Both the position numbers and the translations under genes were made by a program. The notes beneath the pieces are model-generated. The model saw nothing but the letters and a program-made list of their open reading frames with translations, was not told the origin of the DNA and searched no databases. Shown here piece by piece: positions 1 through 44,525 of a stretch of 44,525 nucleotides of DNA. The first letter of the stretch is position 1, and the number at the start of each line of letters is the position of its first letter. The stretch comes from Chloroflexota bacterium (GTDB lineage Bacteria; Chloroflexota; Anaerolineae; Promineifilales; Promineifilaceae): contig JAKEFB010000134.1 in assembly GCA_022616275.1 (NCBI GenBank), positions 1 to 44,525 on the forward strand, written 5' to 3'.

Positions 1-277
1 CCAGCTCGTCGGCCCGGCCGCAGGCAATGAGCAGCTTCGTCTCGAACATACCCGACATCAGCCCCCGCACTTGTTCATCATCCAGCAGACTACATTCGGC
101 CTGGATCTCCGGGCGCTGTTCCACTGGCGCGCTGGCCAGCTCCCGCGCCAGCCCCTCTGCCTCTGCCTGCCAGGCCGCCGCCCCACCCACCAGGATGAGC
201 AGCAGCACTACCCCCACGCCGATCAGCCGCAGCCAGTGACGGCGCAGGGAAGGTGAATTGGACAAAAACCGATTCAT
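1..277 (-). CDS. Membrane-anchored protein of unknown function (partial, runs off the left edge)
   Basis: An open frame of 92 codons starts at ATG 277 and leaves the window at position 1. The start is supported by AGGAGA six bases upstream. The N-terminus is basic (residues 1-19, several Arg), followed by a strongly hydrophobic Leu/Val segment at about residues 19-34 and then a polar, acidic Ala/Glu/Gln-rich region. This predicts either a signal anchor or a signal peptide with an extracytoplasmic body. Two cysteines (near residues 62 and 85) lie in the exported part. I do not recognise the family, and the C-terminal portion is outside the window. Another frame opens at 293 with two Met codons but lacks the hydrophobic segment in a sensible context, so it was not chosen. 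Confidence 0.7.
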   Translation of the reverse strand, partial: MNRFLSNSPSLRRHWLRLIGVGVVLLLILVGGAAAWQAEAEGLARELASAPVEQRPEIQAECSLLDDEQVRGLMSGMFETKLLIACGRADEL

Positions 278-694
278 TTTTTCTCCTCATCATTGCTCAA
301 AACCCCCCAGAAGTTAATGCTGGTTAAGCAATTCCAATAAAATAGTGATTCACCAGGCAAGTCCGACCATTTTCCTCCTTACAATACTGGTAACAGTAAG
401 CAACGTTTTGACAGGCGGCCGTGGCTAGAAAACAGCTCAACGATAGTTGGAGATCGGCCGCAGTCAGTGGTTGGCGGCAATGATAGGGCAAGTCTGAATA
501 GTTGCCGGGTGACAGTACACCGCCTGGCCCACGTTATACCTACAGACCAGGGTAGCTTACGTCTGCCTATCCTTCCCAAAACAGGTGTAGCCAGTTAGCC
601 ACTAAATTTATCTGCTTTTTGATAAATCTTCAATGACCAATTTCCTGTGGCTGATGGCAAAAGTCGGCTACAATAGAAGTGGTCGTTTTGCCAG
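278..694. other. Intergenic region between divergent genes
   Basis: About 417 bases lie between the leftward gene ending at 277 and the rightward ATPase gene at 695. A possible minus-10 box TACAAT is at 669-674, 21 bases before the ATG of the ATPase gene, but I see no convincing minus-35. The leftward gene has only its ribosome binding site. No convincing coding sequence, tRNA or repeat is visible. A short minus-strand frame at 379-579 has no ribosome binding site and an arbitrary composition. Confidence 0.5.
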
Positions 695-2845
695 ATGGAA
701 GTACGACAAGCCAAGCACAACCCCTATACTATCAACGGGCCTGTGGTTGACCAGGACCTGTTTTTTGGTCGGCAGCAATTCTTTGCCTGGCTCCAGGAAC
801 ACCTGGAACAGAGCCGGCTCCTGGTTTTGCACGGCAATAGGGGAATGGGCAAGACTTCTATTCTGTGCCAGTTGGAAGCCGGCCGCCTGGAACCGGGTAT
901 CGTCGCCGTGACAGTAGATGCGGCTACGCTCACCGGGGACACTTTGAGCGGCTTCATGTGGCAACTCGGCCAACAGATGAGCCAGGGGTTAAGCCAGCAA
1001 GGCGTAGTTGTCCCCCTCCTGGACAAAGACGGCTTCATTGCCACCCCCAGGCGAGCCTTCAATAACCAGTTGCTAAGCCCCCTGCTAAAACACCTGGAGA
1101 ACCGCTGTCTGCTCCTCGCTTTCGACAACATGGATGAGTTTATTAGGCAGGTTCAGGAGCGCTTTTTTGAACAGACCATCCTTTCCCATTTATACCATTT
1201 GCTGCAAGAATACGACCAGCTAATCTACCTGTTCGCCCTGGAAAGCAACCCGGCCGCCCTTCCATTCGACGTCCTGGCTCCCTTCCAACTCAACCACTTT
1301 TACCAATTGGACGCCCTGGACCGGGAAGACGCGCTTGATTTGATGCGCCGGCCGGCGCCTTATCGCGTCTTTACTGAAGTCAGCGACTACGTCCTGGATA
1401 TTACCGGCGGCCATCCGGCCGACGTGCAGCGCATTTGCCACGCTCTGTACGAGCGGGCCCAGCAGAGCAATCTGACCCAGGTGACTCTGGCCGATGTTTT
1501 CACCGTCCTGCAAACCAGCCTCAGGGAAAGCGATTTTTACACGCCGGTCTACCGCCGCCAGGCCACCACCACCGCCCAAATTATCCCGGCCATTACTGGC
1601 CAGTTAGCCACAGGCTATCCCGGCCGGCCCGGTCGCCGCTCACTGCGCCGGCCTGTTCTTCTGGTCGCTTTTCTCTTCTTGGTCATCGCCTTCGCCTTCG
1701 CCACCCCGCGCCTCCGTCAAATCTGGGCAGTAGCCCAGGGCAGCCAGACAGCTACTGCCACCAGCCGGCCGGCTGCCACCGCCACCTTGCCCCCACGAGC
1801 CACTGCTACGCGGGCAGCCGTAACAGCCCAGGCCACGCCCCGGCCGGCCATCCCGACCCGCCCCGAGTTGGCCGAGTCGGGCGACCTAACTCCGCCAACT
1901 CCACCTACGGCGACCGCGACCGCTACAGCGACTCCAATCGCGACTAGCACTATACCTGCCACCCGCCCCCTGCCGTCTGCCACTCCCTCTCTACCCTCTG
2001 CCACCTGCGCGCCACTCCCCGCGCCCTGCTCCCTGCCCCCCACCATCGTCCGCGAACAGGATGGCATGCCCATGCGCCTCATCCCGGCCGGCGCCTTTCT
2101 GATGGGCTCCGAAGAAACCAATCCCTCGGCCGGACCGGACGAATTTCCCCAACACGAAGTCGCCCTCGACGCCTTTTACCTGGATCAGTACGAGGTCAAC
2201 GTCGCCCAATACACCGCCTTTCTCAACACCCAGGGCGCTTACCAAGGAGCCTGCCAGGGGTACGATTGCGCCTGGCCCCGTCTCATCGTCGGCTACACCA
2301 GCTACATCGTCGAAGAAGGTCAAGAGGGCGAGCGGAGCTATTCAGTCTGGCCCGGTTACGACAACTACCCCGTCAACCACGTCAGTTGGTACGGCGCTTT
2401 CGCTTATTGCCAGGCTATGGCTGCCCGCCTGCCCACCGAGGCCGAATGGGAGTATGCCGCCCGTGGCGCCGACGGCCGGGAATATCCCTGGGGCAACGAG
2501 CCACCCGACCAGACCCGGGCCGTCTTCCGCAGCAACACCTTCCAGGATTTGAAACCTGTAGACGCCTTGCCCGGCGGGGTCAGCCCCTTCGGCATTTATG
2601 CCCTGGCCGGCAGCATGTGGGAGTGGGTCGCCGACTGGTACCGGCCCGATTACTACGACAACAGCCCGGCCGGCAATCCCCAGGGGCCGGCCAGCGGCCT
2701 CGGTCGGGTCACGCGTGGCGGTGCCTGGCCCAACAACAACGAAGAAGACCGCATCCGCTCTGCCAACCGCAACTGGCTCGAACCTGACTTCATCAGCTCG
2801 GCCGTCGGCTTCCGCTGCGCCCGCACCCCTCTCCCCAATCCGTAA
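695..2845 (+). CDS. STAND-like ATPase fused through a membrane segment to an FGE-like (sulfatase-modifying factor) domain
   Basis: 716 residues in three parts. The N-terminal P-loop ATPase has Walker A GNRGMGKT at residues 47-54 and a Walker-B-like LLLAFDNMDEF near 137-147, as in AAA_16/STAND NTPases. A single membrane helix lies at about 319-338, followed by a Pro/Thr/Ala-rich linker. From about 459 to 712 there is an FGE-sulfatase (SUMF1/EgtB-like) fold, with GAFLMGS, RLPTEAEWEYAARG, GSMWEWVADWY and a final VGFRCAR. The stretch after TRGGAW, where true formylglycine-generating enzymes carry their two catalytic cysteines, reads PNNNEEDR and has none. A ligand-binding or structural role is therefore more likely than Cys-to-formylglycine conversion. 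The ATPase is predicted to be cytoplasmic and the FGE domain outside. Part of the linker is encoded by degenerate CTGCCAC-type repeats. Confidence 0.88.
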   Translation: MEVRQAKHNPYTINGPVVDQDLFFGRQQFFAWLQEHLEQSRLLVLHGNRGMGKTSILCQLEAGRLEPGIVAVTVDAATLTGDTLSGFMWQLGQQMSQGLSQQGVVVPLLDKDGFIATPRRAFNNQLLSPLLKHLENRCLLLAFDNMDEFIRQVQERFFEQTILSHLYHLLQEYDQLIYLFALESNPAALPFDVLAPFQLNHFYQLDALDREDALDLMRRPAPYRVFTEVSDYVLDITGGHPADVQRICHALYERAQQSNLTQVTLADVFTVLQTSLRESDFYTPVYRRQATTTAQIIPAITGQLATGYPGRPGRRSLRRPVLLVAFLFLVIAFAFATPRLRQIWAVAQGSQTATATSRPAATATLPPRATATRAAVTAQATPRPAIPTRPELAESGDLTPPTPPTATATATATPIATSTIPATRPLPSATPSLPSATCAPLPAPCSLPPTIVREQDGMPMRLIPAGAFLMGSEETNPSAGPDEFPQHEVALDAFYLDQYEVNVAQYTAFLNTQGAYQGACQGYDCAWPRLIVGYTSYIVEEGQEGERSYSVWPGYDNYPVNHVSWYGAFAYCQAMAARLPTEAEWEYAARGADGREYPWGNEPPDQTRAVFRSNTFQDLKPVDALPGGVSPFGIYALAGSMWEWVADWYRPDYYDNSPAGNPQGPASGLGRVTRGGAWPNNNEEDRIRSANRNWLEPDFISSAVGFRCARTPLPNP

Positions 2846-2930
2846 ATCCTGCAAATCCGCGTCCCCCTGCCACTTGCCACCTTCCTCCTAAACAAGTATG
2901 ATCACCGCCAATTATTCTGGAACGATAAAA

Positions 2931-2966
2931 AAGCTGAAAGCTGATAACTGGTAGCTGACAGCTACC
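2931..2966. repeat. Heptamer-like repeat of AGCTGA(A/C/T) units with hairpin potential
   Basis: Units of AGCTGAA, AGCTGAT and AGCTGAC follow one another. The end reads GGTAGCTG-A-CAGCTACC, an eight-base-pair inverted repeat. It lies directly upstream of the AGGAG ribosome binding site of the Trm112-like gene. The same unit recurs at 3297-3330 and 16163-16204. Confidence 0.75.
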
Positions 2967-2983
2967 CTACAGGAGCAAGCACA

Positions 2984-3247
2984 GTGAGCGAACAGGTAAA
3001 CGAAGCCCCCCCCATCAGCCCTGAATTATTGGAAATTTTACGTTGCCCGCTGGCCGTCCAGGAAAAGGAAAAATACGGCGACGACCCCGGCCGGCTGCGG
3101 CTGGTCCACAACACCTGGCTGGTCTGCGACGATTCTGGCCTGAAATACCCCATCCGCGACGGCATCCCGGTCATGCTGATTGAGGAAGGCCAGAAGTGGA
3201 AAGATACCCCTGAAGAACAATTGCCCGTCCCCCCACCCCCGGCCTAG
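2984..3247 (+). CDS. Trm112-like (UPF0434-type) small protein
   Basis: 87 residues. The GTG start is chosen because AGGAG lies eight bases upstream (2971-2975). The motif LEILRCPLAV (residues about 16-25) and the pattern LVCDDSGLKYPIRDGIPVML (about 46-65) match the Trm112/YcaR fold, small partners or activators of methyltransferases. Canonical members usually carry CxxC pairs. Here each half keeps only one cysteine (RCP and LVC), so a standard zinc site is doubtful. The C-terminus is a Pro-rich tail. The gene stands alone between the ATPase gene and the converging glutamate synthase operon, so the partner cannot be inferred from context. Confidence 0.8.
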   Translation: MSEQVNEAPPISPELLEILRCPLAVQEKEKYGDDPGRLRLVHNTWLVCDDSGLKYPIRDGIPVMLIEEGQKWKDTPEEQLPVPPPPA

Positions 3248-3296
3248 TTGGTTCGTGAGGAGACCACATGGGTTGCGGCTCGCCACGAAGGAATGA

Positions 3297-3330
3297 AAAA
3301 GCTTACAGCTTATAGCTGACAGCTATTTAA
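3297..3330. repeat. AGCTTAC/AGCTTAT/AGCTGAC repeat, second copy
   Basis: A degenerate seven-base period (AGCTTAC, AGCTTAT, AGCTGAC, AGCT) of the same family as 2931-2966 lies in the 140-base gap between the Trm112-like gene and the converging glutamate synthase gene. An AAGAAGGAG sequence follows at 3329-3337. Its next codons (from about 3341) stay open for 16 codons but have no standard start, so this may be a remnant of a lost gene start. Confidence 0.65.
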
Positions 3331-3387
3331 GAAGGAGCGCGTCATCTACAAAATCGAACCCACCCCGTTACCTACCGGGACAGGTAA

Positions 3388-6003
3388 TTAGTGTTTTGTT
3401 ACCCACGCCTCTTCCGCCTGCAGCGCCCGCACCGCCGCCGGCCGGATCTTGCGGTAGACCATCTCCGGGGGCAGCCGCCGCTCCTCCACCTCTAGCAACC
3501 GGCCGGCGGGGATGCCAAACAGCCGCTCGTTTTCCTCCAGGTACGGCAAAATCAATTCCCAATCTCGCCCTTCAAAGGGGTAAAACTGGCCGCCGTTGAG
3601 CTGGTCGTCCGTCATCCGGCCGTGCGGGTCGCGGACGTAAATCGCCCCGCCCGAGGCCAGCGAGAACAGATTGCCGCCCGGATAAGGTGTCTCCAGCTCC
3701 TCGACCTCGCCGTCGTCGGTCAGGCGAATACCGTTGAGGATGACAAAACCGCCGCCGTTGTGTGGGTCGCCCGCCATAAACGACTCTGCCAGGTAATCCA
3801 GGCACGTCCCGTTAATCACCACCCGCGGCCGGCCCACGGCGTTAATCAGCGGCCGGCCGGCGGCGTTACCCAACACGTACGCCTGCCCGCCCTTAGCCCC
3901 ATACATAAACGTCTGGCCCACGTCGCCGTACACCACCAGCTTCCCGGCCTTCATAATCTGGGCCAGTTGGTCCTGGGCGTTGCCGTGGACTGTGATTACC
4001 ATCCCGTCAATACCCGAGGCCAGGTAATCCCCCGGCGAGCCATACACGTCAATCCCCATCCCTTTCGTCTCCGCGCCAAAGCCGTTGCCGATAAAGCGAT
4101 GGCCTTCGGCGTGGGCGACGATAATCTTGCGGAAGCCGTTCCGGTACAGGCGAACAATTTCCATTGCCAGCGACTGCGGGCCTTCCGGCTTGTACCCCCG
4201 GGCATCCACGACCGCCGTCTGGCATTCCCGGGCCAATGAAGCATACGGCCGCTCGGCGCTGCTGGTGACGTAACCGTGCGTCGGTCTTTGGCCCATCGCC
4301 TCCACCAGCCGGCCGAAACTCTGGTCCACCAGCGCCAGCAGGCTACTGCGCCGCAGTTTGCCGGTCGGGTAGCGCCGGTCCATCAACAGCGTCAACGTCT
4401 CCACCGCCCGCGTCCGCCCCTCGTCCTCGCCGGCCGCCTCTTCCAGCGCGCCTAAAAACGCCAATACGTCTTCATACTCCCACTGTGGCAACCTGTCCGT
4501 CACCCACTCAAACAAATCATTTTTAGATTTTAGATTTTGGATTTTAGATTGTGGGTTGTGGGTTATAGCTTCCTCTTTTGCTAATCCAAAATATGGTTCC
4601 CGGCTGGCGTCGAAGGGAACCGGCCGGCCGAACTTATCCGTGCAACTCAGGCGGGCCGAGCCGTTGCCGTTCGGATAGGCGCTGAAGATAAAAGCCCCGC
4701 CGTCGGTGTGGCTGCCGCCGCGCGCATTCCAATAGCGGTCGGCCCGGCTCCAGAAGCGGCCGTCGTCAGCCGACAGGCTGGCCAGCGCTGCGTCAATCGC
4801 CTGCTTCTCCGACGCGGCAAAGCCAATGGCCGGCCCGTCCGGGCCGACCTGCTGCCAGGCAAAGACCTGCGGCCGGAGCATCGAGGTGTCGGTGATGCAG
4901 GTCAGGCGATGTACCGGGGCGTCCTGCTCCTGGTCGGCCTGGGCGATGAGGAAAAACCACGGCCCGTCTGGCGAGCTGTGCATGTGCGTCACCTGCAGCA
5001 TCTCGTAAATGCGCTGCTTATCGGCCGGCAACATGGCAAAGTCCCGCTCCGTCGTCGGCGCCAGCGCCTCAATCACGTACTCAAGTGGGTAACCGTACGT
5101 CCGGTGTAGCAAATCAAACACCTGCACCGACACCTCCGTATCGGTCAGGAAAAGTTGGTAAATGTTCCGCTGCGCCAGGTATTCACTGATCGAAGCATAA
5201 TTGGCAAAATCGCCGTTGTGTACCAGCGCCTCGTTCAGCCCTACAAACGGATGCGCCCCGCCCGGGTGCCACACCCGCCCCTTCGTCGGGTAGCGATGGT
5301 GGCCAATCCAGACGTGCGCCTGCATCTCCTCCAACTGGTAATAACGGACCACGTCGTCCCCATATCCGACCATCTTCATGACCAGCAGATTTTTGCCATG
5401 GGAGAGGACAAAGGCTCGTGTCCGGCCGGTGGAAGCGTAAAACTCCATGTTCAGCCGCATTGTGTTCTGGTAAACAATCTCGTCCTCCACCTGCCGGCGG
5501 TCCATCTCCAGGCCATGCGCCTGCTGGAACGCGTCAAACACGGCCCGCTTCACCCGCACAAAATAATGGTAGACCTCCGGCGGCTCCACTTCCAGTCGGG
5601 TCAGCACCCGGTAATCAGGCAGGCTGGGCGCCCGGCGCGCCTGGTCTATCTCAAACGTCGGGTAAATATATTTCTGCTCGACCTCCTCCCGGCACGAACG
5701 GTCCAGGTAAGCCACGGCCAGCAGATAATCGTTCTCCAGCACCCCCTGGCTAACGCCAAACTCCTCGGCCACCAGTCCCACGGCGGCAATCCCGCCGCCC
5801 TTGCCGTTGCCCCGGTTGCGCATCTGGTCCAGCGCCTGCAGCAAATGGCGGCCGGCAATCTTTTCGCTACAGGCCATGCCGATAACGCCACAGCCACCTT
5901 CGGCCGCCTCGTCCCGTCCGTCCGGCCGCCACTCCCCATCCGGCCGCAGCCTCCAGCGCGAACGCAATATCTTCTCAATTGTCGCGTGACGAGAAATCAT
6001 CAT
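3388..6003 (-). CDS. Glutamate-synthase-like protein: class II amidotransferase plus GXGXG domain, FMN domain absent
   Basis: 871 residues. After a 37-residue leader, Cys38 in GGCGVIG matches the N-terminal nucleophile of class II glutamine amidotransferases, so propeptide removal like that of GltB is expected. The N-terminal half (to about 480) is the glutaminase domain. The C-terminal part (about 600-830) has repeated glycine turns (GNGFGAETKGMG, YGDVGQTFMYGAKGG, NGGGFVILNG) of the GltB alpha-subunit GXGXG helix. The central and FMN-barrel domains that normally lie between them are missing and are supplied by the upstream gene. A linker near residues 483-495 is encoded by an AAAATCT-type heptamer repeat inserted in frame. 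ATG 6003 follows GAGGA. The gene is last in a three-gene operon. The likely role is release of ammonia from glutamine for transfer to 2-oxoglutarate. Confidence 0.88.
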   Translation of the reverse strand: MMISRHATIEKILRSRWRLRPDGEWRPDGRDEAAEGGCGVIGMACSEKIAGRHLLQALDQMRNRGNGKGGGIAAVGLVAEEFGVSQGVLENDYLLAVAYLDRSCREEVEQKYIYPTFEIDQARRAPSLPDYRVLTRLEVEPPEVYHYFVRVKRAVFDAFQQAHGLEMDRRQVEDEIVYQNTMRLNMEFYASTGRTRAFVLSHGKNLLVMKMVGYGDDVVRYYQLEEMQAHVWIGHHRYPTKGRVWHPGGAHPFVGLNEALVHNGDFANYASISEYLAQRNIYQLFLTDTEVSVQVFDLLHRTYGYPLEYVIEALAPTTERDFAMLPADKQRIYEMLQVTHMHSSPDGPWFFLIAQADQEQDAPVHRLTCITDTSMLRPQVFAWQQVGPDGPAIGFAASEKQAIDAALASLSADDGRFWSRADRYWNARGGSHTDGGAFIFSAYPNGNGSARLSCTDKFGRPVPFDASREPYFGLAKEEAITHNPQSKIQNLKSKNDLFEWVTDRLPQWEYEDVLAFLGALEEAAGEDEGRTRAVETLTLLMDRRYPTGKLRRSSLLALVDQSFGRLVEAMGQRPTHGYVTSSAERPYASLARECQTAVVDARGYKPEGPQSLAMEIVRLYRNGFRKIIVAHAEGHRFIGNGFGAETKGMGIDVYGSPGDYLASGIDGMVITVHGNAQDQLAQIMKAGKLVVYGDVGQTFMYGAKGGQAYVLGNAAGRPLINAVGRPRVVINGTCLDYLAESFMAGDPHNGGGFVILNGIRLTDDGEVEELETPYPGGNLFSLASGGAIYVRDPHGRMTDDQLNGGQFYPFEGRDWELILPYLEENERLFGIPAGRLLEVEERRLPPEMVYRKIRPAAVRALQAEEAWVTKH
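4521..4568. repeat. AAAATCT heptamer repeat inside the amidotransferase gene, in frame
   Basis: On the plus strand, TTTTAGA/TTTTGGA units with a seven-base period continue into GTGGGTT units. On the coding strand they add the residues PQSKIQNLKSK to the interdomain linker without breaking the frame. The same unit fills the junction at 34949-34980. Confidence 0.8.
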
Positions 6004-6027
6004 CGTTCCTCAAAATGTAATGAGCGC

Positions 6028-6146
6028 AGTTGGTGGAGTTGGGCGGCCCAACTCCATCCACTACGAGCAATGAGTGAACTTGCCCACTTGCAAACCTGCA
6101 AACTTGCATACTCGCAGCGACCCTTGGTCGCCACTCGCCCACCCGC
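6028..6146. repeat. Compound repeat cluster in the operon spacer (hairpin, octamers, 37-base dispersed repeat)
   Basis: The spacer between the FMN-domain gene and the amidotransferase gene holds three elements. First is TGGAGTTGGG-CGG-CCCAACTCCA, a perfect ten-base-pair hairpin at about 6032-6055. Second is a run of ACTTGCAA/ACCTGCAA octamers at about 6079-6110. Third is a 37-base stretch at 6106-6142 that recurs without change at 21907-21943 and contains GCGACC-CTT-GGTCGC. The GAGTTGGGCGGCCCAAC core also recurs at about 19619-19640. Confidence 0.8.
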
Positions 6147-7448
6147 TCACTCGCCTTTATACACCAACAGGTCTCTCCGGCCGCGCAACTCCCCAATCGA
6201 AGTCAGCCCCAGCCGCCGGAGAATATCCTCCAACTGGACAGACAGGGCATTGTAATAGTTACTAATCCTCTCCATACCCCACTCCGGGTCCACCAGCAGT
6301 TGCAGCTCCGGGTCCGTCGTCGTCAGGCCAAACGGGCAGCCCCGGCCGCGTTCACAATTAGAACAACGCGTGCAGCCCAGGGCCACCAGGTCGCCTGTGC
6401 CGATCACGCAGCCGTCCGCCCCCAGGGCAATCGCCTTGGCCATGTCGTCAGCCGTGCGCACGCCGCCGCTGGCTATCAACGTCACTTCGTCGCGAATGCC
6501 TTCGCTCTCCAGGTAACCGTGTACCTTGGGAATGGCAAACTCGACCGGCATGGCGATATTCTTCTTGGCAATCTCCGGCGCCGCGCCCGTGCCGCCGTAA
6601 GAGCCGTCCAGGTGAATGATGTGCGCCCCGGCGTAATAGCTGCCGACGGCCACCATATCCACGTCGTGTGGCGTCGAGACCTTCACCGAAACCAGGGCTG
6701 CAGGGTTGACCGTCTTGATCCAATCTACGTGCTTGCGATGGTCCTCCACCGAGTACACTGAGTGGAACGGGAACGGCGAAAAGAGGCTCACCCACGGTAC
6801 GCTTTCCCGGATAGCCGCCACCGTGGCCGTCGTCTTGTCCCCCAGGAGGTGGCCACCCAGCCCCGGCTTGGCCCCCTGGGCGTATTTAAACTCCACAATC
6901 GGCGCGTACTGGATCGTTTCCTCCCGCACGCCGAACATCCCTGTCGCCACCTGCGTAATCACCCGGTGTTTGTAAGGAACCAGGCCCGGCGGGTATCCAC
7001 CCTCCCCGGTACAGGTAAACGTATTCCAGGCCTCGGCCGCCTTGGCCCGCGCCACCATCACCTGCTCACTCACCGAGCCATAAGACATGCCGCCGCCGTA
7101 AAAAGGCACCGAAATCTCGATCTCCCGGCCCTCGCCCCGGCGGTTCAAAGGAATCGCCAGGCTGATTGGCTTCGTTTCCGGCGTCCACTGTTCCTGGGGC
7201 AAAAATTTAAAGTCCAACACGTCAAATCCGCCCCCCGACCGGCCAACCCGGTACTCCAATCCGTTCTCCGGCGGCCGGCCGGTCCCGGCCATGTGCCAGG
7301 TAGACAAAATCAACTCCTCCGTCCAACGGAAATCGCCCATCGCTGGCGGCAGGCCATATTCCAACGTTGGCCACACAGCAAACCCGTGGCTCAACGCCTC
7401 CCGGCTCTTACGCGTCACATTCGGATTAATAACCTTCAACTCGTCCAT
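6147..7448 (-). CDS. Glutamate synthase, FMN-binding domain protein (archaeal-type split GltB)
   Basis: 433 residues from ATG 7448, one base after the upstream stop, with GGGAG five to six bases ahead. It has the glutamate-synthase FMN barrel: FYGGGMSYGSVSEQ near the start of the barrel, PGLGGHLLGDK, SVKVSTPHDVDMVAVGS, the FMN/substrate loop DGSYGGTGAAPE, and ASGGVRTADDMAKAIALGAD. A cysteine cluster CTRCSNCERGRGCPFG near residues 358-372 suits the Fe-S centre that passes electrons to FMN. It would form glutamate from 2-oxoglutarate and ammonia delivered by the amidotransferase subunit encoded downstream. No NADPH-binding GltD-type subunit is nearby, so a ferredoxin donor is more likely. An in-frame ATG 21 bases earlier would overlap the upstream gene. 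Confidence 0.9.
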   Translation of the reverse strand: MDELKVINPNVTRKSREALSHGFAVWPTLEYGLPPAMGDFRWTEELILSTWHMAGTGRPPENGLEYRVGRSGGGFDVLDFKFLPQEQWTPETKPISLAIPLNRRGEGREIEISVPFYGGGMSYGSVSEQVMVARAKAAEAWNTFTCTGEGGYPPGLVPYKHRVITQVATGMFGVREETIQYAPIVEFKYAQGAKPGLGGHLLGDKTTATVAAIRESVPWVSLFSPFPFHSVYSVEDHRKHVDWIKTVNPAALVSVKVSTPHDVDMVAVGSYYAGAHIIHLDGSYGGTGAAPEIAKKNIAMPVEFAIPKVHGYLESEGIRDEVTLIASGGVRTADDMAKAIALGADGCVIGTGDLVALGCTRCSNCERGRGCPFGLTTTDPELQLLVDPEWGMERISNYYNALSVQLEDILRRLGLTSIGELRGRRDLLVYKGE

Positions 7449-7449
7449 T

Positions 7450-8862
7450 CTAACTCCCATACCCTTCAATACCGGCGAACGCCTCTCGCTCCAGGTCCTT
7501 CTGGAACATCGCCCGCCCTATCTCGCCCCGTAGCCGGCGTACCTCCCGCAGGCCCATCGCCCCCATCACCTCCAGGAGTTGGTCGCGCCAGGCCGCCGTC
7601 AGGTTCTTCAGCCGCTGCACGCCCCAGGCCACGTCCAGCCCGGCCGGCAACTGGCAATGGTCGTCGTGGCGGTGCGTGAACTCACCATTGAAACGGGCCT
7701 GCAAAGCCACCAGCAATGGCGTATCCAGCGCCACGGCGTCCAGCCCGGCAATAATCGCCTTGGGCACATGCTCGGCCGCAACAACGCCGCCGCTGCCCAG
7801 CAGCGTTACCTCGTCTCGCCGGCCGGCCTGCACAAACGTCTTGTGCGCCGCCCGGATCAGGTCAAAGACAAAAGCGCCGTCCCGGCCCCGGCCGTGATAA
7901 TTGGCCGTCAGGTGGAAAACGCGTACCCCGGCCTCGGCGTAGCGCAGCAGCTCCTCCCCGGCCGTAAAATCCAGGCGCAGGCACACCGTCACCCCGGCCA
8001 TAGTGCGGCTGATGGCCTCGTAAAGCTGCTCGTCCCAACCATCCATCACCACCATCTTCGGTTTGAAAGGCAAAGAGATCAGCCGCCGGGCCTCGGCCGG
8101 CGTGAAAAGGGGCGCCAGGTGCGGGCCGCGCAACTGGTTGGCCAGGATCGCCTCAACCGGCAAAATAGCCAGGCTGCCAATCTCCCCGGCCGCCTCGGCC
8201 ATGACCCGGTACAGGGTTGGCGTGGCCACCGCTGGCGCTGGCGCGTCAAACAGGAGGGGCAGCGGAATCGTGAACGTTTGCGGCGTCTTTCCGGCCGCTT
8301 CCCCCCGCTCGTCAAAAACCAGAAAATTCAGCCTGCTGCCAATGTCTACCACCGTCGAGATAAACTCTCGGCCGTGAATGCCATCACGGGTCGGCCGGAC
8401 AATCTCCGACATATCCGTCCACATGCCGTCCCAGCCCTCCCCGCCAAAGCGGCCCCGGTAGCCGGCCCCCTTCACCGGGATCCGGCCCGACTCTGCTTCG
8501 TAGGCAACAGCATTCACGTGGCGGAACGTAAAGTAAGAATCGCCCAGCCGCTGCCGCTCCGGGTTGGGCTCGACCCGGACCCACTCCGGGTACTGCGTCG
8601 TACAACGCAGGCAGCCGACACATTTTTCCGAGCGCGGCATAAACCCGCCCACCGGCCCGGAAAAGACCCCGTACAGGCACGGCCGGCTGAGCATCACTTC
8701 CACGTCGCCCCGGTAATGGATCAACTCGCTCAACAGCAACCGGGCCAGCCCCACCCGGCTAACCTTGACCTTGAAACGGCTGGGCCAGGCAACAATGTCC
8801 GGCGCTGTTTTCGTTTCAATGTGGTAGCGGTGGTAACCATCAGAAACGGACAAATTATTCAT
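7450..8862 (-). CDS. Ferredoxin-domain protein with a glutamate-synthase-related FMN barrel
   Basis: 470 residues from ATG 8862. A longer frame to 8982 would run through the leader terminator and is rejected as the start. The N-terminal part carries CVGCLRC near residues 78-86 and an additional Cys near 60, suggesting an Fe-S cluster of ferredoxin type. The remainder looks like a TIM-barrel oxidoreductase related to the GltB FMN domain, ending with LLGSGGVVAAEHVPKAIIAGLDAVALD and a C-terminal tail resembling that of the next gene. It appears to be a diverged paralogue of its neighbour. It is the first gene of the operon and is tightly coupled to the FMN-domain gene (stop TAG, one base, ATG). 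An electron-input role for the glutamate synthase complex is a reasonable inference. The exact substrate is not known to me. Confidence 0.82.
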   Translation of the reverse strand: MNNLSVSDGYHRYHIETKTAPDIVAWPSRFKVKVSRVGLARLLLSELIHYRGDVEVMLSRPCLYGVFSGPVGGFMPRSEKCVGCLRCTTQYPEWVRVEPNPERQRLGDSYFTFRHVNAVAYEAESGRIPVKGAGYRGRFGGEGWDGMWTDMSEIVRPTRDGIHGREFISTVVDIGSRLNFLVFDERGEAAGKTPQTFTIPLPLLFDAPAPAVATPTLYRVMAEAAGEIGSLAILPVEAILANQLRGPHLAPLFTPAEARRLISLPFKPKMVVMDGWDEQLYEAISRTMAGVTVCLRLDFTAGEELLRYAEAGVRVFHLTANYHGRGRDGAFVFDLIRAAHKTFVQAGRRDEVTLLGSGGVVAAEHVPKAIIAGLDAVALDTPLLVALQARFNGEFTHRHDDHCQLPAGLDVAWGVQRLKNLTAAWRDQLLEVMGAMGLREVRRLRGEIGRAMFQKDLEREAFAGIEGYGS

Positions 8863-9301
8863 CTTTTTACTCTTAAACAAAAAAGCACGCCTTTGGCGTG
8901 CCACTTCATTTTTGATTTCAGGTACGCCCTCCAGCTTCAGAACACCGGCAACGATTCCAGTTGCCTGCGACCACCACAGCACGCTTTGTCGGCCGGTTAC
9001 CCGGGCCGCTTTAACATGCCGCTTGTTCTGGAGGGAAACTCAGGGCGTAGTCACCCTGGGAGGCATCCGCTGATCTCTCGATTTTCCAAACCTTAGGGGC
9101 AAGGCCCCTAAGGTCGTTAGCTCCACTTTGCAGTGAAGAACCTCCAACCTCGTCAACCTGGCCTGGCGGCCAGGTCCATGCGCTTTGAATCCCTGCTGGT
9201 AACTGTTTAATCTGGCTGTAGCCGGTCTCCGACTATGGCTGGCTTCAAGCCACGGCCACGTGAGGAACAGTTACCCCTGCTATTCAATTGTTGCCCTATA
9301 A
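8863..9301 (-). promoter_or_regulatory. Long structured 5' leader of the glutamate synthase operon (attenuator or riboswitch-like)
   Basis: About 440 bases separate the predicted transcription start near 9301 from ATG 8862. On the minus strand a long stem is visible: plus positions 9185-9190 pair with 9282-9287, and 9198-9207 pair with 9266-9275. Between the two helices lies a near-symmetric internal loop with the same bases on both sides. Inside is the small hairpin TAGTCGG-AGA-CCGGCTA. A perfect ten-base-pair hairpin lies at 9091-9113. The leader ends in an intrinsic terminator at 8879-8901, only 17 bases before the start codon. The terminal part AAGTGGCACGCC vaguely resembles a T-box. The full T-box consensus is not met, so the class remains open. 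Confidence 0.6.
8879..8901 (-). terminator. Rho-independent terminator in the leader, upstream of the glutamate synthase operon
   Basis: On the minus strand GCACGCC-AAA-GGCGTGC forms a seven-base-pair stem followed by TTTTTT. It lies between the promoter at 9308-9336 and the first gene, so it must be read through or prevented for expression. This is the usual arrangement of transcription attenuation. Confidence 0.78.
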
Positions 9302-9307
9302 CCTGCG

Positions 9308-9336
9308 ATTGTAAGACTTGGTCGGAAAAAAATCAA
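9308..9336 (-). promoter_or_regulatory. Sigma-70-type promoter for the glutamate synthase operon
   Basis: On the minus strand TTGATT (plus 9331-9336) and TACAAT (plus 9308-9313) are separated by 17 bases. The predicted start is near 9301. A weaker divergent rightward candidate, TTGGTC with TATACT at 9343-9348 and a 19-base gap, overlaps it and could serve the response regulator gene. Confidence 0.6.
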
Positions 9337-9383
9337 GTAAAATATACTTGGGATACTCCCCCGATGAAACGAGGTCACCTGCC

Positions 9384-9755
9384 ATGAAAACCATTCTCCA
9401 CATTGAAGACAACCCGGCCAATACAATACTCGTCGAGCGCATCCTGGAAGCACACGGTTATCGGGTGGTGCATGCCGCCGATGGCGAATCGGGCATCCAG
9501 GCCGCCCTCGCTTCCGAACCAGACCTGATCCTCATTGACATGGGCCTGCCGGACATTGACGGCCAGACGGTGGTCACGCTACTGAAACAACTCCCCACCC
9601 TCCAGGGCATTCCCCTGGTGGCCATTACCGCCTGGCCGCCGGAGCAGGCTCTGGAAATTGCCCGGCGCTACGGCCTGGCCGGTTGTCTCCTGAAACCAAT
9701 AGACGTCAAAACCTTTCCCCAACAAATTGCGCAGTTTCTAGAAGGTCGCCCGTAA
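9384..9755 (+). CDS. Single-domain response regulator (CheY-like receiver)
   Basis: 123 residues. ATG 9384 begins MKTILHIEDN, the normal start of a receiver domain. An upstream frame from 9318 adds an unlikely tail that overlaps the promoter. The acidic pair is Glu8/Asp9, the phosphoacceptor Asp52 is in LILIDMGLPD, a Thr lies in VAITAWP, and the invariant Lys is in LLKPID. There is no output domain, so it acts by protein contact, as in phosphorelays. No kinase is adjacent. The downstream GNAT gene follows almost without a gap, suggesting co-transcription. Confidence 0.9.
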   Translation: MKTILHIEDNPANTILVERILEAHGYRVVHAADGESGIQAALASEPDLILIDMGLPDIDGQTVVTLLKQLPTLQGIPLVAITAWPPEQALEIARRYGLAGCLLKPIDVKTFPQQIAQFLEGRP

Positions 9756-9768
9756 TGTGCCACGCCTT

Positions 9769-10620
9769 ATGAAACTTGTACCGGCCGACCAATTCACCAT
9801 CGAGCAGCTCACCGAAGCCTACAACCAGACCCGCGAAGATTACATTGTGCCCATGCCCATGAACGTGGCCCGCCTGCGCGAGTACATCCACGTTTACGAC
9901 GTGGCCTTGAATGCTTCCTGCGTGGCCGTCGAAGGAGATGACGTCTTCGGCCTGGGCATGTTGGCTGTTCGCGAGGGCCGTGGCTGGATCACTCGCCTGG
10001 GCGTTTTGCCCACCGGCCGCCGCCGGGGCACCGGCCAGGCCCTGATGGATGGCCTGCTGGCCGGAGCCGCCGCCCGCCGCTTAAAAACCATCTGGCTGGA
10101 AGTCATTCAAGGCAACGAACCCGCCTACCATCTCTTTGTCAACAACGGTTTTACCGAGACCCGCGAGTTAGTCGTCGCCCGCCGGCCGCCCGACCCCCAC
10201 TTCGCCTGGCTACAACCTGGCCAGCGGCCAGAAAGTTGGCCGCGGACTACGACCCTCAGCCACGAAGAAGCCCTGATCCTCCTGGCCCACCGCCGCGACC
10301 GGCCGAACTGGCTCAACGAAACCGAATCCATGCGCAACGTCCGCAACCTCACCGCCCTGGTCGTGGAATTTCAGGACGGCAGCCGGGGCTGGGTCAGCTA
10401 CCACGCCAGCATCATTCAACTGACCCGGATCAATGTCGAAGTGACCACCGGCCGGCCAGACCAGGTCGCCGCGGCCGTTTTGGCCCTCATGCATCAGCGT
10501 CATTCCAGCCAGGACGCCATTCTTGAAAACCTGCCCGCTGCCGACCCCAAATGGCCCGGCTTCCAGCAAGCCGGCTACTTCGCCACCTTCCGCCGCACCG
10601 AAATGGTGAAAGAGTTGTAG
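9769..10620 (+). CDS. GNAT-family N-acetyltransferase
   Basis: 283 residues from ATG 9769. A GTG at 9757, two bases after the previous stop, is an alternative in the same frame. The N-terminal half has the acetyl-CoA loop in RLGVLPTGRRRGTGQALMDG, followed by LEVIQGNEPAYHLFVNNGF, typical of motif A and the following strand-helix of GNAT enzymes. The C-terminal half (about residues 150-280) is less conserved and may be a second, degenerate GNAT-like lobe. The substrate is unknown. It closely follows the receiver gene. Confidence 0.85.
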   Translation: MKLVPADQFTIEQLTEAYNQTREDYIVPMPMNVARLREYIHVYDVALNASCVAVEGDDVFGLGMLAVREGRGWITRLGVLPTGRRRGTGQALMDGLLAGAAARRLKTIWLEVIQGNEPAYHLFVNNGFTETRELVVARRPPDPHFAWLQPGQRPESWPRTTTLSHEEALILLAHRRDRPNWLNETESMRNVRNLTALVVEFQDGSRGWVSYHASIIQLTRINVEVTTGRPDQVAAAVLALMHQRHSSQDAILENLPAADPKWPGFQQAGYFATFRRTEMVKEL

Positions 10621-10694
10621 CCACCCATAAGACCTGCAAACTTTTATCACGCATGACCCGAATGTAACAAATACCGCAAATATTTCTCTAATTG

Positions 10695-10727
10695 ATTCGC
10701 GTCATTCGTCTATTCGCGTGATTCGCG
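10695..10727. repeat. ATTCGCGTC/ATTCGTCT repeat, copy 1
   Basis: A degenerate 8-9-base period of ATTCGCGT units. The 33-base block recurs at 24414-24446 with one difference. It lies in the spacer before the three-module fusion gene. Confidence 0.75.
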
Positions 10728-10782
10728 ATTGACCTTGAGGCAGCCCTTGACACTTAGCTCACAAAAAGCCAAACTTCCAGCT

Positions 10783-13533
10783 ATGAAACCTGTTCCCGCC
10801 TCCTCCCCCCAGCCTTCCGACGTCGCTGCCGCGGCCGCCCGTCTGGCCGGCATCGCCACCTACACCCCGGTCATGACTTCCCGCTCGCTCAACGAGCATA
10901 CCGGCCGGGACGTCTTCCTCAAATGCGAGAACTTCCAGCGTATCGGCGCTTTCAAGTTTCGGGGCGCCTACAACGCCGTCAGCCAGCTTAGTCCGGCCGA
11001 AAAAGCCGCCGGCGTCATCACCCACTCCAGCGGCAACCACGCCCAGGGACTGGCCCTGGCCGCCCGGCTGCTGGGTGTGCAAGCCGTCGTCGTCATGCCT
11101 GAAGACGCCCCGGCCATCAAGCGCGAAGCCACCGCCGCCTACTGCGCTCGCATCATCCCCTGCCAGGCCATCGAACGCGAGGCCGTCACCGGCCGCCTCA
11201 TCGCCGAGCATGGCTACACCCTCGTTCACCCCTTCGACAACGACGACATCATCGCCGGCCAGGGCACCGCCGCCTGGGAGCTGTTCCAGGAAGTGGGCGA
11301 ATTGGACCTGTTGTTTGTCCCCGTGGGCGGCGGCGGGCTGATCAGTGGCTGCGCCCTCGCCGCCGCGTCTCTCTCGCCCCATTGCCGCGTCGTCGGCGTC
11401 GAGCCGGCCCTGGGAGCCGACGCCAACCACTCCTGGCGTTCCGGCGAAATCCACACCCTCGACCACGTGCCGGCTACCATTGCCGACGGCCTGCGCACTC
11501 GCGCCATCGGCCGGCGCAACCTGGCCGTCATGCGCCGCTACGTGTACGACATGACCACCGTCAGCGAGGAAGCGATTATCGAAACCCTCAAATATCTCTG
11601 GCAGCGGTTGAAAATTGTCGTCGAGCCCAGCGCCGCCGTCGCCCTGGCCCCTCTGTTCACCGGCCAGTACCAGGCCCCGGGCCGGCGCGTCGGCATCATC
11701 CTCAGCGGCGGCAACGTGGACATCCTCAACCTGCGCCTGGAAATAGGTCAGGACCAATCACCAGAACCCGCCGCCCGGCCGGCCACCTCCCTCCAGGCGC
11801 CACCCCAGGAACGTTGCCGGGTCCTGGTGTGTGATCCGATTGATGAAGCTGGTCTGGCCATCCTGCGGCAGGCGGCCGACGTTGAGGTACGCGCTGGCCT
11901 TAGCGAAGAAGCCCTCCAGGTCATCGTCGGCCGTTACCATGCCCTGGTCGTCGGTGACGCCACCCGCGTCACCGGCCAGGTCGTCGAAGAGGGCTACCGG
12001 CTGCGGGTCATCGGCTGCGTTGGCAGTCGGCTGGACAACATAGACGTCAGTGCTGCCCGTGCCCTGGGTGTTGAGGTCAGCTACAGCCCCAGCAGCAACG
12101 CCGTGGCCATCGCCGAACACACCCTCAGCCTGATGCTCACCCTGGCCGCCCGGGCCGCCCAGGAACAAGATCACCCGGCCGGCAGCGGGCTGGCCGGCAA
12201 GACCCTGGGGCTCATTGGCTTCGGCCGGATCGGCCGGCAGGTGGCCCAGCGCGCTCTGGCCTTTGATATGCGCGTCCTGGTCAACCAGCCCCGCTTGACT
12301 CCCGAGCTGGCCCTGGCCGCCGGCGTCGCGGTCACCGACCTCCCCGATTTACTGCGTGAAGCTGATTTCGTCAGCCTTCATGTCCCTTTCAAAGCCGAAA
12401 CGGAAACCTTGATCGGCCCGGCCGAGCTGGCCCTGATGAAACCCACCGCCTTCCTGATCAACACCGCCCACACCGACCTGGTTAACGACACCGCCCTCCT
12501 GGAAGCCCTGGACAACCACCGGCTGGCCGGGGCCGCCCTGGCCACCTTTGCCCCCAAGGTCCAGGGCAGCGAAATCCGGCCCGCGGCCGCCCTGCGCCAG
12601 CACCCCCACGTCATTGCCGCCAGCCACGTCACTGCCTTCCGCGACGACCGCTCCCAGGAAGCGGCCGTGGCCGTAGCCCGCCAGGTTGTGGCTATTCTCC
12701 ATACCAAACAGCCCAGCGAGACCCTTTCCCTGGAAGTGGTCCCCATTGAACAGGTGCTCCCCCACGAGCAAATTGACGACAAACGCGTCGCCCGGCTAAT
12801 GGACCGCCTGGAAGAAGACGGCCGCCTGGTCAACCCGCCGGTCGTCACCTACTGGGACGGCAAATACATCGTCCTCGACGGCGCGACCCGTTTTACTGCC
12901 CTCCAGCGCCTGGGCTATCCCTACGTTATCGTCCAGGTCGTCCCGGCCCACAGCCAGGAGTTTGCCCTCCACACCTGGTATCACGCCATCTCCAGCGAGC
13001 GGCCGGTCACCGGGCTGTTTGACCACCTGCGCCAGATCAACGGCCTGACCCTGACCCCCCTGCCGGCCGGCCAGATCCAGACCGCCTTCAGCGAAAAAGA
13101 CGCCCTCTGCTACTTCCTCGACCGCGAGGGTAATGCCACCCTGGCCCAGGCCCAACCCGGCGCCGACCGGCTGGCCGTTATGAATACCCTCGTCGCCGCC
13201 TACACTGGGTGGGGTAGCGTCGAGCGCACGCTGCTCACCGACCTCGGCCGGCTGTTGGGCCAGTTCCCCGACATGGTCGCCGTCGCCGTCTTCCCCCAGT
13301 TCAGGCCCGAGACCGTCTTCGACGTTGCCAGTCGGAGCGAGCTGCTGCCGGCCGGCCTGACCCGCTTCGTCATCCCCGGCCGCATCCTCCGCCTCAACGC
13401 CGACCTGGCCCGCCTCAAGCAAGACGAGCCCCTGGCTGCCAAACGCGCCTGGTTCAACCACTTCCTCGAAGACAAGCTCGCCCGCAGCCGCCTCCGCTAT
13501 TACCAGGAACCGGTCATCCTCCTGGATGAATAA
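10783..13533 (+). CDS. Three-module fusion: PLP serine/threonine dehydratase-like, PGDH-like NAD-binding, ParB-like domain
   Basis: 916 residues from ATG 10783; a TTG at 10729 could add 18. Residues about 13-325 form a fold-type-II PLP enzyme (threonine/serine dehydratase or serine racemase type) with Lys58 in FKFRGAYNA, SSGNHAQG and the glycine loop PVGGGGLISG, all intact. Residues about 345-640 resemble D-3-phosphoglycerate dehydrogenase, with an intact NAD loop LGLIGFGRIG near 476. However, the expected catalytic Arg is His (NTAHTD in place of NxARG), the catalytic Glu is lost (TFAPKV in place of xFxxEP), and the phosphate-binding Arg is Gly; the His survives (ASHVTAF). From about 652 to 725 comes a ParB-like domain with VLDGATRFTAL, comparable to the fold of the free-serine kinases SerK/SbnI, then an uncharacterised tail to 916. 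The parts point to serine metabolism or sensing. This is inference. Confidence 0.85.
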   Translation: MKPVPASSPQPSDVAAAAARLAGIATYTPVMTSRSLNEHTGRDVFLKCENFQRIGAFKFRGAYNAVSQLSPAEKAAGVITHSSGNHAQGLALAARLLGVQAVVVMPEDAPAIKREATAAYCARIIPCQAIEREAVTGRLIAEHGYTLVHPFDNDDIIAGQGTAAWELFQEVGELDLLFVPVGGGGLISGCALAAASLSPHCRVVGVEPALGADANHSWRSGEIHTLDHVPATIADGLRTRAIGRRNLAVMRRYVYDMTTVSEEAIIETLKYLWQRLKIVVEPSAAVALAPLFTGQYQAPGRRVGIILSGGNVDILNLRLEIGQDQSPEPAARPATSLQAPPQERCRVLVCDPIDEAGLAILRQAADVEVRAGLSEEALQVIVGRYHALVVGDATRVTGQVVEEGYRLRVIGCVGSRLDNIDVSAARALGVEVSYSPSSNAVAIAEHTLSLMLTLAARAAQEQDHPAGSGLAGKTLGLIGFGRIGRQVAQRALAFDMRVLVNQPRLTPELALAAGVAVTDLPDLLREADFVSLHVPFKAETETLIGPAELALMKPTAFLINTAHTDLVNDTALLEALDNHRLAGAALATFAPKVQGSEIRPAAALRQHPHVIAASHVTAFRDDRSQEAAVAVARQVVAILHTKQPSETLSLEVVPIEQVLPHEQIDDKRVARLMDRLEEDGRLVNPPVVTYWDGKYIVLDGATRFTALQRLGYPYVIVQVVPAHSQEFALHTWYHAISSERPVTGLFDHLRQINGLTLTPLPAGQIQTAFSEKDALCYFLDREGNATLAQAQPGADRLAVMNTLVAAYTGWGSVERTLLTDLGRLLGQFPDMVAVAVFPQFRPETVFDVASRSELLPAGLTRFVIPGRILRLNADLARLKQDEPLAAKRAWFNHFLEDKLARSRLRYYQEPVILLDE

Positions 13534-13536
13534 CCA

Positions 13537-14082
13537 ATGATCAAACCTCAGCAAGATACACATGGACATGTCGAGCCCAAGGCCAGCCGCCCCTACATGC
13601 CTGACTACGGTATTCTCGACGCTCAGAGCGGCCAGGGATTACTTCCTTGGAGTTGGGCAACCGAGCGTCTGGCGCGTGCTCTCAATTACTGGATAGCGAC
13701 AACACGGCCGGATGGACAGCCGCACATGACACCTGTGTGGGGCGTCTGGCTGGACGACACCTTCTACTTCAGCACGGGCCGCCGTTCGCGGAAGGCACGT
13801 AATCTGGCAGTCAATCCACGATGCGTCGTCTGCCCCGAACACGCGGACGATCCGGTCATCTTGGAAGGTGTTGCCGAGAGGGTTACTAATCCTGCACTGC
13901 TCAGGCAAGTTGCAGACGCCTTCAGCCAGAAGTATCAGTGGAGTATGGAGCCAACCCAGGAAGGGGTACATGATGAGCACGGGAACGAGGGACCGGTCTT
14001 TGCCATTCACCCCCAGGTCGCATTTGCCTTTAGTGACGACCTTGTTGGCAGTGCAACTCGCTGGATCTTCAGTGAGGACTAA
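13537..14082 (+). CDS. Pyridoxamine 5'-phosphate oxidase-like flavin/F420 split-barrel protein
   Basis: 181 residues. ATG is three bases after the stop of the fusion gene, so the two are probably co-transcribed. The core WIATTRPDGQPHMTPVWGVWLDDTFYFST, broken here by position at about 49-78, followed by GRRSRKARNLAVNP, is typical of the PNPOx-like split beta-barrel family that binds FMN or F420. The C-terminal FAIHPQVAFAF is also typical. The substrate is unknown. The base composition is slightly less GC-rich than in the neighbours. Confidence 0.85.
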   Translation: MIKPQQDTHGHVEPKASRPYMPDYGILDAQSGQGLLPWSWATERLARALNYWIATTRPDGQPHMTPVWGVWLDDTFYFSTGRRSRKARNLAVNPRCVVCPEHADDPVILEGVAERVTNPALLRQVADAFSQKYQWSMEPTQEGVHDEHGNEGPVFAIHPQVAFAFSDDLVGSATRWIFSED

Positions 14083-14121
14083 CCTGTTTTCCTATTTTCA
14101 CAAATTGGTCCTCATAAAGGC

Positions 14122-14151
14122 TTGACATGCTCCCCACCTTTATGCTACAGT
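14122..14151 (+). promoter_or_regulatory. Sigma-70-type promoter with extended minus-10
   Basis: TTGACA at 14122-14127 and TACAGT at 14146-14151 are separated by 18 bases. TGC precedes the minus-10, giving an extended minus-10 element. It is one of the best promoter matches in the window and drives the short unit ending at the terminator at 14314-14358. Confidence 0.7.
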
Positions 14152-14156
14152 GTCCG

Positions 14157-14356
14157 CTGGCATAAGAAGCCTCATTCAGGATTTTGGAGATGCAGATGAT
14201 TTTCGGCAACCGGATTCGTCACAACAAGAACACCCGCATTGGCGTGGGTTCGGCCGTGCCTTGCCGTAATGCGTCTGCTGCCTGGAACTGATTTGACATA
14301 AATTAGCAGCTTCAAGGGCCGCAGCGCACCACCAGATGCCTGTGGCCCTTTTCTTT
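14157..14356 (+). ncRNA. Putative structured small RNA of about 200 nt (6S-like rod architecture)
   Basis: The unit has its own promoter and terminator and no convincing gene. It folds on paper as a rod. GCTG (14156-14159) pairs with CAGC (14307-14310), then comes a large opposing bubble. TTCAGG then pairs with CCTGGA, and GCAGA with TCTGC, followed by a seven-by-seven internal loop, CGGCAA with TTGCCG, and an apical hairpin near ACCCGC-ATTG-GCGTGGGT. A closing stem, central bubble and long terminal arm are the layout of 6S RNA, the RNA-polymerase-binding regulator. Sequence identity with known 6S RNA cannot be judged here. A 31-codon frame inside (14196-14291) leaves a leader-peptide reading open. 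Confidence 0.5.
14196..14291 (+). CDS. Possible 31-residue leader peptide inside the small transcript
   Basis: ATG 14196 (with another in-frame ATG at 14190) follows GGAG by six bases and stays open to TGA at 14289-14291. The peptide is basic in its first half (NRIRHNKNTR) and resembles nothing known to me. It competes with the structured-RNA reading of the same transcript. Confidence 0.22.
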   Translation: MIFGNRIRHNKNTRIGVGSAVPCRNASAAWN

Positions 14357-14358
14357 TC
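14314..14358 (+). terminator. Rho-independent terminator of the small transcript
   Basis: AAGGGCC (14314-14320) pairs with GGCCCTT (14344-14350). CAG/CTG extends the stem across a single mismatch. It is followed by TTCTTTTC. It separates the small unit from the downstream HAD operon. Confidence 0.75.
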
Positions 14359-14404
14359 CCCCTCTTTCCCCCTCGACAAAAGGACGCAGGCCACCTGGTA
14401 CGGT

Positions 14405-14462
14405 GGTACTTGAGTAATTACCTAATTACTCAAGTACCCAATGACCCAATTACCTACCGGAG
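14405..14462. repeat. AATTACT octamer repeat with a 15-base-pair inverted repeat
   Basis: GGTACTTGAGTAATT at 14405-14419 is inverted exactly at 14424-14438 around a four-base loop. Octamers CAAGTACC, CAATGACC and CAATTACC follow. The repeat ends directly at the GGAGG of the HAD gene. Confidence 0.8.
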
Positions 14463-14468
14463 GTCTTG

Positions 14469-15089
14469 ATGATCCATGCAGTCATTTTCGACGTGGGCGG
14501 CGTTCTCGTCCGCACCCCCGACCGCCGCCACCGCCGCCAGTGGGAAGAGCGGCTCGGCCTGGCCGATCGGGAAACCGAAGTGATCGTCTTCAGTGGCGAA
14601 ATGGGTACCCGCGCCCAAGGCGGTGAAATTACCAGCGATCAGTTGTGGCAGTGGGTCGGCCGGCGATTAGCCTTGTCACCCGAAGAACTGGCCAACTTCC
14701 GTCGCGATTTTTGGGCCGGCGACGTATTAGACGAAGGGCTGATAGCTTACATCCGCTCGCTCCGGCCGCGCTACCAGACGGCTATCATCAGCAACGCCAC
14801 CGACAACCTGCGTCGCAACCTGACCGAGTTTTTCGCCATTGCCGATGCCTTTGACCTGATCGTCTGTTCGGCCGAAGAAAAGCTGATGAAGCCCAACCCC
14901 CAAATCTACCGGCTAACGCTCGAACGGTTGGGCCGCGAACCGGCCGAGGCGGTCTTCATTGACGACAGCGCCGACAACGTCGCCGCCGCCCGCCACGTCG
15001 GCATGATTGCCATTCACTTCAGCCCGTCCCTGGACCTCCCGGCCGAACTCGCCCGCCTCGGCGTCGTCCCAATAACCAATAACCAATAA
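14469..15089 (+). CDS. HAD-superfamily hydrolase
   Basis: 206 residues. ATG 14469 is five bases after GGAGG; the TTG three bases earlier is less likely. Motif I is FDVGGVLV, where the second aspartate position is Gly, as in several HAD subfamilies with DxGGV. Motif II is in AIISNATDN, the motif III Lys is in EEKLMKPNPQIY, and motif IV is VFIDDSADNVAAA. The cap is helical (subfamily I). Likely a small-molecule phosphatase or related hydrolase. The last residues (PITNNQ) and the stop are encoded by the following repeat. First gene of a four-gene operon with a GNAT and an ABC transporter. Confidence 0.9.
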   Translation: MIHAVIFDVGGVLVRTPDRRHRRQWEERLGLADRETEVIVFSGEMGTRAQGGEITSDQLWQWVGRRLALSPEELANFRRDFWAGDVLDEGLIAYIRSLRPRYQTAIISNATDNLRRNLTEFFAIADAFDLIVCSAEEKLMKPNPQIYRLTLERLGREPAEAVFIDDSADNVAAARHVGMIAIHFSPSLDLPAELARLGVVPITNNQ

Positions 15090-15130
15090 CCAATTACTGA
15101 ATTACTTAATTACTCAATTACTGAACTACC
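15070..15130. repeat. CCAATAA heptamer and AATTACT octamer repeat at the HAD/GNAT junction
   Basis: Three CCAATAA heptamers are followed by five octamers of the type CAATTACT. The first units encode the C-terminus and stop codon of the HAD gene. The last unit is followed at once by ACGAGGAG, the ribosome binding site of the GNAT gene. Confidence 0.85.
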
Positions 15131-15147
15131 AAACGAGGAGAACAACC

Positions 15148-16176
15148 ATGTTACTAGAACGCACCTACACCCCCAATATCGAACAAGACTTCATCGTCCG
15201 CCCGGCCGAAATGGGCGACCTGGAAGCCGCCTACGAGCTGTTTAAGGCCTGCGGCGACCCGGAGGTTTCCCTGGAGCATATCCGCAGCGAATGGCTGTTG
15301 CCTACATTTGACCTGGCGACAACGACCCGCCTCGTGTTTACCCCGGAAGGGCAACTCGTTGGCTATATCGAAGTCTGGGACAACGCCAACCCATCGGTCC
15401 GCATCTGGGTCTGGGGCCGGGTCCACCCGGATTATGAAGGGCTGGGTATCGGCAGTTACCTCATGGAGTGGGCCGAGCAGCGTTCCCGCCAGGCAATCGA
15501 GCGCGCCCCGGCCGGCAGCCGTGTCGTCATGCAGGCCGGGAACCACAACCACAACCGGCCGGGCCATCGCCTGTTGAGCGATCAGGGTATGCAGCTTATC
15601 CGCCACTCCTGGACCATGAAAATAGAGTTGGACACGTCGCCTCCTGCTCCGCAATGGCCGGCTGGCGTCACCGTTCGGCCGATGCGCGATGAGGCCGAAT
15701 TGCGCGCCATCGTTCATGCTGTGCGCGATTCCTTCCAGGACCATTGGGGCTACCTCCCCCAGCCGTTCGAGGAAGAGTTTGAGCGCTGGCAGCACTTCAT
15801 GCGTCAGGACGAACATTTCGACCCCTCCCTCTGGTTCCTGGCCATGGACGGCGAAGAAATCGCCGGGGTCTCCCTGTGCCATGCCCATCGGGAAGAAGAC
15901 CCGGACATGGGCTGGGTCGGTACGCTCGGCGTGCGCCGGCCGTGGCGGCGGCAGGGGCTGGGCCTGGCTCTGCTCCAGTACAGCTTTGGCGAGTTTTACC
16001 GGCGTGGCAAGGCCCGCGTCGGCCTGGGTGTAGACGCCGGCAGCCTGACCGGGGCTACCCGGCTCTATCAAAAAGCCGGGATGCACGTCGCCCGCCAGTT
16101 TGACCTTTACGAAAAAGAACTACGGCCGGGTAAAGAACTGACCACCCAGTCGCTCAATGAAAGAGCTGACAGCTAA
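15148..16176 (+). CDS. Tandem GNAT acetyltransferase (two GNAT domains, mycothiol-synthase-like layout)
   Basis: 342 residues; ATG follows AGGAG. Domain 1 (about 15-155) has WVWGRVHPDYEGLGIGSYLM. Domain 2 (about 175-330) has WVGTLGVRRPWRRQGLGLAL with the R/QxxGxG acetyl-CoA loop, then LYQKAGMHVARQFDLYEK. Two GNAT lobes in one chain is the layout of MshD and related enzymes, but nothing shows that mycothiol is the substrate. The final ADS-stop is encoded by the repeat that follows. It lies between the HAD and ABC genes in the operon. Confidence 0.88.
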   Translation: MLLERTYTPNIEQDFIVRPAEMGDLEAAYELFKACGDPEVSLEHIRSEWLLPTFDLATTTRLVFTPEGQLVGYIEVWDNANPSVRIWVWGRVHPDYEGLGIGSYLMEWAEQRSRQAIERAPAGSRVVMQAGNHNHNRPGHRLLSDQGMQLIRHSWTMKIELDTSPPAPQWPAGVTVRPMRDEAELRAIVHAVRDSFQDHWGYLPQPFEEEFERWQHFMRQDEHFDPSLWFLAMDGEEIAGVSLCHAHREEDPDMGWVGTLGVRRPWRRQGLGLALLQYSFGEFYRRGKARVGLGVDAGSLTGATRLYQKAGMHVARQFDLYEKELRPGKELTTQSLNERADS

Positions 16177-16204
16177 TAGCTAATAGCTGATAGCTGTCAG
16201 CTTA
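16163..16204. repeat. AGCTAAT heptamer repeat at the GNAT/ABC junction
   Basis: AGCTGAC, AGCTAAT, AGCTAAT, AGCTGAT, AGCTGTC units form a seven-base period. The outer units are inverted copies (AGCTGACAGCTA with TAGCTGTCAGCT, 16164-16175 with 16191-16202), giving a 12-base-pair stem. The repeat encodes the GNAT stop codon, and TTAAGGAG follows. Confidence 0.85.
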
Positions 16205-16218
16205 AGGAGAACTAGAAG

Positions 16219-17127
16219 ATGAACCAGGCAGACAACATAGCCATCAGCGTTGATGGCGCTTATAAGGTATTTGGCCAGCAATCACGCCTACAGTGGCCTC
16301 TTCGGAAAAACGGCGCCAATGGCAGCAACGAGTCCAACGGGAACGGCAACGGCCGCAGCCCGACTGTGGCCGTTGACCACGTCTCCTTCGAGGTGCGTCG
16401 GGGCGAGATCTTTGGCGTCCTCGGCCCTAACGGTGGCGGCAAGTCCACTCTCATCCGGCTCATCGCCACCCTGCTCATCCCCGACGAAGGCCGCATTACC
16501 GTCTTCGGCCACGATGTGGTTCGCCAGCCAATGGCCGCTCAGCGAATGATTAACCGCGTTTCCGTCGAAGCGTCTTTCTTCAAGAAGCTATCGCCGATGG
16601 AGAACCTGCTTTACGGAGCGCGGCTCTACGGTGTCAGCGGCGACGAGATTCGCCAGCAAGTTCAGCGCATTCTCAAGCGGCTGGCCATCCCCGACAAGAA
16701 CGTCAACCGGCCGATGGAAGAGATGTCCCGGGGCATGCAGCAGAAAGTCGCCATTGCCCGGGCGCTGCTCAGCTCGCCCATTCTCCTGCTCCTCGACGAG
16801 CCGACCACCGGGTTGGACCCACGTTCCAAGCGCGAGGTGCAGACCTTCGTCCGTGAGCTGCGGGACGTGCATGGCACCACCATTCTGCTGACCACCCACG
16901 ATATGGTCGAGGCCGAACAATTGTGTGACCGCATCGCCATCATGGACAGCGGCCGGGTCGTCGCCCTGGACACCCCCCAGAACCTGAAAGCCCTGGCCCC
17001 CCGCCAAGCCAACGCTTCGTTGGCCGGAGCTAACGCTTCGTTGGCCGGCCACGAGCCAACGCTCGAGGAAGTATTCCTGGAACTCACAGGCAAGAAACTA
17101 ATATCCGAAACCGATGAACCAATATAA
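16219..17127 (+). CDS. ABC transporter ATP-binding protein (DrrA/ABC-2 type)
   Basis: 302 residues; ATG follows AAGGAG. Walker A GPNGGGKST is at residues 69-77, signature MSRGMQQK near 169, Walker B LLLLDEPTTGLDP near 189-201, and the switch His in LLTTHDM. Two oddities are visible. An Asn/Gly/Ser-rich insertion (about 31-47) precedes the first core strand. An in-frame duplication, NASLAGANASLAG, sits near residues 264-277 before the conserved TLEEVFLELTG tail. It powers the ABC-2 permease encoded just downstream. The family exports drugs, lipids or polysaccharides, and the cargo here is unknown. Confidence 0.93.
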   Translation: MNQADNIAISVDGAYKVFGQQSRLQWPLRKNGANGSNESNGNGNGRSPTVAVDHVSFEVRRGEIFGVLGPNGGGKSTLIRLIATLLIPDEGRITVFGHDVVRQPMAAQRMINRVSVEASFFKKLSPMENLLYGARLYGVSGDEIRQQVQRILKRLAIPDKNVNRPMEEMSRGMQQKVAIARALLSSPILLLLDEPTTGLDPRSKREVQTFVRELRDVHGTTILLTTHDMVEAEQLCDRIAIMDSGRVVALDTPQNLKALAPRQANASLAGANASLAGHEPTLEEVFLELTGKKLISETDEPI

Positions 17128-17236
17128 GCAATGAGCAATGAGTGACGATTGCCTTTGCCAATCGCAAGTAATGAGCAACGACTGGCCTTTCAACTCATCG
17201 CTCATCGCTCATTGCTCATTGCTCATTGCTCATCAC
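17128..17236. repeat. GCTCATT heptamer repeat between the ABC ATPase and permease genes
   Basis: GCAATGA units begin directly after the ATPase stop. After about 50 less regular bases, CGCTCAT and TGCTCAT units run at 17195-17236. The two ends are complementary (AGCAATGA versus TCATTGCT), so the spacer can fold back on itself. TTCAGGAG of the permease gene follows. Confidence 0.85.
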
Positions 17237-17254
17237 TTCTTTCAGGAGAACACC

Positions 17255-18085
17255 ATGACCGTCGCTACACGACAACTACGCGCCTCTTACGCATTTTTTG
17301 AACGAAACTATCACCTCATCAAACGCTACTGGGCCTGGGAAATGGTCTGGTTGGCCTACTCCATTGCCGACAGCCTGGCCGTCAGCTACATTGGTCTGGG
17401 CATGGAAGTGCTGACCGGCAACAGCGTGGCCGTAGACGGCCGCTACCTGGTCCTCTACCTGCTCATCGGGACCCTGGTCTGGCGCTACCTGTCCAGCATT
17501 TTCCACTGGATAACGGAGGTAATTAGCATTGAGCGTTGGGAAGGCACCATTGAATACACCCTGATGGCCCCTGTCCCCCGCATCATTCACATGGTTGGCC
17601 ACACCGCTTTCGCCGTCCTTTACAGCATCATCTTCACCGGCGTCATCCTGGCTGCCACGACCTTTCTGTTCGACTTGGACCTGAGCAACGCCAACCTGCT
17701 CGGCGGCGCCATTGTCCTGCTGGCCGGCAGCTTCTCCTTTGTCGGCATTGGCGTCGTCGGCGCAGTCCTGCCCCTACTCTTCCCCGAGCGTGGCGCCCAG
17801 ATGACCCACATCATCGTCGCTACCCTGCTGCTCATCTCCGGCGTTTACTACCCGGTGGAAGTGCTGCCCCGCGCGCTGGAAGCCATGTCCGTCATCTCGC
17901 CCGCCTGGTACGTCCTCGAAGGCGTCCGCGCCGCCCTGATCGAAGGAGCGTCACTGGCCGAGCTGTGGCCTTTCATCTGGCCGGCCCTGGCCCTGGCCCT
18001 GGTCACCGTCCCCGCCGGTCTATGGACCTTCGCCCAGGCCGAGCGCTACGCCAAACGCAAAGGCAAGCTGGCCCGGAACGGGTAA
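17255..18085 (+). CDS. ABC-2 type transporter permease
   Basis: 276 residues from ATG 17255, six bases after AGGAG. A longer frame from 17138 would translate the repeat spacer and is rejected. About six hydrophobic segments are visible, including near residues 30-52, 63-85, 104-137, 147-175 and 180-200, with the ABC-2 membrane signature region around GVYYPVEVLPRALEAMSVISPAWYVLEGVR, given here by position at about 197-226. It pairs with the ATPase encoded just upstream. It is the last gene of the HAD-GNAT-ABC operon. Confidence 0.9.
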   Translation: MTVATRQLRASYAFFERNYHLIKRYWAWEMVWLAYSIADSLAVSYIGLGMEVLTGNSVAVDGRYLVLYLLIGTLVWRYLSSIFHWITEVISIERWEGTIEYTLMAPVPRIIHMVGHTAFAVLYSIIFTGVILAATTFLFDLDLSNANLLGGAIVLLAGSFSFVGIGVVGAVLPLLFPERGAQMTHIIVATLLLISGVYYPVEVLPRALEAMSVISPAWYVLEGVRAALIEGASLAELWPFIWPALALALVTVPAGLWTFAQAERYAKRKGKLARNG

Positions 18086-18094
18086 CTTTTACTT

Positions 18095-18276
18095 GGGTTG
18101 CCCACCTGCGCAACTGTTCCAGTTCGTTGCGCAGGCGGGCAACCCCATCTTCGGCCGCCTGCCGCGCCTTTTCCGTTCCGGTAAAGGTTCGGCCCGCTCC
18201 AAGCTGGTTGCTCCAGTGCGTTTTAACGCACTTTGCGTTACTAGCCGGCGGTTTCAACCGTCGGCGGGCGGCTATC
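18095..18276. repeat. Cluster of three hairpins between convergent genes
   Basis: A 20-base arm at 18095-18114 is inverted at 18126-18145 with one mismatch and an 11-base loop. Then comes AGTGCGTT-TT-AACGCACT at about 18211-18228. Finally GCCGGCGGTT-TC-AACCGTCGGC at about 18244-18265 has one mismatch. None has a clear T-tract. The array could act as a two-way terminator or mRNA stabiliser, or be a REP-like/MITE-like remnant. Confidence 0.65.
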
Positions 18277-19734
18277 TTAACGGATGATTATCGGCAGATA
18301 AAGAAACTCTGTAAACTCAACCGTCGGCAGCGGCTTTCGGGCCAGTTGCAGTAGCCAGCCGGGGTTCTGCCCCTCGCCGGCGTACGCTCCCCGGAACGTG
18401 CCGTTGTGCGTCTCCCAGTTAAAGTCCCGGTTCCAGTCCTGGAACGTGTTAAACGAGCTGGTGTCCAGTGGTGGCCCGGTCAGCGGACCTACCAGCGGGT
18501 AAAGGTCCAGTTGGCCGGGCGCGGCATAGGGGTCGGCCAGGTAATTGTCCGCGTTGGCGTAACTGTCCGTCACGTTCTGCAACTGCGTCCCCCCTTGCAG
18601 CGGCGTGGCCGCAAAAACCGCGTTGCCGATCACATTTTGCTGGTAGCCGCCGCTCCCTCCGGTAATGCGAATCCCCGTTACGGCCGCCACCACCGTATTA
18701 TTAAACACCCGGATCAACTGTGGGTCGCCTCCCTCGTGCGGTTGGATGGCCACCGCGTCCCCGTCGCTCGAGACGAACAAATTGTCGTACAGCGCCACGT
18801 TACCCGTCCCCTGGAACAGCGCCTCCGGCGTCGGCTCCTCGTAAAAGAAATTGCTGTAAATCAGGTACACGTCATCGCTGCCCGGCCCGCTCAGCGGCCA
18901 GTGGCCCACCAACAGGTTCGGCCGGGCGTCGCTCCCCGTCGCTGCGTTGTTGGCCTTGCTGAAGACGTTGTGGCGGATAATCGTCACGTTGTCCCCGGTC
19001 GGAATGCCGGGGATGGCCGGCCGGGGGTTCTGGTGCTTGATCTGCATATTGTAGCCAATCGTGTCCTTCACCAGGTTCCCCTCGATCAGCCCGGCAATAA
19101 ACGGCGCGTTCCCGTCCGAGTTGCCCAGATACAGCCCCGTCCCGGCGCTGTCAATGATATTGGCCCGGATCACCCACTCCCAGGCCGGGATCTTGGTCGA
19201 GATGCCGACCGTCTGTTGGTTCGCGTCGTGGTCGTGAATAGTTAGGTTCTCCAACGTAATGTGGTGCGCCCAATTGACGTTCTGGTCCCCCTCCGCCTTC
19301 ACCGCGTCCACATCCGCCAGGTCCTGGCCATCCAGTTCCAGGTTATAAATAGCCACGTAGCTGGAATCCTGGATGCCGATAGTGTTATAACAAATACAGG
19401 GGTCGGCCAGAAAAACGGCCCGTGGCCCGGCCGCCGGCCCGGCAATCACAATCGGCGCGCCCGGCAGGCCGTTCATATCGTAGATCGGCAGCCCATCGGT
19501 ATACGTCCCGGCCGCCAGCAACAGCGTATCCCCCGGCTGCAGCAGGCTTAAAAAACTGAGGTAATTGCCAGGACTACCGTTGTAGACCGTACCCCCACCT
19601 GCCCCTTGCCCGGAGTTGGCGGAGTTGGGCGGCCCAACGCTGCCGACTCCGCCACCTGCCACTTGCCACTTGCCACCTGCCACCAACCCCATTATCAACA
19701 CCCCTAGCAACAAGTACCACCTCAACTGGACCAT
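18277..19734 (-). CDS. Secreted right-handed beta-helix protein (pectate-lyase/chondroitinase-B-like fold)
   Basis: 485 residues from ATG 19734; GGAGG lies nine bases upstream. An in-frame ATG at 19758 has no ribosome binding site. A signal peptide (WYLLLGVLIMGLVAG) is followed by a Gly-rich stretch encoded by dispersed repeats, then NYLSFLSLLQPGDTLLLAAGTYTDGL, given by position at about 58-83, which is the usual opening of parallel beta-helix polysaccharide-binding or lyase proteins. Repeated short strands with Asn and Asp ladders (ITLENLTIHDHDA, VIRANIIDSAGTG, IIRHNVFSKANNA) continue to about residue 380. The chain ends in FLYLPIIIR, a C-terminal YLP motif also found in two other exported proteins of the window. 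No catalytic residues can be assigned with confidence. Confidence 0.85.
   Translation of the reverse strand: MVQLRWYLLLGVLIMGLVAGGKWQVAGGGVGSVGPPNSANSGQGAGGGTVYNGSPGNYLSFLSLLQPGDTLLLAAGTYTDGLPIYDMNGLPGAPIVIAGPAAGPRAVFLADPCICYNTIGIQDSSYVAIYNLELDGQDLADVDAVKAEGDQNVNWAHHITLENLTIHDHDANQQTVGISTKIPAWEWVIRANIIDSAGTGLYLGNSDGNAPFIAGLIEGNLVKDTIGYNMQIKHQNPRPAIPGIPTGDNVTIIRHNVFSKANNAATGSDARPNLLVGHWPLSGPGSDDVYLIYSNFFYEEPTPEALFQGTGNVALYDNLFVSSDGDAVAIQPHEGGDPQLIRVFNNTVVAAVTGIRITGGSGGYQQNVIGNAVFAATPLQGGTQLQNVTDSYANADNYLADPYAAPGQLDLYPLVGPLTGPPLDTSSFNTFQDWNRDFNWETHNGTFRGAYAGEGQNPGWLLQLARKPLPTVEFTEFLYLPIIIR
19606..19690. repeat. GAGTTGG and CTGCCAC repeats inside the signal-peptide-proximal region of the beta-helix gene
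   Basis: GGAGTTGGCGGAGTTGGG, the GGGCGGCCCAAC core and CTGCCAC/TTGCCAC heptamers lie in frame at the mature N-terminus of the beta-helix protein (residues about 21-45). The same core occurs as a hairpin at 6032-6055, and a diverged form lies in the ATPase linker near 1864-1905. Confidence 0.75.
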
Positions 19735-19892
19735 CTTTTCTGACCTCCCTGCGCGCATACTTCAATGGTGAACGATTTGCAAAATCGTCCACCCATCTGA
19801 TTCACAAAATCGCGCGACCCAGTGCCCTTTACTTAATGTACTATACCCGCTAACTCCCGTCTATTACCTGGTAAACACAGAAGGTGTTTATT

Positions 19893-19921
19893 TTCACGGA
19901 AAAGTACACGTGTGCTATACT
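19893..19921 (+). promoter_or_regulatory. Probable promoter with extended minus-10
   Basis: TTCACG at 19893-19898 and TATACT at 19916-19921 are 17 bases apart, with TGC before the minus-10. It lies 38 bases upstream of the ATG at 19959. Confidence 0.5.
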
Positions 19922-19958
19922 GGTTAGCAACAGACGCTGGTCACTACGAGGACACAAA

Positions 19959-20726
19959 ATGAGCGGCCGGCTGTGGAGCGCCGAGCTGGCGGCCTGGATC
20001 AGGACCTGGGCAGAGCTCTTCCAGCAAGAACAGGCCACCTGGCTGCGCCTGTTTGACGAAAATGGCCGGCTAATCCCCACCGACTCTATGCCTAGACAAA
20101 ACCGCGTCACCCCCTTTAGCGACATCATTGTCACGTCAGCCCGAGGCGACTTCATGGGCAACCGGGGTTGCCTGCACAACAATCGCGAAGAAATCGTTCG
20201 GCCGTACGCCAACCGGCGCTGGATCCTCTGCCTGACCTCGTTCAAAAATCGCCGCCGGCCGGTCATGCCCCCCGGCCGCTACACCGCCCTCTTCTTCCTC
20301 GACGAAGCCACCGCCCTGTCTGCCGGCCACCGTCCGTGCGCCGAATGCCTGCGCTCTCGTTTTAACGAATTCCTGGCCCTGTGGGCCGCCGCCAACCCTG
20401 AATTAGCCGGGACAGCCCGGCCGTCCGCCCCTCTCCTTGACGCCGCGCTGCACCGTGAGCGCCTTGGCCCTGGGCGGCAAAAAACCACCACCCCGGCGAC
20501 CCTGGAGGCCCTACCTTCCGGCGCTTTTATCAGGCTCGACGGTGACGGCCGTTATTACCTGCTCTGGGACAACCGCCTCCTCCCCTGGACCCCCTCTGGC
20601 TACGAGCCACCCATCCCCCTTCCGGCCACCCGCCCGGTCCAACTCCTCACCCCACCCTCCATCGTCCGCACCCTGGCCCAGGGCTACCGGCCGGTCGTTC
20701 ACACCTCCGCCTTGTCACCGAGCTAA
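19959..20726 (+). CDS. Conserved protein of unknown function with an Ada-like Cys motif
   Basis: 255 residues from ATG 19959, with GAGGA eight bases upstream. The central part MGNRGCLHNN, RRWILCLTSFK, PGRYTALFFLDEATALSAGHRPCAECLR (the last by position at about 104-131) is a block I associate with a widespread uncharacterised family. The RPCAEC pair with the earlier Cys residues recalls the metal-binding cysteines of the Ada methylphosphotriester-repair domain. Whether it binds zinc or DNA is unknown. A hairpin GCTAACCG-CTT-CGGTTAGC overlaps the stop codon (20722-20740). Confidence 0.75.
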   Translation: MSGRLWSAELAAWIRTWAELFQQEQATWLRLFDENGRLIPTDSMPRQNRVTPFSDIIVTSARGDFMGNRGCLHNNREEIVRPYANRRWILCLTSFKNRRRPVMPPGRYTALFFLDEATALSAGHRPCAECLRSRFNEFLALWAAANPELAGTARPSAPLLDAALHRERLGPGRQKTTTPATLEALPSGAFIRLDGDGRYYLLWDNRLLPWTPSGYEPPIPLPATRPVQLLTPPSIVRTLAQGYRPVVHTSALSPS

Positions 20727-20770
20727 CCGCTTCGGTTAGCCTGTCACCTTGTCAAGTATACTAACACCCC

Positions 20771-21511
20771 ATGCCTCGCCACCGCCGCCGGATACTCCTG
20801 GCCCTCCTGCTCCTCCTCGCCCTTGGCGGCGGCTATCTGGCCGTTCGCCTGGCCCTCAGTCTGCGCGACCCTCGCAACCAGCGCTTTATCCAATGGTGGC
20901 AGGGTAGCCAGGAAGAGCGACAGGAACTCCTCGCCGTCCAAAAAGAGGCCTGCCCCGGCGCGCCCTTCATCCTCCCGGCCGAAGGCTACATCGGCCTGCT
21001 CTATGGCGACCCGCGCGGTCCCTATTCTGAGTCCCGGCCGCACCAGGGCATAGACATCTTCAGCCCCACCGGGCCCGGCCAGACCCCCGTCTACGCCGCC
21101 TACGACGGCTACATTACCCGCGAGGCAGAGTGGCGCAGCACTCTCATCCAGCGCCTGCCCGACGATCCGCTCAGTCCCGGCCGCCAGGTCTGGCTCTACT
21201 ACACCCACATGGCCGGCCAATCCGGCCAAAACGACACCATCGAGGCCACCTTCCCGCCCGGCACGCACGAACTGTTCGTTGAGCAGGGCACACTCCTTGG
21301 CTACACCGGCAACTACAGCGGCAACCCCCTCCGGCCGGTCGGCGTCCACCTCCACTTCTCCATCGTCCTCGACGACGGCCGGGGCGGCTACCGCAACGAA
21401 CTCCAATTCGACAACACCCTGGACCCCTCCCCCTACCTGGGTCTGTCCGTCAACTACGCCTGCGCCCCGCCCGTCCCCACCTGCACCGCCACCCCCCTCT
21501 GCCCCCAATAA
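20771..21511 (+). CDS. M23-family (LytM-type) peptidoglycan peptidase, membrane-anchored
   Basis: 246 residues. The N-terminus MPRHRRR is followed by a Leu/Ala-rich membrane segment (about 8-28), so it is exported and anchored or secreted. Zinc ligands of the LytM fold are visible: His91 and Asp95 in HQGID, and HLH at 193-195. GTLLGYTGNYSG is the usual strand before the HxH. It cleaves peptide cross-links of peptidoglycan, or has an equivalent role in a Chloroflexota envelope. No ribosome binding site is present. TATACT at 20757-20762 ends eight bases before the ATG, so the mRNA may be leaderless. Confidence 0.9.
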   Translation: MPRHRRRILLALLLLLALGGGYLAVRLALSLRDPRNQRFIQWWQGSQEERQELLAVQKEACPGAPFILPAEGYIGLLYGDPRGPYSESRPHQGIDIFSPTGPGQTPVYAAYDGYITREAEWRSTLIQRLPDDPLSPGRQVWLYYTHMAGQSGQNDTIEATFPPGTHELFVEQGTLLGYTGNYSGNPLRPVGVHLHFSIVLDDGRGGYRNELQFDNTLDPSPYLGLSVNYACAPPVPTCTATPLCPQ

Positions 21512-21553
21512 GGATTGAGTGACAGCCAGGAGTCGCTGCAAGTCTAAAACCCT

Positions 21554-21607
21554 GTCTACCTGCCACTTGCCTACCTGCCACCTGCCCCCTGCCCCCCTGC
21601 CCCCCCC
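21554..21607. repeat. CTGCCAC/CTGCCCC heptamer repeat
   Basis: Units CTGCCAC, TTGCCTA, CTGCCAC, CTGCCCC and so on with a seven-base period lie downstream of the M23 gene and just before the DUF4058-like remnant. Confidence 0.8.
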
Positions 21608-21640
21608 GCGTGCCAACAGCGCCCATTGGCGATAAAATAG

Positions 21641-21847
21641 GACTATGTCCTCACCATTTCCTGGCATGGAGATGTCCCCCTGCGCTTGCAGGCTGCCTTC
21701 GAGGAAATGTTCCGGCGCGCTCATTACGCCGAAGTGATGGACTATTCTGGCGACGTACCCCCACCGCGCCTGCGCCCGGCCGATGCCAGGTGGGTCCAGG
21801 AACAACTACACGCCTGGCGAGCCAAACAACGACAACCGGGCCAGTAA
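21641..21847 (+). pseudogene. 3'-terminal remnant of a DUF4058-like gene
   Basis: A 68-codon frame directly follows an in-frame TAG (21638-21640) and has no usable start or ribosome binding site, but reads like a real C-terminus. It has a two-helix region LRLQAAFEEMFRRAHYAEV, then DYSGDVPPPRLRPADARWVQEQLHAW, given by position at about 36-61. The aspartate-tyrosine, Pro-rich stretch and final Trp-containing helix resemble the end of DUF4058 proteins, which are common in Chloroflexota and cyanobacteria. Repeats border the fragment on both sides, so the 5' part was probably lost by repeat-associated deletion. Confidence 0.55.
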
Positions 21848-21950
21848 GCAAACAGCAGGGGCAAGTAAGCGACAAGGAGGCAAGTAAAAAGGCAACCCGC
21901 CCACTCGCATACTCGCAGCGACCCTTGGTCGCCACTCGCCCACTCGCAAA
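21848..21950. repeat. CAAGTAAG-type units and the second copy of the 37-base dispersed repeat
   Basis: Units CAAGTAAG/CAAGTAAA are followed by ACTCGCC/ACTCGCA heptamers. Positions 21907-21943 are identical to 6106-6142. The repeat ends only a few bases before the ATG of the penicillin-acylase gene and leaves no room for a ribosome binding site. Confidence 0.85.
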
Positions 21951-21954
21951 CACT

Positions 21955-24375
21955 ATGAACCTCCTCCACCGCCTCACCGCCGCCTGTCTAAAACCCACCC
22001 TGCTCTACATGAGCCGCAACCGCCTGCCCCAGGTCAGCGGCCGCCTCTACCTGCCCGGCCTCAAACGCGAGGTCGTCATCCGGCGCGACCGCTGGGGCAT
22101 CCCCCACATCCACGCCGCCAACCGCCACGACCTCTTCTTTGCCCAGGGCTTTGTCCACGCCCAGGACCGCCTGTGGCAGATGGAGCTAAACCGCCGGGCG
22201 GCCAGCGGCCGCCTTTCCGCCCTCCTCGGTGAAATCGCCCTGGAAACCGACCGCCTCACCCGCACCCTGGGCTTCGGCCGGCTGGCCAGGGCCGCCTGGG
22301 ACACCACCGGCGACCTGGTCCGCCACGACGCCCTCGCCTATAGCGCCGGCGTCAACGCCTACCTGGCCCAAAACCCCAAGCTGCCGGTGGAATTTGCCTT
22401 GCTCCGCCACCGGCCGGAACCCTGGGACCCGCTCGATTCCCTGACTTTCGGCCGGATGCTGGCCTGGACACTTTCCTACGGCTGGGCCGGCGAATTGGCC
22501 CGGGCCAGGCTGGTCGAAAAAGTCGGCCCTGAGCTGGCCGCCGAATTGGAACCCCGCTACCCGGAGCGCAACCCCCTCACCCTGCCCCAGGGCATCCAGT
22601 TCAACCGCCTGGAACCGGACGGTATGCTCCGGGCCGCCGCCGGCCCCTTCCTCGGCCGGGGCGCCGAGGGCGGCGGCCGGGGCAGCAACGGCTGGGTCAT
22701 CTCCCCCCGCCGCAGCGCCACCGGCCACGCCATCTTATGCAACGACCCCCACCTGCCGCTCACCAGCCCCGGCCTCTGGTATTACCTCCACCTGCGCTCG
22801 GAAGCTGGCCAGAACGAGCCGGCCCTCCACGTCGCCGGCGTCTCCCAGGCCGGCGTTCCCTACGTCCTTGTCGGCCACAACGACCACATCGCCTGGGGCG
22901 CCACCCTCTCCTTTGCCGACTGCGAAGACCTGTTCGTCGAAAAGCTCGACCCGGCCGATCCCACCCGCTACGAATTCCAGGGCCAGTGGCGGACCGCCCA
23001 ACTGTTTGAAGAACGCATCCAGATCAAAGGCCGGCCGGACCACGTCGAGCGCGTCGTCGTCACCCACCACGGCCCCCTCATCAGCAGCGCCCTGGCCGGT
23101 GGCCTGGAACCCGGCCCCAACCTGGCCCTGGCCCTCAGCGCCACCGCCCTCCACCCTTACGAAACCTTCGACGGCTTCGCCCTGCTCAACCAGGCCCGCC
23201 ACTGGGACGACTTTGTCGCCGCCGTCCGCCGCATCGAAAGCCCCTCCCTCAACCTGATCTACGCCGACACTTCAGACAACATCGGCTACTACGTCTCCGG
23301 CCGCCTGCCGGTCCGGGCCAAAGGGCAGGGGCTGGTCCCCGCTCCCGGCTGGACCGGCGAATACGAATGGACCGGCGTCATCCCCTTTGAAGAGATGCCC
23401 CACGCCCTCAACCCGGCCCAGGGTTTTCTGGTCACCGCCAACCACCGCATCATTGGCGACGATTACCCCCATTACCTGGGCTCGGTCTGGATGAACGGCT
23501 ACCGCGCCCGCCGCCTGGAGCAGTTAATCACGGCCCAGGAAAAAATCTCTCTGGAGGACTGCCGCCGCTTCCACCTCGATTTCTACTCCATCCCCGGCCG
23601 CGAGCTGGTCGAGCGGCTGGCCAGCCTGGAACCGGAAGACCCCGACGCCGCCCTCAGCCTGGATCTGCTCCGCCAATGGGACGGCTGGCTGGGAGCTGGC
23701 AGCGCCGGCGGGGCCGTTTACGAAATCTTCCTGGCCTGCCTGTCCCGGACCATTCTTGAGCCTAACCTTGGCCGCGAGCTGGCCTTGGAACTACTGGGCC
23801 AGGGGCCGCACCCCCTGCTCTATCCCATCAGCGAATTTTACGGCTACTGGACCGTCACCCTCCTGCGCCTGCTGGACAATCCGCAAACCGCCTGGCTGCC
23901 CGGCCGCACCGGCCGCCAGGCCATCCTCCTCCGCTGCCTGGCCCAGACCACGGTCGAACTGCGCCGCCTCCTGGGCGACGACCCCCGCCGCTGGCACTGG
24001 GGCCGGCTCCACCAGGTCCGCTTCCCCCACGCGATGGGCCTCCTGCCGCCGCTGGACCAGGTCTTCAACCAGGGGCCGCGGCCCATCGGGGGCGACACCA
24101 ACACCATCACCCAAACGGCCATAGCCCCTGGCCAGGGCTACGAAAACAACGCCTTCTCCGTCTCCTACCGCCAGATTGTAGACCTGGGCCACCTGGCCAA
24201 CAGCCTGGCCATCCACCCCCCCGGCCAGTCCGGCCACCTCGCCAGCCCCCACTACGGCGACCTGATCGAACCCTGGCTCCAGGGCGACTACTATCCCATG
24301 AGCTGGGACGAGGCCCAGGTAGCGGCCGCCACCCGTCACACCCTCACCCTCTCCCCAGCCACAGATCGCGAATAG
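21955..24375 (+). CDS. Penicillin-acylase (N-terminal nucleophile hydrolase) family protein
   Basis: 806 residues from ATG 21955. An upstream frame to 21610 translates repeats and is rejected. A later ATG at 22009 is possible. Alpha-chain signature: IRRDRWGIPHIHAANRHDLF and QGFVHAQDRLWQMELNRR. The autocatalytic site GRGSNGWVI gives Ser244 as N-terminal nucleophile of the beta chain. Later features are NDPHLPLTSPGLWY, GHNDHIAWGATLSF and HAMGLLPPLDQVFNQGP. The family hydrolyses amides such as penicillins, acyl-homoserine lactones and cyclic lipopeptides. The substrate cannot be told here. There is no clear signal peptide, only a weakly hydrophobic N-terminus, although most family members are exported. 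Confidence 0.92.
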   Translation: MNLLHRLTAACLKPTLLYMSRNRLPQVSGRLYLPGLKREVVIRRDRWGIPHIHAANRHDLFFAQGFVHAQDRLWQMELNRRAASGRLSALLGEIALETDRLTRTLGFGRLARAAWDTTGDLVRHDALAYSAGVNAYLAQNPKLPVEFALLRHRPEPWDPLDSLTFGRMLAWTLSYGWAGELARARLVEKVGPELAAELEPRYPERNPLTLPQGIQFNRLEPDGMLRAAAGPFLGRGAEGGGRGSNGWVISPRRSATGHAILCNDPHLPLTSPGLWYYLHLRSEAGQNEPALHVAGVSQAGVPYVLVGHNDHIAWGATLSFADCEDLFVEKLDPADPTRYEFQGQWRTAQLFEERIQIKGRPDHVERVVVTHHGPLISSALAGGLEPGPNLALALSATALHPYETFDGFALLNQARHWDDFVAAVRRIESPSLNLIYADTSDNIGYYVSGRLPVRAKGQGLVPAPGWTGEYEWTGVIPFEEMPHALNPAQGFLVTANHRIIGDDYPHYLGSVWMNGYRARRLEQLITAQEKISLEDCRRFHLDFYSIPGRELVERLASLEPEDPDAALSLDLLRQWDGWLGAGSAGGAVYEIFLACLSRTILEPNLGRELALELLGQGPHPLLYPISEFYGYWTVTLLRLLDNPQTAWLPGRTGRQAILLRCLAQTTVELRRLLGDDPRRWHWGRLHQVRFPHAMGLLPPLDQVFNQGPRPIGGDTNTITQTAIAPGQGYENNAFSVSYRQIVDLGHLANSLAIHPPGQSGHLASPHYGDLIEPWLQGDYYPMSWDEAQVAAATRHTLTLSPATDRE

Positions 24376-24446
24376 CCCGAATAAGCGAATGGCGCAAATG
24401 AATTCCTTAAAAAATTCGCGTCATTCGTCTATTTGCGTGATTCGCG
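24376..24446. repeat. GCGAAT and ATTCGCG repeats, copy 2 of the 33-base block
   Basis: The spacer between convergent genes starts with CGAATA/GCGAAT units and then has the 33-base block at 24414-24446, which matches 10695-10727 with one change. The two halves are roughly inverted, so a hairpin between convergent genes is possible. Confidence 0.75.
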
Positions 24447-24481
24447 TTATTCAGGCGCCAATCATGGCAACCAGCAATAAC

Positions 24482-26410
24482 TTAATTCATTCGCGGGGTA
24501 AAGGGCAGATAGATTTTGGGGTCGTCGCCGGTGTAGCGCAGGATAAGAAGGCCACCTGAGCCGGCAGTCAAGAAAACGTAGCCGTCGTGTACGGCAACGC
24601 GCCAGGCATAACTTGGCGTGTAGTAGTAGCCAACTTCGACCGGCACGGCCGGGTCAGAAACGTCAATGACGTGCAGGCCAAGAAAATCATAGGCGACGTA
24701 AGCGTAATCCCCGGCCACAGCCACGTCTCGCACGTGGCTATCGTTGTCGTAACATTCGATCTCTACCGGATTAGCCGGGATAGAGACGTCCACGATACAT
24801 AGGCCATCATATCCATTGGCGGCGTAGACAAAATCATCCACCACGACTAGGCTCCAGGGCGAACCACTGGCGGCGTAGAAGCTGACCTGCTGCGGCACGG
24901 CCGGATTAGATATGTCCACAATGTGAATGCCACCGGCCGCAAGATAGGCCAGATTTCCCTTGATCGTCACGTCCCGGGCGCTCCCAGGCGTTGGATAAAA
25001 GCCAACTTCAACCGGCGCCGCCGGGTTGGCAACGTCTACAATCCGCATTCCTCCGCCGCTGTCGGCTACGTAGGCGTGGGTACCGGAGATACTCACCGCC
25101 TCGGCATATCCTGATACCTCGTAAAAGCCCACTTCGACTGGAGTGCTGGGGTCAGAGACATCCATGATGTGCAGGCCGCTTTCCTGCTCGGCCACGTAAG
25201 CGTAGGTCCCAGACACGGCTATCCCCCGGGGCTCTGTCATAGCATCCTGGTAGCCAATCTCAACCGGGTCGGTCAGTTGGCTCACGTCTATGACCCGCAG
25301 GCCGTTCTGATCGGCCGTAGCGAAGGCATACTCTCCGCTGATGGCGACATCCCAAACATCCCCTGTTTCGCTGTGAAAGCCAACTTCGGCCGGCGCATAG
25401 GGGTTCGTCACGTCGAAGAAGTGGATATTACTGTCCACGGCGACGACGTAGGCTACGTTGGCGGCCGCGGCCAGGATGCCCGCACCGTTCTCTACAACGG
25501 CGAAGCCTGTCTCGAAGGGGGTCGTCGGGTCAGCCACATTGACAATTCGCAGCCCATCGTCGCTGGCGGCCAGGTAAGCGTAGTCGCCCACGATAGCAAC
25601 GTCCGAGGTGAATTCGACTGCTGTAAAAGCGCCCACCTCAGTGGGGAAAGTAGGATCGCTAATATCAAAAATTCGCAATCCCAACGTGACAAAAGCGAGA
25701 TAGAGGTAGTTCCCAGCAACAACCGCCTGGACGGGAAGCCCAGGAAGGTCATTGACAGTAACCTCGGCCGGGTTCGCCGGGTCAGTCAGATCTAGAATAT
25801 GCAGAGTACGATTAGGCGCGTAGTGGCCAAAAGCGTAAGCGTAGTTGCCAGCTACAACGGCGTCTTCAATCAGTTCTGTCGGGTTATAAAGGCCGACTTC
25901 CAGAGGGGCGGTGGGATCGGATACGTCAATGACCCGCAGGCCATAGCCTCTGTCGGCCACGTAGGCGTAATTCCCGGCCACGTCCAGGGCCACCGGGAAA
26001 GCTGCCGTGCTAACCGTACCGACTTCTAAGGGAGCGGCCGGGTCACTCACATCTATCACCCGAAAATCGCCGTACCCTCCCACCATATAGGCATAGTTCC
26101 CTACTACCTTCAGGTCACGAACGACGTCAGGCAAGACCTCAGACCGGCCGGCCACCGTGGGCTCGGACGGGTCACTCACGTCAAAGACGACCAGCCGAGG
26201 TCCGACGCCCACGTAGGCGTACGGCCCACTTACAGCCACCGCCTGTACACGGCCGCCCACCTGGCCGACCAGGGCCACTTCCTGGAAGCCGGCCGGCGTT
26301 TGCGCCGGGGGGATAGGCATAGCTAAGGAGTGTGTTCCGACAAAGGCTGTGAGCGTTAATAGGGTGCCGGCGCTGATCAGAGCAACCAGGAGAAGCAGCC
26401 GTCCAACCAC
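24482..26410 (-). CDS. Secreted LVIVD-repeat beta-propeller protein
   Basis: 642 residues from GTG 26410, 17 bases after the upstream stop. A signal peptide (about 1-32) precedes about 14 repeats of roughly 40 residues with the pattern VAGNYAYVADxxxGLRVIDVSDPxxPVEVG. These are LVIVD repeats, which build beta-propellers. Repeat 7 is the most diverged, and the last one is incomplete. The chain ends with KIYLPFTPRMN, a C-terminal YLP motif. It probably acts outside the cell in binding, and no catalytic site is visible. It is the last gene of a minus-strand operon with a lipoprotein and two small genes. Confidence 0.9.
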   Translation of the reverse strand: MVGRLLLLVALISAGTLLTLTAFVGTHSLAMPIPPAQTPAGFQEVALVGQVGGRVQAVAVSGPYAYVGVGPRLVVFDVSDPSEPTVAGRSEVLPDVVRDLKVVGNYAYMVGGYGDFRVIDVSDPAAPLEVGTVSTAAFPVALDVAGNYAYVADRGYGLRVIDVSDPTAPLEVGLYNPTELIEDAVVAGNYAYAFGHYAPNRTLHILDLTDPANPAEVTVNDLPGLPVQAVVAGNYLYLAFVTLGLRIFDISDPTFPTEVGAFTAVEFTSDVAIVGDYAYLAASDDGLRIVNVADPTTPFETGFAVVENGAGILAAAANVAYVVAVDSNIHFFDVTNPYAPAEVGFHSETGDVWDVAISGEYAFATADQNGLRVIDVSQLTDPVEIGYQDAMTEPRGIAVSGTYAYVAEQESGLHIMDVSDPSTPVEVGFYEVSGYAEAVSISGTHAYVADSGGGMRIVDVANPAAPVEVGFYPTPGSARDVTIKGNLAYLAAGGIHIVDISNPAVPQQVSFYAASGSPWSLVVVDDFVYAANGYDGLCIVDVSIPANPVEIECYDNDSHVRDVAVAGDYAYVAYDFLGLHVIDVSDPAVPVEVGYYYTPSYAWRVAVHDGYVFLTAGSGGLLILRYTGDDPKIYLPFTPRMN

Positions 26411-26427
26411 GAGGTTAATAACCTGAC

Positions 26428-27426
26428 TTACCCGTCACTAGCGCCTTCATCCAACCAGGGCGATAAGTCAAATAAGTACAACTTGTAACTGTTGATACCT
26501 AAGCCGCTTGCGACTCGAGTCAGCAACGTGTTGCCAATAGGGGACCAAGCTATATTTGCCGGTGCCGCACCAGGCCAGGGCACGTCTACACGGCGAGTTT
26601 CCGAGCCATCGGCCGCTATCAGCATAATGCCTCGCGGGGCTCGTTTCGAGACCCCATCTATCGTTCGAAAGATCATCCATTGGCCATCCGGCGACCAGGA
26701 TGGTTCATCTAGCCGTGTTCTAGACGATTCAAATATTAACCGTTTGCTAATATAGCGCGTGGTAGCGATATACAGCCTGGTAATGTAGCCTGTCGAGTCA
26801 CCCTCCCGTTCCAGAACGGCCACTTGATCGCCGTCTGGGCTACAGGTAATGTCGGTAATAAAACGGTCTTCGCGCGCCTGAAATAAGGTTGAAAAGGTCG
26901 CATTTTCCGGCAAGTATTTCATGACACTGTTACCGTACACGGTAGGGTCGGTTGGAACAGGCTTCCTCATGAGGAAAATAAACGCCTCTTCAATCTGGCT
27001 CCAACACATATCGTAGATCTTTTCCTGCGACGAGAAAAGAATTTGGTCACTTCCCTGGCTAAAATCATGGACGATGAGCGCGCTGGGTGTTTTACTGGAA
27101 GGAAAAGCCACGTACGCCAATGACGTATTACTGATCCAATCCATGGCAGCAATACCTTCGTAGCCTTCCATAGGAATTGGCAGATCTTCTTCAACTCCAC
27201 TTTCCAGGTCTAGAGCCACAAAATGGTCGCTGTCTATTTTCGACCGATAAAGCATCTTACTACCATCCGGATACCAGGTTGGCAGCCCATACCAATTGCT
27301 TTCACTCGTAATTAACTCTAGGCCACTGTTGTTTTGCGCCTGGCAACCAGACAGTAAGAGTGCTGTCCAAAACAGCATAAAAAACCAGACTGCTTTTTGT
27401 CTTGAGTTTACTATTCTGGATGTCAT
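26428..27426 (-). CDS. Lipoprotein with a TolB/WD40-like beta-propeller
   Basis: 332 residues. The signal peptide ends in a lipobox LLSGC (Cys28), so it is lipid-anchored. The body has repeated WSPDGQWMIF, CSPDGDQVAV and TWYPDGSKMLY motifs typical of TolB-type beta-propeller blades. The start is four bases after the stop of the preceding gene and the next gene follows after 17 bases, so an operon is likely. The DNA is clearly more AT-rich than most of the window. The function is unknown, probably ligand or protein binding at the cell surface. Confidence 0.85.
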   Translation of the reverse strand: MTSRIVNSRQKAVWFFMLFWTALLLSGCQAQNNSGLELITSESNWYGLPTWYPDGSKMLYRSKIDSDHFVALDLESGVEEDLPIPMEGYEGIAAMDWISNTSLAYVAFPSSKTPSALIVHDFSQGSDQILFSSQEKIYDMCWSQIEEAFIFLMRKPVPTDPTVYGNSVMKYLPENATFSTLFQAREDRFITDITCSPDGDQVAVLEREGDSTGYITRLYIATTRYISKRLIFESSRTRLDEPSWSPDGQWMIFRTIDGVSKRAPRGIMLIAADGSETRRVDVPWPGAAPANIAWSPIGNTLLTRVASGLGINSYKLYLFDLSPWLDEGASDG

Positions 27427-27430
27427 TTCT

Positions 27431-27874
27431 CTATTTATAAGGAACCAAAGGGGCGGGCAGCCTTACATTTTCACTGCCCACTACTCCTATCTCCTCTTCA
27501 GAAAATGAAAACTCAAAGGCGTAATCTTGATAAATCAGGCTGATCTGAGGCCAAAGTATATCGAATCCCAAATAAGAACCCCTTTCGCACTCAATCCCCA
27601 TTATTTTCAAGGTCCATTCAGGACGAACCAACTTCACTCTAAAATGAGCAGAATAGCCTTCGGGATTCCTGTGAAGCCATATATGACGTGGTACTCCTGA
27701 CCTCTCTAGTGAATCTAGAATTGAACCTTCGCTTTCTGTTTTCCAGGTTTCTTCTTGAAAAGTCTTCCAGTAAAGTACCCCTTCTTGTACTATGCTATCG
27801 GAAACATAAAAAGCCTCACTAAATTCTTTTGAAACTACTAATAGTCCATTTTTGTAGATACTTACAGAGGGCAT
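27431..27874 (-). CDS. Protein of unknown function
   Basis: 147 residues from ATG 27874, which follows GAGG by six bases and lies 11 bases after the upstream stop. An in-frame ATG at 27916 would overlap the upstream gene. The product is soluble, acidic and rich in aromatic residues (WKTFQEETWKTE, PRHIWLHRNPEGY), with no membrane segment and two cysteines. I do not recognise it. It lies between a two-helix membrane protein and a lipoprotein gene in an AT-rich operon, so it may work with them at the membrane. Confidence 0.65.
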   Translation of the reverse strand: MPSVSIYKNGLLVVSKEFSEAFYVSDSIVQEGVLYWKTFQEETWKTESEGSILDSLERSGVPRHIWLHRNPEGYSAHFRVKLVRPEWTLKIMGIECERGSYLGFDILWPQISLIYQDYAFEFSFSEEEIGVVGSENVRLPAPLVPYK

Positions 27875-27884
27875 AGTTACCTCA

Positions 27885-28079
27885 TCATTTGCCAGATCGC
27901 TTGCCATTCCGGTCAAGTAGGAGTTGTATCAAAAGCGTTGTAACTATAAGACCTGCTGCACTACATACCGCGATGCTCGTTGAATCATCCAGGACTGTGA
28001 TATTGAAAAGTGCTGTCCCAACAAAGCAGGTTACCACAACAATAACCCACACGGCTAACGAACCGTTTCCTTTGTTCAT
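27885..28079 (-). CDS. Small protein with two membrane helices
   Basis: 64 residues from ATG 28079, with AAAGG six bases upstream. Hydrophobic segments lie at about 8-28 and 36-55, followed by a basic tail (DRNGKRSGK). It is first of a four-gene minus-strand run ending with the LVIVD protein. No family is recognised. Confidence 0.6.
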   Translation of the reverse strand: MNKGNGSLAVWVIVVVTCFVGTALFNITVLDDSTSIAVCSAAGLIVTTLLIQLLLDRNGKRSGK

Positions 28080-28152
28080 AGAGAACCTTTAGCAGGCAAA
28101 GCACGACCCCAAGAGAGTGTTGGAAAATCGATCATATCGGCAACCTGGGCAT

Positions 28153-28180
28153 TTGACAAAAATGAGCGCCACATTAAAAT
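28153..28180 (+). promoter_or_regulatory. Sigma-70-type promoter for the large surface protein gene
   Basis: TTGACA at 28153-28158 and TAAAAT at 28175-28180 are 16 bases apart. The start codon is about 160 bases further on. The leader contains TCCTGCT paired with AGCAGGA around a GC-rich insert, and CTGCC-TGCGT-GGCAG. The 267-base gap between the divergent genes (28080-28346) holds nothing else I can name. Confidence 0.6.
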
Positions 28181-28346
28181 AGGATCGTTCGTGGCAAGCA
28201 TCCAGTTGTACGTTGGTTAATTTCCCCCACCGTAAGCGTCTTTCTCCTGCTACGCCCCCAACGGCCGGCGGAGCCAGCAGGAACGGCGCCCAGTGTGGGT
28301 CCCCTGTTTAGTCTGCCTGCGTGGCAGCAAAGTATCGGAGGGTTAA

Positions 28347-31300
28347 GTGAATTCGCGACGTCTGGTTTCTCTTCTGGTTGTTCTCCTCTTCCCCCTGTTC
28401 ATTTTCCTGTTAGCCCGGGTTGCCGCCGCCCAATCGGACGGCAAGCAACCGGCCGATCCTGGCCCGGGCCAGGAGCTGATCGAACTACCGGCTCCGGCCG
28501 GGTTGAAAACGATAGATGCCACCAACCTGGCGCCCCTGGCACCGCTCGGCCAGGATTTTCAGACTGAAGTGGAGCCCAACGGCACCGCCGGCACGGCTAC
28601 CCCTCTGGTTGGCAGCGACCTCGTCGCTCTGGGCTACAACTTTCCCGGCAGCGACGTAGACTTCTACTCCTTCACCGCCGCCGCCGGCGACCGGGTCTAC
28701 GCCGCCGTTATGACCAGCTTTACCGCTTCTTCCCTCAACAGCATCCTGGACCTCTACGCCTCCGACGGCACGACAATTATTGAAACGGATCTCGACGACG
28801 GTAGCTTCGGCAGCACCTCGTCCACCATCGCTGGCGCCGTCATCCCCTCGGCCGGCACTTATTACCTCCGCGTTCGTGAGAACGGCACCAGCCAGATTCG
28901 CCCCTACCACCTGCACCTGCGTGTCCAGAGTGGCGCGCCAACAGCCGAAATTGAACCAAACGACGCCACCCCCCAGCCCCTTCCCGTCTCCGGCTGGATC
29001 GCCGGCGAAATTACTGCCACTACCGACGTTGACCTGTACTCGTTGAGCCTGAGCGCTGGCGACACTGTCTACATCGGCCTGGACCTGGACCCGGAGCGCG
29101 ATACCGTCGAGTGGAATGGCTCGACCGGGTTAGGACTGTTCAACAACTTTTTCTTGGTCGTCAATGACGCCGGCACAGCCACGCCTGACTCCGAGGCCTT
29201 CTTTATGACCGCCCAGCAGGCTGGGACTTATATCGTCCTGGTCTACGACCCTCTGGCGGCAACCACCTCCGGCACTTACCATCTCAGCGTCAGCGTCCGC
29301 CCGGCCGCCGCCCAGCCCAATTGCACCACCTACACCAGCACCGACGTCCCCCAGACCATCCCCACTGGCCCGGCTGTCATCACTTCCACGCTGACAATTC
29401 CCGGCAACCCGCGGATTGCCGACCTGGACGCCAGCATTACTCTGACCCATACCAATATGCCTGACCTGGACGTTATCTTGATATCGCCGGCCGGCAACAA
29501 TAACGGCCTGTTCACCGATATCGGCGCATCCACCCAGGTTACCATGGATCTGGGCCTGGATGACGAGGCCGGCATTCCCATAGGGCTTTACACCGTTGTG
29601 CGCGGCATGGTCAATACACCTGAGGGTGGCGGCAGCCTGGGCTATCGTCTGGACTGGCGCGATGGCGAGGATGCCGGCGGCACCTGGAGCCTGGTCATTC
29701 GCGACGACCTGGCTGCCAATGGCGGCACGCTACAAGGCTGGGGCTTGACCGTGTGCGAGCAGCAACCGCCGCCAACCTGTCCTGGGGGCACGACTCTGAC
29801 AGCCGTTTACTCCAGCGACTTTGAGAGTGATGACGGCAGCTTCACCCACTCCGGGGCGGCCGACGAATGGGAACGCGGCCTGCCCAGCTTTGTGCCCATC
29901 ACCACCTGCAACAGCGGCGCCAACTGCTGGAAGACTGACCTGGACAACACCTACAACGCCAGTAGCAATCAGAACTTGTTGTCACCCAACATCAATCTCG
30001 GCGGCTACGTCGGCATGGCCTACGTGACCTGGGCACAGAAATACCACATTGAGACGGCCACCTTCGACCACGCCTCTGTCAACGTGCAGCAGGTGGGGGG
30101 GATCAACCCGACCACGCTCTGGCAATGGCTCGGCCCAAGTACGCGTACGACCGTTGGTAGCCCGTCAGTGACCATTGAACAAAGCGGTGGTTGGGGCACA
30201 CATTGGGCCGACATCAGCTCCTACCTGGGCCAGAACGTTGAGCTTCTCTTCCACTTCGACAGCGACGGCTCTGTCCAATATACCGGTTACGCTATTGACG
30301 ACGTGGCCGTTTACTCCTGCGCCCCACCTGGCGGTGTAGCCAGTATTGCCCTGGATAAGACGGTTGGCGCCGATCCGGACGTCTGCGCTGCCACCAACAA
30401 CATTATGGTGTCCCCCGGCAGCAACGTCACCTACTGCTACGAAGTGACCAACACCGGCACCATTACCTTCACCTATCACGACCTGGTGGACAGCGAGCTG
30501 GGCGCCATCCTGGACGACTTCCCCTACACCCTGGCCCCTGGCGCCAGCGCCTTTCTGACCCAGACGACGAACATTACCGCTACCACCGTCAATACGGCCA
30601 CCTGGACGGCCTTTGATACCTTTAGCAATATAGCCGCAGCCACCGATACGGCCAGCGTAACCGTGCAGCCTTCGGCCAGCTACCCGGTCTGCGAAGGCTT
30701 TGAGAGCGGCACGTTGCCGGCCTACATGTTTGCCCAGACCACCAGCAGCGGCGCGGCCAACGGCCGGGTCCAGGTGACCGCCGCCTTCCCCCACTCTGGC
30801 GCCTTCGGCCTGGACATTGACACCGACTGCAACGGCTGCGGCGGCAACACCACCCAGTCGGCCACCCTGGTCATAGACCTGCTCGGCCAATCCGGTGTCG
30901 GGCTGGACTTCTGGGTCTTCGAGCACGGCGACGAAAACAACCCCGAGGACGGCGTCTTCATCAGCGACGACGGCGGCGCCACCTGGGCCCAGATTGTCAA
31001 CCTCAACAACTTCCCGGCCAGTTACCAGCACGTGATCCTGGACCTGGACGCGGCCGTCGCCGGCGCGGGCATGAGCTACGTCAACAGCTTCCTGATCCGC
31101 TTCCAGTCGCTGGACAACTTCAGTATCCCCACCGACGGCTACTCCTTTGACGACATCTGCGTCCAGCCCGTCGAGCCGGACATTGACGTGACGCCGGCTT
31201 CACTGCAAAGCACCCAGCTCGCCAACCAGGTCGTCACTCAGACGATGAACATTGACAATACCGGTACCACGACCCTCACCTGGACCATTAGCGAATCGCT

Positions 31301-33716
31301 GAGCCTGGCCGGCCTGCCCCCCGGTGGCCTGTCCAATGTCCCCGCCGCTCCCCAGCCCAACCCCGGCCTCGACCGGGTCGGCCCGGCCGGTGGCCCAGCT
31401 AGAGCGCCCGACGCCAGCCCATCGGTCATTCTCTACGACCAGACCGATTTCCCTGGCGCCAACTCCATCACCTCCCAGGAGTTTGAGATCGCCTTGGCAA
31501 CCTTCGATAACCAGGCCGCCGATGACTTTGTCATCCCGGCCCTGGACGGCTCCTGGACCATTGACACCGTCTTCGTGCCCGGCGCCTACTTCAACGGCGT
31601 CGGCCCGACGCCCTTCGTCAACGTCTACTTCTACGCCGACAGCGCCGGCTTGCCCGGTACCCAACTCTACTTCTACGACGGCCTGACGACCTTCACCGAC
31701 GCAGCCGGCGACCTGACCATTGACCTGTCGGCCTCCCCGGCCGTCCTCTCGGCTGGAACCTACTGGGTCTCGGTCCAGGCCGACATGGACTTTACCCCGA
31801 ATGGCCAGTGGGGTTGGACCGAGCGGACAGTCCAGTCCAACAGCCCCTCGGCCTGGCAAAATCCAGGTGGTGGCTTCGGCACCCCCTGCACCACCTGGGG
31901 TCCACGGGCATCTCTCTGTCTCGTGGGCACTCAGCCTGACCTGGTCTTCCAGTTGCAGGGCACAATTGGTGGTGGCAGTGGCTGCGGCACTGACATCCCT
32001 TGGGCCAGCGTCTCTCCCACCTCGGGCACGACGCCGTCAGGCGGGACCAGTCCAGTCAGCGTGGTCTTTGACTCCACCGGCCTGACGCCCGGCGACTACA
32101 CCGGCAGTCTGTGTGTCAACAGCGACGACCCCGACGAACCCCTGGTGACTGTGCCCCTGACCCTAACCGTCCAGGGGGTAGCCGACATCTCTGTCAGCCC
32201 GCCGGCGTTGTCCTCCACCCAGGCCCCCAACACCACGGTGACGCAAAGCTTCCAGATTGACAACAGCGGCGATATCAACCTGGACTGGACCATTGTCGAA
32301 GAGCCGACGGCGGCTACCCCGTTGGTCGCCCCGTTCTTCAGGCAGCCTGAAGGCGCGCCGGCCGAAACGGCCAATGGCTATACTGCCCCGGCCCCTGCCA
32401 GCCCCGCGCTCGGCAATGGGCCGACCATCACCTCCACCTTCACCGGCTCCCCGCCGACCATTGACGGCAGCATCGGTGGGGCTGAGTGGGCCGGCGCCTT
32501 CACGCTGGACATTACCCTGGGCGGCTCGCCGGTCATCATGTACATTAAGCACGACGCCACCACCCTCTACCTCGCCTTCGACGATCAGATGGATCTTACC
32601 CTTGATGGTTTCGATCAGATTGGCGTTTACTTCGACGACGAAGGCGGCACGCCACCCATCCTGTGGGACAACGTCTGGACCAACGCCGCCTGCGGCCCGG
32701 TCAACACCGGCGAGGGCAACTTCTGGCTGGGGAATTTCTCCCCCGACCCGGACGACCAGTGGCGGGCCTGGATCGTCGGCCCGGCCGCCTGCCCGGTCCA
32801 GTTCGGTGGCACAAACACGCAGATTGCCTACAGCGCGTCCACGGGCCACGTCCAGTATGAAGCGTCTATCGCCATAGATGGCTCGTCGGCCCTGGTGGTT
32901 GGGCCTGGCCAGACGTTTGGCTTCCGGGTCTACACCGCTCATACCGGCGCAACGTTCACCGGCCGCTGGCCCAGTGCTTCCATCTTTAACGACCCATCTA
33001 CCTATGGCAACCTGCACCTGCCCGCCGGCGGCTGCAACGCCGGCGACATCCCCTGGGCCAGCGCCAACCCCACTTCTGGGTCAACCCCGCCGAGCGGCAG
33101 TGACACCGTAGACGTGACCTTCGACTCCACCGGCCTGACGCCAGGGACCTACACCGGCAACCTGTGCGTCAACAGTAATGACCCCGACGAACCGCTCGTG
33201 ACTGTCCCCCTGACGCTGACCGTCGAGGGCGCGCCCGCCATTGCCGTCGCGCCGGCTTCGCTGAGCAGTACGCAGGATCCGGACACAGTCGTCAACGATA
33301 CGCTGACCATCAGCAATACCGGGACCGTTGACCTGAACTGGACGATTGCCGAGGATTCGGGCAGCGACTGTGTCACGCCGGACAACAACGTGCCCTGGGC
33401 CACCGCCGCGCCGGCCAGCGGTACCACGCCGGCCGCTTCGGCCGACCAGGTGACGGTCACCTTCGACTCCACCGGCCTGTCGCCAGGGATATACACCGGC
33501 TCGCTCTGTGTCAACAGCAACGACACCGGCAACCCGGTCATCACGGTGCCGTTGACGCTGGGGGTAAATAGCTATATGCTCTACCTGCCCATCATCTACC
33601 AGGCCTCGGCCAGCGCGGCCGTTCCCGACCTGGCCCTGCCCATTGGTGTGCTGCTTCTGCTGCCTGGCGCGGCCGGCCTGGGGCTGCTGCCCTACTGGCG
33701 GAAACGTCGCCGTTAA
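28347..33716 (+). CDS. Giant multidomain surface protein (PPC, P-domain, BACON-like, CBM9-like) with C-terminal anchor
   Basis: 1789 residues from GTG 28347, with GGAGGGTTAA directly upstream. After a signal peptide (cleavage near VAAAQ) come two PPC domains (about 74-195 and 200-325, with [14 protein letters not shown] and [12 protein letters not shown]), a proprotein-convertase P-domain (about 330-472), a MAM/jelly-roll-like module (492-658), a DUF11-like module (665-775), another jelly-roll module (778-945), BACON/ASPM-like repeats with TPASLQSTQ or TPxSGTT patterns (several from 947 on), and a CBM9-like/DOMON region (about 1354-1559). Three near-identical [19 protein letters not shown] repeats occur near the end. 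The tail has LYLPIIYQ, a hydrophobic helix (about 1760-1783) and a basic end RKRRR, which looks like a sorting or anchor signal. No protease or glycosidase catalytic domain is visible. An adhesion or cell-surface role is inferred. Confidence 0.9.
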
Positions 33717-33732
33717 GCTGAAGTGCTTAAGT

Positions 33733-33765
33733 AAAGAGGGCGCTCCTGGTGAGCGCCCTCTTTCT
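33733..33765. terminator. Bidirectional intrinsic terminator
   Basis: AAAGAGGGCGCTC and GAGCGCCCTCTTT form a perfect 13-base-pair stem with a CTGGT loop, flanked by T-rich sequence in both directions. It lies between the convergent surface-protein and acyl-CoA dehydrogenase genes. Confidence 0.88.
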
Positions 33766-33795
33766 TTGTATCCGGCCTACAGTAGTACCGCCAAC

Positions 33796-34944
33796 CTACA
33801 ACTCCAGAATATGCCTGGCAATCACTAACCGCTGGATCTCGCTCGTCCCCTCGCCAATCGTCATCAGCCGCGTATCCCGGTACATCCGCTCCACCGGAAA
33901 CTCGCGGCTGTAACCGTAGCCACCGTGGACCTGGATGGCGTTGCGGCACACCCGCTCGCTCACCTCGGTGGCAAAGAGCTTGGCCATGGCCGCCTCCTTG
34001 GTAAACGGCCGGCTCAGTCCCTTAAGCCAGGCCGCCCAGTAGACCATCCACCGTGCCGCCTGAATCTCGGTCGCTGCGTCGGCCAGCATCCATTGGATCG
34101 CCTGGTGGTGGGCAATTGGCTGGCCAAACGTCTCCCGTTGCTTGGCATACTTCACTGCTTCTTCGTAAGCCGCCTGGGCCAGCCCCACGGCCAGCGCGCC
34201 AATCCCGATCCGGCCGTTGTCCAGCGTTGCCAGCGTCTGCTGCAAGCCCCGCCCCTCTTCGCCCAGCAGGTTTTCCAGCGGCACCCGCACCTCTTCAAAG
34301 GTCACGGCGTGCGTCGGCGATCCTTTCAGCCCCATTTTCTTCTCCGGCGGGCCAATCGTAATACCTGGTGTATCGGTCGGCACGATCACCTGGCTCAGGC
34401 TGCGGCTGCCGCCGGCCCGGTCGGTCCGGCACAGGACGACCATCACCTCAGAAATCGAGGCGTTCGTCAGCCACATCTTGTTGCCGTCAACGATCCACGA
34501 ATCCCCCTCCTTCACCGCGGCCGTCCGCACCCCACCCTGCAAATCAGACCCGGCCCCCGGCTCGGTTAGCCCTAGACAGGCCAGTTTACCCTCGCCACTG
34601 GCCAGCCGGGGCAACCATTGGCGCTTCTGTTCCTCAGTACCAAACTTGACAATTGGCCCCAGCGCCAGCCCGTTGTGAGCCGAAATAGCCAGAGCTGTCG
34701 AGCCACAGCCCCACCCCAATTCTTCTATAGCCATAGCCGCGCTGACACCATCCACCGCCGCCCCTCCATACTCCTCCGGCACCTCCAGCCCCAACAGGCC
34801 CAGCGGCCCCATCTTCTTCACCGCCGGCCAGTTAAACTCCCCTGTTTCATCCGTTTCCCGTGCCCGAGACTTCACCTCCCGAGCCACAAAATCATGCACC
34901 AGGTCGCGAAATTGCCTCTGCTCGGCCGTAAACTCAAAATTCAT
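33796..34944 (-). CDS. Acyl-CoA dehydrogenase
   Basis: 382 residues, the usual length. CLGLTEPGAGSD and WIVDGNKMWLTNAS are the FAD/substrate-binding signatures. RETFGQPIAHHQAIQWMLAD and QVHGGYGYSREFPVERMYRD, the latter near 336-355, are typical of the C-terminal domain. Glu365 in TIGEGTSEIQ is the expected catalytic base. It oxidises acyl-CoA to enoyl-CoA and passes electrons to ETF; chain length is not predictable. The ATG follows GGAG, which is the last part of the heptamer repeat spacer. It is co-transcribed with the upstream M20 peptidase gene. Confidence 0.94.
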   Translation of the reverse strand: MNFEFTAEQRQFRDLVHDFVAREVKSRARETDETGEFNWPAVKKMGPLGLLGLEVPEEYGGAAVDGVSAAMAIEELGWGCGSTALAISAHNGLALGPIVKFGTEEQKRQWLPRLASGEGKLACLGLTEPGAGSDLQGGVRTAAVKEGDSWIVDGNKMWLTNASISEVMVVLCRTDRAGGSRSLSQVIVPTDTPGITIGPPEKKMGLKGSPTHAVTFEEVRVPLENLLGEEGRGLQQTLATLDNGRIGIGALAVGLAQAAYEEAVKYAKQRETFGQPIAHHQAIQWMLADAATEIQAARWMVYWAAWLKGLSRPFTKEAAMAKLFATEVSERVCRNAIQVHGGYGYSREFPVERMYRDTRLMTIGEGTSEIQRLVIARHILEL

Positions 34945-34948
34945 TCTA

Positions 34949-34980
34949 TCTCCAATCTAAAATCTAAAATCTAAAATCCA
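34949..34980. repeat. AAAATCT heptamer repeat at the M20/acyl-CoA dehydrogenase junction
   Basis: Three to four TCTAAAA units lie on the plus strand. On the coding strand the repeat supplies the last residue and TAG stop of the M20 gene, and its end runs into the GGAG of the acyl-CoA dehydrogenase gene. It is the same family as the in-gene repeat at 4521-4568. Confidence 0.85.
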
Positions 34981-36134
34981 CACCCGGCCGCCGCCAGCGT
35001 CAACAACAACAACTGGCCCAGCCCGGCCGGCAGTTGGGCCGGGTCCAGGTATTCGTCCAGGCGGTGCGTGTTGCCGGCCTCGGCCAGACCAATGCAAACG
35101 GCCGGCTGGCCCCGGCTAATAGGCACGTTGGCGTCCGTGCTGCCGGCCATGTACCGTACCTGGCGGCAACCCATCTGCTGTAGGGCTGCCGCCGCCCAGC
35201 TCACCAGCGGGGCGTCGCGGGCCACTTCGCCGGCCGGCCGGTTGCCAATCTGGGTCATGTTCACCACCACCTCAGGCGGCTCGTTAGCCTGGGCCACCAT
35301 ATTTTCCACGGCCGCTACGAGCTGGGCCAGGGCGGTCGGGTCGGCCGAGCGCAGGTCAAGTTGCATACTGGCCGAAGCGGCAATCGTATTGACCGTTGTG
35401 CCTCCTTCCACGACGCCGACGTTATAGCTCGTTTTCGGCTCAGCCGGCACAGCCAGCCCGGCAATAGCCGTAATGAGCCGGCCGAGCACGTGAACGGCGC
35501 TGGGCCGGCCGAAATCGCCCCAGGAATGGCCTCCAGGCGTGGCCACCGCTACCCGGTAGCGGCGGACGCCGGTAGCCTCATGGTAAATTTGCCCATACGA
35601 GCCACCCTCGACCACGATGAAGGCCGCCGCCCCGGGAAAGCGGCCCACCACAGCCTGCATGCCCTGCAAATCGCCCAACCCCTCCTCTCGTACGTTTACC
35701 GCCAGCCACAAGTCGGCTGCTGGTCGCAGGCCATAGGTCGTCAACGTCTGGGCCAGCAGTAACAGCCCGGCCACCCCCAGGGAATTGTCGGCCAGGCCAG
35801 GCCCATACACCCGGCCGTCAGCCCGGCGGATACTCAGGTCAGTCTCGGCCGGAAAAACAGTGTCGCTATGAGCCGTGAGCACTACCGGCGGGCCGGCGCC
35901 AGCCCCCGGAAACCGGGCGTATACATTGTGCAACGCATCCTGGTACACGTCGCTCAACCCCAGGGAAACAAAACGCGCCTCCACGAAATCAGCCCGGCGC
36001 GCTTCGGCAAAAGTAGGTGCAGGAATTTGCTGGATGCGAATAGCCAGATCCAGGGCCGGGGCTACTTCCTCTTTAAACGCAGCCAACGCTGCCTGGACCT
36101 GGGCATGTTGAGCGATTTTCTGAACGCGGTTCAT
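34971..36134 (-). CDS. M20-family metallopeptidase
   Basis: 387 residues from ATG 36134; an earlier in-frame ATG at 36155 is possible, and neither has a good ribosome binding site. Metal ligands follow the M20 order: His in LTAHSDTVFP, bridging Asp in GPGLADNSLG, Glu pair in NVREEGLGD, and another His near the end in NTHRLDEYLD. The dimerisation insert contains GGHSWGDFGRPSAVH, typical of di-/tripeptidases and aminoacylases. The last residue and stop codon are formed by the AAAATCT repeat. It may supply amino acids or deacylate peptides; the substrate is unknown. Confidence 0.9.
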   Translation of the reverse strand: MNRVQKIAQHAQVQAALAAFKEEVAPALDLAIRIQQIPAPTFAEARRADFVEARFVSLGLSDVYQDALHNVYARFPGAGAGPPVVLTAHSDTVFPAETDLSIRRADGRVYGPGLADNSLGVAGLLLLAQTLTTYGLRPAADLWLAVNVREEGLGDLQGMQAVVGRFPGAAAFIVVEGGSYGQIYHEATGVRRYRVAVATPGGHSWGDFGRPSAVHVLGRLITAIAGLAVPAEPKTSYNVGVVEGGTTVNTIAASASMQLDLRSADPTALAQLVAAVENMVAQANEPPEVVVNMTQIGNRPAGEVARDAPLVSWAAAALQQMGCRQVRYMAGSTDANVPISRGQPAVCIGLAEAGNTHRLDEYLDPAQLPAGLGQLLLLTLAAAGCGF

Positions 36135-36182
36135 GCATACGCGAGGGTGGCGCAACAGGCGCCCGCCGGCGCGGTCGCCCTT

Positions 36183-36401
36183 TTACTCCAGGGGCCGGAT
36201 TAACAATAGTCCCAAAAAGCCAACAATGAGCCCCAGGTGCAGGAAAAGGTTGCTCTCTACCAGCCAGTACCCTGATCCGGGAAAGATTTGTAGCAGGAAG
36301 TTAAAGAAGATTAACACCACCGCCAGAAGGGGTAACAATCCCGGCCGCTCGGCCAGGAAGTCACTGGTGCTATCTAAAAACCGGTTCAAAAAATTATCCA
36401 C
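36183..36401 (-). CDS. Small membrane protein with two helices
   Basis: 72 residues from GTG 36401, six bases after AAGGAGG; a TTG two codons upstream would be too close to that site. Hydrophobic segments lie at about residues 22-40 and 49-67, with the turn LQIFPGSGYWLVE between them. No family is recognised. It lies between HflX and the M20 gene on the same strand. Confidence 0.65.
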   Translation of the reverse strand: MDNFLNRFLDSTSDFLAERPGLLPLLAVVLIFFNFLLQIFPGSGYWLVESNLFLHLGLIVGFLGLLLIRPLE

Positions 36402-36448
36402 CTGCAACCTCCTTCAGCAGTTAGAGCCTTGAGTACCCTACGCTCGCT

Positions 36449-37759
36449 CTAACCCTTCACGCTAACTCTTTGGTATGCCTCAAAGTAAGGAACCAGGCGC
36501 TTGGGCAGCCGGCCGTCCACAGTAATGCCGTCTGGGCCGTGGCTTTCCGAATTTACCTGGCCGCGCTCGTGAAACAGCGACAGCAACTCCCCTCGATTAT
36601 AGGGCAACAACACGGTCACTGGTTGGAATTGCTGTTCTATCGTGGCTTCAATCGCCGTCAACAGCATCTCCATCCCTCGCCCGGTGAGCGCCGAAACAGG
36701 CACAGCCGCCCCGGCGATGGCCAGTCCCTCGGTCGGGTCCTCCCCTGGCGGCAGCAGATCCACCTTGTTCAACGCCACCACCGTCGGCAACTGTTCTACT
36801 TCCAGTTCGGCCAGGATATCCTCCACCGAATCCATTTGGGCCGCCGCCTGTGGATGTGTGGCATCCACCACGTGGACCAGCAAGTCTGCCTCGGTAATTT
36901 CTTCCAGCGTCGCCCGGAAAGCAGCCACAATATCCGGCGGCAGCTTTTGGATAAAACCGACTGTATCGGTAAAAAGCACTTCCCGGCCGCCAGGCATCAC
37001 CACCTTGCGTGTCGTCGGATCCAGCGTGGCAAAAAGCATGTCCACCGACAGCACGCCGGCGTTGCTCAATTGGTTCAGCAGTGTAGATTTGCCGGAGTTG
37101 GTATAGCCGACGATGGCCACCACCTGCAGCTCGGTCTGGCGGCGCTTGGCTCGGTGGCGGCTGCGATGGGCCCGCACCGATTCCAACTCGTCCTTAAGGG
37201 CGGTAATGCGCCGGCCGATCTCCCGCCGGTCCACTTCCAACTGTGTTTCGCCGGGGCCGCGTAGACCTACGCCCCCGGTGGCCCCCCCAGCCCGGCCGCC
37301 CGCCTGCCGCGCCAGGTGTGTCCACATCCGTGTCAACCGCGGCAGCCGGTACTCCAACTGGGCCAGTTCCACCTGCAGTTTACCCTCGCGAGTATTGGCA
37401 TGCTGGGCAAAAATATCCAGGATCAGCGCCGTCCGATCCAGGATACGCACCTCCTCGCCAAACGCTTTTTCCAGTTCTCGCTGGTGGCGCGGCAACAACT
37501 CGTCGTCAAACAGAACCACGTCCGCGCTCTCGTCCTTCACTAATACCTTGATTTCGGCCAGCTTGCCCGAACCCACGTAAGTGGCGCTGTCGGGCTGCTC
37601 CAGGCGCTGGATAGCCTGGCCGGCGACCGTCAGCCCGGCCGTCTCGGCCAGGCGGGCCAGTTCCACCAGACTCTCTTCCACCGGCAGCGCCGGCCGCTCC
37701 CCTTTCAGCTCAACCCCCACCAGAAAAGCGCGCTCGCGCGGCGCGCGGGTCTCATACAA
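36449..37759 (-). CDS. hflX: GTPase HflX
   Basis: 436 residues. The N-terminal HflX domain with RLPRLTRMWTHLARQAGG and LRGPGETQLEVDRR precedes the G domain: G1 GYTNSGKST (about 218-226), G2 Thr in FATLDPTTR, G3 DTVGFIQKLP and G4 NKVD. HflX binds the 50S subunit and splits stalled or heat-damaged ribosomes. The first possible start is TTG 37759; an in-frame TAA lies about 15 codons upstream. Its SD-like AAGGA is too close, so the exact start is uncertain. Confidence 0.94.
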   Translation of the reverse strand: MYETRAPRERAFLVGVELKGERPALPVEESLVELARLAETAGLTVAGQAIQRLEQPDSATYVGSGKLAEIKVLVKDESADVVLFDDELLPRHQRELEKAFGEEVRILDRTALILDIFAQHANTREGKLQVELAQLEYRLPRLTRMWTHLARQAGGRAGGATGGVGLRGPGETQLEVDRREIGRRITALKDELESVRAHRSRHRAKRRQTELQVVAIVGYTNSGKSTLLNQLSNAGVLSVDMLFATLDPTTRKVVMPGGREVLFTDTVGFIQKLPPDIVAAFRATLEEITEADLLVHVVDATHPQAAAQMDSVEDILAELEVEQLPTVVALNKVDLLPPGEDPTEGLAIAGAAVPVSALTGRGMEMLLTAIEATIEQQFQPVTVLLPYNRGELLSLFHERGQVNSESHGPDGITVDGRLPKRLVPYFEAYQRVSVKG

Positions 37760-37839
37760 ATCCTTAGAAATAGCAACCTTCCTTAAAGTCAGGGTTTTGA
37801 GTTACAGTCACTTCCTTACTCTAACTCTAACCCCTTCTC

Positions 37840-39444
37840 CTAATCAATCAAGCCTGTCACCCGCAGAGAGCGCGGATGTTCCACCAGGAATTCGTAGTTG
37901 ATGGTCTGTTTAGCGCCTGGCGGCAACGTCAGGCGCCACTCCATCAGGTTCAATTCCGACTGTTTGGTTGGCGGCGGTGCCACCCGTTCCAGCTTGACCT
38001 TAATCTCCTCGTGGCGGGCCACCGGGATGTGATCGTGTACTTCCAGGTTAACCTCGCTAGCCAGCAAATTATGCAACTCAATCTCGTAACCATAACGCAA
38101 CTGCCGCTTGTCCCGCAGCAGGGCCTTGTCCACGTCGCGCCGCACCAGCTCTCGCTCTACCGTAATCCGCTCTTCCGCGCCCAGCAACAGCTTCATTTCC
38201 TGGCCGGCCGGCGAATACTCCAGATGGGTGCTACCAATAAACTCCTCGCCCACGAACAGGCTGGCCTGCCCGGCCAGCAGCGGGCCGGGACCACTGTTAC
38301 TCACCGTCACCCGGCGAAAAACAGCATCCGTATGCTTTGGCACGACCAGGTAATCCAGTTGTGGCTCCAGGTCGAACCGGTGGATCGTCGTCTTGTGTGG
38401 TGAGCCGTCGCTGGGAATATCCGTCTGTCCCGCTACGACAAACGTCACTGCCGTCCCACTCTCCTGGACTGTCGCCTGGGCCACCTGCGCTTCCGCCACT
38501 TTCGGCGCCGCTTCCGCCGCTGCTTCCTCAGCCATTGCCGGCGTGGCGGCCAGCATCGTGCCCGCCGCCATCTCTCCAGATGCCCTGCGCCTGGCCGGTT
38601 GCGGCACTGGTGGCGGGGCGTAAACATCCAGATACCAGGGATACAGCTCCGGCAAGCGCTGGCTAAGCGCCGGCCGGGCCGTGGACACCGTTAGAGCCAC
38701 ACCCAACCAGTCCTGGCCACTGTTCTGGACCACCTGGGCAATCGTCGTCACTTCCAGCGTCCGGCCGTTCTCCGTTTCCAGCAAGCGCAGGTCATAGAGG
38801 GGCTGCCAGCCGGCGTTGTGTACCACGTAGCTGACCTCCAGGCCAAACGTGCCCTCACCGAGTGCTTCCAGCTCAACGAAAGCCCGGAAGCGTTGCGTCG
38901 GCCGGGCCGATTGGAGTGTCTTCAACTCGCGGCGCAGTTTGTCCAGGCGGCGATTTATTTCCCGCTGCTGCTGCTCCAGTTCTCGCACTGTAGTCCGTAC
39001 CTGGTCGTCCTGCTCCTGGATAAATTGGACCAGCCGGGTCTGCTCTTCCACCGTCGTCCTGCCCCGGGCCAGCCCCCGGGCGTACTCCTGCGTTGCCTGG
39101 CGCAGCCCCTCCAGGTACTTGGCGTGGGCCGCCTGCGCCGCCTGCCGGTCGGTCAGCACCCGCAGCTCATCTTCCAGGCGCTCAATTTGCTGCTCCAGCT
39201 CCCTGACCTTTTCCGCCGGTGTCTGCTCATAAAAAGCCCGGTTCACGTCCACCCCCAGGATACGCACCTGGGCCGTGCCCCGGCCACCCACTCGTACCGA
39301 ATCCGGCTGGAGCGTCAGTGGCAAATTATCTACGATCAGCCGCTGCAGGCCCGTCGCCAATTGGGCCTGACCCCGGCATGTCACCCGCGCCCGGTCAGGA
39401 TAAACCGTCACGGCGGCCACGCTGGTTTCTACAGGTATCTCCAT
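37840..39444 (-). CDS. MuiA-like protein (DUF4140/DUF4139)
   Basis: 534 residues. The N-terminal part VTVYPDRARVTCRG and LIVDNLPLTLQPDSVRV match the DUF4140 opening of the mucoidy-inhibitor A family. A long coiled coil covers about 78-180 (ELEQQIERLEDELRVL, REINRRLDKLRRELK). The DUF4139 body follows (SYVVHNAGWQPLYDLRL, about 204-220), with an Ala/Glu/Pro-rich insert near 280-320, and the family ends with a beta-rich domain. It has no signal peptide. The ATG is one base after the stop of the response regulator gene, so it belongs to the kinase-regulator operon. Biochemical activity is unknown. Confidence 0.85.
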   Translation of the reverse strand: MEIPVETSVAAVTVYPDRARVTCRGQAQLATGLQRLIVDNLPLTLQPDSVRVGGRGTAQVRILGVDVNRAFYEQTPAEKVRELEQQIERLEDELRVLTDRQAAQAAHAKYLEGLRQATQEYARGLARGRTTVEEQTRLVQFIQEQDDQVRTTVRELEQQQREINRRLDKLRRELKTLQSARPTQRFRAFVELEALGEGTFGLEVSYVVHNAGWQPLYDLRLLETENGRTLEVTTIAQVVQNSGQDWLGVALTVSTARPALSQRLPELYPWYLDVYAPPPVPQPARRRASGEMAAGTMLAATPAMAEEAAAEAAPKVAEAQVAQATVQESGTAVTFVVAGQTDIPSDGSPHKTTIHRFDLEPQLDYLVVPKHTDAVFRRVTVSNSGPGPLLAGQASLFVGEEFIGSTHLEYSPAGQEMKLLLGAEERITVERELVRRDVDKALLRDKRQLRYGYEIELHNLLASEVNLEVHDHIPVARHEEIKVKLERVAPPPTKQSELNLMEWRLTLPPGAKQTINYEFLVEHPRSLRVTGLID

Positions 39445-39445
39445 A

Positions 39446-40306
39446 TTAACTTAGATCTACGTTTTCAGTAATCTCCCGAATATCGGCAAAGGATTGCGTC
39501 TGGCCGGAAACGGTGCCAACAGCAAGCCTCATCAGCGGGGCCAGGGTGCCATCCGGCTGGGGAATGCCGCTTTGTTCACGGTGGACAAAGCTATAATGCG
39601 TCGGCGCCTCTTCGTCGAACCGTTTCCGCAGGTGGTCAATCATCGCCGCCACACTCTTGGAGTGAGTGATGACGACGAAAGTCTCGTCGCTGGCGTGGCC
39701 GAGGAAATCGTTGGCTGTGCCAAACTGGCCCACGGCCTCGTTGAGCAACAGGGCCATCGAACGCAACGCTTCGTTGGCCGCCACAAAGCCGTACTCGTCT
39801 GCGAAGGGACTCAGTTGGTCAATCTTGACCACAATATAGGTCCAGCCGCTGGAACGCATCAATTTATGGAACTGCTCCTCGATGAGGCGGCCGCTGGGCA
39901 GGCCGGTGCGCGGGTCGGTCATGTTGAGGCGCTGGTAGGAACGGATGGCGGTTCGCACGCGCAGGTTCAATTCCTCAATGTCGAACGGCTTGGTGATGTA
40001 ATCGTCCGCCCCGAGTTCCAGCCCGGCAATTCGGTCGCTCCGCTCGTCCCGTTGGGTAAGGAAAATAATGGGAATGTGGCTGGTGCGTGTCATCACCCGC
40101 AGCTCGCGGCAAACGGCGTAGCCATCCATGTCGGGCAGCATGATGTCCAGCACGATCAGGTTAGGCAGCTCTCGACGACAGGCCTTAAGAGCATCGCTGC
40201 CCCGCGCCGCTACTTCCACGTCATAACCTTGCCCGGTGAAATAGATGCGGAGCACGTTGGAAATATCAAAATCATCTTCTACCACTAATATTCGGGCATT
40301 ACTCAT
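39446..40306 (-). CDS. Response regulator with degenerate GGDEF domain
   Basis: 286 residues. The receiver domain (1-120) has the Glu10-Asp11-Asp12 cluster, phosphoacceptor Asp54 in LIVLDIMLPD, and the Lys in YITKPF. The output domain (about 130-270) is GGDEF-like, with MTDPRTGLPSGRLIEEQ at its start. The catalytic signature is replaced by GHASDETFVV, so diguanylate cyclase activity is unlikely; a GTP- or protein-binding role remains possible. It lies between the histidine kinase gene (39-base gap) and the MuiA-like gene. Confidence 0.9.
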   Translation of the reverse strand: MSNARILVVEDDFDISNVLRIYFTGQGYDVEVAARGSDALKACRRELPNLIVLDIMLPDMDGYAVCRELRVMTRTSHIPIIFLTQRDERSDRIAGLELGADDYITKPFDIEELNLRVRTAIRSYQRLNMTDPRTGLPSGRLIEEQFHKLMRSSGWTYIVVKIDQLSPFADEYGFVAANEALRSMALLLNEAVGQFGTANDFLGHASDETFVVITHSKSVAAMIDHLRKRFDEEAPTHYSFVHREQSGIPQPDGTLAPLMRLAVGTVSGQTQSFADIREITENVDLS

Positions 40307-40345
40307 AAGCCACTTTGCCTCAGCGAAAATCTGCGTCCCACTTCT

Positions 40346-41551
40346 TTATGAATCAGGCGCGCCTTCGCCCGGCGGCCGGACACGAATGGGCAACTCGATG
40401 TAAAAGGTGCTGCCGGGACAGGCCACTTCGTCGCAGCCAGGGCTATCGGCCCAAACCCGGCCGCCATGCGCCTCGATAATCCCTCGGGCAATCGGCAATC
40501 CCAGGCCGGCCCCACCCCCTTTAAACTTGGTCTTGCCCGACGAATGCAGCGAAAAGTCCTGGATACCGGAAAAGGTTTCAAAGATACGCTCCAGGTTTTC
40601 CGGCTCAATGCCAATACCGGTATCGTTAATCACAATGACCACGTACCCGGCTATCTCGTCCGTCCGCTCGTTCGGCCGGGTCAGGTGCGTGCTCACCGCC
40701 ACCCGGCCTCCGTCCGGCGTATATTTCAGGCTGTTGCTGATAACCTTGCTCAAAGCCTGGAACAGCCGTTCCGGATCGGCGTACATAACATCCTCCACGA
40801 CAGCAGGTTCAACGGCCAACTCCACCTGTCGCTCCCGGAACACTTTTTGCTGGCTGTCGGTAACCATGAGCAAAATCTTTTCCAGGTGTACCGGCTGGAA
40901 ACGAATGTCAATGGCATCCGCGTCAATCATCGTCATGTCTATCATGTCGGCGATAATGCTACGCAAGCGGCCGATCCCGCTCTCAAACCCCTCCAACAGT
41001 GGCTGGACGGCGGTGATATCCGGTGGAACAGTCGCCCGCATCATGCTGGTATAACCATCCAGGATAGTTAAAGGGGTGCGCAGTTCGTGGGCCGCCACTT
41101 TTATGAAGCTGGCTTTGTTTCGGTCCAGCCGCGCCATTCGCTGGCGTAGCTCCACCATGTGGTCCAGCAGGTCTACCCGGTCGGTGTCACTGGCCAGCCG
41201 GGTGGCTTCAATCACGGCGTAGGTAATAATCCGGTCCAGTTCCCGGAAGTAGGCCAGGGCCTCGACCGTAGCAAACTGGACCGCCAGCGCATCGCCGATC
41301 ACGTCCTTCAGCGTCCGCAGCACTGTCATCCAGTCATTGGCCAGGGGCGCATCCTGGCCAACGCTGTTATCGGCCCAGGCCTGCACCACCCGCAGCCGGC
41401 CGCCAACCCCTTCGCCCAGCGCCTCCACCAGGACCTTCAGGAATTCGTCCACCGCCTCTTCGTCAGGCAGCAGGTTCAGCGCCCTACGCAACGTTTCGTC
41501 GCGCAGGGCAACGCCATTTTCTTGTAACCAGGTCGCCAGCTTACTCTTCAA
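40346..41551 (-). CDS. Histidine kinase, soluble
   Basis: 401 residues from TTG 41551, five bases after GGAGAG. There is no membrane segment, so the sensor is cytoplasmic. The N-terminal region (about 1-125) is helical and unknown. HisKA has VAAHELRTPLT, with the His near residue 153. The ATPase domain shows the N box SNSLKYT, G1 DTGIGIEPENLERIF and G2 GAGLGLPIARGI. It is likely to phosphorylate the regulator encoded next, as the two genes are adjacent and in the same direction. Confidence 0.92.
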   Translation of the reverse strand: MKSKLATWLQENGVALRDETLRRALNLLPDEEAVDEFLKVLVEALGEGVGGRLRVVQAWADNSVGQDAPLANDWMTVLRTLKDVIGDALAVQFATVEALAYFRELDRIITYAVIEATRLASDTDRVDLLDHMVELRQRMARLDRNKASFIKVAAHELRTPLTILDGYTSMMRATVPPDITAVQPLLEGFESGIGRLRSIIADMIDMTMIDADAIDIRFQPVHLEKILLMVTDSQQKVFRERQVELAVEPAVVEDVMYADPERLFQALSKVISNSLKYTPDGGRVAVSTHLTRPNERTDEIAGYVVIVINDTGIGIEPENLERIFETFSGIQDFSLHSSGKTKFKGGGAGLGLPIARGIIEAHGGRVWADSPGCDEVACPGSTFYIELPIRVRPPGEGAPDS

Positions 41552-41639
41552 GACGACTCTCCAACCAGACTTCTATCATTGTATAGCGAAATTGAGGAAT
41601 AAAGTAATCGCCAAAGGCGTTTGCTTCGTCAAACTCCAA

Positions 41640-41692
41640 AGCAGACAATCTCAACGCCTCATCCGTTTATCCGCTTTCATCCGTTGCCAAAC
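41640..41692. repeat. CATCCGTT/TATCCGCT repeat in the spacer downstream of trmFO
   Basis: Degenerate units CATCCGTT, TATCCGCT and CATCCGTT lie in the 144-base gap between the stop of trmFO and the start of the kinase gene, both on the minus strand. Confidence 0.55.
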
Positions 41693-41695
41693 AGT

Positions 41696-43057
41696 TCATA
41701 CAATCACCGCAGTCTCGGCCGCGGCCGGGTCATACTTCAGGCGGCGTTCGCGGGCAAAGCGGCGCATCGCCGTCAGCGCCCGCTGGCTGTAATAGCGGTA
41801 CCGTTCCGCCTTATTCATCGCTTGCTCCGGCAGTGGCAACAGGCCAAAATTCGCCTTCATCGGTTGAAAGCTCTTGGCCTCGGCGTGGGTCACGTAATGG
41901 CACAACGCACCCAACATGGTAACCGTTGGCAAGATAACCGGGTGTTCTCCGCTTAACAGCCGGGCGGCGTTCAACCCGGCCACCAGCCCGGTAGCGGCGT
42001 TGCCCATATACCCTTCCGCCCCCACAATCTGGCCGGCAAAAAACAGGTCGGCCCGGCGGCGGTACTGCATCGTCGGCTGGAGCATTTCCGGAGCGTTAAT
42101 GTACGTGTTCCGGTGCATCATCCCGTACCGCAGAAACTCCGCTTGCTCCAGGCCGGGGATTAGTTGCAACACCCGCTTTTGCTCTCCCCACCGCAGGTTC
42201 GTCTGGAACCCAACCAGGTTGTACATCGTCCCGGCCAGGTTATCCTGGCGCAACTGGACTACGGCGTACGGCGGCCGGCCATTGCGCGGGTCCACCAACC
42301 CCACCGGCCGCATCGGGCCAAAGCGCAGCGCGTCGCGGTTACGCCGGGCCATCACCTCGACCGGCAGGCAGCCCTCAAAAAAATGGGCGTCCTCCTGCTC
42401 AAACTCCCGCAACGTGATTTGCTCGGCCGCCGCCAGCGCCTGGTAAAAAACGTCGTATTCCTCCCGCGTCATCGGGCAGTTCAGGTAGTCGCCCTCATCC
42501 TGCACCCCCCGGTCGTAGCGCGAAGCCCGGAAAGCCACGTTCCGGTTAATGCTTTCGTAGCTAACAATGGGCGAAACCGCGTCATAGAAATACAGGTACG
42601 CCTGCCCCGACAGCCGGCCCAGCTCCTCGGCCAGCGCGCTGGAAGTCAGCGGCCCGCTGGCAATAATGCACGGCCCGTCCGGTACGGCCGCCACCTCCTG
42701 CCGCACCAGCTCAATATTGGGATGATTTTCAATGCGTTCCGTCACAAGCTGGGCAAAGATCTCCCGGTCCACCGCCAGCGACGAACCGGCCGGCACCGCC
42801 GCCGCCTCGGCGCAGGCCAGGATCAGCGACCCCAGGCCGCGCAGCTCCGCCTTCAGCAGCCCTGGCGCTTTGTCCGGCAACGTCGAGCCCAGCGAATTGC
42901 TACACACCAGCTCGGCCAGGTAGCCCGTCACGTGGGCCGGCGTGTTCTGTTGCGGCCGCATCTCGTACAACCGCACCCGAACGCCCAACTCGGCCGCCTG
43001 CCACGCCGCCTCCGACCCGGCCAGCCCCCCACCGATCACAATCAACCCTTCCGCCAT
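41696..43057 (-). CDS. trmFO: tRNA (m5U54) methyltransferase TrmFO, folate/FAD-dependent
   Basis: 453 residues from ATG 43057; an upstream frame to 43147 adds an unrelated tail. FAD-binding [14 protein letters not shown] is at the N-terminus. LVCSNSLGS (Cys52) and [11 protein letters not shown] carry the two cysteines important in Trm[23 protein letters not shown], given by position near 277-297, and [13 protein letters not shown] are typical. It uses methylenetetrahydrofolate to form T54 in tRNA. The length is normal for the family. It is the first gene of the minus-strand block; gntK lies divergently upstream. Confidence 0.95.
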
Positions 43058-43154
43058 ACCCCCCAATTTTATCACACCCGCCAGGAAAGTGCGTGAAAGG
43101 AGGGTATAATTACCAATCGCTGTGGCCGGTCTCCGGCCGTGCCACACTTACCTT

Positions 43155-43208
43155 ATTCTTTGCGTGAACTTTGGCCCTGCCAAAGTCTGCGTCTTTGCGT
43201 CAAATTCC
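43155..43208. repeat. TCTTTGCGT repeat before gntK
   Basis: TCTTTGCGTGAACTTTG and later TCTTTGCGTCAA lie in the divergent spacer. GCCAAAG/CTTTGGC units between them can pair. They leave gntK without a visible ribosome binding site. Confidence 0.5.
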
Positions 43209-43209
43209 T

Positions 43210-43695
43210 ATGATCATCCTCTTAATGGGCGTCTCCGGGGCCGGCAAAACCACCATCGGCCGCCTCCTGGCCGAAGAATTAGCCTGGCCCTTCTACGACG
43301 CCGACGACTTCCACCCCCCGGCCAACGTCGCCAAAATGAGCCAGGGTCTCCCCCTCACCGACGCCGACCGCGACGCCTGGCTGGCGGCGCTCCAGCAACT
43401 CATCCGCCAACTATTAGTCCAGGACCAACCGGCCGTCATCGCCTGCTCCGCCCTCAAAGCCGCCTACCGCGCCCGCCTCCTGGCCAACCACCCCGGCGTC
43501 TACCTCGTCTACCTCAAAGGCAGCTACGATCTCATCTACCGGCGCCTCCAAGACCGGCCGGGCCACTTCATGCCCCCCGACCTCCTCGCCAGCCAGTTCG
43601 CCACCCTCGAGGAACCCCAAGACGCCCTGGTCGTCTCTATTGACCAGGAACCCGAGGAAATCGTTAAGGCCATTGTTCAATCAATCGCCATTTGA
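43210..43695 (+). CDS. gntK: Gluconokinase
   Basis: 161 residues from ATG 43210, typical of the short GntK family. P-loop GVSGAGKT at 7-14, FYDADDFHPPANVAKMSQG, PLTDADRDAWL, ACSALKAAYRARL and GHFMPPDLLASQF are all standard. It phosphorylates D-gluconate to 6-phosphogluconate using ATP. There is no ribosome binding site; the sequence just before the ATG is the end of a TTTGCGTC repeat. No gluconate transporter or dehydratase is adjacent. Confidence 0.93.
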   Translation: MIILLMGVSGAGKTTIGRLLAEELAWPFYDADDFHPPANVAKMSQGLPLTDADRDAWLAALQQLIRQLLVQDQPAVIACSALKAAYRARLLANHPGVYLVYLKGSYDLIYRRLQDRPGHFMPPDLLASQFATLEEPQDALVVSIDQEPEEIVKAIVQSIAI

Positions 43696-43722
43696 CTGAT
43701 TGGCAAGTTTACTGATCGAGGA

Positions 43723-43744
43723 GTTTGCATCCTCAGATGCAAAC
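43723..43744. other. Perfect nine-base-pair hairpin between gntK and the AlkD-like gene
   Basis: GTTTGCATC-CTCA-GATGCAAAC. There is no T-tract, so it is not a standard terminator. It lies 27 bases before the next ATG and could influence its expression. Confidence 0.6.
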
Positions 43745-43771
43745 AGCGAATCGAAAGGATTTAAGTGACCT

Positions 43772-44452
43772 ATGTCCGAAAATTTCAGCGACCCCTCCTC
43801 CCTCCCGGCCGAAATTGACGCCCACCTCCAAACCCTTCCTGACCACAAAACAGCCACCATCCGCGCTATGCGCCGCGAATACTCCAAACGGCTGGCTAAA
43901 GCCGAGGCCCAGACCGTCCTGGCCGTGGCCCTGGGCCTCATGGGCTACCCCACCTTTGAGCACCGCTTCGTCGGCTACGAGCTGGTCCACCACCACCGGC
44001 CGGCCCTGCGCAGCCTCGGCCGGACTGAGCTGGAACAACTCGGCCGCAGCCTCGACAGCTGGTATTCGGTAGACACCTTCGCCACTTACCTGGCCGGGCC
44101 GGCCTGGCGCGCCGGGCAGGTCCCCGATAGTCTCATCCACGAATGGGCCGGCTCCCAAGACCGCTGGTGGCGGCGCACCGCCCTCGTCTGCACCGTCGCC
44201 CTCAACACCAAAGCCCGCGGCGGCCGGGGCGATGTCCCCCGCACCCTGGCCGTCTGCCGCCTCCTGGCCGCCGACCACGACGACATGGTCGTCAAAGCCC
44301 TCTCCTGGGCCCTGCGCGCGCTGATCCTCTACGACCCGGCCGCCGTCCGCACCTTCCTCGACGAACACCAGGCTGTCCTCGCCGCCCGCATCCCCCGCGA
44401 AGTCCGCCACAAGCTCGACACTGACCTCAAAAATCCCCGTAAAACACGTTAG
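43772..44452 (+). CDS. AlkD-like DNA alkylation repair protein (HEAT-repeat)
   Basis: 226 residues, about the length of AlkD family members. The chain is nearly all helical. IRAMRREYSKRLAKA, WYSVDTFATYLAG (aspartate in the middle helix) and QDRWWRRTALVC (Trp and Arg) match the pattern of residues that line the DNA-binding groove of AlkD. The family excises N3- and N7-alkylated bases without base flipping. A weak GGA lies about 12 bases before the ATG. It follows gntK after 76 bases. Confidence 0.82.
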   Translation: MSENFSDPSSLPAEIDAHLQTLPDHKTATIRAMRREYSKRLAKAEAQTVLAVALGLMGYPTFEHRFVGYELVHHHRPALRSLGRTELEQLGRSLDSWYSVDTFATYLAGPAWRAGQVPDSLIHEWAGSQDRWWRRTALVCTVALNTKARGGRGDVPRTLAVCRLLAADHDDMVVKALSWALRALILYDPAAVRTFLDEHQAVLAARIPREVRHKLDTDLKNPRKTR

Positions 44453-44525
44453 TTCAAAGGCTCGTTTGGGCTACTATCTTTCTCCCGAGCCGAAAGGCGT
44501 CCTACCGATTGGCCGAAGAAATACC

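Follow-up and report, generated by a model that had tools for sequence, protein, structure and literature searches.

The window analysed here, a stretch of 44,525 nucleotides of Chloroflexota DNA, carries on its forward strand a gene that joins three enzyme-type domains in a single chain. The frame at 10783-13533 (+) is open throughout its 917 codons, counting the stop, and encodes a protein of 916 aa; a TTG in the same frame at 10729, taken as the start, would lengthen it by 18 residues to 934 aa. Its N-terminal part (10783-11748, +) is a fold-type-II PLP domain of the THA ammonia-lyase/serine racemase type, identified by Pfam (PALP at residues 26-309, E 4.9e-76), NCBIfam and its residues. 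A linker follows (11749-11796, +), recognized by orthologue identity, which averages 18% among nine orthologues over residues 321-343. The middle part (11797-12717, +) resembles 3-phosphoglycerate dehydrogenase (PGDH) in its Pfam matches (2-Hacid_dh at residues 347-644, E 1.4e-20; 2-Hacid_dh_C at residues 457-616, E 6.1e-41), solved-chain matches and residue alignment. The C-terminal part (12730-13530, +) is a predicted free-serine kinase domain of the SbnI/SerK type, full length by NCBIfam, solved-chain matches and residues.

A sequence-only reading of this DNA had described a single uninterrupted frame with three domains in this order. The open frame and the profile search it proposed, which matched PALP, 2-Hacid_dh, 2-Hacid_dh_C and SbnI models, bear the description out. 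For the third domain its lead towards SerK and SbnI held, whereas the label of a ParB-like fold alone did not, the domain being a full SbnI homologue by NCBIfam. Pfam gives only a weak ParB_N match here (E 0.063) and detects neither the HTH nor the C-terminal dimerisation domain of the ParB chromosome segregation protein at E values of 1 or below. The fusion gene is a real, conserved combination of known domain families.

Of 53 genomes in the same Chloroflexota family, 44 encode an SbnI domain, among them all 17 of high quality. A search for the same architecture in other genomes found the three-part form, judged by open-frame length (859-945 aa), in 20 of the 53. Alignment of the PLP part confirmed it in 17 of these 20, with G016 counted through L026, a named record that occupies the same position on the contig; the status of G460, G458 and G008 is given by frame length alone. 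Shorter frames of 553-641 aa occur in 19 of the 44 genomes, contig ends cut the SbnI frame in five, and G010 has both a three-part and a two-part form. Throughout the 39 family genomes with an uncut frame the SbnI domain lies in a frame of at least 553 aa, and wherever these frames were aligned it is fused to a PGDH-like domain. Among 400 genomes drawn from the phylum, 28 have an SbnI domain, three of these being members of the same family. The other 25 have stand-alone SbnI frames of 240-376 aa, with two exceptions: a 601-aa PGDH-SbnI frame in G146, and a 508-aa frame in G207 with neither a PGDH nor a PLP match. G085, from the same draw, has an additional 91-aa SbnI piece. The six named relatives of the source genome are Chloroflexi and Anaerolineae/Anaerolineales MAGs, and a search of plasmids returned only nine records, distant and unfused-looking SbnI relatives of staphylococci and bacilli.

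The middle domain shares its fold family and GxGxxG loop with 3-phosphoglycerate dehydrogenase SerA (TIGR01327; PDB 1wwk), and the window protein scores 221 of 454 bits against TIGR01327. Unlike SerA, it has lost the catalytic Arg and Glu, the phosphate Arg and the Asp at the end of beta-2. Aligned with the reference PGDH 1wwk, the triad positions (Arg-Glu-His) read H, K and H, so that the catalytic His is kept; the phosphate Arg, which contacts the substrate phosphate in PGDH, is Gly, and the beta-2 Asp is Gln. The retained NAD loop and the three losses named in the sequence-only reading (Arg to His, Glu to Lys, phosphate-contact Arg to Gly) were thus all confirmed.

Rows with less than 75% domain coverage and duplicate rows were left out of the residue tables, among them the PGDH part of L033, a truncated stretch that itself shows the triad. 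Across the 15 fused rows that were compared, the catalytic Arg is His in 14 and Tyr in one. The DVFxxEP motif is kept in none, and is absent as well from the three rows with E in the Glu column. In every row the phosphate Arg is replaced by Gly or Asp and the beta-2 Asp by Gln; all three Gly of GxGxxG persist in 14, the window protein among them. The two-part PGDH-SbnI rows (n = 13) are mixed: four (L029, L032, L092 and L119) have all three catalytic residues and six keep the phosphate Arg. Their beta-2 Asp is Gln in 11 and Glu in two, and the beta-2 change is therefore present even in the four triad-bearing rows. Among 21 stand-alone PGDH rows, by comparison, the beta-2 Asp is found in all and the Arg in 20. 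The stand-alone row from the source genome ends before Glu and His; its full protein passes the PGDH cut-off. A different arrangement is seen in G026 (L115 1-1401, -), where a second PGDH, in which His replaces Arg and Arg replaces His, adjoins a triad-bearing one.

Rough dN/dS values were obtained from nine fused proteins, with dS near saturation and 18-29 of 36 pairs usable per segment. By segment, the NAD part of the PGDH-like domain gives 0.17, the remainder of that domain 0.26 and 0.28, the SbnI part 0.12-0.17, the PLP part 0.13 and the linker 0.83. In the three-part form, purifying selection appears to act on the NAD(P)-binding part, and the low ratio of so altered a domain, rough as it is at near-saturated dS, suggests that the domain is kept for something. 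Judging from its residues, it probably no longer dehydrogenates. It is unlikely that this domain is still an oxidoreductase of changed chemistry and cofactor, with His standing in for Arg, the old His retained and the Asp-to-Gln exchange suited to NADP. An HT[DEN]L motif at the former Arg position and the catalytic His, each present in 14 of 15 fused rows, would fit such an enzyme, as would an NQPR[LM]TPE motif found in all 15 and in the triad-bearing G146 protein, and the apparent selection on the NAD part; yet the Glu motif and the phosphate Arg are gone, identity drops to 34% in the C-terminal strip, and the same genome encodes a full-length SerA (642 bits against a cut-off of 454). A pseudo-dehydrogenase remains our preferred description of the middle domain.

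Assignment of the C-terminal half to the SbnI/SerK kinases is well supported by homology. The SbnI model of NCBIfam is matched over positions 7-253 of 254 (E 5.7e-26), and the solved-chain matches are SbnI (5uje, E 1.6e-20) and SerK (5x0b, E 5.1e-5). The likeness to SbnI, the free-serine kinase of staphyloferrin B (PDB 5uje, 6nr6), thus spans the full length and includes the catalytic Glu and Asp, E662 and D699 of the window protein being equivalent to SbnI E20 and D58. SbnI kinase activity requires both residues, according to PMC9641203. The window domain differs in falling short of the equivalog cut-off (91.4 of 350 bits) and, unlike SbnI, in being fused to PLP and PGDH-like domains. Proteins that likewise join a ParB-type fold to other domains are the ParB-CTPase-fold fusions of PMC12704722; the main text of that paper names SerK and SbnI, and the words dehydrogenase, pyridoxal and PALP are absent from that main text.

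The sequence-only reading had left the choice between a serine-level sensor and an enzyme. Either is consistent with the data, and an enzyme seems the likelier since the catalytic residues of both the PLP and the kinase domain are intact. Ligand-sensing tails are common on serine enzymes, and the whole protein could be a serine dehydratase whose SbnI part is a large serine-sensing, regulatory tail. SbnI itself also regulates transcription and binds heme, as described in PMC7139808. Even so, such a role is improbable for a domain in which the equivalents of E20, D58, G59 and R62 are present in 43 of 43 SbnI-domain rows, and which 4 of 13 two-part relatives pair with a triad-bearing PGDH. A working kinase is the reading that we carry forward.

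At the other end of the chain, the PLP domain of the window protein keeps the Schiff-base Lys, SSGNH, GGGG, the E/G/D of the metal site, LSGGN and the Ser for PLP N1, the pattern of fold-type-II dehydratases and racemases. Together with the PALP match, this upholds the earlier identification of a PLP domain with its lysine and loops in place, and the Lys, SSGNH and metal-site residues recur in 13 of 13 fused rows. The best-scoring NCBIfam model is NF005454, threo-3-hydroxy-L-aspartate ammonia-lyase, at 425.3 of 452 bits, and the nearest solved relative is 1v71, the fission-yeast serine racemase, followed by chains named serine racemase. Catalytic residues are shared with this family; the window protein differs from it by some 600 extra residues and a score 27 bits below the cut-off. 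The family assignment is well supported, although the sequence does not fix the substrate.

Kinase and PLP lyase domains on one chain could also form a channelled two-step enzyme, in which the kinase would make O-phosphoserine and the PLP domain would eliminate or replace the phosphate, in the manner of SbnI and SbnA. A conserved Arg in the loop near serine racemase Ser242 would favour this; by an approximate alignment, with serine racemase numbering and Ser242 as a substrate-side residue, it is present in 13 of 13 fused and 8 of 9 close stand-alone rows (L089 has Ser). We nonetheless hold such channelling to be a poor prospect: the PLP domain belongs to the dehydratase/racemase family, unlike CysK and SbnA, and its gene is likewise conserved as a separate unit, for instance in G020, a genome in which the search for SbnI domains found none. 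Moreover, IucA/IucC-type siderophore genes, for which a control search was positive in 2 of 14 named genomes, were found in 0 of 21 genomes, a further difference from SbnI. The staphyloferrin-type version of the channelled route to a phosphoserine-derived product, as the sequence-only reading had put it, loses its footing here, and with a PLP domain of the dehydratase rather than the SbnA type a staphyloferrin-type siderophore role is rejected. Deamination or racemization by the PLP domain, beside a separate kinase reaction, is the preferred alternative.

The genes around the fusion recur as well. A response-regulator receiver protein (9318-9755, +) lies upstream in 7 of the 9 distinct fused loci with an upstream flank, and a GNAT acetyltransferase (9757-10620, +) directly upstream in 8 of these 9, L098 being the exception. 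Downstream, an HAD-IA hydrolase (14466-15089, +) is shared by five distinct fused loci (the window, L021, L023, L024 = L046, and L045) and a tandem GNAT protein (15148-16176, +) by four (the same without L045). A PNPOx-like protein (13537-14082, +) begins 3 bases past the fusion stop and clusters with no gene of the other compared loci. Farther away, the window holds split glutamate-synthase-like genes (3388-8982, -), with GXGXG and GATase_6 on one protein (871 aa) and a Glu_synthase domain on another (440 aa), next to a 510-aa neighbour with no Pfam match. It also encodes a protein of the Penicillin-amidase family (21610-24375, +; E 5.4e-224), an LVIVD repeat protein with nine repeats (24482-26410, -) and a probably secreted protein of 1789 aa with PPC, P-domain, InhA-type MAM, DUF7507 and BACON-type matches (28347-33716, +).

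Nine stand-alone PLP genes were found in family genomes, in hosts with a PGDH-SbnI frame or, for G020, without an SbnI match; identity to the fused domain is 61-75% for eight of them and 51% for the one in G005. The same GNAT gene lies directly upstream of six of them (L082, L083, L084, L086, L088 and L091), and a receiver gene lies near four of the nine, against 7 of 9 fused loci. In this comparison the gene picker took an antisense frame over the PLP gene in L085 and over a gene in L097. The shared neighbours indicate that the fusion usually sits in a receiver-GNAT-PLP-HAD cassette that also exists without it; the cassette genes indicate no pathway. The SbnI tree has a supported clade that unites the fused rows with some two-part rows, and a second clade of eight further two-part rows; the PLP tree is poorly resolved. 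In the trees fused rows stand among unfused ones, and contig cuts account for several of the 'two-part' or 'one-part' labels. We infer that the three-part gene arose by union of the PLP gene of such a cassette with a PGDH-SbnI gene. Relatives carry the two pieces as separate genes; the trees fix neither the order nor the number of events. That the frame is instead an assembly join or a decaying pseudogene has a negligible chance: the source genome is assembled in 309 contigs, one of which makes up the whole window, but alignment verifies the same fusion in 17 genomes, internal stops are absent, the rough dN/dS is far below 1 everywhere except in the linker, and recurrence across family genomes therefore excludes both chance and the join of separate genes for which the sequence-only reading had allowed.

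Serine metabolism in these genomes has its own enzymes. In the source genome, serA is followed in a row by a class V aminotransferase gene (under every cut-off) and a gene for a SerB-like HAD protein (76.8 of 144 bits). Of 21 genomes, 19 encode a separate PGDH at least 50% identical to the SerA-type protein of L044, as do all 12 of the three-part ones; the only stand-alone PGDH matches in G002 and G021 are weaker. The fusion as the sole PGDH of its genome was consequently rejected. All 21 genomes have SerB-like matches, none of which reaches the family cut-off. At two loci (L044 74-7037, +; L035 5485-9409, +) an aminotransferase gene and a triad-bearing PGDH gene precede a PGDH-SbnI gene, with a glycine-cleavage P-protein gene ahead of the row in L044; the two-part proteins of both loci have lost residues of the triad in their own PGDH part. 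Desulfurococcales have PGDH and aminotransferase genes next to serK, and a route from serine to 3-phosphoglycerate was proposed (PMC5120207). The archaeal ADP-dependent SerK of that work has in common with the proteins described here the kinase family and a PGDH partner, as well as the aminotransferase neighbour in L044 and L035. In contrast to the archaeal case, the partners are fused, the host is a member of the Chloroflexota and the three-part form lacks the PGDH triad. The triad-bearing two-part proteins resemble the archaeal serK/PGDH arrangement in fused form.

A connection between the serine kinase and cysteine synthesis is no more than suggested. In the source genome JAMM, ThiS-type and ThiF-rhodanese genes adjoin a CysM-like one, which scores 347.5 of 394 bits against cysM. 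Among the three genomes compared, the same set is found in G029 (L138; last gene cut) and the JAMM gene in G013 (L139). The ThiS-type gene, whose best NCBIfam model is SAMP1 (58.3 of 60 bits), is named CysO by context. The cluster matches the mycobacterial CysM-CysO-Mec-MoeZ set, the CysM of which uses O-phosphoserine (PMC3227635). Two associations were examined in genomes drawn, non-randomly, from listings of earlier searches. A CysM-like gene accompanies the SbnI domain in 23 of 35 genomes and occurs in 10 of 18 without it (p 0.55), and this association was rejected. No cysKM match at 1e-30 was found in G010, a three-part genome, and no CysM-like match at 1e-80 in G003, G012 or G462, the last also three-part. 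With two duplicates removed, cysE passes its cut-off in 4 of 55 genomes with an SbnI domain against 11 of 25 without (p 0.00025). Replacement of serine acetyltransferase by the serine kinase was kept only as a hint: family f23 alone shows no difference (1 of 7 against 1 of 11), and shared descent may explain the overall contrast.

Taken together, the sequence evidence favours, with a probability of roughly 0.55, a serine branch-point enzyme in which a serine kinase and a serine lyase or racemase are held, and probably regulated, by a pseudo-dehydrogenase. Given its homology and intact catalytic residues, the C-terminal SbnI/SerK-type domain would convert free L-serine to O-phosphoserine. The N-terminal PLP domain, from its family and intact residues, would deaminate or racemize serine or a close 3-hydroxy amino acid. 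Between them, the PGDH-like domain, whose nucleotide-binding part is apparently under purifying selection, may serve as a scaffold or sensor that binds NAD(P), links the two active ends and probably tunes them. The O-phosphoserine could then be used by the mycobacterial-type CysM-CysO-Mec cysteine route, the cluster for which is seen in the same genome.

A more far-reaching proposal, tentative and on balance doubtful, is that this one protein sets the fate of free serine. It would either deaminate or racemize serine or phosphorylate it for cysteine or central carbon metabolism, and the choice would fall to the dead dehydrogenase, through its reading of NAD(P)(H) or of a phosphoglycerate-type ligand. 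The protein would have evolved from a two-part dehydrogenase-kinase that is itself a fused archaeal serine-assimilation pathway. No description of the three-part or the PGDH-SbnI fusion was found in the open-licence papers searched, which is weak evidence of absence.

The free-serine kinases described so far are few; those met in the papers cited here are SerK and SbnI. The two-part PGDH-SbnI genes fit the role proposed for serine kinases in converting serine to 3-phosphoglycerate, and would extend that role beyond the archaea. The fused and unfused relatives form a natural series that runs from a triad-intact dehydrogenase to a probable pseudoenzyme and offers a direct test of what a dead NAD(P) domain does.
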